From assembly GCF_008085915.1 (NCBI RefSeq), contig NZ_VSJK01000011.1, forward strand, positions 62,001 to 126,000: DNA of 64,000 nt. Reading direction: 5' to 3'. Below the pieces are notes generated by a model, which ran no database searches, was not told where the DNA came from, and was given only the letters and a program-made list of their open reading frames with translations. Position 1 is the stretch's first letter. Each line of letters starts with the position of its first letter. The position numbers were made by a program, and so were the translations under genes. The DNA is from Oceaniovalibus sp. ACAM 378 (lineage in GTDB: Bacteria; Pseudomonadota; Alphaproteobacteria; Rhodobacterales; Rhodobacteraceae). This document shows, in pieces, positions 1-64,000 of this stretch.

Positions 1-282
1 GAGAAAGCGATCAATGTGTCTGCGAAGTGATCGCTCATCAATACCTCCGACACGACGGCAGATCTCAAAGTTTGAGGCAAACACTGTCTCACCATGGCCT
101 GGCTTTAAAAAGCTGAGCATAGCTTGAAGTGTTTGCATGTGGTGTGGCCGAAGCCCAAACTGGGTGTGGGAGTCTCGGAGAGCGCGGAATATCACCCAGA
201 CGTCAGTTTCAGTCGTGGACGTTGCTTTACCAATGGCTTGGTAAGCCTCGCTGCGTTTGATGGACAGTTTTGTGAATGTCAT
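1..282 (-). CDS. repC: Replication initiator RepC, N-terminal part (cut by window edge)
   Basis: The minus strand is open from an ATG ending at 282 to position 1, giving the first 94 residues of a protein that continues outside the window. It reads MTFTKLSIKRSEAYQAIGKA at the start, and around residues 43-60 it has the RepC-like stretch LRPHHMQTLQAMLSFLKPG, followed by TVFASNFEICRRVGGIDERS and LRRHIDRFL, the winged-helix DNA-binding part typical of RepC. RepC binds the origin inside its own gene and initiates plasmid replication. Its place downstream of repA and repB with a ctRNA gene between is the standard repABC order. No good ribosome site precedes the ATG; an upstream in-frame GTG is possible. 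Confidence 0.85.
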   Translation of the reverse strand, partial: MTFTKLSIKRSEAYQAIGKATSTTETDVWVIFRALRDSHTQFGLRPHHMQTLQAMLSFLKPGHGETVFASNFEICRRVGGIDERSLRRHIDRFL

Positions 283-323
283 GTTTTTATGAACGAGGGC
301 GGTTTTGCCCACAACTTCCCCAT
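279..323 (-). CDS. Possible 14-residue leader peptide coupled to repC
   Basis: A short minus-strand reading frame (MGKLWAKPPSFIKT) begins at 323 and its TGA overlaps the repC ATG as ATGA. A purine-rich GGGAAG lies just upstream, though very close to the start. repC has no clear ribosome site of its own, so coupled translation from this leader would explain how repC is read. This is inference: such short frames also arise by chance, and translation has not been shown. Confidence 0.35.
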   Translation of the reverse strand: MGKLWAKPPSFIKT

Positions 324-383
324 CTCTTCCCGCAATTTGCGCGTGAAAAGGCAATAAAAAGACGTCCACCGAATCGGTGACTC

Positions 384-412
384 TTGACTGCATTGTTGGA
401 GATTGCTACATC
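384..412 (+). promoter_or_regulatory. Sigma-70-type promoter of the counter-transcribed RNA
   Basis: TTGACT (384-389) and TACATC (407-412) are separated by 17 bases and point opposite to repABC. Transcription would begin near 419 and run into the hairpin-plus-T-run terminator at 433-472. Position between repB and repC and direction both match ctRNA promoters of repABC plasmids. Confidence 0.7.
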
Positions 413-418
413 ATAGGT

Positions 419-472
419 GCAAAACTGATGATGAGGGCTCTCCAGGGGAAACTTTGGGGGGCTCTTTTTTTA
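419..472 (+). ncRNA. repABC counter-transcribed RNA (ctRNA, incompatibility RNA)
   Basis: Between repB and repC, a short transcript antisense to the repABC message is predicted: promoter at 384-412, start near 419, intrinsic terminator ending at about 472, length about 54 nt. In repABC replicons the ctRNA pairs with the repB-repC leader and lowers RepC synthesis, which sets copy number and incompatibility. The size, place and direction fit that RNA class. The exact 5' end is inferred from promoter spacing. Confidence 0.75.
433..472 (+). terminator. Intrinsic terminator of ctRNA
   Basis: The stem pairs 433-443 (GAGGGCTCTCC) with 456-466 (GGGGGGCTCTT), with several G-U pairs and a 12-base loop, followed by an uninterrupted T-run at 465-471. 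The T-run is on the plus strand, so it ends the antisense RNA and not the repABC message. Confidence 0.75.
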
Positions 473-520
473 TTGGCCTTCGTCTCTCTCCTCTGCTCGT
501 GTTTCTCGTTGTAGCCGGGG

Positions 521-1489
521 TTAGGACCCCGGGCCTCTCTCATTCCGCCATTGGTTGAAGATCTGGCGAAGCATTGCTTCGGCGTTCTCTTCGACCCATT
601 GACCGAATTCTGGGTTGTCCTTCCGCGTAATCTTGATGGCGACGGATCGACCATCGATGGCAAGCGTGGCAAGCGGAGTGCCGCTTTCATCTCTGACCAC
701 ACTGGACTGACCCGGGATTTTTCGCTTAGCGACGCCACGCGCCATGCTGGAGGCCGCATCGAAGACGGCCTGAAACTTTTCAGGGCTTGTCGTATCGTTT
801 TTCACCAAGGAGAGCGTCTCCCTTGCAATGTCCACCAAGGAAGCTTTCTTGGACAGCGCGGCCAGATCCCCCCATTGGCGCCGCCCGATGCCATGTGCCG
901 GCCCAATGAGACGAAAGAGTTCGTCTGGCATTTGCTCAATCACCACGCGATGATTTGAGACACCTTGCCGTGTAAGTCCCAAAGCGTCCTGAATAACACC
1001 TGGCTTGTATCCCGCTTCCTGCATCTCTTTGATAAAGAGCGCCTTTTCGATGAAAGAGGGGTCGAGGCGGAGGTTGTTCTCTTGGCCTTGCGCGATCAGG
1101 GACGCGTCGTCGTCCAACGTTCGTACAATCGCTTTGACTGTCCCGCCAACCTTTCGGATGGCAGCGAGTCGGCGGCGACCATAAACGACACGATACCGGT
1201 CTGGCTGGTCCGAAGGCCGGACCATGATCGGCACCTGCTGACCATGCTTTCGAATACTTTCAGCAAGCTCATTTATACTGTCGTCTTCAAGCCCGAGACG
1301 GTCTCGCAGGCCCTCGATGTCAATCCGGTCAGGATCAATGTCGCGGATCGAATTGGCTGTGATCTCGCGCAAAGAGTCACGCAACCCGCCGACGGATCCG
1401 GGAAGTCTGGAAGATTTTACCGGGGCAGGGATGGAAGCCGTGACTTCGGGTTCCTCTTTCGGAGGCTGATTGAAGATATTGCGTGCCAT
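521..1489 (-). CDS. repB: Plasmid partitioning protein RepB (ParB family)
   Basis: RepB binds centromere-like parS sites and works with RepA to segregate the replicon. The protein (322 residues from the MARNIF start) has the ParB/Spo0J N-terminal domain: a box around residue 85 (ELAESIRKHGQQVPIMVRP), the arginine-rich YRVVYGRRRLAAIRKVG and a helix-turn-helix (LGLTRQGVSNHRVVIEQM). Length is normal for RepB. The ATG at 1489 is preferred over an upstream ATG at 1504 because it abuts the repA stop (TGATG) and matches usual RepB N-termini. It is co-transcribed with repA. I did not find a GTT-N4-GC-N4-AAC type parS palindrome in the cassette. Confidence 0.93.
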   Translation of the reverse strand: MARNIFNQPPKEEPEVTASIPAPVKSSRLPGSVGGLRDSLREITANSIRDIDPDRIDIEGLRDRLGLEDDSINELAESIRKHGQQVPIMVRPSDQPDRYRVVYGRRRLAAIRKVGGTVKAIVRTLDDDASLIAQGQENNLRLDPSFIEKALFIKEMQEAGYKPGVIQDALGLTRQGVSNHRVVIEQMPDELFRLIGPAHGIGRRQWGDLAALSKKASLVDIARETLSLVKNDTTSPEKFQAVFDAASSMARGVAKRKIPGQSSVVRDESGTPLATLAIDGRSVAIKITRKDNPEFGQWVEENAEAMLRQIFNQWRNERGPGS

Positions 1490-2688
1490 CAGCGACGCCC
1501 CCATGCCATCTGAATCGTCTGCTCCAGCTCATCTGCGACGCTGTTTATACTCGTCAGCGCACGATCGAGCGTCTTTCGGATAAGCTGGTTCGGATCAACC
1601 TCGTAGATGGTCTGTTGTGTCATGCCGGCGTCAGAGATCGCGGTGGATTTCAGCATCGGTTCCGTCATGACTTGCCCCGCCAGAATCGACCGAAGGTATC
1701 CGGCCATCTGTGTCTGGGGGCCGTCGGACGGCTCATATCGTGTGACGAGGAACTTGACGAAGTCCCATGTCACGCGTCTCCCAATGGCTTCTTCGACAGC
1801 TTTTATTGTCTCGGACGCCAGTTTGAGGAATTGGCTCATCGAAGCAATGTCGAGCATGCCTGGGACGACAGTGACAAGCAGACCGGTCGATGCAGACAGG
1901 GCCGTCAATGTCAAAAAGCCCAATTGAGGTGGGCAATCGATCAGAACGATGTCGTAGTCGGCATCAACTTCTTCCAAGGCCAGAGCCAGGCGCTCAGCGA
2001 AAATCGGTTGGGCTCTGCGGGCAAGTGCATTCGCGGTCTCGGTTTCGTACTCGGAAAGCATCAACCCGGCCGGAACCATGTCGAGCTTGTGAAAATAGGT
2101 TTTCTGAATGACCTCAGAGAGCGGAACCTGATCTTCATACCGCAAGGCGTCGTAAATGGTGCCGCCGTCGGCGAACTCCAATTCAGGACGGATGCCAAAG
2201 AAAGTAGTCAGGCTGGCCTGCGGGTCGAGATCAAGTACGAGCACGCGATAGCCACGCAAAGCATAACGCTGCGCCAGGTGAATCGTCGCCGTCGTCTTGG
2301 AAGATCCACCCTTGAAGTTGACCACCGAAATCACCTGGAGGCGATCACCCTCGCGACGCCCGGGACGATAGGCGTCCGCGTTCTTGCCGGTGCGACCGAG
2401 GATGTCGCGCAGAGTATCTACTTCCTCGGCGCTGTAAAACCTATGGCCACGATTGTCGGTGTGAACGTCCGGGAAGCTCCCGTCTTTATGGCGATTGCGC
2501 AGGTTCGATGTGCTGACGCGGAGCACACTTGCGACCTCAGTCGAACTGAAGCGTCGTAAAGCTTTGCGCGCCTCGGGCTCAAACGCGATTTTCATCTGCC
2601 GATCGAGCGACTCGGCCAAATTGTCCGCGAAGGCTCCAATATCAGCTGAGCCAATACCTTGCGCAAATCCAGCGTTTCGATCATCCAT
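1489..2688 (-). CDS. repA: Plasmid partitioning ATPase RepA (ParA family)
   Basis: RepA is the ParA-type Walker ATPase of repABC cassettes; it partitions the replicon and represses the operon. The 399-residue protein has an N-terminal MerR-like winged helix (RRFSSTEVASVLRVSTSNLR, then HRFYSAEEVDTLR), then the deviant Walker A motif VNFKGGSSKTT, the LDLDPQASLT motif and Walker B VLIDCPPQLG. The ATG at 2688 (MDDRNAGF) is chosen because GAGAGG lies 8 bases upstream and the length fits the family; a longer frame reaches 2748. A set of inverted CTGACG repeats just upstream (2728-2774) is a plausible autorepression or parS site. Confidence 0.93.
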   Translation of the reverse strand: MDDRNAGFAQGIGSADIGAFADNLAESLDRQMKIAFEPEARKALRRFSSTEVASVLRVSTSNLRNRHKDGSFPDVHTDNRGHRFYSAEEVDTLRDILGRTGKNADAYRPGRREGDRLQVISVVNFKGGSSKTTATIHLAQRYALRGYRVLVLDLDPQASLTTFFGIRPELEFADGGTIYDALRYEDQVPLSEVIQKTYFHKLDMVPAGLMLSEYETETANALARRAQPIFAERLALALEEVDADYDIVLIDCPPQLGFLTLTALSASTGLLVTVVPGMLDIASMSQFLKLASETIKAVEEAIGRRVTWDFVKFLVTRYEPSDGPQTQMAGYLRSILAGQVMTEPMLKSTAISDAGMTQQTIYEVDPNQLIRKTLDRALTSINSVADELEQTIQMAWGRR

Positions 2689-2727
2689 GTTCTGCCGCCT
2701 CTCGTGGCCTTTTCGAAGGCTCTTTAT

Positions 2728-2774
2728 CATTCTGACGATCGAAAGCACGCCTGACGCATTCCGTCGTCAGAATG
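2728..2774. promoter_or_regulatory. Inverted-repeat control region upstream of repA
   Basis: CATTCTGACGA (2728-2738) is exactly the reverse complement of TCGTCAGAATG (2764-2774). A further CTGACG (2751-2756) forms a second inverted pair with CGTCAG (2765-2770). Three half-sites within 47 bases, 40 bases upstream of repA, suggest binding sites for RepA or RepB; the role is inferred from place and symmetry. Confidence 0.6.
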
Positions 2775-2828
2775 GAAATGCCATGAACGCGGGCATCCGG
2801 CAAGAAGAATCTAAATGTAGTTCAGAAG

Positions 2829-2837
2829 TTATCCACA
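2829..2837 (+). promoter_or_regulatory. Consensus DnaA box
   Basis: TTATCCACA is a perfect 9-base DnaA box. It stands alone about 140 bases upstream of repA. In repABC replicons the main origin is usually inside repC, so this site may influence repA expression or replication, or be accidental. Confidence 0.4.
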
Positions 2838-3138
2838 GGGCCAATTGTCTGCGCCCGTTCCGCGAAGATATAAGACCTTGAAACCATTATATAAACGGAT
2901 TTCTGGGCACGCTGCAACCGGTACGAGGAATTTGACCCGGTGACAGCGTAACCTCCCTTCGTTGTTGAGGAATCTGAGATTTTATGGCTCAGGCGATGAT
3001 GATTCTGGAAACGTGACGTGGTCTGTGGCTCTACGCACATCGATAATCAATCGACTACAGCAACCCCAGCTTTCTGGCAGGCTCCAGCAGCATCTTTACA
3101 GGCCACGCCGGGCGCATTCGACGGACATGTGGCACTCA

Positions 3139-3463
3139 ATCCAGAGCTGTTTTGTTCAGTCGCTCCCATATAACCGTCCTGACGCGCCAGACGGACCTTG
3201 CGCAATGCTGCAGGATCCTTGGCTCGCTGACCAGAGCTTCAACCGACGCGGCCCTAGGTGCGCGCGCTGGCGAGCTCCTCTTTGGCACGATAACGGATTT
3301 GCGCGCGTTCGAACTTGGCCGCCGAACCCAGAACCTGGAGCGTGAACTTGCCCTGCAGGGGCGCAATATCGGCCGGGTCCAGCAGCAAGCGGAAGAAGGC
3401 GCCGCCTATTTCAGGACCTGCGATTGGGGCACGGGGGTCTGATCCTCTGTCGATACGCGGCAA
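3139..3463 (-). pseudogene. Serine recombinase (resolvase/invertase) fragment, frameshifted
   Basis: Minus-strand residues LQGKFTLQVLGSAAKFERAQ followed by IRYRAKEELASAR match the end of the resolvase catalytic domain, where the family has G-K-hydrophobic-L-S-hydrophobic-FER before the long E helix. The frame then stops at 3254; in another frame VEALVSEPRILQHCARSV and TVIWERLNKTAL look like the remains of the C-terminal helix-turn-helix. The catalytic serine and N-terminal part are absent. It is a decayed remnant of a transposon resolvase or plasmid multimer-resolution gene. The match is by eye and moderate. Confidence 0.55.
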
Positions 3464-3593
3464 AGCCGATCAGGGGCATGAAAACTGGCTATCTGCAAAT
3501 CAATCAATGGGTACTAAACGACCGCTTAGTGGTGGTGGAGACTTATAATGCCGCTGCCTTTATCAAGCTCACTAGGAATCGGTCCCGTCGCAT

Positions 3594-3905
3594 TTGGCAT
3601 CAGACGTTCATTTTGACGCTGGTATGGCCGAGCTGTTTCAGAAGGGTTCCATCATCAACTGCGGCGCTGCTGGCAATGCCCGCGCGCCGGGATTGGCCGA
3701 AGAATATCGCAAGGCGATCCCGGTTCCCTACGAGATACTGCGGTTTCGCTGCCCTGTTTGCAGCGGCCATCTGAAGGCTTCGTTCTGGATGCGGGATGGA
3801 CATCTGTGCGCCCAATGCCACAGATGCGATGGGTTGCTCAACGGCAGGGGAGGACGGTGGATCGCTTGTATGCAGACTTGGGCGGATTCTTTTCCTCCAA
3901 AGTAA
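3594..3905 (+). CDS. Doubtful small protein with cysteine pairs
   Basis: This 103-residue frame with a TTG start carries CPVCSGHLKASFWMRDGHLC and then AQCHRCDG, a spacing of CxxC pairs that could bind zinc. No ribosome site is evident, no family was recognised and it lies among mobile-element remains. It could be a fragment of a larger zinc-ribbon protein or a chance frame. No function is proposed. Confidence 0.2.
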   Translation: MASDVHFDAGMAELFQKGSIINCGAAGNARAPGLAEEYRKAIPVPYEILRFRCPVCSGHLKASFWMRDGHLCAQCHRCDGLLNGRGGRWIACMQTWADSFPPK

Positions 3906-4130
3906 GGCCTGAAAGATCATTCTTGACAGCCTCGACCACCACTCGCACCTTGAGCTTCTACCTTTGAAACTAGAGCGACAGTTCATGCGCGCAAGCATCC
4001 GCTCTCTATGTCCGATAAGGCAAGATTATAGGACATAGAAGAGATATACGATGTGGGGCGGTTAGCTATCTAATGTGTGGCTCAAAGCGCCGTGCATGAG
4101 GCCGGAACAAGAACCAGCAGCCACATTGTC

Positions 4131-4543
4131 TCAGGGCCCGCGTGGGCTCTTATGGGTGGATAGGTCGTCGCGACTAACGACGGTGCCAAGGTCGAGCACC
4201 GGTGCGAGCTGTGTTTCGATATAGGTGTCAAATGATGAGCCGTTGTTGCACCATTGGTTCAAGCACAATGGCGAATGCCGTTCATAGCACGAGTGATGAC
4301 CAGCGCATTTTGCGTCAGTCCGGCGATGAACGTCTGTGTCTTCCATTTGCCGAAGGGTGCAGTTCCGTAAAGCCGCTCACCAGCCGACGCACGACCCCGA
4401 AGACGGGTCAGGTTCGTTTGGACGGCTGTCTCGTCCATTGCCCGGCAGGCGATTGCGGAGCAATCTGCCGAGAGGGGATGAAGCACTCCCCAAGCCAGTT
4501 TTACCAGCTTGGGATTCTGTCTGACGTTGAGAAGACCTCCCAC
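4131..4543 (-). pseudogene. IS630-family transposase remnant, frameshifted
   Basis: Two overlapping minus-strand frames carry parts of one IS630-type DDE transposase. The first (4259-4543) has DETAVQTNLTRLRGRASAGE and then RLYGTAPFGKWKTQTFIAGL, the region of the first catalytic Asp. The second (4131-4346) has SFDTYIETQLAPVLDLGTVV followed by SRDDLSTHKSPRGP, the region of the second Asp. The two are in different frames, so a frameshift separates them, and the C-terminal part with the third acidic residue is missing. No terminal inverted repeats were identified. Confidence 0.75.
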
Positions 4544-4649
4544 ACGCGTGTCGCCCCGAATGTTCCAGAATGCGTCACTCAGCTGGATAATGTCTTCAGC
4601 CGTGGTTCAACTGCTGTGATCGTATTTTAGTCGACCGCACCGAGTGCAA

Positions 4650-6059
4650 TCAGGCACCCGGCGGATCATTGGATGCGCGTCCCGTCGGCAAGGCGACTGA
4701 TGTCGCGGCACAGATTTCACGCAGCGCAGGCTTCAGCCCTTCCTCAAGTGTAGGATGATAAAACGGTATCTCCAAAAGAGCGCTTGCAGTTTCACCGCGC
4801 TGGATCGCTTGGACAAGAAAATGCGCCAGGTGATCGGCACCTGGGCAGAACAAATCTGCCCCGACCAGACGTCCATCAGATGCTGAGGCGTAAAGCTTGA
4901 CCAGACCCTTTGCGCGCGCTTCGACCTTGGCGCGGCCCTGATCGGCATAAGAAGCGTGACCGGTGATTGTGGTGTCGTCCGGTCTTTCTCCCAATATCGC
5001 CAGCGGCGGATCAGTAAAGGTCAGCGCAAAAGCCGGTGTGCGCGTGGACGCCTCGACCGCCGGATAAGCGGCGGCGTTGCGCCCGGCAACGCTGCCCTCG
5101 TTTGACGCATCGTGCAGCACGGCTGCATCGGCGTTTGCGTCACCGGCGATAAAGACGGGTGCGTCGCCACATTGGAGAGTGTTGCGATCAAATACCGGCA
5201 CACCATGATCATCAAGCTCGAGCCCCGTCACATCAAGCCCGAGACCGTGGAGCGCGGGTGGACGCCCAGTCGCGACAAGAACACGGTCGAACGTTCGCTC
5301 ACCCTCGGAGCCACCCGTCCAAGACAGCCGCACGCCACCGTCCACTTTTTCTGTGACCACATCGACTCCAAGATGACACTTGAGCTCTTGCCCGATGATA
5401 TCGATGAGAGCCGCCTGCACATCGGAATCCTGCGCGCCGCCAAGGGTTTTGGAATGGTCAAAGAGAACCGTATCAACGTCAAGTCGCGACATGGCCTGCG
5501 CCAGCTCAAGCCCGATCGCACCACCGCCGATTACTGCCAGCGACTCGGGAAGATCCTGCAATTCGAACACACTCTCATTGGTAAGGGCCAGATCGCCGAG
5601 GCTTTTGAACGGTTCCGGCATGCTCGCAATCGAGCCGGTTGCGATCACAATCGCCCTGGCGCTGACGGTGTCGCCATTATCAAGGGTAAGTTCCGTCTGC
5701 CCCGTAAAGCGCGCACGAGCCTTGATGCATACGCCGTTCGGCAGATCGTCGAAGGTTTGACGAGTCCCTTTCACGAACTTGTCACGTTCCTGTTGGACGC
5801 GGGCCATAACGGCGCGTCCGTCCACCGTGACCTCCCGCGTCGTGATCCCGAACACAGCTGTGCCACGAGCGTTGTGTGCAGCACCCGCCGCAGCAATAAG
5901 AAGTTTGGATGGCATACACCCCGTGGTCGCGCACAGTGTGCCGCGAAAGGCTTCATCGATTAAAAGGGTCCGCGCGCCTTCTGCGCGCGCGCGACGCTCG
6001 GCGGCGAGGCCGGCGGTGCCGGCCCCGATTATCGCGACATCCGTGTCATGATGGGTCAA
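4650..6059 (-). CDS. Dihydrolipoyl dehydrogenase-like FAD disulfide oxidoreductase
   Basis: This is a class I pyridine nucleotide-disulfide oxidoreductase of 469 residues. It has the N-terminal FAD motif IIGAGTAGLAAERRA, the redox-active cysteine pair in LCATTGCMPSK (CX4C), an NAD-binding motif AVIGGGAIGLELAQAM, the second FAD motif VFIAGDANAD and the C-terminal His-Glu catalytic dyad in FYHPTLEEG. These features fit dihydrolipoyl or related dehydrogenases rather than mercuric reductase, whose C-terminal cysteines are absent. No 2-oxoacid dehydrogenase subunits are nearby. It overlaps the upstream aldehyde dehydrogenase gene by 4 bases (ATGA) and so belongs to its operon, suggesting a redox partner role; the actual substrate is unknown. 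Confidence 0.85.
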   Translation of the reverse strand: MTHHDTDVAIIGAGTAGLAAERRARAEGARTLLIDEAFRGTLCATTGCMPSKLLIAAAGAAHNARGTAVFGITTREVTVDGRAVMARVQQERDKFVKGTRQTFDDLPNGVCIKARARFTGQTELTLDNGDTVSARAIVIATGSIASMPEPFKSLGDLALTNESVFELQDLPESLAVIGGGAIGLELAQAMSRLDVDTVLFDHSKTLGGAQDSDVQAALIDIIGQELKCHLGVDVVTEKVDGGVRLSWTGGSEGERTFDRVLVATGRPPALHGLGLDVTGLELDDHGVPVFDRNTLQCGDAPVFIAGDANADAAVLHDASNEGSVAGRNAAAYPAVEASTRTPAFALTFTDPPLAILGERPDDTTITGHASYADQGRAKVEARAKGLVKLYASASDGRLVGADLFCPGADHLAHFLVQAIQRGETASALLEIPFYHPTLEEGLKPALREICAATSVALPTGRASNDPPGA

Positions 6060-7447
6060 GACTTCGCACCATTATCCATCATGTAGATGGACTTGGCGTT
6101 GACGAATTCTTTCATCCCGAAGCCGCCATGTTCGCGCCCGTAACCGGAATTCTTCACACCACCGAAGGGCATGTTCGGGATCGCGATGTTGTACCCGTTA
6201 AGCGAGATCATCCCGGTGTCGAATTGCTCTGCCGCCAGCTTGCGCGCGCGGTTCTCATCCTTGGAAAAGATGCCGCCGCCCAGTCCATAGCGGCTGTCAT
6301 TGGCAATGCGCATGGCATCCTCGTCATCCTCGGCCTTGATGATCGAAGCGACAGGTCCGAACAACTCATCATCATAGGCGGGCTGACCGGGTTTCACGTC
6401 GACCAGCACGGTGGCGGGATAATAGGCCCCTTTGCGGTCGGGCACCTTGCCCCCAACGATCGCGCGCGCGCCCTTCTCGACGCTTTCATCCACTTGCACG
6501 GCTAGCTTATCACGCAGGTCGTCGCGCGCCATGGGCCCGAGACCGGTCTTCGCATCCGTCGGGTCACCCATCTCGATGGTCTTCATCTTGGCGGCGTAGC
6601 CCTCAACAAAGGCATCATAGTTCTTTGCCGTGACGATAAACCGTTTTCCGTTCACGCAAGTCTGGCCGTTGTTGTAAATCCGCGCCGTGACGCAGGCTTC
6701 GACGGCAATATCGAGATCGGCATCGTCCAATACGATGTAGGCATCATTCGACCCCAGTTCGAGCACGGTCTTCTTGAGTTGCTCGGCGGCCTTCTGCGCC
6801 ACCGTCCGACCGGCCTTGTCACTGCCCGTCAGGGTCACGCCGCGCACCAGATCATTCTCGATGATCAGATCGGATTGGTCGTGGTCGACCAGCAGGACGG
6901 TAAAGAGATTCTTGGGCAGGCCCGCACGCTCCATCAAATCACGCAGGAACAGCCCCGACCCGGTGCAATTCTCGGCATGTTTAAGAAGGACACCGTTACC
7001 GGTCATCAGGTTGGCAATGGCGTAGCGCACAACCTGATAGCAGGGGAAGTTCCACGGCTGAATGCCATAGATGACGCCCAACGGCGCAAAGTGAACGACG
7101 CCCGTGCCACCGGGGATTTCGCGTTCTTCATCGGCCAGCGCCTCGGGGCCGTTATCGGCGGTAAACTGACAGATTTGTGCGCATAGGTCGATTTCCTGGC
7201 GGCTGTCGCCGATCAGCTTGCCGACCTCACGGGTCATGAGCTGGGCAAAATCTTCCTTGCTGTTCGTAAGTTCCTCACCGATTGCCCGAATGATCTTGGC
7301 CCGGTCATTCGCTGACTGCTGCCGCCAATCAAGAAATGCCTCGTGGCAGCTGCGCACGGCGTCCCGCGCCTCGTTGTTGGTCATGAGGGTGTAGGTTTCC
7401 AGCGTTTCTTCCGTCGCTGGATTGATGGTGGTGATCTGGGCAGTCAT
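6056..7447 (-). CDS. NAD(P)-dependent aldehyde dehydrogenase, succinate-semialdehyde type
   Basis: The 463-residue enzyme belongs to the aldehyde dehydrogenase superfamily and resembles the Sad/YneI succinate-semialdehyde dehydrogenases. Visible are the cofactor-region motif PWNFPCYQVVRYA, the general-base Glu in VLELGSNDAYIVLDDADLD, the catalytic Cys in NNGQTCVNGKRFIV and the C-terminal PFGGVKNSGYGREHGGFG. The start at 7447 (MTAQITTINPATEET) is chosen for the GGAGA seven bases upstream and family alignment; the frame is open further upstream to 7537 but without a ribosome site. It starts the two-gene operon with the flavoprotein and is divergent from the OhrR-like regulator, which probably controls it. 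Confidence 0.88.
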   Translation of the reverse strand: MTAQITTINPATEETLETYTLMTNNEARDAVRSCHEAFLDWRQQSANDRAKIIRAIGEELTNSKEDFAQLMTREVGKLIGDSRQEIDLCAQICQFTADNGPEALADEEREIPGGTGVVHFAPLGVIYGIQPWNFPCYQVVRYAIANLMTGNGVLLKHAENCTGSGLFLRDLMERAGLPKNLFTVLLVDHDQSDLIIENDLVRGVTLTGSDKAGRTVAQKAAEQLKKTVLELGSNDAYIVLDDADLDIAVEACVTARIYNNGQTCVNGKRFIVTAKNYDAFVEGYAAKMKTIEMGDPTDAKTGLGPMARDDLRDKLAVQVDESVEKGARAIVGGKVPDRKGAYYPATVLVDVKPGQPAYDDELFGPVASIIKAEDDEDAMRIANDSRYGLGGGIFSKDENRARKLAAEQFDTGMISLNGYNIAIPNMPFGGVKNSGYGREHGGFGMKEFVNAKSIYMMDNGAKS

Positions 7448-7526
7448 GAATGTCTCCACATTGTCTTCATCAGTGTTCTGTGGAAACAACTTATCGCAAG
7501 CACTCAGGTTCCTTATATAAAAGTAT

Positions 7527-7538
7527 ATTGTGTGCAAT
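7527..7538. promoter_or_regulatory. Probable MarR/OhrR operator
   Basis: ATTG-TGTG-CAAT is a perfect inverted repeat of ATTG and CAAT half-sites in the intergenic region between the aldehyde dehydrogenase and the MarR-type gene, embedded in an AT-rich stretch (TATATAAAAGTATATTG). Its place between divergent genes suggests binding by the neighbouring regulator. A related AAAGTATATTT stretch occurs near 8135, upstream of the amidase gene. Confidence 0.5.
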
Positions 7539-7631
7539 GGTTGTCTCGTGCCAATCGTCTGCTACTCACGGATTTTCCAGTTTCAGTGGAAATGATTTGG
7601 AATTGAGCGCACGACACAAGAGGTGACCAAG

Positions 7632-8108
7632 GTGACAACGAACGCGGATGCGACGAACGACCTTGCGCTGGAGATGCAGCTTTGTTTTCCACTCTACGCG
7701 GCGTCAAACCTTATTGCCCGGCTTTACCGACCAGTGCTTAAACCGCTCGGGCTGACCTATCCGCAATATCTCGTGATGCTGGTACTTTGGGAAAGTTCAC
7801 CTCAGAGCATCGGTGGGCTCGGCGAGAAACTTCACCTCGACAGCGGGACGCTGACGCCCCTCATCAAGCGGCTTGTGGCGGGCGACCTTGTCAGCCGCAA
7901 TCGCGATCCGTCCGATGATCGGCGCGTTCTGGTCTCGCTGACGGAAAAGGGGCGTGCGCTCCGGACAGAAGCGGCACGCGTGCCACAATCCCTTGTGGAT
8001 GGCTTGGCGATCACGACGGGGGAACTTGAGCATCTGCGCGGCGAGGTGCAGAACCTCGTGCGGATCCTGACGGCTTCGGATGCAAGGACAGCGGCAGACA
8101 ATCGATAG
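7632..8108 (+). CDS. ohrR: MarR-family regulator, OhrR-like
   Basis: This winged-helix repressor of about 158 residues matches OhrR, the organic-peroxide sensor. The N-terminal EMQLCFPLYAASNLIARLYR holds the redox-sensing cysteine at the usual place, followed by LGLTYPQYLVMLVLWE, the recognition region LHLDSGTLTPLIKRL and the wing DDRRVLVSLTEKGR. GTG at 7632 is favoured because AGAGGTGA lies five bases upstream; an in-frame GTG at 7623 is the alternative. No ohr peroxidase is adjacent; the divergent neighbours are an aldehyde dehydrogenase and a flavoprotein, so it may instead sense electrophiles or aldehydes. The symbol names the subfamily, not a proven target. Confidence 0.85.
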   Translation: MTTNADATNDLALEMQLCFPLYAASNLIARLYRPVLKPLGLTYPQYLVMLVLWESSPQSIGGLGEKLHLDSGTLTPLIKRLVAGDLVSRNRDPSDDRRVLVSLTEKGRALRTEAARVPQSLVDGLAITTGELEHLRGEVQNLVRILTASDARTAADNR

Positions 8109-8351
8109 CACGAGACCACCATGACACCCCTAAAGTATATTTATCAGCATCCGGCTGTCTGCGGGTGGCCGAGAAGGCCAGGTACGAGCCGATTGAACAA
8201 CGCAGTCGTGCCACCCAGATTGCACAATCACCGGGATATGCTAGCAAGTCGAAGGAAGATTAACGCCTGAACGGATTTGTCTCATGGTCGCGGACCAACA
8301 GGCGAACAGGTCAGGGGCACAGCCCAGAGTGGCGACGAAGGAGGAACTCTC

Positions 8352-9269
8352 TTGAAAGATGCACTGCGCTTCGAGCCGCTCGCTTGGTCAAACGTTCTCA
8401 CCGAGATGCCAGCCGCGCTCCGTATCGCGAGTGGTGACATTGTCATCACCGAGACATTGGATGCTGCCGGGGTGAATGCGCGTGGCGAGAAAAAGGCGGA
8501 TCGTCCAAACCCGATGAACGGGCCAATTTTCGTTGAAGGCGCAGAACCCGGTGACGCTCTGCGGGTCGAGATCCTGAAAATTGATCCGGCGCGTGACACC
8601 GGCTGGACCAGTGCCGCACTCTCGGCAAATGTTCTGGACCCGGAATATGCGCGCAACCTGCCACCCCGTGACCACGTCGAGTGGATCATTGATCGCCAGG
8701 CATCCACCGTAAAGCTTGAGAAGCCGCTGCCGGGGCTGGAAAATCTGATACTGCCCTATGCGCCGATGATCGGCTGCTTCGGCGTTGCCCCTTCGGGTGG
8801 ACAGGCGATCTCGACGGCTTCCAGCAGCAACAACGGCGGCAATATGGATTACCGAGGCTTCACCGTAGGATGTAGTGTGAGCTTTCCGGTCTCTGTGCCC
8901 GGCGCATTGTTTTTCCTTGGTGATTGTCATGCGGCACAGGGCGATGGCGAGATTGCCGGAACTGGTGTGGAAACCTGCTGCAATGTAGAAGTCCGACTGA
9001 CAGTAGAAAAGGGTCGCACGATCAGATGGCCACGTGGCGAAACCCAGGACCGCATCTTTACCGTCGGAAATGCCCGCCCCCTCGATCAGGCGCTCCAACA
9101 TGCGACGACCGAAATGGTGATGTGGCTAAAATCCGACTACGGGCTGTCAGATGCAGCCACTGCGCATCTGCTCGGGCAGGCTGTCCGCTATGAAGTGGGC
9201 AATGTCTTCAATCCAGCATATACGATGGTCTGCAGCGTAGCGAAAAAATGGCTGCCACCAAAGCTCTAA
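8352..9269 (+). CDS. Acetamidase/formamidase family protein
   Basis: The protein belongs to the FmdA/AmdA family of amidases that hydrolyse short-chain amides to ammonia and a carboxylate. Seen are NPMNGPIFVEGAEPGDALRV, the metal-region motif MIGCFGVAPSGG, the glycine/asparagine-rich NNGGNMDYRG and FLGDCHAAQGDGEIAGTGVE, all typical of the family. A TTG start at 8352 is preferred because AAGGAGG stands seven bases upstream, giving 305 residues, normal for the family; the frame is open upstream to 8277. It follows the OhrR-like gene in the same direction after about 240 bases that hold no other gene. The physiological amide is unknown. Confidence 0.85.
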   Translation: MKDALRFEPLAWSNVLTEMPAALRIASGDIVITETLDAAGVNARGEKKADRPNPMNGPIFVEGAEPGDALRVEILKIDPARDTGWTSAALSANVLDPEYARNLPPRDHVEWIIDRQASTVKLEKPLPGLENLILPYAPMIGCFGVAPSGGQAISTASSSNNGGNMDYRGFTVGCSVSFPVSVPGALFFLGDCHAAQGDGEIAGTGVETCCNVEVRLTVEKGRTIRWPRGETQDRIFTVGNARPLDQALQHATTEMVMWLKSDYGLSDAATAHLLGQAVRYEVGNVFNPAYTMVCSVAKKWLPPKL

Positions 9270-9390
9270 TCGCCAGTGTTGCCCACCTGACGTAGGATTC
9301 TCTCAACACCGGTGCCGGAACTTCGTCCCCCCCCGATCGTTCTTCTTCCAAACGGGACAGACTGTCCCAATCGGATAGGAGGAAAGAACC

Positions 9391-9687
9391 ATGGACACTA
9401 ATGCACCTACACCGCTGCGCCCGGAAGAACTGAGCGCGGACCTGATCGAAGGTGTAAATGTCTGCGGCCCGGATGACACTGATATCGGAACCATAGCACA
9501 TCTGCATGGTCAGGGATCAACGGCTCAGGTGATTATCGATGTCGGTGGGTTTCTTGGTCTGGGCGCCAAGCATATAGCCCTGCCGCTCGCCAGCGTGAAC
9601 TTCCTGCGTGATTACGGCGGCAAAATCCACGCCACCACAGAAGTAACCAAGGATCAGCTGGAAGAACTGCCCGAGCACAGCCATTAA
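9391..9687 (+). CDS. PRC-barrel domain protein
   Basis: This small protein of 98 residues has a PRC-barrel fold: ADLIEGVNVCGPDDTDIGTI, then the central AQVIIDVGGFLGLGAKHIAL with the VGGFLGLG motif typical of stand-alone alphaproteobacterial PRC-barrel proteins. A strong AGGAGGAAAG precedes the ATG. There is no signal peptide. Such proteins are often found with stress-related genes, but their function is mostly unknown; none is proposed here. Confidence 0.85.
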   Translation: MDTNAPTPLRPEELSADLIEGVNVCGPDDTDIGTIAHLHGQGSTAQVIIDVGGFLGLGAKHIALPLASVNFLRDYGGKIHATTEVTKDQLEELPEHSH

Positions 9688-9870
9688 ACCGCAAGCTCCA
9701 TTCGCGGATCTGGCGCGGCATATAGATGTGCCGCGCCCTCGTGTAAGGTCGAGATTTTCCAAATCCTCCGCCAAGGCCCTTGCGGTTCATGAATCCGTCC
9801 CGAGCCCTGCACTCCGGATGGTAAAAGTGCATGGACCGTCTATCGAAACTTTGCACCCTCCGCCGAAAGG

Positions 9871-12057
9871 TCAGAGATGAGCAATTATCTTATCCAAAGT
9901 CGCGGGATAATCACGCACCCGTACGTTGGTGGCGTTGAAGATGGCGTTGGTGATTGCCGCCGCGGCGCCGCAGATGCCCAGCTCGCCAACACCCTTGGCC
10001 TGTAACGGGCTGGCCCAGTCATCCCTTTCCTCCAAAAATTCGACCTCGATCTGCGGCACGTCAGCATTCACCGCCAGATGGTATTCGGCCAGGTCATGGT
10101 TGACGATGTGCCCGTCGCGCGGATCGTGGACCAGCTCTTCGGTCAGCGCCATGCCGACGCCGAAGGTCATGCCGCCCAGAAATTGTGACCGCGCGGTCTT
10201 GGCGTTCAGGATGCGTCCGGCGGAAAACACGCCCAGCATCCTGCGAACCCGGGTTTCGCCGGTCACCGCGCTGACGGCGACCTCGGCGAAATAGGCGCCA
10301 AAGGTGGCTTGGCGAACAGCCTCAGACGTCGCGCCGGGTTCGATGTGCCCCTCAGCGGTCAGGCTGTCGCCATCCAGAATATCCGACAGGGATTGAACAC
10401 GGTTGTCGAACACGGCCTGACCGTCCTTCAACGTCATGTCGGCCTCTGCACAATCCAGCCTTTGCGCAAGCTGGCTGCGCAGGTTTTCGCATGCCAGAAA
10501 CACCGACGTCCCGCTGGACGCCGCGCCCCAGGATCCGCCCGAGCCGGCGGCGGACGGAAAATCAGTATCACCCAGCGACGTCGACACCTGATTTACCGGC
10601 AGCCCCAGCATTTCGGCGGCGATCTGGGTCAGGATCGCATAGGTGCCGGTGCCGATGTCGGTCATATCGGTTTCAACGACAGCGCGGCCATCGGGGTTCA
10701 GCGTGACGCGCGCCTTTGATTCCATCAGCGCGTTGACCCGGGCAGCCGAGGCCATACCGATCCCGATCAGCCATTCACCTTCTCGCCGGGTACCGGGCGC
10801 CCTGCGCTCCGACCATCCAAAGCGCTCGGCGCCGCGGTCCAATGCCTCGGCAAAGCGGCGCGACGAAAACGGTTTGCCGGTTTCGGGATCTCTGTCAGGA
10901 ATGTTGCGTTTGCGCAGCTCGACCGGGTCGATGCCCGCTACATGGGCCAATTCGTCCATGGCGTTTTCCAGTACCGTCACTCCGACCGCCTCGCCCGGGG
11001 CGCGGACAGATCCGGCGCAGGTGCGGTGGACGCGGGCGATGTGATGGCCGATCTCGCGGTTGTCGCCCGCGTACAGAAAACGGGTGGCCTGTGTGACAGG
11101 TTCGGAAAATGACTCGTCTGGCAGGTTCGAGACCCAGGCATCGTGGCCGATGCCGGTCAACTGACCGCCTTCGTCAAGCGACAGGCGCACCCGCTGGCGG
11201 GTCTCAGACCGGCGCATCGTCGTCTCGAACACTTGCTGGCGCGTCAGCGCCACGGCGACCGGACGCCCCAGCTTTTGCGCGGCGATGGCTGCGGCCACCG
11301 CCTCGGGCGCGATGCCCAGCTTCGCGCCGAAACCGCCCCCGACATAGGGCGACAGAATTCGGACGTTTTCGGGCGAAACGCCCAGGCTATCTGCCAACTC
11401 GTTGCGGTTGTACTTCAGCATCTGGTAACTGCCTCTGAGGGTCAGCATGTCGCCATCCCACATCGCAATCGCGGCGTGGGGCTCCATCGCCGCGCTGCTG
11501 TGGGCAGGCGTGCGATAGGTCACGTCGACGCTGTGCGCGGCATTGGCCATGGCGGCGGCCAGGTTGCCCTGACTGTGCTGCTTACCTTTCGGGGTCTCCA
11601 GAACGGCAGTCTCAGGGTCGGTCACGGCCATGTCGTCGACATCAATGATCAGGCCCAGACGTTGCGCCCCATGGCGGGCCTGCTCGAACGTCTCGGCCAC
11701 CACGAGGGCGACGGGCTGCCCGACATAGGCGGCGATGTCGGTTCCTTGCACCGGCGCGGCGTCGGCGGTACCTTGGGCCGGATTGCGCAAGAGGCGTTCG
11801 TCAGTGATCACAGCCAGCACGCCCGGCATCGCGAGCACGACTTCAGCGTCGCTCCTGATCACGGGGCCGATGCCCGAGGCGCGGGCTAGCACGCCATGGC
11901 ACATTCCGGCGACCTGCCATTCATGGGCATAGGTGGCAGTGCCTGTCACCTTAAGTGGCCCCTCAGGACGATCCAGCGGTTGGCCGATCACACCTTGGGC
12001 CATATGGTCCAGCCTGTGGCGGTGGTCAGGCTTGTCCATCTTCAGGTGTGCGGTCAT
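9871..12057 (-). CDS. paoC: Aldehyde oxidoreductase, molybdenum-binding subunit (PaoC-like)
   Basis: This is the large catalytic subunit (728 residues) of a xanthine-oxidase-family enzyme holding the molybdopterin cofactor. Motifs include the N-terminal [20 protein letters not shown], the [16 protein letters not shown] region, [26 protein letters not shown] and the catalytic glutamate in [15 protein letters not shown] near the C-terminus. The start at 12057 is set by the ATGA overlap with the FAD subunit gene and by family alignment. The three genes form a paoABC-type operon (periplasmic aldehyde oxidoreductase in E. coli), but the iron-sulfur subunit here has no Tat signal, so this version is probably cytoplasmic. 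The likely role is oxidation of aromatic or aliphatic aldehydes. Confidence 0.88.
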
Positions 12058-13037
12058 GGCTGTGCCCTTTCGACGGCCTCGTGCAACACGGCAATCAGCG
12101 TGCGGCGGGCGAGCGGTATCTTGAAGTCGTTGCTGCCTTGGCCCTTGGCTTTGGCCAGCAGGTGATCGGCGACACGTTCGAACAACGCGTCCGAGGGTGT
12201 CTCTCCAAGCATCATATCGTTCAGCGCCTTGGCCGACCAAGGGCGCGGGGCCAACCCGCCGAAAGCAAGCGATGCCTGAGCAATCTTGCCGTCTTGAAGG
12301 TCGAGGACACAAGCCACCGAAACAAGGGCGAAGGCATAGGATGCCCGGTCGCGCACCTTGCGATAAATCTGCGTCGCACCGGCAGGGGGTGGCAGGATCA
12401 CGGCGGTGATCAGGTCGCCGGGGTTCAGCACCGTTTCGCGGTCGGGCCGGTCGCCCGGCAGAACGTACAAATCGTCAAGCGGCAGTGTGCGTGTGTCACC
12501 CCCTGCCCCGGTGATTTCAATCAGCGCCCTCAACGCCAGCATCGCGACAGCCATGTCACTGGGATGGGTCGCGATACAGTGATTGCTGGCCCCGAGGATT
12601 GCGTGGATACGGTTGAACCCGCCGATCGCTGCACAGCCGCTGCCTGGATCGCGTTTGTTGCAAGGCGTGGAGGTGTCGTAGAAATAGTAGCACCGGGTGC
12701 GTTGCAACAGGTTACCACCCGTCGTCGCCTTGTTGCGCAGCTGGCCACTGGCCCCGGCCAACAGGGCGCGGGCAAGGACCGGGTAATCGCGCCGCACCGT
12801 TCGGTCGGCGGCCAGATCGCTGTTGGTGACAAGCGCGCCGATGCGCAGGCCTTGATCGGTCTGTTCGATCCCGCCCAGATCCAGCCGGGTGATATCGACC
12901 AGCGTATCCGGCGCGACGACCTCATGCTTCATCAGATCCAACAGGTTGGTGCCCCCTGCGATTATAGTGGCACCTTGGGCTGCAGCCGCGCTGGCATCAT
13001 CGGGCGAGGCGGCGCGCAAATAATCGAAGGGTCTCAT
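12054..13037 (-). CDS. paoB: Aldehyde oxidoreductase, FAD-binding subunit (PaoB-like)
   Basis: The 327-residue subunit carries FAD and passes electrons from the iron-sulfur subunit to an acceptor. The FAD-binding motifs [15 protein letters not shown] and [18 protein letters not shown] are clear. Cysteines in RCYYF, PCNKR and [10 protein letters not shown] fit the extra [4Fe-4S] insertion known in PaoB and 4-hydroxybenzoyl-CoA reductase. The start at 13037 ([10 protein letters not shown]) is set by the ATGA overlap with paoA; longer upstream reading gives no ribosome site. It is the middle gene of the three-gene operon. Confidence 0.88.
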
Positions 13038-13543
13038 GCGCTGTCCGTTCCGGCTGCGTCGCGGATCGCGTCGACAATGTTGGGATAGGCCGAACAACGG
13101 CACAGATTGCCGCTCATCCGTTCGCCGATCTCGATATCGCTCAGGTCGGGATCGGCCAAAAGATCGTCACTGACATGGCTGGGCCATCCCGCCTTGATCT
13201 CGTCCAGCATCGCGGTGGCAGAACAGATCTGGCCCGGGGTGCAATATCCGCATTGAAAGCCGTCCTGTTCGACAAAGGCCCGTTGCAACGTCGACATTGC
13301 CTCTGGCGTGCCCAATCCCTCGATCGTGGTGATTTCGTCCCCGTCATGCATACAGGCCAGCGTCAGGCAGGAATTGATGCGCCGCCCGTTGATCAACACG
13401 GTGCAGGCACCACATTGACCGTGGTCGCATCCCTTTTTAGTGCCGGTGAGCCCCAGATGAAAACGCAACGCGTCCAACAGGGTGGTCCGGGTGTCGGCCT
13501 CCAAGGTGTGAGCTTGGGCATTTATTGTAAGCTTGGTCTGCAT
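13034..13543 (-). CDS. paoA: Aldehyde oxidoreductase, [2Fe-2S] subunit (PaoA-like)
   Basis: The 169-residue subunit has the plant-type ferredoxin cluster motif [18 protein letters not shown] with its fourth cysteine in INSCLTL, and the second [2Fe-2S] domain with [10 protein letters not shown] and [12 protein letters not shown]. It begins at [15 protein letters not shown] lies seven bases upstream. No twin-arginine signal precedes the ferredoxin domain, unlike E. coli PaoA. It is the first gene of the operon. Confidence 0.9.
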
Positions 13544-13672
13544 GCGGCGATCCTCGAATTGGCAACCGGGTGATAAGATACGCCTGTCACTTTGACTGCG
13601 CGCAGTGGTTACCGGTCGCGAGCGCATAGCCGAGCGATGCGGTTCACATCGCGCGGCAAACTTTGCGAAAGG

Positions 13673-13936
13673 TTACGTCTGTTCCCCGGATGCGGTCTTG
13701 CCCACGCTCTTTGCCAGAGCGGGTTCGGCGGTTTGGGCAGAGGAGGGGTCCTGCTTTGATACCGGCGTTGCCAGATCACGAGCGAAGCCCCGGGCGCTTG
13801 CCTCATCGCCGAAATCATCGCCCATTTCCTGTTCCGCTTTGTACCAGAATTGATCGGCCTGACCTTCGGGGCTGCCTGCCGATTCCCACAGGGCGTATGC
13901 TCGCTGCGAAATTCGGTCTTTGTCTCCCGTCTCCAT
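13673..13936 (-). CDS. DUF2934 domain protein
   Basis: The 87-residue protein begins METGDKDRISQRAYALWESA and continues GSPEGQADQFWYKAEQEM, the DUF2934 signature with conserved W and the DQ-W-AE pattern. GAGGAGA lies six bases before the ATG at 13936. The remainder is low in complexity and hydrophilic. No biochemical role is known for the family. It is 130 bases upstream of paoA in the same direction and may be co-transcribed. Confidence 0.75.
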   Translation of the reverse strand: METGDKDRISQRAYALWESAGSPEGQADQFWYKAEQEMGDDFGDEASARGFARDLATPVSKQDPSSAQTAEPALAKSVGKTASGEQT

Positions 13937-14059
13937 GGCGCGGTCTCCTCTTCGCTGCGCGTGTGTAAATATGTAATGATGCACCTGCCGGGCTGGTTCC
14001 CTGCCGACACGAATTGGATCGGAAGCATCCTGCAAGAAGCGCGGTTCGCCGAAGCCGAC

Positions 14060-14106
14060 CAGTCGTGGCCTGCGGCAGGGAGATCAGTCGTGGCCTGCGG
14101 CAGGGA
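14060..14106. repeat. Two tandem copies of a 22-base repeat
   Basis: The 22 bases beginning CAGTCGTGGCCTGCGGCAGG occur at 14060-14081 and again, identical, at 14085-14106 (period 25). They lie in a gene-free stretch beside an IS6 remnant. It may be a replication-slippage product or a degenerate binding array. Confidence 0.8.
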
Positions 14107-14228
14107 AACGAGCGTGGCACAGTCCAGCTGCCACGCCACGAACATGACGATAGAAGCAGGTCCGATCCCGCAACGGCTATCGATATTGGAAAGGTGTTTG
14201 CTCGCTCTGACCGAGCTTTCCTCTTCGG

Positions 14229-14405
14229 ATGAAGATCCCGACCAGCATGTCGCGCCTGAAAGGCTTACGTCATTCGCGAAAGATCATGGCCCAAGCCTTT
14301 TGGGCGTATCATCGCTTCGCCCTCAGCACGGGCGACGTCGAAGATCGGCTGGCGCAACGGGGCGTGAATGCCAGCCGTGAGACTTCCGGCATACCGCCAT
14401 GCCCG
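14229..14405 (+). pseudogene. IS6-family transposase remnant (N-terminal fragment)
   Basis: The plus frame reads MSRLKGLRHSRKIMAQAFWA, then YHRFALSTGDVEDRLAQRGV and NASRETSGI. This matches the N-terminus of IS6/IS240-type transposases, where the F/L-S-R-D-V-E-D-L-L-A-E-R-G-V segment is diagnostic. After this the frame loses similarity; the DDE catalytic core is absent. The piece marks past insertion between the pao and hmu regions. No terminal repeats were identified. The rest of 13937-14555 holds only the tandem repeat and no gene that I can support. Confidence 0.75.
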
Positions 14406-14555
14406 TACCGACGCGTTCAACTTTTGACGCGATTATACCGCCGAAATGGTGGCCGGATCTGGCGCTGCCCGGCAATTCACGACTGTCAGGCAAAAACCTG
14501 GCAATAACAGTCGCATGACTCCGCTACTGTGCCGAAATCCCCTGCCGATCATAAC

Positions 14556-15344
14556 CTATGGCAAGTGCCCCAGTGCAAGGTGCGGTAGAATATAGCTCTG
14601 GCCCGCCGCCGCCGGTGTGTTGACCTTCAGGGTGCATCCATATGCTTTTGAAAGCACATCATCCTGCATGACCACGCCAGGAGTGCCGGACAGCAACAGA
14701 TTTCCGGCCTTAATGATGGCCATCTGATCGGCGAACATGGCCGACAGGTTCAGGTCGTGCATCACAGCAACCACACCGCCGCCACGCGATGCGAAATCCT
14801 TCATCAGCTGCATCACCAAAAGCTGGTGCCCGATATCAAGGCTTGCGACCGGTTCGTCCAGCAGCAGCCAGCGGGGGGTGCGGTCGACGATGGGGTGCCA
14901 GACCTGACACAGAACCCGGGCCAGTTGGGCGCGCTGCTGTTCCCCACCCGAGAGTTCCTGATAGAACCGGTTGCCATAACCCCCCAGCCCGACAGCGCTG
15001 AGCGCACGTGCGGGAATATCTGCACGTTCGTCCGAGATCCCGCGCAGCAGGCCCATGCGGACGACTTCGATCACGGTGAACGGGAACGCCAGCATGGTTG
15101 CCTGTGGGAGAACGCCGCGCTGGGTGGCCAATTCCCAAGGGTGCATGGTCACGGTGTCCTGACCGTTCAAACGGACGACGCCGGTGAAATCCACCTCGTC
15201 GGTGATTGCCTTGAGCAAGGTTGATTTGCCTGACCCGTTGGGGCCAACGATGGCGGTGATTTGTCCGGCTTTTGCGGTAAAGTCGATCCCGTGCAGGATT
15301 TCGACCTTGCCGATACGGGCGCGGATGTTTGTCGCTTCCAGCAT
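14556..15344 (-). CDS. hmuV: Heme ABC transporter ATPase HmuV
   Basis: The cytoplasmic ATPase (262 residues) energises heme import through HmuU. It starts MLEATNIRARIGKVEILHGI and has Walker A GPNGSGKSTLLKAI, the Q-loop LPQATMLAFPFTV, the ABC signature ELSGGEQQRAQLARVL, Walker B WLLLDEPVASLDIG and the H-loop AVMHDLNLSA. The start overlaps the hmuU stop by one base. It is last in the hmuSTUV operon. Length is normal for the family. Confidence 0.92.
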   Translation of the reverse strand: MLEATNIRARIGKVEILHGIDFTAKAGQITAIVGPNGSGKSTLLKAITDEVDFTGVVRLNGQDTVTMHPWELATQRGVLPQATMLAFPFTVIEVVRMGLLRGISDERADIPARALSAVGLGGYGNRFYQELSGGEQQRAQLARVLCQVWHPIVDRTPRWLLLDEPVASLDIGHQLLVMQLMKDFASRGGGVVAVMHDLNLSAMFADQMAIIKAGNLLLSGTPGVVMQDDVLSKAYGCTLKVNTPAAAGQSYILPHLALGHLP

Positions 15345-16408
15345 CACAGGTCGACCAATCCACGGCGGCGCAGCAGGATCCAAAGGAACACCGGCGCGCC
15401 CAGAATGGCGGTGACGATGCCAATCGGCAACTCGGCGGGTGCGATGACGACGCGGCTGATGACATCGGCGATCAGCAGCAGACATGCGCCAAGCAATGCG
15501 GCGTTGATCAACAGCGGTTGATGATCCGGCCCCGTGGCCAACCGCAACAGATGTGGCACCACGATCCCGATAAAACCGATGCCACCAGACACAGCGACAG
15601 CCGCGCCAGTGGCTGCGGCGACGGTCAGGATGGCGGCGTTCTTTACCCGTTGCACAGGGATGCCCATGTGGGCGGCGGTGGCCTCGCCAAATGCCAGACC
15701 GTTCAAGCCGTTGCCCAAGGACGCCGCAACCACGATCGCAGTCACGATGACGGGGCAGGCAACCAATACTTTGGTCCATGTGGCCCCGGCCAGCGATCCC
15801 AGCCCCCAGAATGTCAGATCCCGCAACTGGGCGTCGTCGGCCATGTAAACAAGGATGCCGGACAGCGCGCCGGCCAATGCGCCGAGGGCGATGCCAGCCA
15901 GCAACATAGTGGCGACAGACGTGCGCCCCCTGCGGGTGGACACGCGGTAAAGCAGCATCGTCGACCCCCAACCGCCAAGGAAAGCGGCCAGTGGCACCAG
16001 CCAATACCCGACCAAGGCCATGACGCCCACGGGCAGCAGGCCACCCAGAACAATCGCCATGATCGCCCCCAGCCCCGCGCCGGCGCTGACGCCTACAAGG
16101 CCGGGATCGGCCAGCGGGTTGCGAAACAACCCCTGCATCACCGCGCCCGATACGGCCAGCGAGGCACCGACGCAGACGCCAAGGATCAACCGTGGCATCC
16201 GGATGTCCCACAGCACGACCTGTTCCATCTGGGTTAAAGGGTGTCCCGCGGCCAGCTTGTGCAGGGCACTCCATAGCGAGGTGCCCGAAGCGCCGATGGC
16301 GAGGCTGGTGATCCCGACGATCAGCAGCAACCCCGCCAGCCAGAAATGTGCCTGACGCGCGGTTCTGCGGCGGTCGCGGGGCGGGGCGATGTCTGCGATC
16401 ATTGTCAT
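15344..16408 (-). CDS. hmuU: Heme ABC transporter permease HmuU
   Basis: This FecCD/BtuC-type inner-membrane permease (354 residues) has about ten hydrophobic segments and family motifs such as RMPRLILGVCVGASLAVSG, MQGLFRNPLADPGLVGVSAG and GGIGFIGIVVPHLLRL. It forms the channel for heme with HmuV and receives heme from HmuT. It sits between hmuT (4 bases away) and hmuV (1-base overlap). Confidence 0.92.
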   Translation of the reverse strand: MTMIADIAPPRDRRRTARQAHFWLAGLLLIVGITSLAIGASGTSLWSALHKLAAGHPLTQMEQVVLWDIRMPRLILGVCVGASLAVSGAVMQGLFRNPLADPGLVGVSAGAGLGAIMAIVLGGLLPVGVMALVGYWLVPLAAFLGGWGSTMLLYRVSTRRGRTSVATMLLAGIALGALAGALSGILVYMADDAQLRDLTFWGLGSLAGATWTKVLVACPVIVTAIVVAASLGNGLNGLAFGEATAAHMGIPVQRVKNAAILTVAAATGAAVAVSGGIGFIGIVVPHLLRLATGPDHQPLLINAALLGACLLLIADVISRVVIAPAELPIGIVTAILGAPVFLWILLRRRGLVDL

Positions 16409-16412
16409 GCGC

Positions 16413-17282
16413 TCAGCCGCCGTAGAGCGCGTGGTTCAGGTCAGTCGCCGCATCGGCAGTACGCGGCCCGAACCCCAGCAGGTACAAGCCGTCCATGCGG
16501 ATCACCGCACGGCTTTTCGCAGCGGGCGTTGTCGCGATGGCGGGCATTTGCAGCAGAGCGTCGGCCGTGCTGTCATGATCAACCCTGCGCTCCATTATCA
16601 GGATCGCGTCGGGAGCTGCGGCAATTACCGCTTCGTCGGTCATTGGCTTGTAGCCGTCAAAACCTGTCACCGCATTCAGCGCGCCCGCCAGTTCGATCAT
16701 TCCCGCAGCGGCCGTGCCGTTGCCCGATGCCATGATGCGGCCACCTTGGGTGCTGAGGACAAACAGCACACGTTTTTTGTCCCCCTCTGCGCGTTCACCA
16801 GACGCGCGTGTGACCTCTGCCAGACGTTTGCGCAGATCGTCGGCCAGGATTTGCGCTTTTTCCTCTTCGTCAATGGCTTTACCGACCGCAATGATCTTGG
16901 CGCTGATGCCTTCTGCGGAATAGCTATCCGGGACGATAATGAAAGGAATGCTGGCCCCTTCCAGCACGTTGATGGTCTCGATCGGCCCGGCACCATTTTC
17001 TGCGATGATCATAGCGGGGTCGGTGGCCAGCACGCCTTCGGGCGAGAGCGCACGCATATAGCCGACGTCGGGCAAATCCGCCGCCTCGGGTGGATAGCTG
17101 GACGTGGTGTCGCGGGCGACAAGACGGTTTTCAGCACCAAGCGCAAAAATAATCTCGGTAATTGACCCGCCGATGGAAACAATGCCACCGGGCTTTTCCT
17201 GTGCCGTCGCGGGCAACCCTGCCGCCACAAGGGCGGCGAGCGTCGCGATGCAAAACCCGGAGGCGAAACGACGCCGGATCAT
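16413..17282 (-). CDS. hmuT: Periplasmic heme-binding protein HmuT
   Basis: The 289-residue protein begins with a signal peptide (hydrophobic FCIATLAALVAAGLPATAQ) and has the class III binding-protein fold with VSIGGSITEIIFALGAENRL and a YPPEAADLPDVGYMRALSPE loop, as in HmuT/ShuT. The tyrosine in the DVGYMRALSPEG loop fits the expected heme ligand. It delivers heme to HmuUV. It overlaps hmuS by 4 bases. Confidence 0.92.
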   Translation of the reverse strand: MIRRRFASGFCIATLAALVAAGLPATAQEKPGGIVSIGGSITEIIFALGAENRLVARDTTSSYPPEAADLPDVGYMRALSPEGVLATDPAMIIAENGAGPIETINVLEGASIPFIIVPDSYSAEGISAKIIAVGKAIDEEEKAQILADDLRKRLAEVTRASGERAEGDKKRVLFVLSTQGGRIMASGNGTAAAGMIELAGALNAVTGFDGYKPMTDEAVIAAAPDAILIMERRVDHDSTADALLQMPAIATTPAAKSRAVIRMDGLYLLGFGPRTADAATDLNHALYGG

Positions 17283-18334
17283 GCCGGCACCTTTGCGTCA
17301 AGGCCTTCGAGATTCGCCACCAGTTTGCCCCATGCCGGGCGGCAATCGCGACCTTCCTTGCCCACGCCGAACACCTGAAAGATCAACCCACCATCGGCGT
17401 TGAAGGCTTCGACAGACACCGCCGGGCCACGCTGGGTTGGCTTGTCGACGGCCCAGACTTCAGCGATGTGATCAAGACGCAGGTGCAGGTTGAACCGTGG
17501 ATCAAGCACGTTCTGCCATGGCCCCATAGATTTCAGTGTCTCGATCGGGCCGGAATGAATCTGGATACAGCCGCGATTACCGGTAAACACCATGATCTCC
17601 AACGCGTTGGCGGCCACCTGTTGCAGCATCGCATCGACTGATGCGGGGGCCAGAGCCCGTGCAAAAGGTTCGCCCGCAATGCGGTAAGCCCCAAGGCGGT
17701 TCATCTTGAGCTTGGAGGTGAGGCGCATGAACTGATGGGTGTCCGTCATGCGCGCCCACTCTTTGTGCAGGATATCCAGTTTGCCGAGGTCCGCCTTTGG
17801 CGTCTCGTCAGGCTCTCGTGCGCCGACGATGATCGACTGGGACTGATCTTCGAGACACAGCTCTGCCTTTGCCCGGTCAAACGCGGCCACGTCAGAGCCA
17901 TCACGCAGGAAAATCTTGTGGACGGCATCCCCGGCGGCATCAAACACCTGCAGGCTGCGCCGCGTGCCGGCGTCGGTTTCCTTTTCGACCATATAGGCGT
18001 ACTGCCAGCGGCTTGGAAAAATGCGCAGGTCGATGTCTTCGGTCAGGACCATCGACGCATGCGCGCCGGATCTGTAGTTGTCATAGACGCCGACCTTTTC
18101 GTTCACACAGGAGGGGTTGCGCGTCAGGGCCATCACCTCGCCCAATGTCTGGGCCGCCCCGATGATCTTGTCGGGGTGTGAATCCACGCGAACGACGCCT
18201 TCGCCGCAATAGGCAGCGATCAACTGTGCTTCGCTGATGTTCAGTTTGTCGGCCAGATCGCGCTCTCTCATGCTGGCATGTTGCGCACGGAACGCGCGAA
18301 TTTCATTTGGGGTCGGGGAATCGGTATCGGTCAT
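17279..18334 (-). CDS. hmuS: Hemin-degrading/trafficking factor HmuS
   Basis: HmuS/ChuS proteins bind heme in the cytoplasm and in some cases degrade it to release iron. The 351-residue protein has two similar halves: one with TLGEVMALTRNPSCVNEKVG and VYDNYRSGAHASMVLTEDID, the other with ALEIMVFTGNRGCIQIHSGP and DPRFNLHLRLDHIAEVWAVD, the conserved heme-pocket segment. It is the first gene of the minus-strand operon and is divergent from hmuR, so the 225-base intergenic region probably carries iron control sites. Confidence 0.92.
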   Translation of the reverse strand: MTDTDSPTPNEIRAFRAQHASMRERDLADKLNISEAQLIAAYCGEGVVRVDSHPDKIIGAAQTLGEVMALTRNPSCVNEKVGVYDNYRSGAHASMVLTEDIDLRIFPSRWQYAYMVEKETDAGTRRSLQVFDAAGDAVHKIFLRDGSDVAAFDRAKAELCLEDQSQSIIVGAREPDETPKADLGKLDILHKEWARMTDTHQFMRLTSKLKMNRLGAYRIAGEPFARALAPASVDAMLQQVAANALEIMVFTGNRGCIQIHSGPIETLKSMGPWQNVLDPRFNLHLRLDHIAEVWAVDKPTQRGPAVSVEAFNADGGLIFQVFGVGKEGRDCRPAWGKLVANLEGLDAKVPA

Positions 18335-18433
18335 GCAGCACCTCTTGCCTTGTCATTGATGTGTGATTTTGGCTGGCGAGGTGCACGGCGACACCGGCTG
18401 GCAAAGGTTCAGTCAAACACTCAACCTTTATAG

Positions 18434-18462
18434 TTGACACTTTTAGTCGGTCTTTTTAAAAG
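18434..18462 (+). promoter_or_regulatory. Promoter of hmuR operon
   Basis: TTGACA (18434-18439) and TAAAAG (18457-18462) with 17-base spacing lie about 100 bases upstream of the hmuR ATG. The surrounding AT-rich sequence is where an iron-responsive repressor (Fur, Irr or RirA type) would be expected; I could not assign a specific box. Confidence 0.6.
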
Positions 18463-18559
18463 TCGCAAGAACGTCAAACACATTGGCGCAAAAAACACCC
18501 ATCGCCTTCGCCAGCCAATCGCAAGCAACCGGCCTTCTGACATGCTTGCGAGGATTCTC

Positions 18560-20599
18560 ATGAATACCACACCTGCCGGAACACGCGCCCTTTTGTTCGG
18601 CACCACCAGCTTGATCATATTTACGTTCAATGTCGGCGCTCTTGCGGCTCAGGAGACAGAGGGCGGCTTTCTCGGAACATTGGTTCTTGGTGAGAGCAAG
18701 CGCCAAGTGCAGACAGATACCGCCGTTCCGGTTACGTATGTCGATCAGGACGAAATCGACGACCGTCAGGCCGGCACAGTGGCAGAACTGATTGACTCCG
18801 TTCCCGGCGTCAGTCTGGTCAACGGCTCCACCCCCCAAGGTTCAGGGATCAACATCCGTGGGTTCGGGGCCAACAGTACCTTTGGCACAGATAGCAAAGT
18901 GGCAGTGCAGGTGGACGGAGCCAGCGTCGGCGCAGAAAAGTTGTACCGCATTGGGACACAGCTTTTTACCGATCCGTTCCTTTATAAATCCGTCAGTGTG
19001 ATCCGCGGCACCGTTGGAAGTTTTGAATACGGCTCGGGTATTGTCGGCGGTGTGGTAAAGCTTGAGACCAAAGATGCGTCCGATCTGACAGGGGGTGAAA
19101 TCGGTTTTGCTCTTGGCCAGACATTGGAATTCAGCAGCAATGGCAACGGGGTTGCATCCTCCAGTGTGCTGGGGTGGCAGCCGACGCAGGACATGGAAAT
19201 TCTGTTGAATTACACGTGGCGCGATCAGGACAACCAGAAAGACGGTAGCGGCGGTACGATTGGCAACAGCGCCTTTACCCTGCCATCCGGTTTGATCAAA
19301 GCAAAATATACCTTTGGTCAAAACCGCGACCAATCATTGACGCTCAGCTTTGCCAAAACCACAGCCAGTGACCGCGATGTGCCCTTCGACAGCTTTACCA
19401 CCACTTCGGATTCATTCGGCACGGTGGACCGCGACACGGATTCGACTACTGCGGTGTTAAAGTACAATTTCAATCCGATCAGCAATGACTTGATCGATCT
19501 CGATGTGATCCTGTCCCATGCTGATCAGCAGATTGACCAACGTTACGTGCCAGGCAGTTCGCCGTTCGAAGGTACGCCTGCCGGGGCCGGTATCATAGGC
19601 CTGGTTGGTGCCGATCACCGCTATCAGACAACAAAGCTGGCGTTCAAGAATACCAGCCTTTTCGACACCGGTGCGGTCCGTCACGATCTGCGCACAGGGC
19701 TTGAGTTCATTCGCCGCGAACGGCTCGATGCGAGTACTGCGGCAGGGGGTGTCGACAGGCGTGTGGCTATTTTTGCAGTGGATGATATGCGCATTGGCGA
19801 TGCGTGGACTGTCACGCCGGCATTGCGTTACGAAACCTCAAAGATCACCGGCTCTACGGCCCCTAACGATGGCATTCATAAAAATGACGCTCTGATGGGC
19901 GGAGTGTCCGTCCGCTATGCCTTTGGCAGTGGTTTGGCTTTGTTTGGCAATGCAGCCTACACCGAAGGCCTGCCGATCATCGACGATCTGTCAACCGCGT
20001 CCGCCATCAACCAGTCGGAAAAGTCGCGCACCTTCGAGATTGGCGCGTCGTATGACCGGACGGATCTGTTCCAAAGCGGTGATACCTTCGCGATCAAAGG
20101 CGTAATTTATCAAACCACCCTGAACGATGTGACCAGCTATCTCGTGCCCGGCGTGCGCCCCCCTGCCCCGACGTTGGACAAGATCGAAACCGAAGGTCTT
20201 GAGCTGGAACTTTCTTACGCAATGGAAATCGGGCTTTACATGGACCTCAACGCCAATCTGGTGAAGGGAACAGAATTCGGCCCCGGTATGCCCGCGACCG
20301 ACTGGCGTAGTTCCCCTGCCGACAGCGTGAGGGTCACGTTGGGCAAAAAGTTCGGTGACGAACTGGATCTCAGCTGGGAAGTCGTGGCGAACAAGTCGAT
20401 TGATACCGGCACAGCGGCTGCGTCGGGCTTTGGCATCCACAACCTGCGCGCCACCTATATTCCGCAAGACGGGGTTCTGAAAGATACTCAGATCCGCATT
20501 GGCGTCGAGAATGCGTTTGACCGCGATTACACCCCGCATCTTTCCACTCGTCCGGCACCGGGCCGCAATATCAAACTTTCCTTGTCCCGCGTGTTTTGA
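18560..20599 (+). CDS. hmuR: TonB-dependent outer-membrane heme receptor HmuR
   Basis: The 679-residue outer-membrane receptor takes up heme using TonB energy. After a signal peptide (LLFGTTSLIIFTFNVGALAA) comes the plug domain with VPVTYVDQDEIDDRQAGTVA, ELIDSVPGVSLVNGSTPQGS and INIRGFGANST, then a beta-barrel ending in LSLSRVF with the terminal Phe. The ATG at 18560 is favoured by GAGGA upstream and by placing the signal peptide at the N-terminus; the frame is open to 18434. It is the first gene of the operon with exbB, exbD and tonB, and divergent from hmuSTUV, which identifies heme as the substrate. Confidence 0.92.
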   Translation: MNTTPAGTRALLFGTTSLIIFTFNVGALAAQETEGGFLGTLVLGESKRQVQTDTAVPVTYVDQDEIDDRQAGTVAELIDSVPGVSLVNGSTPQGSGINIRGFGANSTFGTDSKVAVQVDGASVGAEKLYRIGTQLFTDPFLYKSVSVIRGTVGSFEYGSGIVGGVVKLETKDASDLTGGEIGFALGQTLEFSSNGNGVASSSVLGWQPTQDMEILLNYTWRDQDNQKDGSGGTIGNSAFTLPSGLIKAKYTFGQNRDQSLTLSFAKTTASDRDVPFDSFTTTSDSFGTVDRDTDSTTAVLKYNFNPISNDLIDLDVILSHADQQIDQRYVPGSSPFEGTPAGAGIIGLVGADHRYQTTKLAFKNTSLFDTGAVRHDLRTGLEFIRRERLDASTAAGGVDRRVAIFAVDDMRIGDAWTVTPALRYETSKITGSTAPNDGIHKNDALMGGVSVRYAFGSGLALFGNAAYTEGLPIIDDLSTASAINQSEKSRTFEIGASYDRTDLFQSGDTFAIKGVIYQTTLNDVTSYLVPGVRPPAPTLDKIETEGLELELSYAMEIGLYMDLNANLVKGTEFGPGMPATDWRSSPADSVRVTLGKKFGDELDLSWEVVANKSIDTGTAAASGFGIHNLRATYIPQDGVLKDTQIRIGVENAFDRDYTPHLSTRPAPGRNIKLSLSRVF

Positions 20600-20607
20600 G
20601 GTTCACC

Positions 20608-21024
20608 ATGCGCAAATCAAAACATTTCATCGCGGTCTTCTTAGTGCTCTGCTCACCGGCGCTGGCGGATGAACCGTCGCCAGGTCTTTCGATCGAGCTC
20701 AACGCACAAGCGCCCTCGGATGCAGGCTGTTTGCTGACTTTCATGGTGAGCAACAGCCACCCACAAGACATCGAAAGCGCGGTGTTCGAAACGGTGTTGT
20801 TAAACACGGCAGGCCAAGTGGATCGGTTGACGTTGTTTGACTTTGGTAGCCTGCCGGTGGGCCGACCAAGGGTGCGACAGTTTCAAGTGGACGGGCTGGC
20901 CTGTGATGATCTGGGTCAGGTTCTGATAAACGGCGCCGGCACCTGCAAGGTGGCAAGCGCGGATAGCAACCTGTGCAGCGCGCTGGACGTCAGTTCGCGC
21001 ACCGGCACGGAGCTGATCGGATGA
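20608..21024 (+). CDS. Secreted protein of heme/TonB operon, unknown function
   Basis: The 138-residue protein has a signal peptide (FIAVFLVLCSPALA, cleavage near residue 21) and a mature part with four cysteines and a beta-rich pattern (GCLLTFMVSNSHPQDIESAV, LFDFGSLPVGRPRVRQFQVD). It lies between hmuR and exbB, 8 bases after hmuR and overlapping exbB by 4 bases, so it is translated with the heme TonB system. I do not recognise a characterised family. A periplasmic accessory of the ExbBD-TonB complex is likely from context only. Confidence 0.75.
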   Translation: MRKSKHFIAVFLVLCSPALADEPSPGLSIELNAQAPSDAGCLLTFMVSNSHPQDIESAVFETVLLNTAGQVDRLTLFDFGSLPVGRPRVRQFQVDGLACDDLGQVLINGAGTCKVASADSNLCSALDVSSRTGTELIG

Positions 21025-21710
21025 ACGTGCTGCATACCCTTCAACAGACCTTTGCCAAGGTGTTTGATCTTGGCGGACCTGTGGTGGCGGTGCTGATTGC
21101 AGTCTCGATCCTGACCACGGGCGTGGTTTTCTATAAGATATGGCAGTATCAGCAAGCGGGCGTTGGACGTCACAAGGCCTTGCAAGGGTCTGTGACGGCT
21201 TGGGACCATGCCGACCGCAGCCAAGCGGCCAACCTGTTGGAAAACAGCACAAGCTATCTTGCACCGACCTTCCGTATGGCCATGGAACATCACAACACCC
21301 CCGATATCCGCGCGCGGGTCGAGGCCGAAGCCGAGGCGCAGTTTGCCCTTTTGGAGCGCGGCTTTCGATTGCTGGATTCTGTCGCGCAACTGGCGCCGCT
21401 GCTGGGCCTTTTCGGCACCGTGCTGGGCATGATCGAAGCCTTTCAGTCGCTTCAGGCCGCCGGAAGTCAGGTTGATCCGTCGTTGCTCGCGGGTGGTATC
21501 TGGGTTGCCCTTTTGACAACTGCCGTGGGCCTCGCAGTCGCTATGCCGACGTCAGTCGTCCTTTCGTGGCTGGAAGGCCGGATGGCATCTGAACGGATAC
21601 TGGCAGAGCGCGGATTGGCGGCGATCCTGACACCGACAGGGCAGAGCCCCTCTGGATCTTTGCCCCTGTATGTTCAGGCCCACAGCAAGCCCGTCGCACA
21701 TGGCGCTTAG
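21021..21710 (+). CDS. exbB: Energy-transducing membrane protein ExbB
   Basis: This is a MotA/TolQ/ExbB proton-channel protein of 229 residues. It has an N-terminal membrane segment (GGPVVAVLIAVSILTTGVVF) and the conserved double membrane region with LDSVAQLAPLLGLFGTVLGM and LAGGIWVALLTTAVGLAVAM. With ExbD it converts the proton gradient into TonB motion. The start at 21021 overlaps the previous stop (ATGA). Confidence 0.93.
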   Translation: MNVLHTLQQTFAKVFDLGGPVVAVLIAVSILTTGVVFYKIWQYQQAGVGRHKALQGSVTAWDHADRSQAANLLENSTSYLAPTFRMAMEHHNTPDIRARVEAEAEAQFALLERGFRLLDSVAQLAPLLGLFGTVLGMIEAFQSLQAAGSQVDPSLLAGGIWVALLTTAVGLAVAMPTSVVLSWLEGRMASERILAERGLAAILTPTGQSPSGSLPLYVQAHSKPVAHGA

Positions 21711-22083
21711 ACCTGAATTCCGCCGTCGGGCGCTTTCAATGACGTCTCTGATCGATGTCATTTTTTTGCTGCTGCTCTTTTTCATGCTGTCTTCGACGTT
21801 CTCGAAATTCGCCGAAGTCGAGTTGGCGGGCGTTGGCACACAAGGGACTGGCAGCACCGATCAAACGCTGTTTCTACAGGTCACGCCGGACGCGCTTCGC
21901 TTGAACGCGGCCCCAGTGGAAATTGAAGCGCTTTCTGCCAACCTGACTGAAATACGGGGACAGGATGACTCCAGGTTGCTCCTCAGCCTCTCGGGTGATG
22001 TCACGTCACAGCGCCTGACAGATGTCTTGGTGATCCTGCGCGCACAGCCAAATCTCACCCTGCGTGTTCTGGCACTAAAATGA
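21700..22083 (+). CDS. exbD: ExbD-type protein 1
   Basis: This ExbD/TolR protein of 127 residues has one N-terminal membrane helix with the conserved aspartate (MTSLIDVIFLLLLFFMLSST) and a periplasmic domain. It overlaps exbB by 11 bases and the second exbD by 4. It forms the stator with ExbB. Confidence 0.92.
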   Translation: MALRPEFRRRALSMTSLIDVIFLLLLFFMLSSTFSKFAEVELAGVGTQGTGSTDQTLFLQVTPDALRLNAAPVEIEALSANLTEIRGQDDSRLLLSLSGDVTSQRLTDVLVILRAQPNLTLRVLALK

Positions 22084-22466
22084 GACGTGCCCCAAAGCGC
22101 CGCCCCAAGGAACCGACCATCGCGCTGATCAACATCGTGTTCCTGATGCTGATCTTCTTCATGGTCGCAGGTAAGCTGTCACCCTCTATGGACCGTGACA
22201 TCACACTGGTCGAGACGCAGACGTTGGAAGGGCGGGAGCCGCCCGATGCCTTGGTGATCGATAAAACTGGCCAATTGCGTCACCGTGGCATCGTTTTGAC
22301 ATCTGCCGCGGCGTTCCTAGATCGCCCTGACAACCGGCTGCGCGATGTTGTGCGGTTGCTGCCGGATCGTGACCTTCCCGCCGCAAAATTATTGCGCATC
22401 TCTGCAGAGTTACGGGCGGCAGGCGCGGAGCGGATCATGATCGCAACCGAAAGGGCAATTCGATGA
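22080..22466 (+). CDS. exbD: ExbD-type protein 2
   Basis: A second ExbD/TolR protein (128 residues) follows with 4-base overlaps on both sides. Its membrane helix reads TIALINIVFLMLIFFMVAGK. In the position of the conserved aspartate of LIDVIF this copy has asparagine (LINIVF), so it may lack the protonatable residue. A two-ExbD arrangement suggests a heteromeric stator with one active and one non-protonatable subunit. This is read directly from the sequence; the effect is inference. Confidence 0.9.
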   Translation: MRRAPKRRPKEPTIALINIVFLMLIFFMVAGKLSPSMDRDITLVETQTLEGREPPDALVIDKTGQLRHRGIVLTSAAAFLDRPDNRLRDVVRLLPDRDLPAAKLLRISAELRAAGAERIMIATERAIR

Positions 22467-23365
22467 TCGTCCGTTCCCCTTCGATTTTTGCGGCTATTCT
22501 GGTGGCTTCCTCCGCCGTGCATCTGGCTGCCATGACGATGATTTGGACAGAGCCGTCGGTCGAGATGGAAGGCGGCTCGCCTGTTGCGGAGTCTTCGCTT
22601 GGGTCAAGCTTTGCGGACATGGCACAAGGCGTCCAACAACCTGTAAAGCCGGTGACAGAAGTCAGCGCACCTGTGGCGCAGACTGCCCGCCGCCCGGTTG
22701 CTGTCGAAGCGGTTTCAGCCCAACCACCTGCACAATCTGCTGTGGCAACACCAAAGGCCACGGCAACAACCGGAGCATCAAGCGTCAAGACGGCGACCAA
22801 GCCTTTGGCGGTGGATGCGGTTCCACAGCAGTCCCTCCCCACCGCGCGAACGGAAGCTCAACCTGTCCGCCCGGAGACCGCCGTTTCAGCCTTACCTGAA
22901 ACGCTCGCTCCGCCGATGTCTGTCAGACCGCAAAAACGCGTCGAACGCCCGGATCCTCCCAAGGTTACACCAGCGCCACATCCTGCCAAGCCCAGAGGAA
23001 ATGCAGATCGGAATGCCAGGGCAGGGACGCAAAGTGGCAACGCCGCAAAGGCATCCCAACCGCGTCAGGCCAGCAAGGAAAGAACGCAAAAGGCACAAGG
23101 CAACGCTGCCGCATCAAACTATCCTGGGCAGGTCATGCGGCGCATATCACGCGTGCCGCGCCCGCGGACCTCGGCAAGAGGTGAAGCCGTGATCACATTT
23201 ACGATCGCAGCCAATGGAAGCTTGGCCTCAGCCGGTGTGGCCGGGTCGTCAGGGTTTGTAGCGCTGGATCAAGCTGCTTTGGCTGTGGTGCGCATGGCAC
23301 AACCGTTTCCACCCCCCCCGACTGGGGCGCGGCGGAGTTATTCGATCAAGATCAAAGGTCGGTAA
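22463..23365 (+). CDS. tonB: TonB energy transducer
   Basis: The 300-residue protein has one N-terminal membrane anchor (FAAILVASSAVHLAAMTMIW, with the typical S-x3-H pattern), a long Pro/Ala/Lys/Thr-rich periplasm-spanning part (about residues 40-220) and a C-terminal TonB domain (NYPGQVMRRISRVPRPRTSA, then GEAVITFTIAANGSLASAGV). It contacts the TonB box of HmuR. It is last in the hmuR-exbBD-tonB operon. Confidence 0.92.
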   Translation: MIVRSPSIFAAILVASSAVHLAAMTMIWTEPSVEMEGGSPVAESSLGSSFADMAQGVQQPVKPVTEVSAPVAQTARRPVAVEAVSAQPPAQSAVATPKATATTGASSVKTATKPLAVDAVPQQSLPTARTEAQPVRPETAVSALPETLAPPMSVRPQKRVERPDPPKVTPAPHPAKPRGNADRNARAGTQSGNAAKASQPRQASKERTQKAQGNAAASNYPGQVMRRISRVPRPRTSARGEAVITFTIAANGSLASAGVAGSSGFVALDQAALAVVRMAQPFPPPPTGARRSYSIKIKGR

Positions 23366-23540
23366 ACGTGCTTTCCTGTCAGCTACCGCCGTTTACAGAC
23401 CGGAGATTAGATCGCAATTAGTCTGAGTAATTTAGCCGGGTTGACTTATCGCACTATTTTACTCAGGATTGCAAAACGTCAAGCCACCCCGAATCTGAAG
23501 CAGGGGAAGCCCGACATATTCAAGATGTGAGGACTTCCAG

Positions 23541-23705
23541 ATGACTCTTCCTGCCGCGGAACAAAAATTGACCCCTGATGATCGCGCTGACAGACGCGCG
23601 ATCTCCATTGAACTTCGTGAAATGCTTGGCCATGCGGCAGCCATCGACGGAATGTCGGTTGAGTGGATTTTCGATCACTTCCAACGGCACCGGGAGCGGC
23701 ATTGA
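23541..23705 (+). CDS. 54-residue protein directly upstream of hemP, unknown function
   Basis: A short frame begins MTLPAAEQKLTPDDRADRRA and ends with FDHFQRHRERH. It starts at 23541 after a GAGGACTTCCAG leader and its TGA overlaps the hemP ATG (TGATG), so the two are translationally coupled. Charged, no membrane segment, no recognised family. The tight coupling with HemP and the location after the tonB operon argue for a role in heme uptake or its regulation. Confidence 0.6.
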   Translation: MTLPAAEQKLTPDDRADRRAISIELREMLGHAAAIDGMSVEWIFDHFQRHRERH

Positions 23706-23869
23706 TGAGCTTTCACACGCCGCCGCCAAAACGCGTCCAGTCCAGCAACCTTCCAATCTATTCGGCCAAGGAGTTGACCGAAGGCGGCGAGTTGGCGCAA
23801 ATCTTGTTGGACGATCAGACCTACACACTGCGCATCACGCGGGCCAATAAATTGATATTGACCAAATGA
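23705..23869 (+). CDS. hemP: Hemin uptake protein HemP/HmuP
   Basis: This 54-residue protein ends with the HemP signature LLDDQTYTLRITRANKLILT followed by K, preceded by the ELTEGGELAQI segment. HemP/HmuP is a small cytoplasmic protein needed for heme receptor expression in several proteobacteria, where it acts as a coactivator with Irr. The start at 23705 gives the normal size. It lies after the tonB operon in the same direction. Confidence 0.85.
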   Translation: MSFHTPPPKRVQSSNLPIYSAKELTEGGELAQILLDDQTYTLRITRANKLILTK

Positions 23870-24047
23870 CCGCACAACGCGAAATGCACTCACGCCGCGC
23901 CGGTTGAATACATAAATTCGACGCGTGTCTGTCGTTGGGACCCATGGACAGATGTGAGGGTTTGAATAGGGTAGGATTTCAGGTTCATCGTTTCGATTGG
24001 GCGATCGAAAGCTGCTGCCGACAAGGTGGTTACCTTAAACGGGCCTG

Positions 24048-24218
24048 ATGAAAACAAATCCGATCATACAGGGTTTGCGCCGCCGCGCGAACATTGCAAG
24101 CGGTTTGAACTTTGGCAAAGCCCCGAGGGTCATCAAAATCTATTCTCCGGGTGGTTTGATCGAAGAAGACTGGACGGTGTGGCCAGAGCACAATGAAGAC
24201 CCGACCCGGAGCCGGTGA
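24048..24218 (+). CDS. Possible 56-residue protein, unrecognised
   Basis: The frame MKTNPIIQGLRRRANIASGL continues to IYSPGGLIEEDWTVWPEHNE and ends in TRSR. No strong ribosome site is seen. Its composition (few rare residues, coherent charged/aromatic pattern) is protein-like, and the ATG of a short following frame (MYWVPSAHIG) overlaps its stop. No family was recognised. Apart from this, 23870-24412 holds nothing that I can support. Confidence 0.35.
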   Translation: MKTNPIIQGLRRRANIASGLNFGKAPRVIKIYSPGGLIEEDWTVWPEHNEDPTRSR

Positions 24219-24412
24219 TGTATTGGGTTCCATCAGCACATATTGGTTCAGCGGTTGCGGCGGGGATGGCCTTTGGTTTGTCCATTTGTTAGAACGCGTT
24301 GAAGTAAGGGCATTGACCGGGCCACTGGAATTGCACACGGACCGGACCGCATTCGGGTTTATGTCTTGTGGCAATCTGACCCCCAAACACGTCAAGGGCG
24401 ACACAAAGACTG

Positions 24413-24919
24413 ATGGGGGAACAGGTGCGGAGCGGCTTTTTATCGGTCTGTCGTTGGCTTGACCGGATCACCACCGGGCTTTGCGCCACCGCCTGCGCAG
24501 TTTTGACCGGTGCCGTTCTGGCCATTGTGATTCTGCGGTTTGGTTTTGATACGGGCTTCATCCGGTTGCAGAACCTTGCCGGCTATGCCTTTGCAGTGCT
24601 GATGATTCTGTCGCTGCCCTATTGCCTGCGGCGTGGCGGCCATGTCCGGGTCGAAGTTTTTTCCGAACGTATGCCTGCGGGATATGGTCGTGCTGCGGAT
24701 CTGGCGGCGCTGGTGATGTTCCTGATCCCGGTGTTTGGCTTGATGGTCTGGGCCTGGCTGCCCGATCTGGCCTATAGCTGGAAGATCCTTGAGGGCGCGA
24801 TCGAGACCGGCGGGTTAGGTGGCGTATTCCTCATCAAGACCGTGCTGCCCGTTGCAGGTGTGCTGATGATCCTGCAGGGGATCGCCGTTCTGCTTGATCC
24901 GACGTTGACCGCAGAATGA
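24413..24919 (+). CDS. dctQ: TRAP transporter small permease DctQ
   Basis: The 168-residue protein has four membrane segments and the DctQ pattern: ILRFGFDTGFIRLQNLAGYA, then LPYCLRRGGHVRVEVFSERM, where the GHVRV element is diagnostic. It forms the membrane part of a TRAP importer with DctM. It overlaps dctM by 4 bases. Confidence 0.9.
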   Translation: MGEQVRSGFLSVCRWLDRITTGLCATACAVLTGAVLAIVILRFGFDTGFIRLQNLAGYAFAVLMILSLPYCLRRGGHVRVEVFSERMPAGYGRAADLAALVMFLIPVFGLMVWAWLPDLAYSWKILEGAIETGGLGGVFLIKTVLPVAGVLMILQGIAVLLDPTLTAE

Positions 24920-26463
24920 TCGCACATGAGGCCTATCTTGCCGCCATGATCCTGGCGCTTTTTGCCGGAATCCTCAGCGGTATTCCGGCGATGCTGGCGA
25001 TTGCGGGCGTGCCTTTGGTGATGGCGGTCATTGGCAGCCTTACGGGCGTGTTCGACATTGGTTTCCTGAACTTTTTTCCGGCGCGGGTTTATGGCGTCAT
25101 GTCGAACCCCCTGCTCATGGCGGTGCCGCTGTTCGTTCTGATGGGTGTGCTGCTCGAGAAATCGCGTCTGGCAGAAAGCATGCTTGAGGTTTTGGGGCGG
25201 ATGCTGGGCGGGACGCCGCGCGGTATGGCGCTGTCGGTGCTGGCGTTTTCCGCTATCATCGCCGCCTCGACCGGGATCGTCGGTGCGACGGTGGTGATGC
25301 TGGTGCTGATCGCGCTGCCGACGATGCGCGAGGCAGGAATTCCAAATCGGCTGTCGGCCGGGATCATCTGTGCAAGCGGCACACTGGGGCAGATCATTCC
25401 GCCCTCGATCCTGCTGGTGCTGCTTGGCGATCAGATCGGCAACACTTATCTGGAGGCCCAACAGAAGGCCGGCAACTTTGCCCCCGATCCGGTTTCGGTG
25501 GGGGATCTCTTTGCCGGGGCTTTGTTGCCGGGGCTGGTGCTGGTCGGCCTATATGGGATCTATATTTTCGTGCGTCTGCGTCCGTCGGCGCGTGGGGCCG
25601 TTGCGCCGCGCGCCGCCAAGCCGGTTCAGGTCGAAGAAATCCTGTCAAGTTTTGCGCCACCTCTGCTGCTGATCCTGTCGGTACTCGGTTCGATCCTCGC
25701 CGGAATCGCCACCACCACCGAGGCGGCGGGTCTGGGCGCAGTCGGCGCGCTGATGCTGGCGGGTTATCGCTCGGGCGGATCGGGCTTTGGACGCATCCTT
25801 GTGTTGACCTCGGTCACCGCCGCCTTCGCGTTGATGGCGCTGCGACTGGCCAGCGATGCGCGCACCGAGGTCGCGAGCCTTGGCGTACTGGCGGCAGTGC
25901 TCGCGGTGCTGCTGGTGCTTGGCGTGATCGTTGCGGCGATGCGGCTCTGGGCCAGCGGCGTGTTGCAGGGTGCGGTGGGCGATACGCTGCGTATCTCGGG
26001 TATGGTGTTCGGCATCGTGGTCGCGGCTTCGATGTTGGCCTTGGTGTTTCGCGGCTTTGGCGGCGAAGAACTGGTGATCGAGGCGATGGCGGCCGTGCCC
26101 GGCGGCACATGGGGGGCGCTGACGCTGGTCATGGTGGTGGTGTTCCTGCTCGGGTTTATTCTCGAGGCGGTCGAAATCATCTATATCGTCGTGCCGCTGC
26201 TTGGCCCGCCGGTGCTCGGCGGTGACATCTCGCCGGTGTGGTTCGGCGTCTTGCTGGCGATGAACCTGCAGACCAGCTTTCTCACGCCGCCATTCGGCTT
26301 TGCCCTGTTTTATTTTCGCTCGACCGCGCCGCGCGACATCACCACGGCCGACATCTATATGGGGGCCGCCCCGTTTGTGGCGCTGCAACTGGTTGGGCTG
26401 GGTTTGCTGATCGCCTTTCCGGCGCTCGCCACATGGCTGCCAAAGCTGGTATTCGGCGGCTAG
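24916..26463 (+). CDS. dctM: TRAP transporter large permease DctM
   Basis: DctM is the ion-coupled transport channel. The 515-residue protein has many membrane segments and motifs such as NPLLMAVPLFVLMGVLLEKS, ASTGIVGATVVMLVLIALP and SGTLGQIIPPSILLVLLGDQ. It is longer than the usual approximately 430 residues because of extra hydrophobic sequence around residues 270-370. Such long DctM versions go with mono- and keto-acid TRAP systems. It sits between dctQ and dctP. Confidence 0.92.
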   Translation: MIAHEAYLAAMILALFAGILSGIPAMLAIAGVPLVMAVIGSLTGVFDIGFLNFFPARVYGVMSNPLLMAVPLFVLMGVLLEKSRLAESMLEVLGRMLGGTPRGMALSVLAFSAIIAASTGIVGATVVMLVLIALPTMREAGIPNRLSAGIICASGTLGQIIPPSILLVLLGDQIGNTYLEAQQKAGNFAPDPVSVGDLFAGALLPGLVLVGLYGIYIFVRLRPSARGAVAPRAAKPVQVEEILSSFAPPLLLILSVLGSILAGIATTTEAAGLGAVGALMLAGYRSGGSGFGRILVLTSVTAAFALMALRLASDARTEVASLGVLAAVLAVLLVLGVIVAAMRLWASGVLQGAVGDTLRISGMVFGIVVAASMLALVFRGFGGEELVIEAMAAVPGGTWGALTLVMVVVFLLGFILEAVEIIYIVVPLLGPPVLGGDISPVWFGVLLAMNLQTSFLTPPFGFALFYFRSTAPRDITTADIYMGAAPFVALQLVGLGLLIAFPALATWLPKLVFGG

Positions 26464-26502
26464 GGTTTTTCGACTTTATCAACTGGGAGAAGGATACCGA
26501 TC

Positions 26503-27570
26503 ATGAAACGCAGAACTTTCCTCGCCTCGGGCGTGGGCGTCACTGCTGCCGCTGGCGCGCTTGCCAGCCCCGCCATCGCGCAAGGCAAAATCGAGTGGAA
26601 CCTGCCGACCGCCTTTCCAAAGAATGCGCCGGGCGTCGGCTCGAACGTGGTGAACTTCGCCGCAAAAGTCGCCGCAATGTCCGATGGACGTCTCAGCTTC
26701 AAGGTGTTCGGGGCCGGTGAACTGGTGCCGCCCTTCGCCGTCGAGGATGCCGTGCAGCAGGGCAATGCACCTGTGGGCCACGGGCCAACCTATTACGCCG
26801 CAGGCAAGAACCCGGCGCTGCATTGGTTCACCGCTGTGCCCTTCGGCATGACAGCGGGCGAACAGGTCGCATGGCTGAAATTCGGCGGCGGGCAGGAAAT
26901 CTGGGACGACATCTATGCTCAGCGCGGTCTTGTGCCGTTCTATTCGGGCAACTCGGGGACACAGTCGGGTGGCTGGTTCAAGAACGAGATTAACAGCGTC
27001 GAGGACCTCAAAGGTCTCAACATGCGCATCGCAGGTCTCGGCGGTGAAGTGTTCCGCAAACTCGGCGTGAACGCGGTTCTGATGCCTCCGCCGGAAATCT
27101 TTCAGGCGTTGCAATCGGGCGCCATCGATGCCGCCGAATGGGTCGGTCCGATGCTGGATCAGGCGTTCGGGCTGCAAAAGATCACCAAGCTGTGCTACCT
27201 GCCTGCCCTCACCGAACCCGGCGCCGGGCTGGCCATTGTCTTCAACAAGGATGCCTGGGCCGAACTGACTCCAGACCTGCAAAGCATCTGCGAGAACGCA
27301 GCCTATGCCGCCGCGCTGGAGAACCATGCGAATTTCGATTATCATAACGCGCAGGCAATGACCGCATTGCGCGCCGATGGCGTCGATTTCCGCGCATTCA
27401 ACGACGATATCGTTGCTGCGATGCGGACGGCCTGGCTGGAAGTGCAAGACGAACTGACGGCGGCCAACGAAGATGTGGCACGTGTGCGCGAAAGCTATGA
27501 CACCTACCTTGCAAGCGCCCAGGATTACGCCCGCGCAATGACTCTGCCGATGCTCGCCGGGCGCGGCTGA
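26503..27570 (+). CDS. dctP: TRAP transporter substrate-binding protein DctP (keto-acid type)
   Basis: The 355-residue periplasmic receptor begins with a twin-arginine-like signal (MKRRTFLASGVGVTAAAGAL). The mature part has WNLPTAFPKNAPGVGSNVVN, FKVFGAGELVPPFAVEDAVQ, WFKNEINSVEDLKGLNMRIA and ALQSGAIDAAEWVGPMLDQA. These closely follow TakP, the 2-oxoacid receptor of Rhodobacter, so a 2-oxo or hydroxy acid is a likely ligand. The exact substrate is not decided by the sequence. Confidence 0.88.
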   Translation: MKRRTFLASGVGVTAAAGALASPAIAQGKIEWNLPTAFPKNAPGVGSNVVNFAAKVAAMSDGRLSFKVFGAGELVPPFAVEDAVQQGNAPVGHGPTYYAAGKNPALHWFTAVPFGMTAGEQVAWLKFGGGQEIWDDIYAQRGLVPFYSGNSGTQSGGWFKNEINSVEDLKGLNMRIAGLGGEVFRKLGVNAVLMPPPEIFQALQSGAIDAAEWVGPMLDQAFGLQKITKLCYLPALTEPGAGLAIVFNKDAWAELTPDLQSICENAAYAAALENHANFDYHNAQAMTALRADGVDFRAFNDDIVAAMRTAWLEVQDELTAANEDVARVRESYDTYLASAQDYARAMTLPMLAGRG

Positions 27571-27583
27571 ACCACGAACAATC

Positions 27584-27609
27584 GGTCAGGCCGAGATTTC
27601 GGCCTGACC
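27584..27609 (+). terminator. Hairpin after dctP
   Basis: GGTCAGGCCGA (27584-27594) pairs perfectly with TCGGCCTGACC (27599-27609) over a 4-base loop. No T-run follows, so it may be a terminator without U tail or a 3'-end stabiliser. The rest of 27571-27958 shows no gene. Confidence 0.55.
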
Positions 27610-27958
27610 CCTGCGCCAACCAGATGCAACCAAGTCACCCGGGTTCCGGACTTGCGCGATATCGACGACATTCCAAACTCATCACCAGTCGATCCGGGCG
27701 GTTTGCAGATAGGTCAAACTGTTCAGCAATCCCATCTATCCCTCAGCATCACCCCGCCTTTCTACAGCGCCCGCGCTGCGAGCCCTGTTGACGACCCACG
27801 GCTTAAACGCAAGCGACAGCGGGTCGAGACGTTCACCAACAACCAAGCTGATGAATCGTCAGGTGCGGTTGCAAAGAAGTGGACAGGTATCGGGGAGTGT
27901 CCTAGCGTCACCTTTGGGATGAAGCTTTGATGAGACCCGATCGGGAGGAGATATTCAA

Positions 27959-28408
27959 ATGAAGTTGATGGTGAATGGCAGTGTTCGGGATGTCGATGCC
28001 GAGCCGGATACGCCCTTGCTCTGGGTGCTTCGCGAACAGCTCGGCATGACCGGGACAAAATTCGGCTGCGGTATCGCCGCTTGCGGCGCATGCACCGTTC
28101 ACCTTGACGGGATGCCGGTCCGCTCCTGCTCGGTCCAGTTGCAGGATCTCGACGAAACGCAAGAGATCGTGACGATCGAGGGCCTGTCCCCTGATCGCTC
28201 GCATCCAATCCAGCAGGCCTGGGTCGAGCTTGACGTGCCACAGTGCGGCTATTGCCAATCCGGTCAGATCATGGCCGCCGCAGCACTTCTGGCGGAAACG
28301 CCGGACCCCACGGATGACGACATTATCGCCGCGATGACCAACATTTGCCGCTGCGGGACGTACAACCGTATCAAGGCAGGTATCAAACGCGCAGCCGAGC
28401 TGAGCTGA
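27959..28408 (+). CDS. Isoquinoline 1-oxidoreductase-type [2Fe-2S] subunit
   Basis: The 149-residue iron-sulfur subunit has the ferredoxin motif [20 protein letters not shown] with VRSCSVQ and the second cluster domain [20 protein letters not shown] and [11 protein letters not shown]. It is the IorA-type subunit of xanthine-oxidase-family enzymes that lack an FAD subunit and usually pass electrons to cytochrome c. A strong GGGAGGAG precedes the ATG. It opens the sulfur operon 27959-34151. Confidence 0.88.
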
Positions 28409-28422
28409 GGGAGGATGAGGCA

Positions 28423-30597
28423 ATGACGATACAGACAAAACTTTCGAGACGCTCATTTCTTGTGGCCTCCGCTGCCGGGGGCCTGAGCCTTGGTTTTACC
28501 CTGCCTTTCGCGGGACAGGCGGCTGCGCAAGCGGCCGGACAACTGCCAGAGGTGAACGCCTGGGTTGTGATCCGGCCTGACGACACCGTGGTAATCCGGA
28601 TTGGCCGTCAAGAAATGGGTCAGGGCACACTGACCGGACTGGCGCAGATCGTGGCGGAAGAACTCGATTGTGACTGGGACAAGGTGACCACCGAATATCC
28701 AACCCCGGGCGAAAACGTCGCCCGCGAACGGGTTTGGGGCGACTTTGGCACCGCCGGCAGCCGCGGCATTCGGGCCTCACAGCAATATATGCGCGAAGGT
28801 GGTGCAGCGGCGCGGATGATGCTGGTTCAGGCGGCGGCAAACCGCTGGGACGTGGACGCCACGAAGTGCACCGTCGCCAATAGCGTGATCACCGGACCTG
28901 ACGGCCAAACCATCAGCTTTGGCGAGGTGGCCGAAGATGCGGGCAAGCTCGATCCGCCCTCAGAGGTTGCGCTGAAAGATCCTTCGGAGTGGAAGCTGAT
29001 CGGCCAGCCGGTGAAGCGGCTTGATACAGTCGGGAAGGTCGACGGCAGCCAAGTCTATTCAATCGATCATGTGATGGAGGGTATGCTGAACGCCGCCATC
29101 CGGCGCGCTCCGGTCCTTGGCGCCAAAGTGGCGAGCTTTGACGCCGAAGCCGTTTCGGCGATGCCCGGAGTAAAGCACGTCCTTCAGGTGGGCGATGACG
29201 CAATTGCAGTGGTTGCCGATACCTGGTGGCGCGCCAAGACCGCTCTTGAAGCGGTGCCAGTGGAATGGACCGATGGTGAGGGAACAGGTTTTGACATGCC
29301 ACGCATCTACGCGATGCTGGAGGACGGCCTGACGGCAGAAGAGGCCTTCGTCGGCAACCAGCAGGGCGACGCGAAAGCGGCAATCGAAGGCGCGGCGCAG
29401 GTTGTCGAAGCCACCTATCACGTGCCCTACCAGCATCACGCCACGATGGAACCGATGAACGCCACCGCGATCTGGACCCCCGAGCGTTGTGAAGTCTGGA
29501 CCGCGACACAGAACGCCGAGGCAGCTCTCGCTGCGGCATCTACCGCTGCGGACCTACCCATCGAAGCCTGTGACATCCACCGGATCAACCTTGGCGGCGG
29601 CTTTGGTCGCCGGGCCACGATGCAGGATTTCGTCACGCAGGCCGTCCTGATCGCCAAGCAGATCCCGGGTACACCGATCAAGATGATCTGGTCGCGTGAA
29701 GAGGACATGCTGCACGGGACGCTGCATCCGATCACGATGTGCAAGATGACCGGTGGCCTTGATGCCGAGGGCAATCTTGCAGGGCTTCACATGCGGATCT
29801 CGGGACAGTCGATCCTTGCCGGCGTGCGGCCCGAAGGGCTGCGTGAGGGCATGGACCCGATCATGTTCCAGGGGCTCAATCACGATGGAGACGAAGGTCG
29901 GCTTGGCTATACGATCCCAAATCTTCTGGTCGATCACGCGATGCGCAATCCGCCGGTCATGCCAGGCTTCTGGCGTGGGGTCTGTAACAACCAGAACGCG
30001 TTCTACCTTGAAAGCTTCATCGACGAACTGGCACATGCCGCCGGTCGCGATCCGCTGGAGTTTCGGCGCGCGCTGATGGCCGATCACCCAAAGCATCTGG
30101 CGGTGCTGAATGCGGTGGCCGATGGTATTGGATGGGATACCCCTGCTCCGGAGGGGATGTATCGCGGTCTTTGTCAGCACATGGGCTATGGCAGCTATGT
30201 GGCTGCGGCGGCCGAGGTGTCAGTGGATGATAACGGACGCTTCAAGATCCACCGCATTGTCGCGGCGACAGACTGTGGCACCGCGGTTAACCCACAACAG
30301 ATTGCCGCGCAGATCGAGGGCTCGTTTTCCTTTGGCCTGTCCGCGTCGATCTACGGAGAGATCACCATCACCGATGGCAAGGTGAATGAGGAGAACTTCG
30401 ATACCTATCCGGTTGTGACGATGCACGAAATGCCGGCGGTGGAGTCGATTGTGATGCCATCCGGTGGCTTCTGGGGCGGGGTGGGCGAACCGACGATCTT
30501 TGCGGCGACCCCCGCTGTGGTCAACGCAATCTTCGCAGCGACGGGCAAGCGTATCCGCAATCTGCCTTTGTCGAATAACGGCATGTCCCACGTTTGA
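28423..30597 (+). CDS. Isoquinoline 1-oxidoreductase-type molybdenum subunit, Tat-exported
   Basis: The 724-residue protein has a twin-arginine signal (KLSRRSFLVASAAGGLSLGF) and the IorB-type molybdopterin fold: IGRQEMGQGTLTGLAQIVAE, the YQHHATMEPMNATAIWTP region, INLGGGFGRRATMQDFVTQA, GFWRGVCNNQNAFYLESFID and the catalytic glutamate in GGFWGGVGEPTIFAATP. It is therefore a periplasmic hydroxylase or dehydrogenase, co-exported with its iron-sulfur subunit. The following genes encode cytochrome c and Sox proteins, so its electrons probably go to a c-type cytochrome and its substrate may be a sulfur compound or an aldehyde made from one. Substrate specificity cannot be read from the sequence. 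Confidence 0.88.
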   Translation: MTIQTKLSRRSFLVASAAGGLSLGFTLPFAGQAAAQAAGQLPEVNAWVVIRPDDTVVIRIGRQEMGQGTLTGLAQIVAEELDCDWDKVTTEYPTPGENVARERVWGDFGTAGSRGIRASQQYMREGGAAARMMLVQAAANRWDVDATKCTVANSVITGPDGQTISFGEVAEDAGKLDPPSEVALKDPSEWKLIGQPVKRLDTVGKVDGSQVYSIDHVMEGMLNAAIRRAPVLGAKVASFDAEAVSAMPGVKHVLQVGDDAIAVVADTWWRAKTALEAVPVEWTDGEGTGFDMPRIYAMLEDGLTAEEAFVGNQQGDAKAAIEGAAQVVEATYHVPYQHHATMEPMNATAIWTPERCEVWTATQNAEAALAAASTAADLPIEACDIHRINLGGGFGRRATMQDFVTQAVLIAKQIPGTPIKMIWSREEDMLHGTLHPITMCKMTGGLDAEGNLAGLHMRISGQSILAGVRPEGLREGMDPIMFQGLNHDGDEGRLGYTIPNLLVDHAMRNPPVMPGFWRGVCNNQNAFYLESFIDELAHAAGRDPLEFRRALMADHPKHLAVLNAVADGIGWDTPAPEGMYRGLCQHMGYGSYVAAAAEVSVDDNGRFKIHRIVAATDCGTAVNPQQIAAQIEGSFSFGLSASIYGEITITDGKVNEENFDTYPVVTMHEMPAVESIVMPSGGFWGGVGEPTIFAATPAVVNAIFAATGKRIRNLPLSNNGMSHV

Positions 30598-30663
30598 CTG
30601 TTGGCAGGTGGGCAGGAACGCGCCCGCCTGCTTTTAAATTCGCTGCGGGTCTTGAGGAGGGAA

Positions 30664-30945
30664 ATGCCAATGCTCGCCGTTTGCGCGCGTGTTATTGCTT
30701 TGGCCGCCACGTTGGCGGGAACCGGTGCTCTGGCGGACAGTTTGCCGCCAGCGGGCGCAACCTCCTGTAGCGGCTGTCACAGCGCGCAGATGCTCAGCCT
30801 TGACGCGCTGAGCGCCAGTGAGATTGTCCGCGCGCTGGAGGAATTCCGCAGCGGCACGCGGGACGCAACGCTGATGGACCGGATCGCGTCGGGGTTCACA
30901 GAGCCGGAATCCGTCGCAATCGCCGCATGGCTGAAGGGGGAATGA
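30664..30945 (+). CDS. Small cytochrome c, flavocytochrome-c heme-subunit type
   Basis: The 93-residue protein has a signal peptide (ARVIALAATLAGTGALA), a single heme site CSGCH and a probable axial Met in RDATLMDRIASGFTEPE, as in the FccA subunit of sulfide dehydrogenase. It is followed within a few bases by the flavoprotein partner. It is likely the electron acceptor of the flavoprotein in the periplasm. Confidence 0.82.
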   Translation: MPMLAVCARVIALAATLAGTGALADSLPPAGATSCSGCHSAQMLSLDALSASEIVRALEEFRSGTRDATLMDRIASGFTEPESVAIAAWLKGE

Positions 30946-30950
30946 CTCTC

Positions 30951-32207
30951 ATGTCGACAGACCGACGCAGCTTTCTTGCAACCTCAACCGCGCTGGCACT
31001 TTCCGTGCCGTTTGGGGCCAGTGCACAACCCGCCGCGCGCATTGTCGTCGTCGGCGGTGGCTATGGCGGGGCGTCCGCCGCCCGGACGCTCAAGGCGCTT
31101 GGCCATGACGTTGTCCTGATCGAGGCATCCGACGCCTTCGTATCCTGCCCCTTCAGCAATACCGTGCTTGGCGGTTTTGGCGAAATGGCTGACATTACCT
31201 TTTCCTATGATCGCCTTGCGGCGGCGGGGATTGATGTGATCCATGCCCGCGCCGCAGATGTCGACGCGCAGGCACAACAGGTGATCCTGACCGACGGAAC
31301 AAAAATAAGCTACGACAGGCTCCTGTTGTCTCCCGGCGTCGACATGAATTTCGACGCGCTTGCGGGTTACGACGCGGCGGCGGCCGAGATCATGCCACAC
31401 GCCTGGAAGGCCGGGCCGCAGACCGCACTGCTGCGCGCTCAGATCGAGGCGATGGAAGACGGTGGCACGGTCGCAATCTCGGTGCCCGCCAATCCGTTTC
31501 GCTGCCCGCCCGGACCCTATGAGCGGGCCAGTCTGATTGCCTATTACCTGAGCACCGCCAAGCCACGCTCAAAGGTGCTGATCCTCGACGCCAAAGATCA
31601 GTTCTCCAAGCGTAGCCTGTTCGAAGAGGCTTGGGCGGCGCTTTATCCGGGCATGATCGAATGGGTGCCGCAAAGTTCGGCGGGTACCGTCACGTCCGTC
31701 GAACCCCAAAGCATGACGCTGGTGACCGACTTTGCGCGCCATAAGGTGGCGGTGGCGAATGTCATCCCGCCGCAGCGCGCGGGCGCGATTGCCGTCGCGG
31801 CGGGCGTCGCGGACGAAACCGGATGGTGTCCGGTGTCCCCAAGCAGCTTCGAATCCACGCTCGTGCCGGGCATCCATGTCATCGGTGACGCCTGTTTCGT
31901 CGGCGCGATGCCCAAATCCGCCTTCTCTGCCAATGCTCAGGCCAAGGTTGCAGCCTATGCGATCGACGCAATTTTGCGCGGCGATTCCCCGATGGAACCG
32001 CGCCTGATCAACACCTGCTTCAGCCTTGCCGCCCCGGATTACGGCTTTACGGTCGCTGGGGTCTACCGGCCGGTTGACGGGCGTCTTGCAGACATTGACG
32101 ACGCGGGCGGTACCAGCCCACTGGAGGCCACCCCGGAGATACGCGCCCAAGAGGCAGATTATGCCCGCGCGTGGTTTGCAACAATCACCGCCGAGGCATT
32201 CGGTTGA
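30951..32207 (+). CDS. soxF: Flavocytochrome c sulfide dehydrogenase flavoprotein (FccB/SoxF)
   Basis: The 418-residue FAD protein has a Tat-type signal (DRRSFLATSTALALSVPFGA), the FAD motif RIVVVGGGYGGASAARTLKA and cysteines in SCPFSNTVLGG and NTCFSLAAPDYGF matching the redox disulfide of FccB/SoxF. It would oxidise sulfide or sulfane sulfur and reduce the small cytochrome. ATG 30951 is used; ATG 30942 overlapping the cytochrome stop is an alternative. It lies between the cytochrome and soxX. Confidence 0.88.
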   Translation: MSTDRRSFLATSTALALSVPFGASAQPAARIVVVGGGYGGASAARTLKALGHDVVLIEASDAFVSCPFSNTVLGGFGEMADITFSYDRLAAAGIDVIHARAADVDAQAQQVILTDGTKISYDRLLLSPGVDMNFDALAGYDAAAAEIMPHAWKAGPQTALLRAQIEAMEDGGTVAISVPANPFRCPPGPYERASLIAYYLSTAKPRSKVLILDAKDQFSKRSLFEEAWAALYPGMIEWVPQSSAGTVTSVEPQSMTLVTDFARHKVAVANVIPPQRAGAIAVAAGVADETGWCPVSPSSFESTLVPGIHVIGDACFVGAMPKSAFSANAQAKVAAYAIDAILRGDSPMEPRLINTCFSLAAPDYGFTVAGVYRPVDGRLADIDDAGGTSPLEATPEIRAQEADYARAWFATITAEAFG

Positions 32208-32208
32208 G

Positions 32209-32628
32209 ATGTGGGGAAAAGTTGCATTGGCTGCGGCTGTCCTGACGGCCAGTGGCGCAGTGGCGCAGGGCTTACCGGACCCGCTGACCGATACGCCCGG
32301 CGATCCGACACGCGGGCGTGCCGTGGTTGTTGACCGACAACTTGGCCTCTGCCTCCTCTGCCACACTGGCCCGTTTCCGGAGGTGCCGTTTCACGGCGAT
32401 CTCGCGCCGGATCTGACCGGCGTCGGAACACGGCTCTCGCCTGCCGAAATGCGCTTGCGGCTGGTGGATAGCCGCGCCGTGAATGCTGAGTCGATCATGC
32501 CGCCGTATCACAGTCTCGATGGGTTGACTCGGGTTGCCGCCCTTTGGGAAGGTAAAACCATTCTCGATGCACAGCAGGTCGAGGATGTGGTCGCATTCCT
32601 CACAACCCTGACGGAGGAACCCGAATGA
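32209..32628 (+). CDS. soxX: Sulfur oxidation c-type cytochrome SoxX
   Basis: The 139-residue periplasmic monoheme cytochrome has signal peptide VALAAAVLTASGAVAQ, heme site CLLCH in LGLCLLCHTGPFPEVPFHGD and Met ligand region ESIMPPYHSLDGL. With SoxA it forms SoxAX, which attaches thiosulfate to the SoxY cysteine. It overlaps soxY by 4 bases. Confidence 0.9.
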   Translation: MWGKVALAAAVLTASGAVAQGLPDPLTDTPGDPTRGRAVVVDRQLGLCLLCHTGPFPEVPFHGDLAPDLTGVGTRLSPAEMRLRLVDSRAVNAESIMPPYHSLDGLTRVAALWEGKTILDAQQVEDVVAFLTTLTEEPE

Positions 32629-33071
32629 CTTTGACCCGCCGTTCCACATTTGCCCTCGGCCTTGGCCTGCCGCTCATGCTTGTCACCCGCCCGCTGTTTG
32701 CCTCGCCCGAAACGATGGGCGCGGCCATCGCCACCTTCACTGCGGGGGCAACACCTGCCGAAGGGCGGGTCTCGCTTGATATCCCGCTTCTGGTCGAGAA
32801 CGGAAACAGCGTGCCGATGACGGTGGAGGTCGACAGCCCGATGACCGCCAATGATCATGTCACCGAAATCGCAGTGTTTAATGAGCGCAATCCGCTCCCT
32901 GATATTGTGCGCTTTCGCCCCTCCCCCGCGCTTGGACTGGCGCGGTTTCAGGTCCGCATCCGGCTTGGGGATACGCAGAAGATCACCGCCATCGCACGGA
33001 TGAGCGATGGATCCCTCTGGTCTGCCGCGATGACCGTAATCGTGACTGCACCCGCTTGCATCGAAAGCTGA
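32625..33071 (+). CDS. soxY: Sulfur carrier SoxY, atypical C-terminus
   Basis: The 148-residue protein has a Tat-like signal (LTRRSTFALGLGLPLMLVT) and the SoxY beta-sandwich: SLDIPLLVENGNSVPMTVEV, VTEIAVFNERNPLPDIVRF, LARFQVRIRLGDTQKITAIA. In known SoxY the sulfur is carried on the cysteine of a terminal GGCGG. Here the end is APACIES: a cysteine is kept four residues from the end but the glycines are not. The swinging-arm function is therefore plausible but altered. Strong GGAGGAA precedes the start. Confidence 0.88.
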   Translation: MTLTRRSTFALGLGLPLMLVTRPLFASPETMGAAIATFTAGATPAEGRVSLDIPLLVENGNSVPMTVEVDSPMTANDHVTEIAVFNERNPLPDIVRFRPSPALGLARFQVRIRLGDTQKITAIARMSDGSLWSAAMTVIVTAPACIES

Positions 33072-33075
33072 TACC

Positions 33076-33396
33076 ATGGCTGATGTCCTTGTGAACATTC
33101 CCGAATCCGCAGCACCCGGCGAGATCATAGAGATCAAGCTGCTGATCTCGCACCCGATGGAAACCGGGTTTCGCCCGCTTGCCGATGGAACTTTGCAGCC
33201 ACGCGACATCATCACTTCCGTGCGCTGTCTTTATGGCGGAGAGACGGTGCTGGAAGTCGATCTGCATCCGGCCATTTCTGCCAATCCGTTTCTGGCCTTT
33301 CATCTGCGGGTGGACCGCAGCGATGAGATCGTTCTTGAGTGGACGGATTGGTACGGAGAGGTGCAGCGCGAGGTCAGGCAGATAGAAGTTGTATGA
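33076..33396 (+). CDS. soxZ: Thiosulfate oxidation carrier partner SoxZ
   Basis: The 106-residue protein reads VLVNIPESAAPGEIIEIKLL, ISHPMETGFRPLADGTLQPR and LEWTDWYGEVQREVRQIEV, the SoxZ pattern. It lacks a signal peptide, as usual, and is exported bound to SoxY by the Tat system. It lies four bases after soxY and overlaps soxA by 4. Confidence 0.92.
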   Translation: MADVLVNIPESAAPGEIIEIKLLISHPMETGFRPLADGTLQPRDIITSVRCLYGGETVLEVDLHPAISANPFLAFHLRVDRSDEIVLEWTDWYGEVQREVRQIEVV

Positions 33397-34151
33397 CAAA
33401 GGTTTGCACGACTGCGCTGGTGATTCTGATGGCCGGCCCAGCCCAGTCTGATGACCGGCGCTCGGGATTTGAATTCATGGGGCCCACGACCCAGTCGATG
33501 CAAACCGACGACATGGCCAATCCGGGCATGTTGGCGGTGCTTGCAGGTGAGCGGCTTTGGAACGAGCCGGCAGGACTCTCTGAGCAGTCATGCCAGACAT
33601 GCCACGGTGATCCGGAGGGGGAAATGCGTGGCGTTGCGGCCCGCTATCCCGCCTTTGATGAGGTTGCAGGAACGGCTGTCGATATTTCCGGGCGCGTTAA
33701 CCTTTGTCGGACCCGGCACCAACGTGCTGACCCATTGCCGCACGAAAATGCCGACCTTCTTGCGTTGGTCACGCTGATTGGCCTGCAATCTCGCGGTCTT
33801 CCGATCCAGCCCGATCCCGACCCGCGTCTCACGGAATGGCGCGCGCGCGGTGAAGCTTATTATGAAACCCGGGTCGGACAGCTCAACCTGTCTTGCGCAC
33901 AGTGTCACGATGAAAATGCTGGCGGTCATCTGGGCGGCGCGCCGATCCCCGAGGCCCATCCGACAGGCTATCCGATTTACCGGCTTGAATGGCAAGCCAT
34001 GGGATCTCTCCAGCGTCGGTTGCGCGGGTGCTTCACGGGCGTTCGCAGCGAACCTTGGCCGTACGGTTCGGACGGCTATATTGCGCTCGAAGCCTACCTG
34101 ATGCAGCGAGCCGCCGGAATGACCATGGAGACGCCGGCCGTCCGTCCGTGA
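33393..34151 (+). CDS. soxA: Diheme cytochrome c SoxA
   Basis: The 252-residue protein has a signal peptide (TTALVILMAGPAQS), two heme sites (CQTCH in EQSCQTCHGDPEGEM, CAQCH in NLSCAQCHDENAG), the conserved NLCRTRHQRADPLPHEN segment and the cysteine heme ligand in LRGCFTGVRSEPWPYGSD. It is a two-heme SoxA. With SoxX it conjugates a sulfur substrate to SoxY. It is the last gene of the operon; soxB, soxC and soxD are absent from the window. Confidence 0.9.
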   Translation: MTKVCTTALVILMAGPAQSDDRRSGFEFMGPTTQSMQTDDMANPGMLAVLAGERLWNEPAGLSEQSCQTCHGDPEGEMRGVAARYPAFDEVAGTAVDISGRVNLCRTRHQRADPLPHENADLLALVTLIGLQSRGLPIQPDPDPRLTEWRARGEAYYETRVGQLNLSCAQCHDENAGGHLGGAPIPEAHPTGYPIYRLEWQAMGSLQRRLRGCFTGVRSEPWPYGSDGYIALEAYLMQRAAGMTMETPAVRP

Positions 34152-34234
34152 CCACCCCACGTGAAAAGGCGGCTTTGCCGCAGCTTGCGACTGACGCCAG
34201 CGGTCTTTTCTGGCGTGCCTTGGACCGATGTGCC

Positions 34235-35188
34235 CTAATGTGGTGCGAAGACCGACCAACCGGTGCGGTCAGCCAACATTTCCAACGCCAGTGACGCCAG
34301 TTTTGAATTGCCGACAGCGTTCAGCCCCGGCGACCAACATCCGATTGACGCCCGCCCCGGTGCCACCGCCAGAATACCGCCGCCGACGCCGCTCTTGCCC
34401 GGCAGGCCAACGCGAAAGGCGAATTCGCCGGACCCGTCGTAATGTCCGCAGGTCAGCATCAGGGCATTGATCTGCCGTGCCATGCGCCCGGAGATCACCC
34501 GCGATCCGCCCGGCCTCAGGCAACCGTCAAACGCGAGGAACCGCCCGGCCATGGCAAGCTGGCGCGCGCTCATCACGACGGCGCACTGGTGGTAATAGAC
34601 GCCCAGCGTCATCGCCGGCTCACAGGTCACGTTGCCGAAATCGCGCATGAAATTGGCCAAGGCGGCGTTGCGAAACCCGGTCGCCTCTTCGGACCGGGCC
34701 ACGTTCTCGTCGATAAGAATCTCATCATCGCCCGCCGTATATCGAATGAACTCAAGGATATGGGCGATCGCCTCGCGCGGCTCATAACCTGACAGGATCG
34801 CGTCGGTGACGGCGATGGCGCCGGCATTGATGAAGGGATTACGCGGAATCCCCTGTTCATGCTCAAGCTGGACTATGGAATTGAACGGATCGCCTGACGG
34901 CTCGCGGCCCACACGGGTCCAGAGCGCCTCGCCCATTTGACCCAAGGCCACTGCCAAAGTGAACGCCTTCGACACGCTCTGGATCGAAAACGGCATATCG
35001 GCGTCCCCCGCCGCGATGACCTCGCCCTCGGGGGTGACAATGGCCAGCGCAAACCGGTGCGGATCGATGCAGGCCAGTTCCGGAATATAAGCGGCGACAT
35101 TGCCGCGGTCCTCGCTCGCGGCCATTTCGGCGGCGATTTCGGTGACGATGGTGCGCAGGGCGCTGGTGCTGAGAACAGACTTGGCCAT
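34235..35188 (-). CDS. glsA: Glutaminase A
   Basis: The 317-residue enzyme hydrolyses glutamine to glutamate and ammonia. It has the serine-dependent beta-lactamase-like fold with the catalytic SxxK in [17 protein letters not shown], plus [31 protein letters not shown] and [20 protein letters not shown]. Length is normal for GlsA. It runs convergently toward the soxA gene and is not part of that operon. Confidence 0.93.
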
Positions 35189-35385
35189 GGCGCGTTGCCT
35201 ACCGCAGCGGACGCCGCGCGGCTACAGGTTTCAGCATCGTGCGTTCAGCCCTCGGGCGGCCAAGGGGGGGGCGCATCGGCTTTCGCACAGGCTGCAGTCC
35301 GATCCGGCAAAGGCGGGCTTTTGGCATGGTCCGCCCCTGTCCAATCCATCCTGATCTGGATTAGCCAGAATTTTACCCTCTGAAG

Positions 35386-36048
35386 TTAGTGATGAATAAA
35401 CGGAGCATCGATACCCCAGAGTTGCTCTACCCGAGAATCCCGCCCACACCCTTTGCGGTAAAAATCATACGCACTGCTCTGACTTTTGGGGCCACCGCGC
35501 GTCAGAACAAAACCGTCACCTTTGTAGTAGTTCTGGTGATAGTCTTCGGCCCGGTAGAACGTCCCAGCCTGGAGAAGGGGCGTCACAATGTGTTGGCCCA
35601 ATTCCTGCTGCGCTGCCGCTTTGGCTTCGGTCGCGATCTTCGCCTGTTCCTCGGTGCCCACGAAAATGGCTGTGCGATACGAGTCGCCCCGATCGCAGAA
35701 CTGACCCCCAGCGTCTGTCGGATCAACGCTGCGGAAAAACAGGTCCATTATCTCGCGATAGCTGATCTGGCCTGCGTCGAAGGGGATCATGACAGCTTCA
35801 TAATGTCCGGTGCCGCCTGCCCCAACCTGTTTGTAGGTTGGGCTTTCCGTCGTCCCGCCCGTGTAACCGGAAACCACATCACCCACGCCGGGTACGCCTT
35901 CAAAATCAGACTCCACGCACCAGAAGCATCCGCCAGCAACTATGGCGGTCTGCTCTTGGGCTGATGCGTCCTGCGGGGTCAGCACGGATATCGCACCGGC
36001 ACCTAATATGAGCACCACGACTTTAAGGCGGTTTAGCGCGTGAAACAT
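35386..36048 (-). CDS. msrA: Peptide methionine sulfoxide reductase MsrA, exported
   Basis: The enzyme reduces methionine-S-sulfoxide. The active-site motif GGCFWCVESDFEGVPGV and GYTGGTTESPTYKQVGAG are present, with HYEAVMIPFD and YHQNYYKG. An N-terminal signal peptide (VVVLILGAGAISVLTPQDAS) precedes the catalytic domain, so it is periplasmic. Start 36048 (MFHALNRL) is chosen for GGAGGA six bases upstream. It may repair proteins exposed to oxidants in the periplasm. Confidence 0.92.
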   Translation of the reverse strand: MFHALNRLKVVVLILGAGAISVLTPQDASAQEQTAIVAGGCFWCVESDFEGVPGVGDVVSGYTGGTTESPTYKQVGAGGTGHYEAVMIPFDAGQISYREIMDLFFRSVDPTDAGGQFCDRGDSYRTAIFVGTEEQAKIATEAKAAAQQELGQHIVTPLLQAGTFYRAEDYHQNYYKGDGFVLTRGGPKSQSSAYDFYRKGCGRDSRVEQLWGIDAPFIHH

Positions 36049-36195
36049 GATCTTTCCTCCTGCTACCGGCAGCATGGACTCATATATCGCATGATCAAGC
36101 GACACGCGCATTTGTCACGGCAGTTTGATTGCCATTCCGTAGCGGGCCAGTACAGGCGGTAAGAATTAGTTCCTTTGATGCAGTTGACGATCCGC

Positions 36196-36747
36196 CTAGC
36201 CGAGATTGTCGCGGACGTCGTTCAGATCCGCATCGACCGAAGACGGTGTTTCGATCCATTCCCGCATCGGCTTGCCCGTCACCGGGTCTTGTGACGGGAT
36301 GGGGAGCATCATGATACGCTTTGAAGCTTCGCGGCTTGCCACCTCGTCGATCAGATCCTCACGCATGTTGTCCCAGTCACGGCCGTCAGGATAGCCCCCA
36401 ACGACAAGCACGTCGTCCGAATTGCCGGTCATGGCATGAGAGACGCCAGCCGGCATGACGACCACGTCACCGGCCTCAAGCCGAACCCGCTCCCCGCCCT
36501 GTCCGAACAGGTCAAGTTCCATCCAGCCAGCCGCCACGCCAAGGCATTCATGCGTGGTAGAGTGGAAATGCGCATATCCGTAGATCCCGGGATAGCGCCA
36601 GTTGTTGAGCCAGCCGTTGTCGCGAAACCGCTCTTTCACGGCGTCCTCGCCACCGCCGGGAACCCCGCCCCGGTAGACAAGCAGCGGAAACCTGCTGTTG
36701 GGCAAGAGACCACTGGGCCGAGATGTATATTGTTCGGGGTTCGCCAT
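36196..36747 (-). CDS. Cupin-domain protein
   Basis: The 183-residue protein has a single cupin: YGYAHFHSTTHECLGVAAGW followed by RLEAGDVVVMPAGVSHAM, which match cupin motifs 1 and 2 with the metal-binding His residues. It resembles the YjlB family. GAGAAAC lies upstream of the ATG. Enzymatic activity is unknown. It stands alone, divergent from kdsD. Confidence 0.8.
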   Translation of the reverse strand: MANPEQYTSRPSGLLPNSRFPLLVYRGGVPGGGEDAVKERFRDNGWLNNWRYPGIYGYAHFHSTTHECLGVAAGWMELDLFGQGGERVRLEAGDVVVMPAGVSHAMTGNSDDVLVVGGYPDGRDWDNMREDLIDEVASREASKRIMMLPIPSQDPVTGKPMREWIETPSSVDADLNDVRDNLG

Positions 36748-37141
36748 TATGTTTCTCCTTCGATGGCAGTCGTTCCATGTCCCGGATGCTGCGTGGCGTC
36801 GACGCTTCTGTCAATCGAAGCAAGCCTGTTTCGGCAGGTATGGAATTGTTCAGGCCGTCGATCTGGTGCCGCTTACGTTTCACGGTTCGAGAGGGGTGCG
36901 CCATATCCAGCCACGGCTTGCCGCCTTACCAGTCTAGCCGTTTATCGCACCAAGCCATCCGCAGACTCGCAGGAACCACCGCTACCGCCGAATGCCGCCA
37001 AGCAAAATCGGCGCAGGGGGATTGAGCTCCCATCACAAGCAAGCGCATGCGCACAAGCGATCCCTACCGGCGGGACGATGAAGCGTGCATTTAGCATGCA
37101 TTACCTGTATCACCCGCGCTGTGACAGCTGGGATCAACGCT
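36748..37141. other. Intergenic region between cupin gene and kdsD
   Basis: No gene is supported here. An inverted repeat TGCAT (37086-37090) and ATGCA (37096-37100) with a 5-base spacer lies about 40 bases upstream of the kdsD start and could be a protein-binding site for either gene. Confidence 0.4.
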
Positions 37142-38128
37142 ATGGCACAGTACATCGCATCGAAGCTTGCCGATATCACGGATGCGCACGCGACCGTGGC
37201 GGCGCGCGTTCTGCAAACCGAGGGCGAAGCGCTTCTGTCGCTGTCGCGCTGCCTGCCTGCCGATCTTTCGCGCACCATTGACGCCATTCTGGCGATCAAG
37301 GGCCGTGTCATCCTGTCGGGCATCGGCAAATCCGGCCATGTTGCGCGCAAGATTGCGGCCACGCTTGCCTCGACCGGCACGCCAGCGTTTTTTGTTCATG
37401 CGGCCGAGGCCAGCCACGGCGATCTCGGAATGGTCACTCCCTCGGATATCTGTGTCCTTCTGTCAAACAGCGGCGAAACCCCGGAATTGCGCGATCTGGT
37501 GGCGCATTGCACGCGCTTTGCCATTCCCTTGGTTGGGATGTCGCGCAACCCCGACAGCGCGCTGATGCGGGCGGCAGATTACCGTCTCACCATCCCCGAT
37601 CTGCCCGAAGCCTGCACAATCGGCATGGCCCCGACCACCTCGACCACGGTGATGCTGGGACTGGGGGATGCGCTGGCTGTCGCGTTGATGGAAGCGCGGC
37701 GCTTTCAGGCCGAGGAATTTCGCACGTTTCACCCGGGCGGCCGTCTTGGCGCCCAGCTTGCCCCTGTGCGTCAGGTCATGCACCCGGCCAAAAGCATCCC
37801 GATCGTGGGCGAAACGACGCCAATGGCAGAAACCATCCTGACGATGACGGCGGGAGGGTTCGGCGTGGCTGCGGTCATCGACCCCGCCGGAGACCTGATC
37901 GGCGTCGTATCGGACGGTGACCTTCGGCGGAACCTGATCGACCTGATGGATCGCACCGCCGGTCAAGTTTGTACCCGCACCCCGGTCACTGTGACCCCCG
38001 ACACGCTTGCCGCCGAAGCGCTTGCGGTTCTGAACCGCAACAAGATCGGCGTGCTTATTGTTTGCGAAGGAACCCAGCCTGTGGGCATCCTGCATCTTCA
38101 CGACCTTCTTCGTATCGGCGTTATGTGA
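37142..38128 (+). CDS. kdsD: Arabinose-5-phosphate isomerase (KpsF/GutQ/KdsD family)
   Basis: The enzyme converts ribulose-5-phosphate to arabinose-5-phosphate, the first step to Kdo. The 328-residue protein has an N-terminal SIS domain (GRVILSGIGKSGHVARKIAA, HAAEASHGDLGMVTPSDICV, LLSNSGETPEL) and two C-terminal CBS domains (about 205-325, e.g. GVAAVIDPAGDLIGVVSDGD). The start at 37142 (MAQYIASKLA) is preferred over an upstream in-frame ATG by family alignment. kdsA follows after six bases, so Kdo synthesis is one operon. Confidence 0.92.
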   Translation: MAQYIASKLADITDAHATVAARVLQTEGEALLSLSRCLPADLSRTIDAILAIKGRVILSGIGKSGHVARKIAATLASTGTPAFFVHAAEASHGDLGMVTPSDICVLLSNSGETPELRDLVAHCTRFAIPLVGMSRNPDSALMRAADYRLTIPDLPEACTIGMAPTTSTTVMLGLGDALAVALMEARRFQAEEFRTFHPGGRLGAQLAPVRQVMHPAKSIPIVGETTPMAETILTMTAGGFGVAAVIDPAGDLIGVVSDGDLRRNLIDLMDRTAGQVCTRTPVTVTPDTLAAEALAVLNRNKIGVLIVCEGTQPVGILHLHDLLRIGVM

Positions 38129-38134
38129 GGCCCA

Positions 38135-38965
38135 ATGACACAACAGATCGTCCAGATCGCCAAGATCTCCATCGGGGGAGCGCACCCGGTCGCGCTGATC
38201 TCCGGCCCCTGCCAGCTGGAAAGCCATGCTCATGCTCGCATGATCTGCGAACACCTGCTTGAGGCCTGCGCGCCAACAGGTACGGGCCTGATTTTCAAAG
38301 CCAGTTACGACAAAGCCAATCGCTCCAGCCTTGGCACCAACCGGGGTCTGGGCATGGAGAAGGGGTTGCAGATCCTGTCCGACATCCGTTCGGAGTATGG
38401 CGTGCCCGTTCTGACCGACGTTCACGAACCCTTGCATTGCGCCGAAGCGGCGAAGGCTGTGGATGTGCTTCAGATTCCTGCGTTTATGTGCCGCCAGACC
38501 GATCTTCTGCTGGCTGCGGGGGAAACCGGGCTCGCTGTGAACATCAAAAAGGGCCAGTTTCTGGCACCATGGGACATGCGCCATGCGGCCGACAAAGTGG
38601 CGAGCACTGGAAACACCCGCATCCTTTTGTGTGAACGCGGCACGTCCTTTGGCTATAATGCGCTGGTGAATGATTTTCGCGGTCTGCCGATCATGGCGGA
38701 AACAGGCTGGCCGGTGGTGTTCGATGCCACCCATTCGGTTCAGCAGCCTGGCGGGTTGGGTGGAAGTTCGGGCGGGCAACGGCGGTTCGCGCCCGTACTT
38801 GCGCGCGCGGCTTGCGCGGTGGGGGTCTCTGCGCTTTTCATCGAAACGCACGAAGACCCGGACAATGCTCCCAGCGACGGACCGAACATGATCCCGCTGA
38901 CCGAGATGCGCGCCCTGATTGGGCAGCTTTGCGCTTTTGACAAACTGGCGAAGGAGGCGGAGTGA
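38135..38965 (+). CDS. kdsA: Kdo-8-phosphate synthase KdsA
   Basis: KdsA condenses arabinose-5-phosphate with phosphoenolpyruvate. The 276-residue protein has ALISGPCQLESHAHARMICE, FKASYDKANRSSLGTNRGLG, VPVLTDVHEPLHCAEAAKAV, DVLQIPAFMCRQTDLLLAAG and VNIKKGQFLAPWDM, all KdsA signatures. It is followed by kdsB with overlap at the stop codon. Confidence 0.94.
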   Translation: MTQQIVQIAKISIGGAHPVALISGPCQLESHAHARMICEHLLEACAPTGTGLIFKASYDKANRSSLGTNRGLGMEKGLQILSDIRSEYGVPVLTDVHEPLHCAEAAKAVDVLQIPAFMCRQTDLLLAAGETGLAVNIKKGQFLAPWDMRHAADKVASTGNTRILLCERGTSFGYNALVNDFRGLPIMAETGWPVVFDATHSVQQPGGLGGSSGGQRRFAPVLARAACAVGVSALFIETHEDPDNAPSDGPNMIPLTEMRALIGQLCAFDKLAKEAE

Positions 38966-39768
38966 TGGAGGCCTGCATCATCATTCCGGCGCGCTATGCC
39001 AGCGCGCGCTATCCCGGCAAACCGCTTGCGGTGTTGCGCGGAGCCAGTGGCACGCCACGCACGTTGATCGAACGCAGCGTCATGGCGGCCCGCGCCGCGT
39101 CGCAGGATTCCCTCCCCGTTTTTGTCGCAACCGACGACGACCGTATCGCAACTGAGGCCCGGCGCATCGGCGCGGAGGTCATCCCAACGTCAGAGACCTG
39201 CCGGAACGGCACGGAACGCGTCGCCGAAGCCGTGGTTCGCGCTGGAATTACCTCGGATATCGTAATCAACCTGCAAGGTGATGCGCCGCTGACCCCGCCG
39301 CATTTCGTAACCGCGCTGATCGAGGCGATGCGCGCGGACCCAACCTGTTTGATGGCCACTCCCTGTCTGCGGTGCGACGCCGAGACGGTGGAGAACCTTC
39401 TGGCTGACCGGCGGGCGGGCCGCGTCGGGGCGACGACCGTCGTGAGCGATCGTGAGGGCCGGGCGTTGTACTTTTCCAAAGAGGTACTGCCGTTTACGAA
39501 CGGACAGGGCGCGGTCGACGGGGTTGTTCCGGTATTTCACCATGTGGGGCTTTACGCCTATCGCCGTGCTGCACTGGCCGACTATGCAACTTGGGCACCG
39601 GGGCCACTTGAAAAACTGGAAGGGCTGGAACAATTGCGTTTCCTTGAAAACGGCCACCCCATCCGCATGGTCGAGGTTGCCGCCCCCGGGGCCGTCTTCT
39701 GGGAACTAAACAACCCCACCGACATTCCGCTGATTGAAGAGTATCTCGCGCGGATCGGGCAAGACTGA
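38965..39768 (+). CDS. kdsB: CMP-Kdo synthetase KdsB
   Basis: KdsB activates Kdo to CMP-Kdo. The 267-residue protein has the nucleotide-binding start ACIIIPARYASARYPGKPLA, FVATDDDRIATEARRIGAEV, NGTERVAEAV, the metal site INLQGDAPLTPP and HHVGLYAYRRAALADY. The ATG at 38965 shares a base with the kdsA stop; a GTG at 38962 is the alternative. Confidence 0.93.
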   Translation: MEACIIIPARYASARYPGKPLAVLRGASGTPRTLIERSVMAARAASQDSLPVFVATDDDRIATEARRIGAEVIPTSETCRNGTERVAEAVVRAGITSDIVINLQGDAPLTPPHFVTALIEAMRADPTCLMATPCLRCDAETVENLLADRRAGRVGATTVVSDREGRALYFSKEVLPFTNGQGAVDGVVPVFHHVGLYAYRRAALADYATWAPGPLEKLEGLEQLRFLENGHPIRMVEVAAPGAVFWELNNPTDIPLIEEYLARIGQD

Positions 39769-40012
39769 ACCTGTCCCCATACGCACGGAGTTGAAGGTGA
39801 CCGTGTCTTAATATCTCGCGATGCGAGGGAGTGGATTGCCCGGCGATTTGTCATAGGGATCGAAGTTCGAGCGAAACGGTGAGAATCGCTTACCATCGAC
39901 CGGAACCAAGCTGCACAGGCCCATTCCTGCGCCGCCAATACCTGTTTAACTTGGCGACTGGGGCTCTGTGGGGTCACTTTGAAAGCCCATGCGCTTCTTT
40001 TAAGCGTCCTTT

Positions 40013-41335
40013 ATGTTAGGAATCGGTTTGAGCATTCCACTGTCGATTTATCTGACAGCAACCAATCTTGTCGCACCGCTTTGGCGTATTTCCCTGCGCC
40101 GGCGCGCTCGCCGCGGTAAAGAAGACCCTGACCGTTTGAATGAAAGATTGGGACGAGCGTCTAAAGCGCGCCCGTCGGGACCGATGATTTGGTTTCATGC
40201 GTTGGGAATCGGCGAAGCCATGGCGGTTCTGTCGCTGATCGAGGCTTTGCGGCAAGAAAGGCCGGAGCTTTCCTTCCTCCTGACCACCAACACCCGCACC
40301 GGTGCAGATGGTCTGGCGCGCATCGGTTTGCCGATGGGTGTTATCCATCAGTATGCGCCAATCGACAGCAAGGCGGCCGTCACTGCGTTTCTGGATCATT
40401 GGCGTCCCGATGCCTTTGTGTTGGCCGAGTTAGACCTGTGGCCGCGGATGCTGCATGCTCTGGCCTCACGAGCGGTGCCGATGGCCATGGTAAACGCCCG
40501 CCTGACCGACAGGCGATTTAAGGGAAGGATGCGCTTGCGCGGGCTTTTCGCACCGTTGTTCCCGTTGTTTCGCACAATTCTGGTGCAGGATCAGATCTCG
40601 GCTACACGGATGGTATGTCTTGGCGCACACGAAGATCAAGTCACAGTAGCGGGCCTTTTGAAAGCTGCCGCCGATCCTTTGCCAGCCGATGAGACCACGT
40701 TGGCGGCTCTTCGCCACGCAATCGGAGCACGGCCTGTCTGGCTTGCCGCCGCGACCGAAGAACGCGAGCATGAGCCAGTCCTGCGCGCCCACGCCTTGGC
40801 GCGCAATGCGATCCCTGACCTTCTTCTGGTCCTCGCACCCCGGCAGCTGACCGCTGCTGATAGCGCCGCCCGCGCCATTGAAACTGCCTTCGACTCAACG
40901 CTGTCCCGGCGCAGCCTTGGGGAACTTCCCGGTGCGAAAGACGCGGTTTTCCTGGCGGATAGTATAGGTGAGATGGGGCTTTGGTATCGTGTGGCGCCTA
41001 TATCGTTTGTCGGCCATTCACTGAATGTGCCGGGCGACCCACCCTTGCCGGGCAAAAACCCTTTTGAGGCGGCTCTTTTGCGCTCGGTCGTGCTACACGG
41101 TCCCTCAACCGGTGATTTTGCCGAAAGTTACTCCGCTTTGGTGGAAGCAGGGGCTTCGGTGCCAATAGAGGACGAGGCTGACCTTGCCCGCGAGGTGGTG
41201 CGCCTGCATTCGAATGAGCTTGAATGTACAAACCGGAATGATGCCGCCGAAAAGGTGATTGGTTCGGCGCGCGCGGCGTTGCCTGTTACACTTGAAGCAA
41301 TTCTCAAACTGATGCGTCTCAAGGCAAAGTCTTAA
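40013..41335 (+). CDS. waaA: Kdo transferase WaaA
   Basis: WaaA (KdtA) transfers Kdo from CMP-Kdo to lipid A precursor. The 440-residue protein has IWFHALGIGEAMAVLSLIEA, LLTTNTRTGADGLA, the ELDLWPRMLHAL acidic motif, AMVNARLTDRRFKGRMRLRG and the C-terminal FVGHSLNVPGDPPLPGKNPF. Family members often read E-x-E-x-W-P; here the second acidic residue is Asp (AELDLWP). No clear ribosome site is seen before the ATG. It follows kdsB after 244 bases with no other gene. Confidence 0.9.
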   Translation: MLGIGLSIPLSIYLTATNLVAPLWRISLRRRARRGKEDPDRLNERLGRASKARPSGPMIWFHALGIGEAMAVLSLIEALRQERPELSFLLTTNTRTGADGLARIGLPMGVIHQYAPIDSKAAVTAFLDHWRPDAFVLAELDLWPRMLHALASRAVPMAMVNARLTDRRFKGRMRLRGLFAPLFPLFRTILVQDQISATRMVCLGAHEDQVTVAGLLKAAADPLPADETTLAALRHAIGARPVWLAAATEEREHEPVLRAHALARNAIPDLLLVLAPRQLTAADSAARAIETAFDSTLSRRSLGELPGAKDAVFLADSIGEMGLWYRVAPISFVGHSLNVPGDPPLPGKNPFEAALLRSVVLHGPSTGDFAESYSALVEAGASVPIEDEADLAREVVRLHSNELECTNRNDAAEKVIGSARAALPVTLEAILKLMRLKAKS

Positions 41336-41367
41336 CGAGGGGCAGTTCTGCGTGAAAAATCAGCCCT

Positions 41368-42255
41368 TCACCTTTTACGCGTCGCGGCCCCTGCCACAAC
41401 CTGCGCCAACGCCCGCCAACGCGCCGCTCCGGATTGACGGACGGCGATAGCTAACGCGCCTTTGACGTCTCCTGCTCGGGCGCGATACTTCGCCACGCGG
41501 GCGGAAAATATCCCGCACTCCACAGGATGATTTGCCAATAGGATGGCATGTTTCTCCAAGATACTTTGCCAAGCCGCCGCGCGTTCTGCGGCGCGCGTGC
41601 TTGTAGTGGTACTGGGCCGGTCCGTCGCCCCCTGCGCTGAGCGAGCCGCCTCCAGCTTCACCCCGCTCTGCGGCTCGTACCACGGCATTAGATCCGCTCC
41701 GGCGAGAGTCAGGCAAAAATCGGTGTCTTCATTGATGCGCAGTTCTTCATCGAGACCACCAAGACGACGAAACACCCCGCGTTCAATCCAGAAACCGGTG
41801 CCAAGACCCGCAAGTCGCTGCCGCAACGGCACATCTGGTCCAAGCCTGCTCGGGTGTTCGGGCAGACCATGATAAGCGCGGCTATCGCGTGCGCGAGAGA
41901 ACCCCCAGACAGTCTTGCAGGCGCCGGACTGTAGCTGCGCCAGAATACGCTGAATGTAATCCGGCTCCATCAGATCGTCATCGTCGAGAAAGAACAAAAG
42001 TTCGGATTGCGCCTGCGCCGCGCCGTAGTTGCGTGCGGCTGAGGGGCCTTTGGGGCCGGGATTTATTTCGACACGCAGGGCCGAAAAAGAACAACCGGCC
42101 AAAGCCTGCCACACGGGGAATTCATCGCCGTCATCCACAACCAAGACGGTCCCAGACCGCTCCGCCATCGCCAGCGCCGCAAGTGCCGAGGCCACAGATT
42201 GCCGGATGCTTTCCGGCCTGTCTCGACTGGGGATGATGACGGTGCATTCCATCAA
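41368..42255 (-). CDS. Glycosyltransferase family 2
   Basis: The 295-residue protein has a GT-A fold: N-terminal CTVIIPSRDRPESIRQSVAS, VLVVDDGDE, GPSAARNYGAAQAQSELLFF and the metal-binding LDDDDLMEPDYIQRIL, then RRLGGLDEELRINEDTDFCL. It probably adds a sugar to surface polysaccharide, as neighbours make Kdo and carry other transferases. It runs convergently to waaA. Donor and acceptor are unknown. Confidence 0.85.
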   Translation of the reverse strand: MMECTVIIPSRDRPESIRQSVASALAALAMAERSGTVLVVDDGDEFPVWQALAGCSFSALRVEINPGPKGPSAARNYGAAQAQSELLFFLDDDDLMEPDYIQRILAQLQSGACKTVWGFSRARDSRAYHGLPEHPSRLGPDVPLRQRLAGLGTGFWIERGVFRRLGGLDEELRINEDTDFCLTLAGADLMPWYEPQSGVKLEAARSAQGATDRPSTTTSTRAAERAAAWQSILEKHAILLANHPVECGIFSARVAKYRARAGDVKGALAIAVRQSGAARWRALAQVVAGAATRKR

Positions 42256-42577
42256 ACGGGTGCCTTCCTGAAGAAGTTAGACTATCAATCGGATGTTCTG
42301 GGCCCATGTCCCACAGTTGGCTGGAAAAAGCTAGAAGACGAACTTGAGCGCCCCGTTGCTCCGCTCCTCTTCAGTGTCGGTCAAAAGCTTGCCCATGATC
42401 GATGGAAGTATAGACGCCGCTCTCGGAACTGTTTCATCTAATCCGTAACCGAGGCCGTGAGCATTGCTCGATTTTTCCCGGCATGCGAATGTTGGCGACA
42501 GCGCGATCTGGGTGCACTGGAGCAAGACTACTCCGAGGCCGGAACCTTAATGCTAGCAGTTTCAAAAGGAAGTCACC
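42256..42577. other. Divergent intergenic region
   Basis: No gene is supported in this region between two divergent glycosyltransferase-type genes. Composition changes from GC-rich to AT-rich toward the right, suggesting a junction of acquired DNA near 42500. Confidence 0.4.
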
Positions 42578-43294
42578 TTGAAAGATTCAATCGTACTTAG
42601 CCCGTACATGTCAAATATTTCACCACGTATTCTCTCTGCGCAGAGACGGGTCTTTGATGCTTTTGAAGTGCCACTTGAGCAGGTTAAAATAGATGGTCAG
42701 CATCATGGTCACTGGATGACAGAAACGGCTCGCTCTGCCCAAGATGAGATAATAGTATTCTGTGACATTGATGCCTTTCCCCTGAATCGAAACGCATATG
42801 ATAAAGCGGTCAAATCTGCCCGCGACGGTAAGTTGTTTGGTCTTGCACAGGTCGCAAATCACTTGCGCCCAGCAGACATTTACGCAGGTCCGATGTTTAT
42901 GTCGTTTTCCAAGGAGATGTATAGAGAAATCGGGGAGCCTACGTTAGAACATGACGAAAAAAATGACCCTGCCCAGAACTTGACGGATGTCGCGGTGGCA
43001 AATGGTAAAAACATTGATTTATGCTACCCTACGGCGGCTATTTACCCTAAGTGGCCTTTGGCTGACAGGGGCGTATTCGGAATTGGTACTTTTTATGGAG
43101 AGCGTGAGTTTTTTCATCTATTTCAATCACGCGTACCTACGAATATCAATCTGCTCACTGCTGTGGCGGATGATGTATCGCAACGGAGATCACTTGATTT
43201 TTTAAAATATCTTGACATTATAAATTCCGCTCAGGGCAACCCTCGTCTATTTAATAAAATGCTTGGAATGCTCGGGATCTCCAAAACACATTAG
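42578..43294 (+). CDS. Glycosyltransferase-like protein, AT-rich, probably acquired
   Basis: The 238-residue protein has a DxD-type motif in EIIVFCDIDAFPLNRNAYDK and conserved-looking GKLFGLAQVANHLRPADIYA, GPMFMSFSKEMYREIG and a C-terminal FLKYLDIINSAQGN segment. The DID motif is like that of GT-A glycosyltransferases, but I do not recognise the exact family. The start is TTG with AAAGGA eight bases upstream. The coding sequence is clearly more AT-rich than its neighbours, with codons such as ATA, TTA and AAT, which points to horizontal transfer. Confidence 0.7.
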   Translation: MKDSIVLSPYMSNISPRILSAQRRVFDAFEVPLEQVKIDGQHHGHWMTETARSAQDEIIVFCDIDAFPLNRNAYDKAVKSARDGKLFGLAQVANHLRPADIYAGPMFMSFSKEMYREIGEPTLEHDEKNDPAQNLTDVAVANGKNIDLCYPTAAIYPKWPLADRGVFGIGTFYGEREFFHLFQSRVPTNINLLTAVADDVSQRRSLDFLKYLDIINSAQGNPRLFNKMLGMLGISKTH

Positions 43295-43454
43295 ATAGCT
43301 TGTTGAGGAAGTATCAGGCCTTCGGACTCAGCAGGATGCTTTATACCTAAAACATTTAGTGTTTGGGAAAGTCACTTAAAGATATTTATAAAGCAGGCGG
43401 CGTATCGTTCCAAATGAATGCTACATTGCGGCCGGGCTCGATGGCCACGAAACA

Positions 43455-44195
43455 TCAGCTGATCCGGGTCGAGCATCGCTTGATGAACCAGCGCCGCCAA
43501 TGTGCGCCGCTGGTCCAGCGTTGCCTCGCTCGTTCCAGGCTGCCCCGGTGCCGGGGCATCTGGCTGCGCACGGCGTTCAGGTGCGAACCACCGGTCATCG
43601 GATCAGGATGATCAACGATGCGTGGAGCCATCGCCACCGCCCCGAGCGCGACTATATCTCCTGGCCAATCGGCAGGGCTGCGAACCGGGCTGGCCGCTTT
43701 CAATAGTGTCTGTGCTGCATCGGCGGAAATTGAATAGGCCGTCGTCAGGCAAGATGGGAGTGTAAGCCGTCGCATCCCCACGCCTGGCATGAGTTCAGAG
43801 GCCGAGCCTGCAACCCGCGCATGAGAGTGATCCAGCATCATCAGCGCGGCACGTTCATAGAGCTTGTGCTCAATGAAAAAAGCAAATTGTGCGCCAACGA
43901 TCGCATCATCTTCCAACACCACGGCACCGGGCAGAGCGCGTATGCCGATCTGGCGGTAGATCTCACGATGTGAAAGCGCGCAGGCGAACTCACCGTCTGT
44001 CAGATCGCGCCCGATTTCGCGACTGGCAGAAATGCGGTCAATCTCGCCATGCCAGCGGTCCGGAAGGCCTGTGCGCCCGTCGATCCCAGGGAACACTTCA
44101 TAGCTTACTCCCATACCCGCAAGGGCCTGCAGCAGGGGCGCGCGGCGCACTTCCTCGCCAGGAAGAGATAGTACAAAAACCGGCCAGGATTTCAT
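43455..44195 (-). CDS. Glycosyltransferase family 25
   Basis: The 246-residue protein has the LPS-type GT25 start WPVFVLSLPGEEVRRAPLLQ, YEVFPGIDGRTGLPDRW, the conserved LTDGEFACALSHREIYRQIG and the VVLEDDAIVGAQF acidic motif. GT25 enzymes add galactose or glucose to lipooligosaccharide. The C-terminal part is basic. Together with the other transferases it belongs to a surface-sugar locus. Confidence 0.85.
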   Translation of the reverse strand: MKSWPVFVLSLPGEEVRRAPLLQALAGMGVSYEVFPGIDGRTGLPDRWHGEIDRISASREIGRDLTDGEFACALSHREIYRQIGIRALPGAVVLEDDAIVGAQFAFFIEHKLYERAALMMLDHSHARVAGSASELMPGVGMRRLTLPSCLTTAYSISADAAQTLLKAASPVRSPADWPGDIVALGAVAMAPRIVDHPDPMTGGSHLNAVRSQMPRHRGSLERARQRWTSGAHWRRWFIKRCSTRIS

Positions 44196-44550
44196 AGGTA
44201 AGCGCCCTTTCTGCTTCCTTTGCGGAGAGTTCGGATCGCAAGGCGTTCGTCAAAGGTTGATCTGCCCTAGTTACCCAGCCGCATCGGATCTTTCCAGAGG
44301 GACCTGCGATTTTGCCCGGGTGGATATGCTTCCGATGCTCATCCGGGAAGTCATAAACGGCGAGCCCGACTGAGCTCCTCCCCGATGTCTGGACAGGTGC
44401 TGACCTCGGACACACCTGGGGCCAATTTCTTCCGGCTTCCTCATGATCAGCCTCAAAGGCGGTCCCTATAGTTATACAACCCGCTCAGCCGAAACCAGCG
44501 CACCAGCCCCCTCAGAACTGACCATCCGACAATGCGCCAACGCGAAAACG
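44196..44550. other. Intergenic region before the peptide operon
   Basis: No gene is convincingly supported. Two overlapping frames (44443-44712, 44558-44740) lack ribosome sites and any recognised motif and cross the predicted promoter at 44551-44579; I treat them as chance frames. Confidence 0.4.
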
Positions 44551-44579
44551 TTGCTGTTTGGTGAAAATTCAGCTATACT
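44551..44579 (+). promoter_or_regulatory. Promoter of the peptide/terpenoid-like operon
   Basis: TTGCTG (44551-44556) and TATACT (44574-44579) are separated by 17 bases, a strong sigma-70 match. Transcription would begin near 44586, leaving a leader of about 140 bases before the small peptide gene. Confidence 0.65.
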
Positions 44580-44726
44580 TTGGTTGGGCGCCGGTATGGA
44601 AAGCCGCCGCTGTTATCGATTCTGCGAGTGCGATTTCAATTCCGGGCCCGAACGGCTCGGGAGATCCGTCGCTATCGTCAATTCGGAGCAGTGCGACGCC
44701 GGGCTCATTTAAAATAGGAGGCCCGC

Positions 44727-44918
44727 ATGTCGTGGATTAGTGGAAATTGTCAAAACGACCGGCACTATTCCTGCACTTATGAAGAAATTAACCCACCAGA
44801 TATTTTTAATCCGGCCCGCTGGTGCGTCGACTCTGACGACCGCTGTTATAGCTTTAATGACGGAGGCGGGCTTATTTCTGCAGTTGATAACTGGGCTCCG
44901 GAAGATGACGGTTGGTAG
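44727..44918 (+). CDS. Small acidic four-cysteine peptide, possible precursor peptide
   Basis: The 63-residue peptide (MSWISGNCQNDRHYSC, later NPARWCVDSDDRCYSF, ending APEDDGW) has cysteines at 8, 16, 33 and 40, many aspartates and aromatics, and no signal peptide. A near-perfect GGAGG lies five bases before the ATG. It is the first gene of an operon with a repeat protein and two isoprenoid-enzyme-like proteins. This is the layout expected for a modified peptide and its maturation enzymes, but no known leader family was recognised. A regulatory or structural small protein remains possible. Confidence 0.6.
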   Translation: MSWISGNCQNDRHYSCTYEEINPPDIFNPARWCVDSDDRCYSFNDGGGLISAVDNWAPEDDGW

Positions 44919-44930
44919 GAGGCACCAATA

Positions 44931-45506
44931 ATGGAACTCGATATTCGAAAGCACCCGGACTATACTGAAGCTCTTGCGCGACTGAAGAAGGTGAAACTTC
45001 GCCCCCTCGTGGCGCCAAGCGAACTTGCCGAGATCGCATTGGTGACAGAAGCTCTACCAGACCTCGATTTTCCGATCAACAGCGCCGGGGAATTGCTCGA
45101 TCAGATTGGAGATGGCAAGCGGCTGTCCATTGTCGGATTCAAGAGTGATCCGGTACGGATGATTAAATACATGCCAGCATACTATTTTCCAATCTCCACT
45201 TACGAGAACTTCGTCGAGAAGATGGCCGAGTTAATCCGCACCAATCGGCGAGACTTCGACACGGACAAGGTCAAGGAGAAGATCAGGGAGAAATCTTGTG
45301 GGATCGACTTTCCGATCAAGGAGCGGGAGGCGCTGATGCGGGCACTGGAAAAGACACCCTCCTTCAACGTGGCAGGCCAAAAGATGGATACCGCCGCTGC
45401 AATCAAAGGACTTCCGGACAGCTTTTTCCCTGTGGAAAATCAGGATGACCTGGAGATAAAGGCGCTCCGCTTGCTGCGACGCCGTCCATTGATTGAAGCG
45501 GATTGA
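44931..45506 (+). CDS. Four-repeat protein of unknown function (FPI repeats)
   Basis: The 191-residue protein starts 12 bases after the small peptide gene (GGTAGGAGG precedes the ATG). It consists of about four imperfect repeats of 39-41 residues, each centred on a phenylalanine-proline-isoleucine/valine core followed by a helix: ALPDLDFPINSAGELLDQIG (core 47-49), MPAYYFPISTYENFVEKMAE (86-88), SCGIDFPIKEREALMRALEK (127-129) and LPDSFFPVENQDDLEIKALR (166-168). No signal peptide or membrane segment. No family was recognised. A scaffold or peptide-binding role is suggested by repeat structure and by position next to the peptide gene; this is inference. Confidence 0.7.
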   Translation: MELDIRKHPDYTEALARLKKVKLRPLVAPSELAEIALVTEALPDLDFPINSAGELLDQIGDGKRLSIVGFKSDPVRMIKYMPAYYFPISTYENFVEKMAELIRTNRRDFDTDKVKEKIREKSCGIDFPIKEREALMRALEKTPSFNVAGQKMDTAAAIKGLPDSFFPVENQDDLEIKALRLLRRRPLIEAD

Positions 45507-45520
45507 CGTCCAAAGCGACA

Positions 45521-46597
45521 ATGTCGTCGGGACACGAGTGGCCGATCGGGCTTTTGCTCGATGAGGTCTGGCTCAGGGCACGTCGTGCTGTGGTGAACTC
45601 CCTCGCGGATGTTGGTCTGTGGCCAGACGCGGCGGAGCAACTGACCTTTACGACAGCGAAAAGGTTGCGCGGCAAGGAGCTGCGCGACAGAGTTTTGCTA
45701 CCCGCTCTGCGTGAAGAGGATCGGCGCTGGATTGTCTCGCCGGCAATATTTGGTGCGTCGAACCGACGTTTCCGCGCAAAGACGCCCTCTGCCCTCGCTT
45801 TCGGTCTGGACATCAGCAAAGGGATGCAAATGATCGCTGGCCGTCCGGTCCGGCAGGACGTTGCCGAAGCCTGCGCTGTCTTCAACTTCGGAATTTCGAT
45901 CTTCGACCTGTTGCACGACACGCAATCCGACCTTGTGGCAGATTTTACGGCGCAGTTCGACCAAAGCGTCCTGTCCCGGCTTAACTCTGATCCGGACTTT
46001 CCCCGCAGGCTGGTCGAGAATTCCGCCGGGAGCGATGTTCCCGAGTTCCGCTTGATTTTGCAGACGATCGCGGCGGTCTATCAGCGCCTTCATGCGCTGG
46101 ATATTGGCCATTTCGATCAGGTCGCAGAACTGCTGGCGGCCGCCTATGATGCAGAGATCAAATCTGCCAGTTTGGCCGCGGGTCAGAGCATCGCGGAATT
46201 GAGACAGACGTCACGGGAGAAGTCGACGCTGCCCTTCGCGATCATCAGCGCCATCGGCGATCCCGACCTCGGGTCGGGCACGCAATCCACCGCACATGGC
46301 CAGATCGTGGACAGCATCGGAAGTATCTTCTGGCGCATAGACGACTTGGCGGACATCGTCAGTGATGCGCGGAGTGAATCGCTTAATTCCCTGCTTGTCG
46401 AGGCGCGCAGGGATGAGAAGGCAGAGATCGCATCGACCCTCACGGGCCTTCTTGAAGGAAGCCGTATCGAGGCGTCAGCACAGGAGGTTCGAGACGCGCT
46501 GCTGCATGTCCGCTCCGTCGTCGATGAATGCGGCGACGGATCCGCGAAAGGCTTTGACAGGGTGCTCGCCTGCTACGTGCGGGCATGGCTGGAATGA
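45521..46597 (+). CDS. Isoprenyl-diphosphate-synthase-like protein, divergent
   Basis: The 358-residue, mostly helical protein has two acidic motifs placed like those of class I isoprenoid enzymes: ISIFDLLHDTQSD near residues 127-137 and SIFWRIDDLADIVSD near 275-290, the second resembling the DDLxDxxxD of polyprenyl synthases. The first lacks the full DDxxD. It also has LTFTTAKRLRGKELRDRVLL, with basic residues as in the substrate-entry region. It may make, bind or use a prenyl diphosphate. ATG 45521 is used; a TTG at 45503 overlapping the previous stop is possible. It overlaps the next gene by 4 to 13 bases. Confidence 0.65.
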   Translation: MSSGHEWPIGLLLDEVWLRARRAVVNSLADVGLWPDAAEQLTFTTAKRLRGKELRDRVLLPALREEDRRWIVSPAIFGASNRRFRAKTPSALAFGLDISKGMQMIAGRPVRQDVAEACAVFNFGISIFDLLHDTQSDLVADFTAQFDQSVLSRLNSDPDFPRRLVENSAGSDVPEFRLILQTIAAVYQRLHALDIGHFDQVAELLAAAYDAEIKSASLAAGQSIAELRQTSREKSTLPFAIISAIGDPDLGSGTQSTAHGQIVDSIGSIFWRIDDLADIVSDARSESLNSLLVEARRDEKAEIASTLTGLLEGSRIEASAQEVRDALLHVRSVVDECGDGSAKGFDRVLACYVRAWLE

Positions 46598-47631
46598 CCC
46601 AGGTCGCTCTGTCCGATATCGATCGATCGATTGCGGCCGCCGCCGGATTCATTGCCGATGCCCGATCCCCTGACGGTCTCTGGCGCGATTTTCATACTCT
46701 GGCGGGCGAAAGCTGCGATTGGGTGTCGAGCTTCGTCGCCTTTAATGTTGGCGATTGCGGCCTTCTACGGGACATCGTCCGAGACACCTTGCCGGCAATC
46801 TTGCGCAGGCAGCGTCCGAGCGGGGGATGGGCCTATAACGAGCGTGTCCCCACGGATTGCGACAGCACAGCGTGGGTCGTATTGGCGCTGACGGCATCGA
46901 CGGTGTGGAAACCATCGCTTGTTCTTCGCGCACTCGCCTTTCTGACCCGGCACAGCACAGATGGTGGTTTCGCCACCTATGCAGCCGAAGATGGGATTGA
47001 AGAATTTATTGGCGCAAGCGCGGACCAGACAGAAGGATGGAGAAGCGATCATCTTTGCGTAACCGCCGTCACAGCACGCGCGTTGCTGCAGAATGGCTTC
47101 AGAAACGATGAGCGGGTCCGCACCGCGATCACCGCACTGACTCACGCTCAAGGCGACGATGGCACATGGCGATCCTACTGGTGGGCTGGCCATGCGTATG
47201 CGACGGCCCAGACACTTCGCGCACTGGCCGCGGCGCGCGCATTACCGGTCGACACTTGGCGGCACGCGACCGAAGGTCTTTTACGCTTGCAGCACGATGA
47301 CGGAGGCTTCGGTGACGATGGAACAGAACCACATGCCTTCGCAACATCGATGTCCTTGACCGCCCTTCTCACGCGTCCGGACCCTGCCTGTGACAAGGCG
47401 ATCGACTACGCTGCGAGTTGGTTGCTAACATCGCAGCGGGGCGGATCGTGGGGCGGGTTCCCGATACTGCGTATCCCTTCACCGATGGCGATTGATGCAA
47501 CTGCGGGAGAATATTCCGTGGACCGGCTTGGAACGGGTGTCACTGTGCGCGACGAAAAGCACATCTTCACGACTGCCGCTTGCTTGGCCGCCTTGACCGA
47601 ATACAGGACGGCAACGCTTGGCAGGAGATAG
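46594..47631 (+). CDS. Squalene-cyclase/prenyltransferase-type toroid protein
   Basis: The 345-residue protein has repeated helix-plus-GGW/GGF units of the prenyltransferase/squalene oxidase class (DARSPDGLWRDF, RQRPSGGWAY, RHSTDGGFATY, AQGDDGTWRSYWW, LQHDDGGFGDDG, SQRGGSWGGF), which fold as an alpha/alpha toroid. A DxDSTA motif (TDCDSTAW, residues 88-93) resembles the proton-donating DxDD of class II terpene cyclases. It is about half the size of squalene-hopene cyclase, so it corresponds to one barrel. ATG 46594 shares ATGA with the preceding stop; ATG 46585 is the alternative. Paired with the class-I-like protein it suggests cyclisation or transfer of an isoprenoid. Confidence 0.75.
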   Translation: MTQVALSDIDRSIAAAAGFIADARSPDGLWRDFHTLAGESCDWVSSFVAFNVGDCGLLRDIVRDTLPAILRRQRPSGGWAYNERVPTDCDSTAWVVLALTASTVWKPSLVLRALAFLTRHSTDGGFATYAAEDGIEEFIGASADQTEGWRSDHLCVTAVTARALLQNGFRNDERVRTAITALTHAQGDDGTWRSYWWAGHAYATAQTLRALAAARALPVDTWRHATEGLLRLQHDDGGFGDDGTEPHAFATSMSLTALLTRPDPACDKAIDYAASWLLTSQRGGSWGGFPILRIPSPMAIDATAGEYSVDRLGTGVTVRDEKHIFTTAACLAALTEYRTATLGRR

Positions 47632-47658
47632 GTGCAGAAATTCGGGATCAAAGAACGG

Positions 47659-47907
47659 ATGTCGCGGGCGAAGATCGTGATTTTCGCGAATCCGCCCACG
47701 AGAGGAAGATCCTACCCCGGTAAATACGCTCAATCGAGCCCGACATTGCTTATCGCAACACCCTTCAGCGGTCCCGACGCTTCAAACCATCCCAAGGTGG
47801 TCTATCGAATCCGGGTGGTCGGACAAAACCTTATAGGTCGTCACGGCTATTCACCTCCGGTTGGTGTGCCGCTGGACGAACATATATCATCTGGCCGCAT
47901 CGCCTGA
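47659..47907 (+). pseudogene. Short ORF, probably a truncated gene end of the operon
   Basis: The frame starts MSRAKIVIFANPPTRGRSYP and continues GKYAQSSPTLLIATPF before losing any protein-like pattern. The start looks like that of cobalamin-binding radical-SAM proteins (K-I-V-x-x-N-P-P followed by a basic loop and P-x-G-L-L), but no radical-SAM cysteine motif follows. It may be a 5' fragment left by deletion at this site, or an unrelated small protein (a GTG start at 47632 is also possible). The match is weak and by eye. Confidence 0.35.
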
Positions 47908-47926
47908 CGGATTTTCCGCAGTCCGT

Positions 47927-48730
47927 TCAGTCGAAGGTGATCTGTTGCTCGGGCGAATAGGCGTGAAACAGTTCCGATATCTCGGAGCATGCGGATTTCT
48001 GCTTGGCGATCAGGGCGTCGAAATCTTCGGTCGCGTTGCGGCGCGAGACGACGACGGTGGTCAGGCAGGCGTCGGCCGCCCCATTTGGCGCGAGGATCGG
48101 GCAGCAGGCATCGGTTACTCCGACAATGTCGCGGCTTTCGTGGACGATGGAGCCTGCCGCCCGCACTTCGCTTAACCTGGCGAAAAGCGGTTCGAGAGGC
48201 TGGGTGCGGGTCGTCGAGGCCAGACATTCAGCGATCATCCGGTCCCGGATATCGGGCTTTTGAAACGCCATCAGCACCAGCCCGGAATGGGAATCCACCA
48301 GCGGACGGCGATATCCGACGCGCAGGGAAAAGTTCATGTCGGACCCACCCGAGCTTGCCACCAGTATCACCGCCTCGCCGCGACTGGGGACAACCAGATG
48401 CACCGCCTGCTGCACCTCTGCTGCAAAGCGTTCAAGCACCGGCGCGGCGACGCCGACCAGATTGCGCACCCGTGTCGTCTGCATCCCAAGGGTGAACAGC
48501 TTGTTGGACAGCGTCAGCTGGTCAGAGGCGGAATCGCGGGTCAGATAGCCGCGCGCCAACAGCACATGCACCATGCGGAAAATCTCGCTTTTCGAGCGTC
48601 CGATCTCGTCCGCCAGATCTTTCATCCCCATCGGTCGCCCATGACGGGCGAGCAATTCAAGGATGTCGAGCCCCTTTTCCAGCGCCGGGGCCGAATAGGT
48701 GCTGCGCGCTGTTTCTGTTGGATCAGTCAT
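47927..48730 (-). CDS. IclR-family transcriptional regulator
   Basis: The 267-residue protein has the N-terminal winged helix (SAPALEKGLDILELLARHGR, then MKDLADEIGRSKSEIFRMVH and VLLARGYLTRD) and the C-terminal effector domain (VHLVVPSRGEAVILVASSGG, VGYRRPLVDSHSGLVLMAF, DACCPILAPNGAADACLTTV). It is divergent from the ABC importer operon and probably controls it in response to a metabolite of the imported compound. Confidence 0.9.
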   Translation of the reverse strand: MTDPTETARSTYSAPALEKGLDILELLARHGRPMGMKDLADEIGRSKSEIFRMVHVLLARGYLTRDSASDQLTLSNKLFTLGMQTTRVRNLVGVAAPVLERFAAEVQQAVHLVVPSRGEAVILVASSGGSDMNFSLRVGYRRPLVDSHSGLVLMAFQKPDIRDRMIAECLASTTRTQPLEPLFARLSEVRAAGSIVHESRDIVGVTDACCPILAPNGAADACLTTVVVSRRNATEDFDALIAKQKSACSEISELFHAYSPEQQITFD

Positions 48731-48752
48731 TGTGTCGCTTCACTCATAACGC

Positions 48753-48782
48753 TTGACTTCATATACGAAGCGACTTTAGCCT
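48753..48782 (+). promoter_or_regulatory. Promoter and palindrome of the importer operon
   Basis: A TTGACT (48753-48758) lies 18 bases before a weak TAGCCT (48777-48782). Overlapping it is the inverted repeat CTTC-ATATAC-GAAG (48757-48770), a likely IclR binding site since it lies between the divergent regulator and transporter genes. Confidence 0.5.
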
Positions 48783-48843
48783 CTGACTCATCGATAGGGA
48801 AGCCTTGTCGGGCACCCTGTGGTTCGCGGAACAGGTGAGGCAA

Positions 48844-49515
48844 TTGAACTATTCCTTTAAGTTCGGGGCGATCTGGAAATATCAGGACCAAATCCTCGAA
48901 GGGATCGTCCTTACCCTTCAGCTGTCGATTGTCACGATGATCATGGGGCTTGCGATTGGCCTGCTGGTCGCATTGGCGGGCAGTTCACCGCGCCGGACGC
49001 TGCGTCTTCCGGCACAGATCTATGTCGAGGCGATCCGAAACACGCCGCTTCTGGTGCAACTGTTCATCGTGTTCTTTGGCCTGCCCTCGATCGGGATCAA
49101 ACTGGGCGCCAACACCGCCGCAGTAATCGCGTTGACCATCAATATGGGCGCATATGGCGCCGAAATCATCCGCGCCGGGATTGAATCGGTCCGCCGCCAC
49201 CAGATCGAGGCCGGGCGCGCCTTGGGGCTGACCGCCTATCAGACGTTTCGCCATGTGGTGCTGTTTCAGGCGATGAAAGCGATTTACCCCTCGCTGGCCA
49301 GTCAGTTCGTGCTGCTGATGCTGGCGACCAGCATCGTGTCGGCCATCGGCGCAAGCGAGCTGTTTCATCAGGGCGCTTTCATCGAATCCCGGACCTATCG
49401 CTCGTTCGAGGTCTATACCCTGATCACCCTGACCTACCTTCTGATAACACTGGGGCTGCGAACCGTATTCGCTGGAATTTACTGGGTGATTTTCGTGCGC
49501 AGGCCGGTGCGATGA
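48844..49515 (+). CDS. Polar amino acid ABC transporter permease 1
   Basis: The 223-residue HisMQ-type permease has several membrane helices and the EAA-loop region EIIRAGIESVRRHQIEAGRA followed by LGLTAYQTFRHVVLFQAM. TTG at 48844 is chosen because AGGTGAGG lies just upstream; the frame is open to 48805. It overlaps the second permease by 4 bases. It forms the channel with permease 2. Confidence 0.9.
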   Translation: MNYSFKFGAIWKYQDQILEGIVLTLQLSIVTMIMGLAIGLLVALAGSSPRRTLRLPAQIYVEAIRNTPLLVQLFIVFFGLPSIGIKLGANTAAVIALTINMGAYGAEIIRAGIESVRRHQIEAGRALGLTAYQTFRHVVLFQAMKAIYPSLASQFVLLMLATSIVSAIGASELFHQGAFIESRTYRSFEVYTLITLTYLLITLGLRTVFAGIYWVIFVRRPVR

Positions 49516-50162
49516 TCCGCGAATTTGCCAGCGCCGATGTCTTCTACCTGCTTTTGGCCGCACGCTGGACCATTGGTCTGGCGCTGGTGGCGGCGATTGG
49601 CGGCGGTCTGCTGGGGCTGCTGATCGCATTGGCGCGAATCCTACCATTTGCGCCGCTGAACTGGCTGGCCATCGGCTATATCAACATCATTCAGGGCACA
49701 CCGCTGCTGGGACAGTTGTTTGTGTTCTTCTTTGGCCTGCCCCTGCTGGGGTTTCCGGTGGGTGCATGGACGGCGGCGGCGATATCTCTGTCGCTCTATG
49801 CCAGCGCATTTTTGGGCGAAATCTGGCGCGGCGCGTTGCAGTCTGTGGCGAAACGCCAATGGGAGGCGGGCGCGGCCCTTGGCCTGACCTATCGGCAGAG
49901 ATTCACCCATGTGGTGATCCCGCAGGCCGTGCGGATATCGATTGCACCGACCGTCGGATTTCTGGTGCAGCTGGTCAAGAACACCTCGCTTACCGCGCTG
50001 ATCGGCTTTGTTGAACTGACCCGCGCAAGTCAAATCATCACGGCGGCGACTTTCGCGCCGCTGACGGTCTATCTGACCGCCGCCGCGATTTATTTTGTCA
50101 TTTGTTTCACCCTGTCACAGCTCAGCCGGGTGTTGGAGAGGAGACTGCATGGCGCTCGTTAG
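49512..50162 (+). CDS. Polar amino acid ABC transporter permease 2
   Basis: The 216-residue HisMQ-type permease has the conserved segments YINIIQGTPLLGQLFVFFFG, EIWRGALQSVAKRQWEAGAA and LGLTYRQRFTHVVIPQAVRI. It overlaps the ATPase gene by 14 bases. It pairs with permease 1. Confidence 0.9.
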   Translation: MIREFASADVFYLLLAARWTIGLALVAAIGGGLLGLLIALARILPFAPLNWLAIGYINIIQGTPLLGQLFVFFFGLPLLGFPVGAWTAAAISLSLYASAFLGEIWRGALQSVAKRQWEAGAALGLTYRQRFTHVVIPQAVRISIAPTVGFLVQLVKNTSLTALIGFVELTRASQIITAATFAPLTVYLTAAAIYFVICFTLSQLSRVLERRLHGAR

Positions 50163-50880
50163 GATGGAAGGCGTCGTCAAACGGTTCGGCGCGCTGGAGG
50201 TTCTGAAATCCATCGACCTGTCTGTCGAACCCGGCGAGATCGTCGCGGTCATTGGCCGCTCGGGGTCGGGAAAATCGACCATGCTGCGCTGCGTCAATGG
50301 GTTGGAACCGGTGCAGGAAGGGCTGATCGAGGTTGCCGGCATCAACGTCACCGCGCCCGGTGCCGATCTCAACGCCCTGCGCGCCCGGGTCGGCATGGTG
50401 TTTCAAAGCTTCAACCTGTTTCCGCATCTGAACGTCGAACGCAATATCATGCTGGCGCTGAAACTGGTGCGGAAAACCCCGAAGGCCGAGGCGCAGGACA
50501 TCGCCGTTCGGATGCTGGAAAAAGTCGGTCTTGGCGATAAACGGCTGGCCTATCCCGATGAGCTGTCCGGCGGTCAGCAACAACGTGTGGCCATCGCGCG
50601 CTCGCTCGCGATGGAGCCGACCTTGATGCTGTTCGATGAGATCACATCGGCGCTTGATCCGGAATTGGTGGGCGATGTGCTGCGGGTTCTCGAAGGGCTT
50701 GCGGGCGAGGGCATGACGATGATGCTGGTCACCCATGAGATGAGTTTTGCACGCAATGTCGCCGACCGGTTGGTCTTCATGCACGAGGGCCGCATCCACG
50801 AAGACGGCCCCGCCCGCGAAACGCTGACCGATCCGCAAACCGCCGAGTTGCAGAGCTTTCTGAACGCCGTGCTGCATTGA
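50149..50880 (+). CDS. Polar amino acid ABC transporter ATPase
   Basis: The 243-residue ATPase has Walker A GRSGSGKSTMLRCVNGLEP, Q-loop VGMVFQSFNLFPHLNV, signature LSGGQQQRVAIARSL, Walker B LMLFDEITSALDPELV and H-loop MMLVTHEMSFARNVADR, as in GlnQ/HisP. ATG 50149 is set by GGAGAGGAGA upstream. Confidence 0.93.
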   Translation: MALVRMEGVVKRFGALEVLKSIDLSVEPGEIVAVIGRSGSGKSTMLRCVNGLEPVQEGLIEVAGINVTAPGADLNALRARVGMVFQSFNLFPHLNVERNIMLALKLVRKTPKAEAQDIAVRMLEKVGLGDKRLAYPDELSGGQQQRVAIARSLAMEPTLMLFDEITSALDPELVGDVLRVLEGLAGEGMTMMLVTHEMSFARNVADRLVFMHEGRIHEDGPARETLTDPQTAELQSFLNAVLH

Positions 50881-51012
50881 TTGCGCAAAACAGGCTCGAT
50901 TCAGGCCGAGACGAAAGGGAGAGGACAAACCGAGGCACAACAAAAAAGTCACGTGATCTGACGGCGGCGCACCTGCCGGACAAGAAACCGATACAACCAA
51001 ATGGGAGTGAAA

Positions 51013-51804
51013 ATGATGTTTAGTCTGAAAGCAAAATTTGCGGTGGCGCTTGTCGCGATCACCGCGATGATCGCCGGACCGGCTGCGGCGGATCTTAAGG
51101 AAATACTGGAATCCGGCAAGGTCCGGATCGGTGTGCCGGTCGATGTGCCGCCCTTCGGTTTTGTTGGCGAGAACAACGAACCTGTCGGGCTGGACGTCGA
51201 TGTCGCCCATATGATCGGCGAGGCGCTTGGCGTCGAGGTAGAGCTGCAGCAGATCACCGGCGCGAACCGGATTCCCTATCTGGTGACTGACCGGCTCGAC
51301 ATGGTGATCTCGGCCATGGGGGCGACGCCGGAACGCGCGCAACTGGTGGCGTTTTCCTCGCCCTATTCCGCCCTTGCCATCGGGGTGTTCGGACCGGATT
51401 CCTTCGCGGTCAGCGCCCCCGGTGATCTGACCGATCAGACCATTGCCGTTGCCCGTGGCACGACACAGGATCTGGAACTGACGGCGGCGGCGCCGGATGC
51501 GAAAATCACCCGTTTCGATGATGATGCGACGGCGGCGGCGGCCTTTCTGTCCGGTCAGGCCGATCTGCTGGCCACGGCAAACGTCGTGGCGCGCGATCTG
51601 ATGGAGAAGAACGCAGGTGTCGAACTGAACGCAAGGTTCATCCTGCGCTATGCGCCGACCCATGTGGGCGTGCAGCAAGGCAATCCCGAGATCCTGCGCT
51701 GGCTGGACACCTTCGTGTTTTACAACATGCTGACCGGCGATCTGTCGGATCTGACGGAAAAATGGCTGGGTCAGCCGCTTCCCGAGCATTTCCCTTCGCT
51801 GTGA
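51013..51804 (+). CDS. Polar amino acid ABC substrate-binding protein
   Basis: The family 3 solute-binding protein (about 263 residues) has a signal peptide (AKFAVALVAITAMIAGPAAA), VRIGVPVDVPPFGFVGENNE, the family pattern LDVDVAHMIGEALGVEVELQ and RLDMVISAMGATPERAQLVA. The TPER segment binds the amino-acid carboxylate in this family. ATG 51013 is favoured by GGGAG; 51001 is possible. A hairpin follows the gene. Confidence 0.9.
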   Translation: MMFSLKAKFAVALVAITAMIAGPAAADLKEILESGKVRIGVPVDVPPFGFVGENNEPVGLDVDVAHMIGEALGVEVELQQITGANRIPYLVTDRLDMVISAMGATPERAQLVAFSSPYSALAIGVFGPDSFAVSAPGDLTDQTIAVARGTTQDLELTAAAPDAKITRFDDDATAAAAFLSGQADLLATANVVARDLMEKNAGVELNARFILRYAPTHVGVQQGNPEILRWLDTFVFYNMLTGDLSDLTEKWLGQPLPEHFPSL

Positions 51805-51813
51805 CAAACCTGT

Positions 51814-51836
51814 GGGCGGGGTGATTTTTGCCGCCC
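51814..51836 (+). promoter_or_regulatory. Hairpin between binding-protein and deacylase genes
   Basis: GGGCGG (51814-51819) pairs with CCGCCC (51831-51836). Such intercistronic hairpins after binding-protein genes often protect the upstream message and lower expression of downstream genes. Function inferred from position. Confidence 0.45.
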
Positions 51837-51873
51837 TGCCCGCAACCAAACCACGATAGTCCAGAGGTTACTC

Positions 51874-52884
51874 ATGGCCCGCTCCTCGACAGTCTATACC
51901 ACCATCGATTTTGATAAGAACGGCAAGCAGACCGGGTTCTTCAACATCCCCCACTCCCCCCATGATGATGCCTGGGGGGCGGTGCGTTTGCCGATCTGTG
52001 TCATTCGCAACGGTCAGGGGCCGACGGCGGTTCTGATGGCCGGGAACCACGGCGATGAATACGAAGGCCCGATAGCGCTTGGCGAATTGATCCGCGGTCT
52101 TGATCCCGGCGCTGTGTCAGGGCGGCTGATCATCCTGCCAGCGCTGAACCTGCCTGCGGTTCTGGCCGGGCGGCGCACCTCGCCGGTGGATGGGTTGAAC
52201 CTGAACCGGACCTTTCCGGGCGACCCGCACGGCACGCTGACGCAACAGATCACAGCTTATGTGTCCGATGTCATCTATCCCATGGGTGAGGCGATGATCG
52301 ATCTTCATTCGGGCGGATCGTCCCTTGATATCCTTCCCAGTGCGATTGTCGAACCCGCCCCCGATCCGGCCCACCACGCGCGTAATATTGCAGCGGTGCG
52401 GGCCTTCGATGCGCCGCTGAGTGTCATCGTCGATAATCTGGGCGAGCCGCGCACCTCGACCGCGACAGCGGTGCGCGCCGGGATGACCGTGGTCGGCACC
52501 GAAATGGCCGGTGGCGGAACGGTTTCGACGGGGGCGCTTGAAATTTGCCGGCGCGGCGTGCGCAACGTGCTGGGCCACCTTGGCATCATTGCGGCGCCCT
52601 CTGACGCTGCCGGATCGACGCGACCGCTGATGCGCGTTCCCGGCCCGGCCGGTTTCGTTCTGGCCACCCGCGACGGCGTGTTCGAGCCTTTCCATGCCAA
52701 TGGCGCACAGGTTCACGCCGGCGACAAGGCGGGGCAGATCCACGATCTCGGCGATCCGTCGCGCCCGCCCGAAGTGTTGCACTTTGCCGCCGACGGAATG
52801 ATCTATGGACGCCGCCAACCGGGCCGGGTTGTTGCCGGAAATTGTTGTCTGGTCGTCGCCTGTCCGGCAGAGGAGCAAGCATGA
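51874..52884 (+). CDS. Succinylglutamate desuccinylase/aspartoacylase family deacylase (DoeB-like)
   Basis: This zinc carboxypeptidase-fold enzyme (336 residues) has the metal motif MAGNHGDEYEGPIALGELIR (H-x2-E), LNLNRTFPGDPHGTLTQQI, the second His in AMIDLHSGGSSLD and the C-terminal beta-domain with RDGVFEPFHANGAQVHAGDK. The closest characterised type is DoeB/EutE, which deacetylates N-acetyl-diaminobutyrate in ectoine breakdown. The rest of that pathway is missing here, so the substrate may be another N-acyl amino acid. It overlaps the dehydratase gene by 4 bases. Confidence 0.85.
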   Translation: MARSSTVYTTIDFDKNGKQTGFFNIPHSPHDDAWGAVRLPICVIRNGQGPTAVLMAGNHGDEYEGPIALGELIRGLDPGAVSGRLIILPALNLPAVLAGRRTSPVDGLNLNRTFPGDPHGTLTQQITAYVSDVIYPMGEAMIDLHSGGSSLDILPSAIVEPAPDPAHHARNIAAVRAFDAPLSVIVDNLGEPRTSTATAVRAGMTVVGTEMAGGGTVSTGALEICRRGVRNVLGHLGIIAAPSDAAGSTRPLMRVPGPAGFVLATRDGVFEPFHANGAQVHAGDKAGQIHDLGDPSRPPEVLHFAADGMIYGRRQPGRVVAGNCCLVVACPAEEQA

Positions 52885-53822
52885 TGATTTCCATTGATGA
52901 TGTTCACGAAGCGGCCGCGCGGATCAAGGGCATGGTCCGCCATACGCCGATGATGGCCGCCGACAATCAGAAAGACCGACTGCCCGGTGGTGCCGATCTG
53001 ATGCTGAAGCTTGAGCTGTTGCAGGTCACCGGATCGTTCAAGGCGCGGGGGGCGACGAACAAGCTGCTCAGCCTGTCGAAAGATGCCATTTCACGCGGCA
53101 TCGTCGCGGCCTCGGGCGGCAATCACGGGCTTGCCACCGCGCGGGCGGGTTTCTTGTCGGGGGTGCCGGTTGATATCTTCCTGCCCGACAATGCGACGCC
53201 GTCCAAGATTGCCAAGCTCAAGGAATGGAACGCGCGGATTCACGTTGTCGGTTCGGTCTGGCACGAGGCGAACGCCGCCGCGCTGGAGCTGGTCGAAAAG
53301 ACCGGTGCCGCCTATTTCCACCCCTTTGCCGATCCGATGGTTGTCGCCGGTCAGGGAACGGTCGCGCTGGAGATCCTTGAACAGATGCCCGATGTCGATA
53401 CGGTTCTGATTGCCATGGGCGGCGGCGGATTGATCAGCGGTGTAGCAACGGCGCTGAGGGCACTGAAACCCGGCGTCCGGATCATCGGGATCGAGGCCGA
53501 AGGCTGCCCAGTTCTGCTGCGTGCGTTGGAAGCGGGCGAAAACCGCGGGCTCGACCGGGTCACCACCTCGGTTGCCACGATGGCCTGTGCACGGACCGAG
53601 GATTCGATCTTTGATATCGTCAAGGCGACGGTGGATCAGATCGTGCTGGTGTCCGACGATGAAATGCGCGCGGCGGCGAAATGGCTGTGGTTCGAAATGG
53701 GCCTTGCCGCCGATCTCAGCGGCGCGGCAGCCATCGCCGCCCTGCGCGAGCGGCGGATCGAGATTTCAGACGGCGAACGCATCTGCGCCATCATCTGCGG
53801 CGCGGGCCCGGACGCGCTCTGA
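52881..53822 (+). CDS. PLP-dependent threonine/hydroxyectoine-type dehydratase
   Basis: The 313-residue fold-type II PLP enzyme has the cofactor lysine in LLQVTGSFKARGATNKLLSL, GIVAASGGNHGLATARAGFL and the phosphate-binding VLIAMGGGGLISGVATALRA. It resembles EutB and catabolic threonine dehydratase and would eliminate water from a hydroxy amino acid to give a 2-oxo acid and ammonia. With the deacylase and importer this gives import, deacylation, dehydration. Confidence 0.88.
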   Translation: MMISIDDVHEAAARIKGMVRHTPMMAADNQKDRLPGGADLMLKLELLQVTGSFKARGATNKLLSLSKDAISRGIVAASGGNHGLATARAGFLSGVPVDIFLPDNATPSKIAKLKEWNARIHVVGSVWHEANAAALELVEKTGAAYFHPFADPMVVAGQGTVALEILEQMPDVDTVLIAMGGGGLISGVATALRALKPGVRIIGIEAEGCPVLLRALEAGENRGLDRVTTSVATMACARTEDSIFDIVKATVDQIVLVSDDEMRAAAKWLWFEMGLAADLSGAAAIAALRERRIEISDGERICAIICGAGPDAL

Positions 53823-53846
53823 TACGTTCTAAACGCGATTGTTACC

Positions 53847-53862
53847 CGCCCGGCGGCGGGCG
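53847..53862. terminator. Hairpin between convergent genes
   Basis: CGCCCG (53847-53852) pairs with CGGGCG (53857-53862) over a 4-base loop between the convergent dehydratase and ABC exporter genes. No T-run; a weak bidirectional terminator is possible. Confidence 0.4.
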
Positions 53863-53875
53863 AGCCCGCGCGCCC

Positions 53876-55765
53876 TCAGGTCGCGCGGCGCCTGTCCTCT
53901 TCGGTGACAGTCTCGGGCAGATCATCGAAGCTGCCATAGTTCATGTCGTAAAGTCTGGCATACAGTCCTTTTCGATCCATCAGCGCTTCATGATCGCCCT
54001 GCTCGACCACCTTCCCTTGTTGCAGCACGACGATCCGGTCGGCGTTGCGGATGGTTGCCAGCCTGTGTGCGATCACCAGCCCGGTGCGCCCCTTCAGCAA
54101 GGTCTGCAACGCCTTCTGGATCTGCAACTCGGTATAGCTGTCGATATTCGCCGTCGCTTCGTCCAGCACCAGAATCCGCGCATCCGCCACCAGAGCGCGG
54201 GCAAAGCTGAGCAGCTGGCGCTGCCCGAGACTGAGATTGCCGCCGCGTTCCTCCAGCATTCCGCCATAGCCCCCCGGCAGAGCGGTGACAAAGTCGTGCG
54301 CGCCCACAGCCTTGGTCGCCTCGATCACGTCCTCATCGCTGGCCCAATGCGAGGAATAGCGGATATTCTCCATCACCGTGCCGGTGAACAGGAACGGATC
54401 TTGCAAAACCATCGCGATGTGCCGGCCAAGGCTTGTCTGCGTCACCTCGCGCACGTCGCGCCCGCCAACCATCACGGCGCCGCCCTGCACGTCATAGAAC
54501 CGGTGAATCAGCGACATGCAGCTGGATTTACCCGAGCCGGTGGGCCCGACCAAAGCGACCGTTTCGCCCGATCCGACCGAGAAACTGACGTTCTGCAACA
54601 CCGGATGGTCGGGATCATAGCCAAAGGTCACGTCGCGGAATTCGACCGCGCCGTCATCACCCTGCCCCAGCGCCACGGCGTCCGGTGCGTCCTGCACCGC
54701 AACCTCAACGTCCAGAACCTCGGTCAGGCGATGCCCCGATGCCATGGCCCGCTGCATCACCGAATATTGCATGGTGAGCGAACGGATCGGGTCAAAGAAC
54801 CGTTGGATATAGAACAGGAACGCCACCATCACGCCGATTTCGGTCCGCCCCGAGGCGACCATCGCGCCCCCCGCCACAACAACGGCGGCCATGGCAATTC
54901 CGGTCAGCGTGTCGACCACGGGGATCATCACCTGTGCCATCCGCGCCGAACGCAGATGCTTTTGATAGTTGTCCTGCGCAAGTTCGCCATAAAGCTCGGC
55001 ATTAAGCGCGCCGCGATCCATGCCCTGCACGGTGCGTACCCCGTGGATTGCCTCGGCCAGCGCGCCGTTGGTGATCGAATTGGCCTCATGCGCGGCCATG
55101 AAGGCCACCCGCGCCCGTTTCAGCCATACCACCCGGACGATGAACAGAACCGGCAGCACCATAAGCACCAGCAGCCCCAACTGCCAGTCGAGCCAGAGCA
55201 TCACAAAGACAATCCCGAACAGCAGCAGAACGTCGCCCACCGACAGCACCGAGTTTTCAAGAAACTCCTGCATCGAGTTCACGTCGCCCTGAAGCCGGCT
55301 CATCAGACGACCCACTTCGGTCTTGTCCATGAAGGTCAGCGATACCTGTTGCAGATGGGCGAACATGCTGCGGCGGATATCGAACAGCACGTTTTCGGCC
55401 ATCCGGCCCGTCACGCCCTCTTGCAGGCGCGAGGCCACATAGTTCACCGCGATTACCACGGCAAAGACCACAACGATCAGACCCAGCGTGCCGGGCTTTG
55501 CACCGGGCGCCATTCCGCTGTCGATGGCATAGCGGATCACCAGCGGGATCGACAGTTGCATCGCGGTAAACACCACGACCGAGGCGACCGAGATCGCCAC
55601 CTGCCGCTTGTAGGGACGCACAAAGGCCCAGATCCGGCTGACCACACGACCGTCAAAGGCGCGGCCAAAAATCTCTTCCTCGATACGGTGCGAGCCGACG
55701 ACGGCACGGGCGCGCGGTCTTCCGTCTTCGTGCGGATCGCGCGGTTCGGGGTTGGCGTGGCTCAT
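53876..55765 (-). CDS. ABC exporter half-transporter with canonical catalytic Walker B
   Basis: This MsbA/MDR-type half-transporter (629 residues) has an N-terminal six-helix membrane domain (about 55-340) and a C-terminal ATPase with Walker A VGPTGSGKSSCMSLI, Walker B RILVLDEATANID (catalytic Glu kept) and signature NLSLGQRQLLSFARALV, where the usual LSGGQ is LSLGQ. It overlaps the partner gene by 4 bases. The two form a heterodimer like TM287/288 or BmrCD. Substrate is unknown (lipid or drug export). Confidence 0.92.
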   Translation of the reverse strand: MSHANPEPRDPHEDGRPRARAVVGSHRIEEEIFGRAFDGRVVSRIWAFVRPYKRQVAISVASVVVFTAMQLSIPLVIRYAIDSGMAPGAKPGTLGLIVVVFAVVIAVNYVASRLQEGVTGRMAENVLFDIRRSMFAHLQQVSLTFMDKTEVGRLMSRLQGDVNSMQEFLENSVLSVGDVLLLFGIVFVMLWLDWQLGLLVLMVLPVLFIVRVVWLKRARVAFMAAHEANSITNGALAEAIHGVRTVQGMDRGALNAELYGELAQDNYQKHLRSARMAQVMIPVVDTLTGIAMAAVVVAGGAMVASGRTEIGVMVAFLFYIQRFFDPIRSLTMQYSVMQRAMASGHRLTEVLDVEVAVQDAPDAVALGQGDDGAVEFRDVTFGYDPDHPVLQNVSFSVGSGETVALVGPTGSGKSSCMSLIHRFYDVQGGAVMVGGRDVREVTQTSLGRHIAMVLQDPFLFTGTVMENIRYSSHWASDEDVIEATKAVGAHDFVTALPGGYGGMLEERGGNLSLGQRQLLSFARALVADARILVLDEATANIDSYTELQIQKALQTLLKGRTGLVIAHRLATIRNADRIVVLQQGKVVEQGDHEALMDRKGLYARLYDMNYGSFDDLPETVTEEDRRRAT

Positions 55766-57612
55766 GGTTTCGACTCCGAAATATCCGCATCTGGACGGGT
55801 CTGCAGATCATGCAGCTCACGATAGCGCCCGTTCAGGCTCAGCAGTTCCTCGTGGGTGCCCTGTTCGACGATCCGGCCCTTATCCAGAAACAGGATGCGA
55901 TCGGCGTGCTTCAGGCTGCCCAGACGGTGCGCGACAATCAGCGTCACCCGGTCTTCGGCATAGGCGCGCAGGGCGTTGCGGATCCGGCTTTCGGTGCCCG
56001 CATCGATGGCCGCGGTGGAATCGTCAAAGATCAACACATCCGGTTCCAGCATCAGGGTGCGCGCAATCGACAGCCGCTGCCGTTGTCCACCCGAAAGCGA
56101 CACCCCCCGTTCGCCGACAACAGTGCCATAGCGTTTGGGCAGACCATCAACATAATCGTGCAGTTGCGCCGAGGCGGTGGCATCGCGGATCTGTTCATCC
56201 GAGGCAAAGGGATCACCGTAAGCGACGTTGTTCTCGATCGTCGTGGTGAACAGAAAATCGTCCTGCTGCACCACCGCCACGGACCGCCGTACGGATGACA
56301 GCGTGGCATTGCGGATGTCCTGCCCGTCAATGGAGATCGCCCCCTCGTCCACGTCATAGTAACGCGGAATAAGATGCATCAGCGTGCTCTTTCCTGAACC
56401 GGGCGGTCCGACAATGCCGACGGTTTCGCCCCGCCGCGCCTCAAAGCTGATGCCCGAAACAGCGGGATCGGCGCCGGTATAGCCGAAGCCGACATTCTCA
56501 AGGCGCAATGTGCCCTCGCTCACCTTCAGATCGGTGGCGCCCGGCGCATCGTCAATCTCGACCTCCATGTCGAGAAGGGTGAACAGCCGCGCGCCCGTGG
56601 TCGAGGCACGGGCGAAGGCGTTGACCATCAACCCCAACTGGCGCACCGGCAATTGCAAAAGCGTCATGAACGTCAGGAATGTGGCGAGCGATCCGACAGT
56701 CATCTCTCCTGCCGCCACCTGTTGCCCGCCAACCAGCAGAACCAGCCCCATCGCCGCAAAGAACGCCAGCGTCATCACCGCCGAACTGCGCACCCGGGTG
56801 TCGATCCGGCTGTAACTCAGCGCCAAAGCATCGTCCGAGGCCTTGTCGAACTTTGCCATCTCAAAGTCAGAGGCAGCAAAGGCACGCACCACACGGATCC
56901 CCGCAAGGTTCTCTTCCATCACCTGACTGAGCACGCCCAAGCGTTCCTGCAGTTGCAGCCATGTCCGGCGCAAGGTCAGCTGTGTCACCGAACTGCGCCA
57001 GGCGGCGAAGGGCACAAAGGACAGCGCCAGAAGCCCCAGCACCGGATCGGTCGAGATCAGCAGCCAGGCGCCGATACCGATCAGCAGCACCAGCAGCATT
57101 GTACGCACCAGCGCCGTCGAGAAATACATCCGCACCCCTTCAAGATCGAGCATCCCGACAGTGATCAGATCGCCCGAATGGGTCCGGTCGTGGAACGAGA
57201 ACGGCAGGCGCTGGATCTTGTCATAGATCGCCCGCCGCAGATCATGGGCCAGCGCGTGACCCACCGACTCTGCCGTATAGTTTTGCACAAGGGTGAAAAG
57301 GCCCCGCATCACGCTGACCGCCAAGAGGATCAGTGCGGTTGTCCACAGAACGTCTGATTCCCCCGTGCTGTTCGCCACCGCCTGAGTCTGATCAATCGCG
57401 CGGCCCAACAGCACCGGAATCGACAGCTGTGTCAGCGCCGCGGCGATCGTCGCCAACATCGCCACCGCAAACCGGACCGGATAGCGCAGGGTCATCCGGG
57501 TGATCCGCAGGATGGCATCCTTGCCCTTGTCGGGATCGGTCTCGGCGGTGCGGCGCAGCAGGCGCTCCTGCCCCTGCGGTGTCTGTGTCTGGGCGTGGGA
57601 AGCATCGGTCAT
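55762..57612 (-). CDS. ABC exporter half-transporter with degenerate Walker B
   Basis: The 616-residue partner has the same fold: membrane domain (about 50-330), Walker A VGPPGSGKSTLMHLIP, signature VSLSGGQRQRLSIARTL and Walker B DVLIFDDSTAAID. The catalytic glutamate is replaced by Asp (FDDS), so this half forms the degenerate ATP site, as expected for heterodimeric exporters; the odd LSLGQ signature in the other half completes that same site. The conserved canonical signature here serves the active site. It is the first gene of the pair. Confidence 0.92.
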   Translation of the reverse strand: MTDASHAQTQTPQGQERLLRRTAETDPDKGKDAILRITRMTLRYPVRFAVAMLATIAAALTQLSIPVLLGRAIDQTQAVANSTGESDVLWTTALILLAVSVMRGLFTLVQNYTAESVGHALAHDLRRAIYDKIQRLPFSFHDRTHSGDLITVGMLDLEGVRMYFSTALVRTMLLVLLIGIGAWLLISTDPVLGLLALSFVPFAAWRSSVTQLTLRRTWLQLQERLGVLSQVMEENLAGIRVVRAFAASDFEMAKFDKASDDALALSYSRIDTRVRSSAVMTLAFFAAMGLVLLVGGQQVAAGEMTVGSLATFLTFMTLLQLPVRQLGLMVNAFARASTTGARLFTLLDMEVEIDDAPGATDLKVSEGTLRLENVGFGYTGADPAVSGISFEARRGETVGIVGPPGSGKSTLMHLIPRYYDVDEGAISIDGQDIRNATLSSVRRSVAVVQQDDFLFTTTIENNVAYGDPFASDEQIRDATASAQLHDYVDGLPKRYGTVVGERGVSLSGGQRQRLSIARTLMLEPDVLIFDDSTAAIDAGTESRIRNALRAYAEDRVTLIVAHRLGSLKHADRILFLDKGRIVEQGTHEELLSLNGRYRELHDLQTRPDADISESKP

Positions 57613-57928
57613 GGCAACGTTACCGCCGCGAGAAATCTCGCGGCCTCCGGAATGGCCGGGCGCGCGGGAGCCCGGGATGTGTGTGAATCGCGCGTATACT
57701 TCCCGATCCCAAGCAGGACCGGGAAAAGAACGGCACCGTCAAAGGTCAAAAAGCGGCGGGGCGGAACCCGGGACGGAGATTGACGGATTCCGCACCAAGG
57801 TCAATGGGGGGTCGCCTTAACATTGCCGTCAAACAGACCCAGCCGGACAAACGGCGGGGTTGATCGCCGTCTTGGACAGTTCGACGGCTACCCCTTGCAC
57901 CCACGCTTTGGACCCTAACCGGTGGCGG
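57613..57928. other. Intergenic region upstream of ABC exporter
   Basis: No gene is supported here. A perfect inverted repeat CCGCGAGA-AA-TCTCGCGG (57626-57643) ends 13 bases before the ABC exporter start codon, so in the message it would form a stable hairpin next to the ribosome site; it may control translation or bind a repressor. Confidence 0.5.
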
Positions 57929-58198
57929 TTATTTCAACTGGCTGTCTTTTGAGCCGCGCCGGTTCATCCCACCGCGCGGCGCAGCCCGCACATCCCGCCC
58001 GGTCTGGCACTCGATGCACAGTTTCACCCCGGGAATTGCGCGTTGACGCGCCTCGGGGATCGGTTCGTCGCATTCGGCGCAATGAGTCCGGCTTTCACCT
58101 GTCGGCCCGCGCCGTTGCTTCATCCGCGCCAGTTCATCCGCGATGGATGCTTCAATTTGTTCTTCAACCGCGCCGTCGCGCGCCCAGCCCCCAGCCAT
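57929..58198 (-). CDS. DksA/TraR-type C4 zinc finger protein
   Basis: The 89-residue protein has an N-terminal helix (VEEQIEASIADELARMKQRR) and a zinc finger CAECDEPIPEARQRAIPGVK-LCIEC, the pattern of short DksA/TraR proteins that act in the RNA polymerase secondary channel. GGAGG lies seven bases before the ATG at 58198. The short size resembles TraR/phage-type members. A role in transcription control is expected but not shown. Confidence 0.85.
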   Translation of the reverse strand: MAGGWARDGAVEEQIEASIADELARMKQRRGPTGESRTHCAECDEPIPEARQRAIPGVKLCIECQTGRDVRAAPRGGMNRRGSKDSQLK

Positions 58199-58305
58199 GA
58201 CATCGCCTCCTTGATTGCTTCGGCCCAAAAGCACCGCCGCCGGCCAAACGAATGCCGACCATACTGATATAGGTCGCTGCGGATTCGGTTCCAGACCGGC
58301 CCTGC

Positions 58306-58785
58306 TCAGATCTCGACACCGTGCCGTTGGGCGTGCAACCGGCGAACTCTTTCGTCCAGCCCGGCAATCGGACCTTCGACCGGAATTCCCGGCGCGACAT
58401 CCGTAATTCCCAGAGGGGCGATGGGCGAGTTTTTCTCTACGCCGAAATCATCAAGCCATTTGCCCAACTGCGCTGACGAACTGATGAAAACGATCTGCCC
58501 CAAACCCGCCCAGGCGTGGGCCGCCGAACACATCGCACAATGCTCGCCCGAGGTATAAACCGTTGCCGTGCGCCGTTCTTCGGCGGTCAGGTTCTGCGCC
58601 GCCCATCGCGCCAATTCGAATTCGGGATGCTGTGTCGCATCGCCGGTGACGACCCGGTTGCGCGCCTCATACAGAGCCCGGCCATCCCGATCTGCCAGGA
58701 CCGATCCAAAAGGCGAATCGCCAGCCTCAAGCGCCTCGCAGGCGAGCGCAATACAACGCTCAAGATGTTCGGTGTCGTGGTTCAT
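58306..58785 (-). CDS. Cytidine/guanine deaminase-like nucleoside deaminase
   Basis: The 159-residue protein has the deaminase fold: SPFGSVLADRDGRALYEARN, the zinc/His-Glu motif TQHPEFELARWAAQNL (HPE instead of the common HAE) and the cysteine motif TSGEHCAMCSAAHAWAGLG (CxxC). It likely deaminates a free base or nucleoside. ATG 58785 is chosen because AGAGG lies just upstream. Confidence 0.85.
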   Translation of the reverse strand: MNHDTEHLERCIALACEALEAGDSPFGSVLADRDGRALYEARNRVVTGDATQHPEFELARWAAQNLTAEERRTATVYTSGEHCAMCSAAHAWAGLGQIVFISSSAQLGKWLDDFGVEKNSPIAPLGITDVAPGIPVEGPIAGLDERVRRLHAQRHGVEI

Positions 58786-59087
58786 GTCAGCCTCTTCTCT
58801 CGTGTCAGGGTAAACGCCCATTGCACCGGGACGTTCCGGCATTTCCGCCCTCACGCCGCCCCGTTATATTCGGGCACAGAATCGGCGGCGGCGACCGATT
58901 GCCGTTTCTTGTCCGCTCCGGCATAGTGAACAAAAATCACAGCGGCGACAGCCGACCTTAGGCAAACTGGGCTTTTGGCCGCATTGACGTCCCCTGCCCG
59001 CGCGGGGCAATGAAAGATATAGCGACCACCTGCGACCGGTAAATGACGCCGGAACAGGGGCCCGGACCCAGACAGACGAGGTTTCCG
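58786..59087. other. Intergenic region upstream of hemA
   Basis: No gene supported. It contains the upstream control region of hemA; I could not identify a clear promoter or FnrL-type palindrome. Confidence 0.4.
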
Positions 59088-60302
59088 ATGAATTATGACG
59101 CCCTGTTCCAGACCCAACTGGACGCCCTGAAGGCCGACGGAAACTACCGAATTTTCGCCGAGATGCAGAGAAAATGCGGTCACCACCCCCGTGCCCTGAA
59201 TGCCGGGCCGGATGGCGGGCATGACGTGACGGTCTGGTGCTCCAACGACTATCTTGGAATGGGGCAGCACCCCGACGTGGTGCAGGCGATGGTGGAAACC
59301 GCTCAATCCTGTGGCACCGGCGCCGGGGGCACCCGCAACATATCCGGCACCGCCAGCCATCATGTCGCGCTTGAACGTGAACTGGCCGATCTGCATGGCA
59401 AGCAAAGCGCGCTGCTGTTCACCAGCGGTTATGTCAGCAACTGGTCGGCACTTGGGACGCTCGGCAGCCGCCTGCCCGGCGCGATCATCCTGTCGGATTC
59501 GGAAAACCACGCCAGTATGATCGAAGGCATTCGCCATTCCCGCGCAGACAAGGTGATATGGGCGCACAACGACCCCGCCGATCTGGACCGCAAACTGGCC
59601 GCTACCGATCCGTCCCGGCCCCGGATCGTCGCCTTTGAATCGGTCTATTCAATGGATGGCAGCATCGCCCCGATCGCCGAAATCTGTGACGTCGCCGAAA
59701 AACATGGCGCAATGACCTATATCGACGAAGTCCATGCGGTGGGAATGTACGGCCCCCGGGGCGGCGGAGTGAGCGAGGCGCAGGGCTGCGCCGACCGGAT
59801 CACCCTGATTCAAGGGACACTGGGCAAGGCGTTCGGCTGTTTCGGTGGCTATATCACCGGCTCAGCGGCGCTGTGCGATTTCATCCGCAGCTTTGCCTCG
59901 GGCTTTATCTTTACCACCGCGCTGCCCCCGGCCGTAGCCGCCGCCGCAACCGCATCGGTCCGGCATCTGAAAACCTCGGGCATTGAGCGGGCGCGCCAGC
60001 ACGAACAGGTCGCAAGGCTGCGCGCCGGGCTGGACCGGCTGGGTATTCCGCATATGGACAACCCGAGCCATATCGTTCCGGTGATGATCGGCGATCCGGT
60101 GAAATGCCGGATGATCTGCGATATTCTGATGTCCGACTTCGGCATCTATGTGCAGCCGATCAACTATCCCACGGTTCCAAAGGGCACCGAGCGGCTGCGC
60201 CTGACCCCGGGCCCACACCACAGCAATGCCGATATCGACCACCTGTGCAGCGCACTGAATACGCTGTGGCAGCAATGCGCGCTGTCCCGTCAGGTGGCAT
60301 GA
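59088..60302 (+). CDS. hemA: 5-aminolevulinate synthase HemA
   Basis: HemA makes 5-aminolevulinate from glycine and succinyl-CoA, the C4 route of alphaproteobacteria, and feeds heme and bacteriochlorophyll synthesis. The 404-residue PLP enzyme has [40 protein letters not shown], the PLP aspartate in [20 protein letters not shown] and the PLP lysine in [20 protein letters not shown]. The start at 59088 ([11 protein letters not shown]) matches the family. Two ALAS isozymes are common in this group, so this may be one of two copies. Confidence 0.95.
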
Positions 60303-60390
60303 ACACCGAGTCCCGTGCTTGCTCAAGGAAACTTTATCACACCCGATGCATTCCTGAGGTAAGTCTTGTTTCACAAATAGGAGACGACAG

Positions 60391-60837
60391 ATGAACAAAT
60401 TCCTGACAATCGCCGCCGCAACCATCCTTGCCACCGGCCCGGCCCTTGCCGAGTCCGAGCTGGCCGGCGATGTCGCAGCAGGCGAAAAAGCATTCGGCCA
60501 GTGTGCATCCTGCCATGTGGTCCAAAATGAAGAAGGCGAAACCCTGGCCGGGCGCAACGCCAAGACCGGGCCGAACCTTTACGGTATCGCCGGGATGAAA
60601 GCTGGCGAACTCGAAGGCTTCCGCTTTGGCAAATCAATCATCGAAGCCGGCGAAAAAGGTCTTGTCTGGAACGAAGAAAAGTTCGTCGCCTATGTTCAGG
60701 ATCCTGCCGCCTTCCTGAAGGCCGAACTCGACGACAGCAAGGCCCGCAGCAAGATGGCGTTTAAGGTCCGCAAGGAAGAAGACGCGATCAACCTCTATGC
60801 CTTCCTGGCCTCGCTGGCGCCGCCCGTCGAGAATTGA
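60391..60837 (+). CDS. cycA: Class I cytochrome c (c2/c550 type)
   Basis: The 148-residue protein has a signal peptide (FLTIAAATILATGPALA), heme site CASCH in KAFGQCASCHVVQNEEGETL and Met ligand in SKMAFKVRKEEDAINLYAFL. It matches cytochrome c2/c550, a mobile periplasmic electron carrier in respiration and, in phototrophs, to the reaction centre. It follows hemA closely in the same direction. Confidence 0.9.
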   Translation: MNKFLTIAAATILATGPALAESELAGDVAAGEKAFGQCASCHVVQNEEGETLAGRNAKTGPNLYGIAGMKAGELEGFRFGKSIIEAGEKGLVWNEEKFVAYVQDPAAFLKAELDDSKARSKMAFKVRKEEDAINLYAFLASLAPPVEN

Positions 60838-60868
60838 TGCGTAACACAACTGACCACCCGTTCCCGAT

Positions 60869-61798
60869 TTGACGTCTGATACGGCCCCCGGAACTCAGCC
60901 CGGTCTTTCCTCCGGTCCGGTCACTGGCCGCCATCCATTCTTCGGGCTCGGGTTGGCCGCTTGTGCGGCCTTGCTGCTATCCCCTGACACCCTGTTCATG
61001 CGGTGGTCGGAGATGGACGGCTTTGCAATGCTGGCCTGGCGCGGATTACTCACCGCGCTGGTCCTGCTTGGGGTGTTCGTGTTGTTCACCCGCGAGCGGC
61101 GTGCCGCGTTGCGGGCGGCAACCGGGGCGGTCGGGCTGACGGTGATCGCGACGCAAACCGTCAACACCACTCTGTTCAGCCTGTCGGTTTCGATCGCGCC
61201 GGTGTCCGTGGTGCTGTTCGGCGTCGCCACCACGCCGATCTGGGCCGCGGTCTTCGGCCGATTCATCCTGCACGAGCCGACCCGCAAAACCACATGGATC
61301 ACCATTTTCGCCGTGATGACCGGCATCGGCATTGCCGTTCTGACCGGCCCCGACGGCCGCCCTGCCCTGTCGGCGCCGGTGATGCTGGGGGCGCTTGGCG
61401 GGCTGACCGTCGGGGCTTCCCTTGCATTGACCTTTGTCTTGTTGCGCCGGGCGTCGGGGCTGTCGATCCTGCTTGTCGTGGGGCTGGGCAGTCTGATCAG
61501 CGGTCTGGGCGGGCTGTTGGTGGCCGGGGATACGGTGTTTGACGGCACGCTCTGGGCCATCGCGATTTCGGGTCTGGTGCTGCTGCCGGTCTCGTTCTTT
61601 TCGCTGTCCTTCGCCTCGCGTTACACCAATGCGTCAAACGTCAGTCTGTTGCTGCTGCTGGAAACCGTGCTTGGCCCGCTGTTTGTCTGGGCCGGTGCGG
61701 GCGAAGCGCCAACCGGGGCAATGCTGATCGGCGGCGCCATTGTGGTGGCCAGTCTCGCCGCATATCTGCTGTCCGAATCTCGCCGGCGTGCGATGTGA
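60869..61798 (+). CDS. EamA/DMT family permease
   Basis: The 309-residue protein has about ten membrane segments and two EamA repeats, with MLAWRGLLTALVLLGVFVLF, LFSLSVSIAPVSVVLFGVAT and RYTNASNVSLLLLLETVLGP. It probably exports a small metabolite. The start is uncertain (TTG at 60869). The intergenic gap to crtE (61799-62049) holds nothing that I can support. Confidence 0.82.
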   Translation: MTSDTAPGTQPGLSSGPVTGRHPFFGLGLAACAALLLSPDTLFMRWSEMDGFAMLAWRGLLTALVLLGVFVLFTRERRAALRAATGAVGLTVIATQTVNTTLFSLSVSIAPVSVVLFGVATTPIWAAVFGRFILHEPTRKTTWITIFAVMTGIGIAVLTGPDGRPALSAPVMLGALGGLTVGASLALTFVLLRRASGLSILLVVGLGSLISGLGGLLVAGDTVFDGTLWAIAISGLVLLPVSFFSLSFASRYTNASNVSLLLLLETVLGPLFVWAGAGEAPTGAMLIGGAIVVASLAAYLLSESRRRAM

Positions 61799-62049
61799 CA
61801 CCGATACTGGAGCAGAAACCGCGACGCGAAACGGGCGGTATTCCGCGTGCCATCTTGCAGGTATAGAAGGGCGTGATATTTGCGAACGGTCCGGATCTCG
61901 CGCTTTTCTAACAGGGCGATCTGCTGCAAACTGCGATCAATGGTGGAAAAACTGACTTGCGTAACCCGGCCTTGCCGCCATGAATGGCGATGCGACCCCA
62001 TGACCAGACCCTGACACCGGCATACCCATCGCAAGATACGGAGACCGCA

Positions 62050-62940
62050 ATGACGCTGAAGAACCGGATCGAATCCACGATATCTCAGGCTGTCCGGCGC
62101 GGTCAGTCCGGCGCGGTTCCGCCCCGTCTTGCCGCCGCACTGGAATATGCGGTGACGCCCGGTGGTGCGCGGATTCGCCCGACAATCTGTCTTTCGGTGG
62201 CGCTGGCCTGCGGCGATGACCGCCCTGCCCTGTCCAATGCGGCAGCGGCTTCGCTTGAGCTGATTCACTGTGCCAGTCTGGTCCACGACGATCTGCCCTG
62301 TTTTGACGATGCGGCGACGCGCCGGGGCAAACCTTCGGTTCACCGGGCATTCTCCGAATCTCTGGCCGTGCTGACCGGCGACAGCCTGATTGTGATGGGG
62401 TTCGATCTGCTGGCGCGGGCGGCGGGAACCGGCGGTGACGCCGACGGCACATCAGGTGCGGTGCGGGCGGTTGAACTCATTCGCATCCTCGGCGCCTGCA
62501 CCGGAATGCCGGGCGGGATCTGTGCCGGTCAGGGTTGGGAAAGTGAAACCACCATCGATCTTTCGGCCTATCACCGGGCCAAGACCGGCGCGCTGTTCGT
62601 TGCCGCCACAAGGATGGGTGCCGTGGCCGCCGGGCAGGATGGCGAACCGTGGGAGGAGTTGGGCGCGCGTATCGGCGAGGCGTATCAGGTGGCCGACGAT
62701 CTGCGGGACGCGCTTTTCGATGCCAAGACGCTGGGCAAACCCGTGGGTCAGGATGATCTGCACGGACGCCCCAACGCCGTGTCGCAAATGGGCGTACAGG
62801 GCGCCACCCAGCGGTTGAAAGACATCCTTGGCGGCGCCATTGCCAGCATTCCGGCCTGCGAGGGCGAGGCGATGCTGGCCGAGATGGTGCGCCGCACCGC
62901 CGAAGAGCTGACTCCAATGGCGGTGCGCCCCCGAAGCTGA
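62050..62940 (+). CDS. crtE: Polyprenyl (geranylgeranyl) diphosphate synthase, CrtE-like
   Basis: The 296-residue trans-prenyl synthase has both aspartate-rich motifs: SLVHDDLPCFDDAATRRGKP (DDxxxxD) and QVADDLRDALFD (DDxxD), plus GGARIRPTICLSVALACGDD and GALFVAATRMGAVAAGQ. It makes a C15-C20 prenyl diphosphate; the DDLPCFDDA motif with two extra residues fits short-chain bacterial types such as GGPP synthase. The place near hemA and cytochrome c2 suggests a carotenoid/photosynthesis context. Product length cannot be fixed by eye. Confidence 0.82.
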   Translation: MTLKNRIESTISQAVRRGQSGAVPPRLAAALEYAVTPGGARIRPTICLSVALACGDDRPALSNAAAASLELIHCASLVHDDLPCFDDAATRRGKPSVHRAFSESLAVLTGDSLIVMGFDLLARAAGTGGDADGTSGAVRAVELIRILGACTGMPGGICAGQGWESETTIDLSAYHRAKTGALFVAATRMGAVAAGQDGEPWEELGARIGEAYQVADDLRDALFDAKTLGKPVGQDDLHGRPNAVSQMGVQGATQRLKDILGGAIASIPACEGEAMLAEMVRRTAEELTPMAVRPRS

Positions 62941-62964
62941 CAGTTGGGTGCGCAGGCCAGCAGG

Positions 62965-63804
62965 TCAGCCCGCCGCCTGCCCAGACTGCGCGTTGCGGTT
63001 CAGGATCATCCGGCGGGAAAAGGCGACGATGAACAGCGCCGTCAGCACCAGAACAATTGTCGGCCCCGGCGCACTGTCAAGATAAAAGCTGGCGTATACT
63101 CCGCCCACCATCGACACCAGACAGACGCCCACAGCGACAAACAGCATCCGCCCGAAACTGCGCACCAACAGGAATGCAATCGCCCCGGGTGTGACCAGCA
63201 GGGCCACCGCCAGAATTAGCCCCACTGCCGACAGGGTCGCCACCACGGTCAGCGACAGGATCGTCAGCAGGCCATAATGCAGCCAGTTCACCCGCAGCCC
63301 CGAAGCCCGCGCCTGTGCCGGATCAAAGGCATGCAGCAGGAAATCGCGCCACTTGGTAGAAAGAATGACCGACACGACAACCGAAATCAGCCCCGCCGTC
63401 CAAAGATCATTCGCCCGGATACCCAGCATGTTGCCAAACAGGATGTGATCCAGATGCGCGTCGCTGGGAAATGCGACAAACAGGATCAGCCCGACGGCGA
63501 ACATCCCCGAAAATACCACCCCCATCACCGTGTCCTGTTTCACCCGGCTGTTTTCGGCCAGATAGCCGGTCAACAGCGCACAGGTCATCCCGGCCACGAA
63601 AGCGCCCAAAATCAGCGGCAGGCCCAGAATATAGGCCAGAACGACCCCCGGCAGGATCGCATGGCTGACCGCGTCCCCCATAAGTGCCCAGCCTTTGAGC
63701 ACCAGAAAACAGGACAAAAGCGCAGTGGGCGGCGCGACGATCAGCGCGATCCAGAACGCATTCAGCATGAATGGATACTGAAACGGCAAAAGCAGTTCGC
63801 TCAT
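62965..63804 (-). CDS. sitD: Metal ABC transporter permease (MntD/SitD/ZnuB type)
   Basis: The 279-residue ABC-3 type permease has about eight membrane helices and GWALMGDAVSHAILPGVVLA, ENSRVKQDTVMGVVFSGMFA and SAVGLILAVALLVTPGAIAF, conserved in Mn/Fe/Zn importer permeases. It overlaps the second permease gene by 4 bases. Metal (Mn, Fe or Zn) cannot be decided from this part alone. Confidence 0.88.
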   Translation of the reverse strand: MSELLLPFQYPFMLNAFWIALIVAPPTALLSCFLVLKGWALMGDAVSHAILPGVVLAYILGLPLILGAFVAGMTCALLTGYLAENSRVKQDTVMGVVFSGMFAVGLILFVAFPSDAHLDHILFGNMLGIRANDLWTAGLISVVVSVILSTKWRDFLLHAFDPAQARASGLRVNWLHYGLLTILSLTVVATLSAVGLILAVALLVTPGAIAFLLVRSFGRMLFVAVGVCLVSMVGGVYASFYLDSAPGPTIVLVLTALFIVAFSRRMILNRNAQSGQAAG

Positions 63805-64000
63805 GCTTCGACCTCCAGCGCTTGCCGCGCCTTGGCACGAGCCGCCAAAAGGCCGTGTTTCGGGGCGATGACAAACGCGATCAGAAAGATCAGTGTCTGC
63901 AACGCGACGATGATACCGCCTGTCGCCCCGTCAAGGAAAAAGCTGAGGTAGGCGCCGACGAAACTGGTTCCCGCGCCGATGGCAACCGACAGGATCAAAA
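63801..64000 (-). CDS. sitC: Metal ABC transporter permease (SitC type), C-terminal end
   Basis: The minus strand is open to the right edge with no internal start, so only the last 66 residues are seen: SVAIGAGTSFVGAYLSFFLD, ATGGIIVALQTLIFLIAFVI and APKHGLLAARAKARQALEVE. This is the C-terminus of the first metal permease subunit; the rest, the ATPase and the binding protein presumably lie beyond the window. Confidence 0.8.
   Translation of the reverse strand, partial: LILSVAIGAGTSFVGAYLSFFLDGATGGIIVALQTLIFLIAFVIAPKHGLLAARAKARQALEVEA

Follow-up and report, generated by a model that had tools for sequence, protein, structure and literature searches.

We identified, in a 64,000-nucleotide stretch of Oceaniovalibus sp. 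ACAM 378 DNA (hereafter, the window), a compact operon of four genes, A to D. In the reading that we favor, at slightly better than an even chance, this operon directs a peptide terpenylation of the RiPP kind: C would prenylate the small peptide A, D would cyclise the attached chain and B would assist, as a split and divergent version of the ChrPC/NctPC enzymes. The four ORFs lie on the same (+) strand between 44727 and 47631 (Table 1) and encode 63, 191, 364 and 348 residues. A and B are separated by 12 nt, B and C overlap by 4 nt, and C and D overlap by 13 nt, which bears out the compact layout described in an earlier note on this DNA. The near-ideal ribosome site that this note gave to the 63-residue peptide is indeed present, and the stop codon of A overlaps the ribosome site of B, so that A and B would be translated in step.

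In the proposed pathway, C, a divergent class I prenyltransferase, would take an isoprenyl group (C15 or C20) from the cell pool and attach it to A, most probably at a Trp side chain (32, 56, or the C-terminal 63) and less likely at a Cys. D would then use its DxDST motif to protonate the distal end of the attached chain and close it into fused rings, in the manner of MstE and of the ChrPC/NctPC cyclase domains, and the two MTH865 domains of B might, at a guess, bind the peptide, or its greasy product, or present it. The donor could possibly be supplied by a trans-isoprenyl diphosphate synthase encoded outside the operon (Table 1). The latter is one of three places in the genome that match PF00348 (E up to 10); C is not among them.

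Table 1. Features of the operon and of the possible donor synthase (positions in the window)
Feature	Position	Strand	Basis
Shine-Dalgarno of gene A	44716..44721	+	AGGAGG, 5 nt before ATG, sequence
Gene A, 63 aa, proposed precursor (substrate)	44727..44918	+	ORF; own frame best of six
Shine-Dalgarno of gene B	44917..44922	+	AGGAGG, 8 nt before ATG of B; overlaps stop codon of A (44916-44918)
Gene B, 191 aa, two MTH865-like domains, proposed accessory protein	44931..45506	+	Pfam PF07747
Gene C, 364 aa, proposed peptide prenyltransferase	45503..46597	+	class I prenyl-enzyme motif order
Gene D, 348 aa, monodomain class II terpene cyclase (MstE kind)	46585..47631	+	phmmer to PDB 6sbf
Trans-isoprenyl diphosphate synthase	61984..62940	+	PF00348, E 4.6e-46

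The cyclase and the company of its relatives

Judged from its sequence, D is a monodomain class II terpene cyclase of the MstE kind. Its residues 9-337 align with residues 21-360 of MstE (phmmer, E 1.1e-28), almost end to end, and further structures of monodomain length match over a similar extent (8paj, 1.5e-27; 8pak, 4.1e-24; 6ij1, 1.9e-22), whereas longer cyclases match far less (7xq4, 7e-9; the classical hopene cyclase 2sqc, 0.0056). The catalytic DxD[ST]T motif reads D91-C-D93-S-T95, and residues D91, D93, W199, W200, and Y205 are invariant in an alignment of D with six relatives (n = 7). The earlier note had described D as class-II-cyclase/prenyltransferase-like, with DxDSTA and GGW repeats; D indeed contains DCDSTAW and GGW. 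An ordinary hopanoid enzyme, which the note named as a refuting outcome, is ruled out for D by the length of 348 aa, by a score of 40.1 bits against TIGR01507 (cut-off 431.1), and by the match to 2sqc given above. The family to which D belongs gathers cyclases used on already prenylated substrates, and D is predicted to perform such a cyclisation itself.

Relatives of D were found in one of the six genomes of the genus, namely its own; in 43 of 398 genomes of the phylum, where nearly all frames are as long as a hopene cyclase (640 aa or more) and one measures 320 aa (L011); in three plasmid records; and in none of the viral contigs. In a tree of 15 cyclases, D is grouped with MstE, L037-L042, and L062 (support 97/94), on a long branch whose nearest partner is not settled.

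The cyclase is fused to, or adjoins, a prenyltransferase-like protein in 12 of the 14 relatives that we examined, the exceptions being L005 and L011. Nine loci (L037-L045) came out of a pattern search through 84,980 species genomes. Seven of them (L038, L040-L045) encode a fusion in which about 310-380 residues precede the cyclase, and at L037 and L039, the partner has an ORF of its own. These two separate partners share homology with the N-terminal parts of L040-L042 (1e-6 to 1e-58), as do the partners at L060 and L061, two loci from the window's own family, with those of L043-L045; the fused part of L038 carries trans-IDS motifs. Small RiPP-like peptides stand alongside the cyclase in two of the relatives. 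In L039 (Archangium), the best match of D (6e-31), the row consists of the cyclase, a 39-aa peptide ending DLISGGAQELSKTQAWE, and a prenyltransferase-like gene. In L062, from the window's own family, it consists of a radical SAM/SPASM maturase, the cyclase, a trans-IDS-like gene, and three paralogous Cys-rich peptides. Across this survey, MstE-like cyclases have partners of at least three unrelated-looking prenyltransferase-like kinds (L037/L039-L042; L043-L045/L060/L061; and the trans-IDS-like L038/L062), so that the cyclase/prenyltransferase class extends beyond the pair of fused enzymes that a recent review names (PMC13290415).

Such a pair of enzymes could also make a small free terpenoid or meroterpenoid, with C as a prenyl synthase or an aromatic prenyltransferase whose product D would cyclise in the way of MstE, and with a regulator or carrier role for A and B. 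We regard this as possible but rather unlikely. The substrate of MstE itself is a small prenylated aromatic acid, and the tree places this enzyme among cyclases with prenyltransferase-like partners; hence, the cyclase family alone does not fix the substrate. Moreover, no adjoining peptide was seen at L037 and at most of the fused loci. On the other hand, our reading of the ORFs revealed no aromatic-acid, UbiA, or tailoring gene beside the operon, A is its first gene and is coupled to B, and the cyclase is paired with small peptides in L039 and L062. The peptide terpenylation reading is in keeping with the first alternative of the earlier note, i.e., a peptide lipidated with an isoprenoid. That alternative is partly supported, and is the best reading, by the family of D, the partners of its relatives, and the peptides of these two loci; the part that makes A the substrate stays a proposal.

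The prenyltransferase-like protein and the candidate peptide

C, which starts at a TTG overlapping the stop codon of B or alternatively at ATG 45521, has its motifs arranged as in class I prenyl enzymes (DLLHD at 135, KS at 240, DDLAD at 280), the order also seen in trans-IDS-like Trp prenyltransferases; Asp-rich motifs had been pointed out in the earlier note. This order arose in 3 of 20,000 shuffles of C and in 0 of 304 reversed ORFs. Among real ORFs, it was found in 10 of 306, every one a copy of C or a prenyl-enzyme gene, with a pattern that was composed with C in view and that misses two true class I proteins. No significant family match was obtained for C in Pfam or NCBIfam, PF00348 included. 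When searched with two trans-IDS-like profiles, C ranks 20 and 23, not significantly; as controls, these profiles found the L062 enzyme (E 4.9e-4) and missed the genome's own synthase (ranks 22 and 14). When C itself is the query, the first trans-IDS-like enzyme appears at rank 9 (E 1), and hhalign gives a probability of 0.2%, where the control pair itself reaches just 0.4%. The class-I-isoprenoid-enzyme-like character claimed for C thus stands as far as motif order goes, and does not extend to significant similarity with any family; from its motifs, we infer that C is an isoprenoid enzyme. A Gln shortly before the second Asp-rich motif is invariant in four trans-IDS-like enzymes (L038, L049, L050, L062) and conserved in known Trp prenyltransferases; C has Trp 277 at this place. 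Its single-sequence model, all helix and of very low confidence (pLDDT 37), gives no sign of an ABBA fold. Six short patterns run against the collection of 84,980 genomes brought up no relative of C. Among class genomes, 1 of 289 had one, its own; plasmids had none, and neither did 10 genomes or records with D relatives when matches with E up to 1 were admitted, in a search run without a positive control.

Peptide A is acidic (12 D/E versus 3 K/R) and contains four Cys (8, 16, 33, 40) and four Trp (3, 32, 56, 63). It occupies the position that a precursor peptide would have beside a putative modifying enzyme, and it is by this position and by analogy that A may be the substrate of C. A has no match in Pfam, NCBIfam, PADLOC, or PHROG, and no homologue was found in any search made; the 34 plasmid records retrieved are at chance level (best E 0.6) and mostly fall within doeB of Rhizobium. 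As the searches found no homologue of A or C, and none of B near such genes, A as substrate draws no support from conservation. No leader or cleavage site was recognised in A, and no protease, transporter, or recognition domain was seen in the operon, A-D being without such a match in Pfam or NCBIfam. The closest ABC-exporter-like ORFs, by reading, lie at 53876-57612, and cleavage and export of the peptide are presumed steps.

The modification could take place on Cys rather than Trp, by thioether prenylation in a CaaX-like chemistry, D then cyclising the S-linked chain. The four Cys of A are compatible with this, and the L062 peptides, without any Trp, are encoded in a cluster that also holds an Rce1-like gene (PF02517, 38 bits, cut-off 22.4). 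However, every characterised trans-IDS-like peptide prenyltransferase targets Trp (PMC13290415), one of the four Trp of A is C-terminal, as PalQ needs according to the available text of its description (PMC10853753), and the radical SAM maturase of L062 may account for the Cys of its peptides. We thus hold modification on Cys to be unlikely.

The MTH865 protein and the origin of the operon

B matches PF07747 (E 1.2e-10; 41.4 bits, cut-off 25) in two stretches. The "FPI-repeat protein" of the earlier note does contain four FP[IV] motifs (residues 46, 85, 126, and 165); it is not a new repeat and corresponds to two copies of Pfam MTH865. B is devoid of Trp, and its single-sequence structure prediction is of very low confidence (pLDDT 38). 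PF07747 matches in 3 of 14 control genomes, all archaea, in 1 of 149 family genomes and 1 of 398 phylum genomes (the own genome in both cases), in 0 of 146 genomes of Archangium's phylum, and in 3 of 146 of Microseira's phylum, all below cut-off. Two of these three are HlyD-like by reading, and the third (L046) has an FPI pattern resembling that of B (BLASTP E 0.018); in the 17 kb around it, nothing resembles A, C, D, or the trans-IDS-like profile at an E value under 0.1. No relative of B was found in plasmids or viral contigs, nor near A-, C-, or D-like genes.

Codon scores are low throughout the operon (A 0.00, B 0.15, C 0.20, and D 0.08 bits per codon), as compared with 0.27-0.52 in 13 of 14 host genes under leave-one-out scoring; the 14th, waaA, adjoins the operon and scores 0.16. 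That A is not a gene, or just a translational coupling leader of a B-C-D operon, would agree with its score and with the lack of homologues but is improbable, even more so than modification on Cys, given the AGGAGG before its ATG, the overlap of its stop with the ribosome site of B, a frame that is the best of six, and the low scores of B, C, and D, with which its weak codon signal fits foreign DNA. The operon turned up in none of the other genomes searched. Within the genus, the best waaA relatives lie in two stretches, each mainly covering one side of waaA, that carry none of 16 other window genes tested. Anti-phage defence or a phage origin was dropped, as A-D have no PADLOC or PHROG match.

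The "strong promoter" announced at 44551 is not supported: the sequence there is TTGCTG-17-TATACT, with 8 of 12 consensus bases, and our promoter scan did not list that site (between 44200 and 48300, 3 promoter-like sites versus 1.9, sd 1.5, in shuffles). Downstream, ORF 47632-47907 has no family match in Pfam or NCBIfam and a codon score not above that of another frame, and is probably not a gene.

Comparison with known systems

Peptides bearing cyclised isoprenoids form a very recent class (work cited in PMC13290415 from 2024). A prenyltransferase and an MstE-like cyclase acting on a ribosomal peptide have already been published (PMC13290415), which corrects the earlier statement that no characterised system has this composition; the statement keeps its value for the MTH865 member, which was not found in the literature searched. 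Enzymes of such a kind are known, and the parts list here differs, MTH865 protein included. In the portions of the literature available, one paper mentions this rarely studied family by name, and it has so far no link to peptide modification and no joint mention with terpenes; it would gain its first testable function if our reading is true. A split, divergent system would also offer two separately usable enzymes and a different way of peptide recognition. As a tentative proposal, well short of an even chance, C would found a new class I peptide prenyltransferase family without Gln-based Trp recognition, the MTH865 double domain would be a new substrate-presenting partner, and the product would be a four-Cys peptide bearing a terpene on Trp or Cys, in a class without known members; the system would have been horizontally acquired and is so far found in a single genome.

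As far as their available descriptions go, ChrPC and NctPC each unite a prenyltransferase and a cyclase in one fused protein that modifies peptide Trp (Hubrich et al. 2024, Chem 10:3224, via PMC13290415). The ChrPC type shares with the operon, as we read it, a class I-like prenyltransferase, an MstE-like cyclase, a ribosomal peptide, and, by prediction, a cyclised isoprenoid on the peptide; it differs, in what is described, by the fusion of its trans-IDS-like prenyltransferase to the cyclase, where the operon has two separate, overlapping genes. C has no detectable sequence similarity to the trans-IDS-like part of L038, which we take to be of the ChrPC type, and lacks its Gln; the operon adds the MTH865 double-domain protein, and A is unlike any peptide seen in this survey. 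The NctPC type shares the cyclase family and the two-step logic, but its prenyltransferase is described as having an ABBA fold, whereas C has Asp-rich class I motifs and a very low-confidence all-helix model. In ComQ/ComX and PalQ/PalX, a small peptide stands beside a trans-IDS-like prenyltransferase acting on Trp, much as A stands beside the prenyltransferase-like C; the text available (PMC10853753) describes no cyclase, whereas the operon has D, and reports in the Paenibacillus cluster of PalQ/PalX a histidine kinase, none being seen at the operon. Finally, D is homologous over nearly its whole length to MstE (PDB 6sbb-6sbg), with an Asp motif identical in kind, and B as a whole belongs above cut-off to the MTH865 family.

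Layout and surroundings of the operon

The genome holding the window comprises 5.36 Mb in 116 contigs, the window lying in contig C9. By ORF reading, we found the genes of a proposed precursor peptide (A), an MTH865 protein (B), a candidate prenyltransferase (C), and a class II cyclase (D) head to tail on the same strand. An AGGAGG precedes the ATG of gene A by 5 nt; the stop codon of A runs into the AGGAGG of B; the reading frames of B and C share 4 nt, given the TTG start of C at 45503 (an alternative ATG lies at 45521); and those of C and D share 13 nt. From these overlaps, A–D appears to form an operon with translational coupling. The strong promoter that the earlier note had placed ahead of it was not confirmed. 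Indeed, TTGCTG-17-TATACT matches 8 of 12 consensus bases by our own count and is absent from the list of the promoter scan, which returned 3 promoter-like sites versus 1.9 expected from shuffles.

In codon scoring, B, C, and D reach 0.15, 0.20, and 0.08 bits per codon and A 0.00, the highest among its six frames; these values are low compared with the 0.27–0.52 that leave-one-out scoring gives for 13 of 14 host genes in the window. Thus, the operon fits foreign DNA. The remaining host gene, waaA, left of the operon, scores 0.16, as low as the operon, and this waaA-like gene, one of three in the genome, is 47% identical to its best same-genus relatives; the DNA on this side of the operon may therefore be accessory as well. 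The flanks, named by reading, hold Kdo and glycosyltransferase genes on the left and, on the right, an IclR-like regulator followed by an ectoine-type uptake/breakdown cluster, in which the name doeB is backed by the annotation of relatives. Neither gene set looks linked to the operon. A profile search found PF00348 at three places in the genome, one of them 14 kb downstream of the operon, and these enzymes are a possible isoprenoid donor supply.

Coordinates of the operon, of neighboring genes, and of related loci
Feature	Location	Coordinates	Strand
Genes A–D	window	44727-47631	+
waaA-like gene	window	40013-41335	
PF00348 enzyme	window	61984-62940	
Cyclase, 39-aa peptide, prenyltransferase-like gene	L039 (Archangium violaceum)	6965-9624	
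Radical SAM/SPASM maturase, cyclase, trans-IDS-like gene, three peptides, TPR-like gene, Rce1-like protease	L062 (G1296:C42:53000-67000)	5029-10402	
Glycine-rich protein	L011	2-343	
Glycine-rich protein	L043	4889-5794	
Glycine-rich protein	L044	5112-5945	
Glycine-rich protein	L060	7973-8704	-
Glycine-rich protein	L061	900-2172	
Trans-IDS-like prenyltransferase, M50-type protease, peptide	L049 (Hymenobacter plasmid)	6947-9274	
Same gene set	L050 (Hymenobacter plasmid)	7001-9597	
ABC transporter parts, class II cyclase-like protein, MMPL transporter, polyprenyl synthetase, UbiA	L007 (archaeal Halorussus plasmid)	3070-14050	

The cyclase D, its relatives, and their partner genes

Taken alone, the identity of D as an MstE-like monodomain cyclase is highly certain. 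In phmmer searches of the PDB, D matches MstE (E 1.1e-28) and other monodomain entries (8paj, 1.5e-27; 8pak, 4.1e-24; 6ij1, 1.9e-22) over nearly its full length, whereas longer cyclases of 514–539 aa reach 7e-9 and the classical squalene-hopene cyclase 0.0056. On the NCBIfam hopene cyclase models, D attains roughly one tenth of the cut-offs, and the DxD motif is invariant in an alignment of D with six relatives.

Scanning a collection of 84,980 genomes with two short patterns gave at least 9 loci, all confirmed; the cyclase is fused behind ~310–380 residues in seven of them (L038, L040–L045) and unfused in L037 and L039. D was also matched in 43 of 398 genomes of the phylum, nearly all in frames of hopene-cyclase size with one short (L011), and in 10 of 394 genomes of its own family, i.e., the window itself, three single-domain proteins (L060–L062), and six longer frames of 677–1162 aa. 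A plasmid search added L005, a monodomain-like protein of Deinococcus. Among these 14 monodomain-type relatives (the 9 pattern loci, L011, L060–L062, and L005), 12 have a prenyltransferase-like partner; L011 and L005 fall outside this count, L011 having a neighbor of no assigned kind and L005 showing no such partner. The partners of L037 and L039–L042 are mutually homologous, as are those of L043–L045, L060, and L061; both groups look ABBA-like by eye, an assignment backed by no model, and the N-terminal parts of L041, L044, and L045 have no Pfam match. In L038 and L062, the partners are trans-IDS-like, i.e., they resemble trans-isoprenyl diphosphate synthases; a profile of such enzymes (L038, L049, L050, L062) retrieves octaprenyl diphosphate synthase structures at 5.5e-4.

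L039 is the best match of D (6e-31), and its peptide ends in DLISGGAQELSKTQAWE. At L062, the maturase matches TIGR03974 (E 3.6e-83; 279.9 bits, below the cut-off of 425), a profile from which the trans-IDS-like protein of 241 aa was left out retrieves it at E 4.9e-4, ahead of all decoys outside the profile membership, and the TPR-like gene was assigned by eye. The three peptides are Cys-rich paralogues ending in GVYGG and devoid of Trp. The L062 row looks like a RiPP cluster combining radical SAM chemistry with terpenylation, whose target may be Cys or Tyr. The L039 and L062 gene rows show that MstE-like cyclases occur together with prenyltransferases and ribosomal peptides.

Further features were observed at these and other loci. 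The L039 peptide carries ISGG ahead of a Trp-containing tail, and its neighboring prenyltransferase-like gene is homologous to the fused N-terminal parts at other loci. In Pedobacter, Marinovum, and three further genomes, a glycine-rich, collagen-/PGRS-like protein recurs upstream of the prenyltransferase-like and MstE-like cyclase genes, whether these are fused or split; it could itself be a protein that is terpenylated. The Hymenobacter plasmid loci, with peptides of 49–51 aa containing one Trp and an M50-type protease that in L049 matches the daptide protease model below cut-off, are predicted to be a small prenylated-peptide cassette. Four own-family genomes (L064–L067) encode proteins of 1134–1149 aa that match class II cyclases and have an FAD-enzyme-like N-terminal start (GAGPVGS, by eye). 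Finally, L007 shows its genes in a row.

The candidate prenyltransferase, the peptide, and the MTH865 protein

Searched up to E 10, C matches nothing in Pfam or NCBIfam, and the genome-wide PF00348 search, also to E 10, does not pick it up; its only PDB match (E 0.57) is a chance one. Its motifs (DLLHD 135, KS 240, DDLAD 280) follow the order seen in class I prenyl enzymes. A pattern written with C in view (D.[VL].D - 60-130 - K[ST] - 25-50 - DD[ILV].[DE]) was tried on 20,000 shuffles of C, with 3 matches, and on 304 reversed ORFs, with none. Its 10 matches among 306 ORFs are five copies of C, four trans-IDS-like enzyme entries, and an annotated polyprenyl synthetase; it fails to recognize the synthase of the genome itself and the enzyme of L062. 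With two trans-IDS-like profiles, C ranks 20 and 23; as controls, the own synthase ranks 22 and 14 and the L062 enzyme is found. When C itself is the query, the top trans-IDS-like enzyme stands at rank 9 (E 1), and hhalign was not significant for C or for its control pair. Moreover, Trp 277 of C occupies the position of a Gln invariant in four aligned trans-IDS-like enzymes (L038, L049, L050, L062), a residue linked to Trp recognition in the review PMC13290415. Given the lack of significant similarity and this Trp, C should not, on sequence grounds, be classed with ComQ, PalQ, and ChrP; it may work like them.

Peptide A is 63 aa long, of which 12 are acidic and 3 basic, and has Cys at 8, 16, 33, and 40 and Trp at 3, 32, 56, and 63; our searches found no family match and no relative. 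Its C-terminal Trp fits the requirement of PalQ for such a residue, as described in PMC10853753, and, according to section 9 of PMC13290415, all trans-IDS-like enzymes characterised to date act on Trp alone. Cys is also a possible modified residue of A, since the same-family L062 peptides lack Trp.

B consists of two MTH865 stretches (PF07747). Searches for this domain gave 1 of 149 family genomes and 1 of 398 phylum genomes, in each case this one, 0 of 146 genomes of the phylum of Archangium, 0 of 146 above cut-off in that of Microseira, and 3 of 14 control genomes, all archaea. A weak cyanobacterial match (L046) shares the FPI pattern of B, with different neighboring genes. Our literature search turned up a single paper that names MTH865 and none that joins it with terpene. 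The role of B in the operon is a guess.

Comparison with published systems

We give about even odds to the peptide-terpenylation mechanism as a whole, in which C would prenylate A and D would cyclise the bound chain, assisted by B. Prenylation of lanthipeptides is treated in PMC12715784. According to PMC13290415, which cites Hubrich et al. 2024, ChrPC joins a trans-IDS-like P domain to a C domain, and NctPC an ABBA P domain to a C domain resembling MstE. As they are described there, both have the two-step logic of the operon in a fused form, whereas the operon splits it into separate C and D genes. Its prenyltransferase candidate shows no detectable kinship, its peptide is unfamiliar, and it has an extra MTH865 protein. 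In conclusion, the two-step prenylation/cyclisation logic is already known; the split layout, the divergent C, A, and the MTH865 protein set the operon apart.
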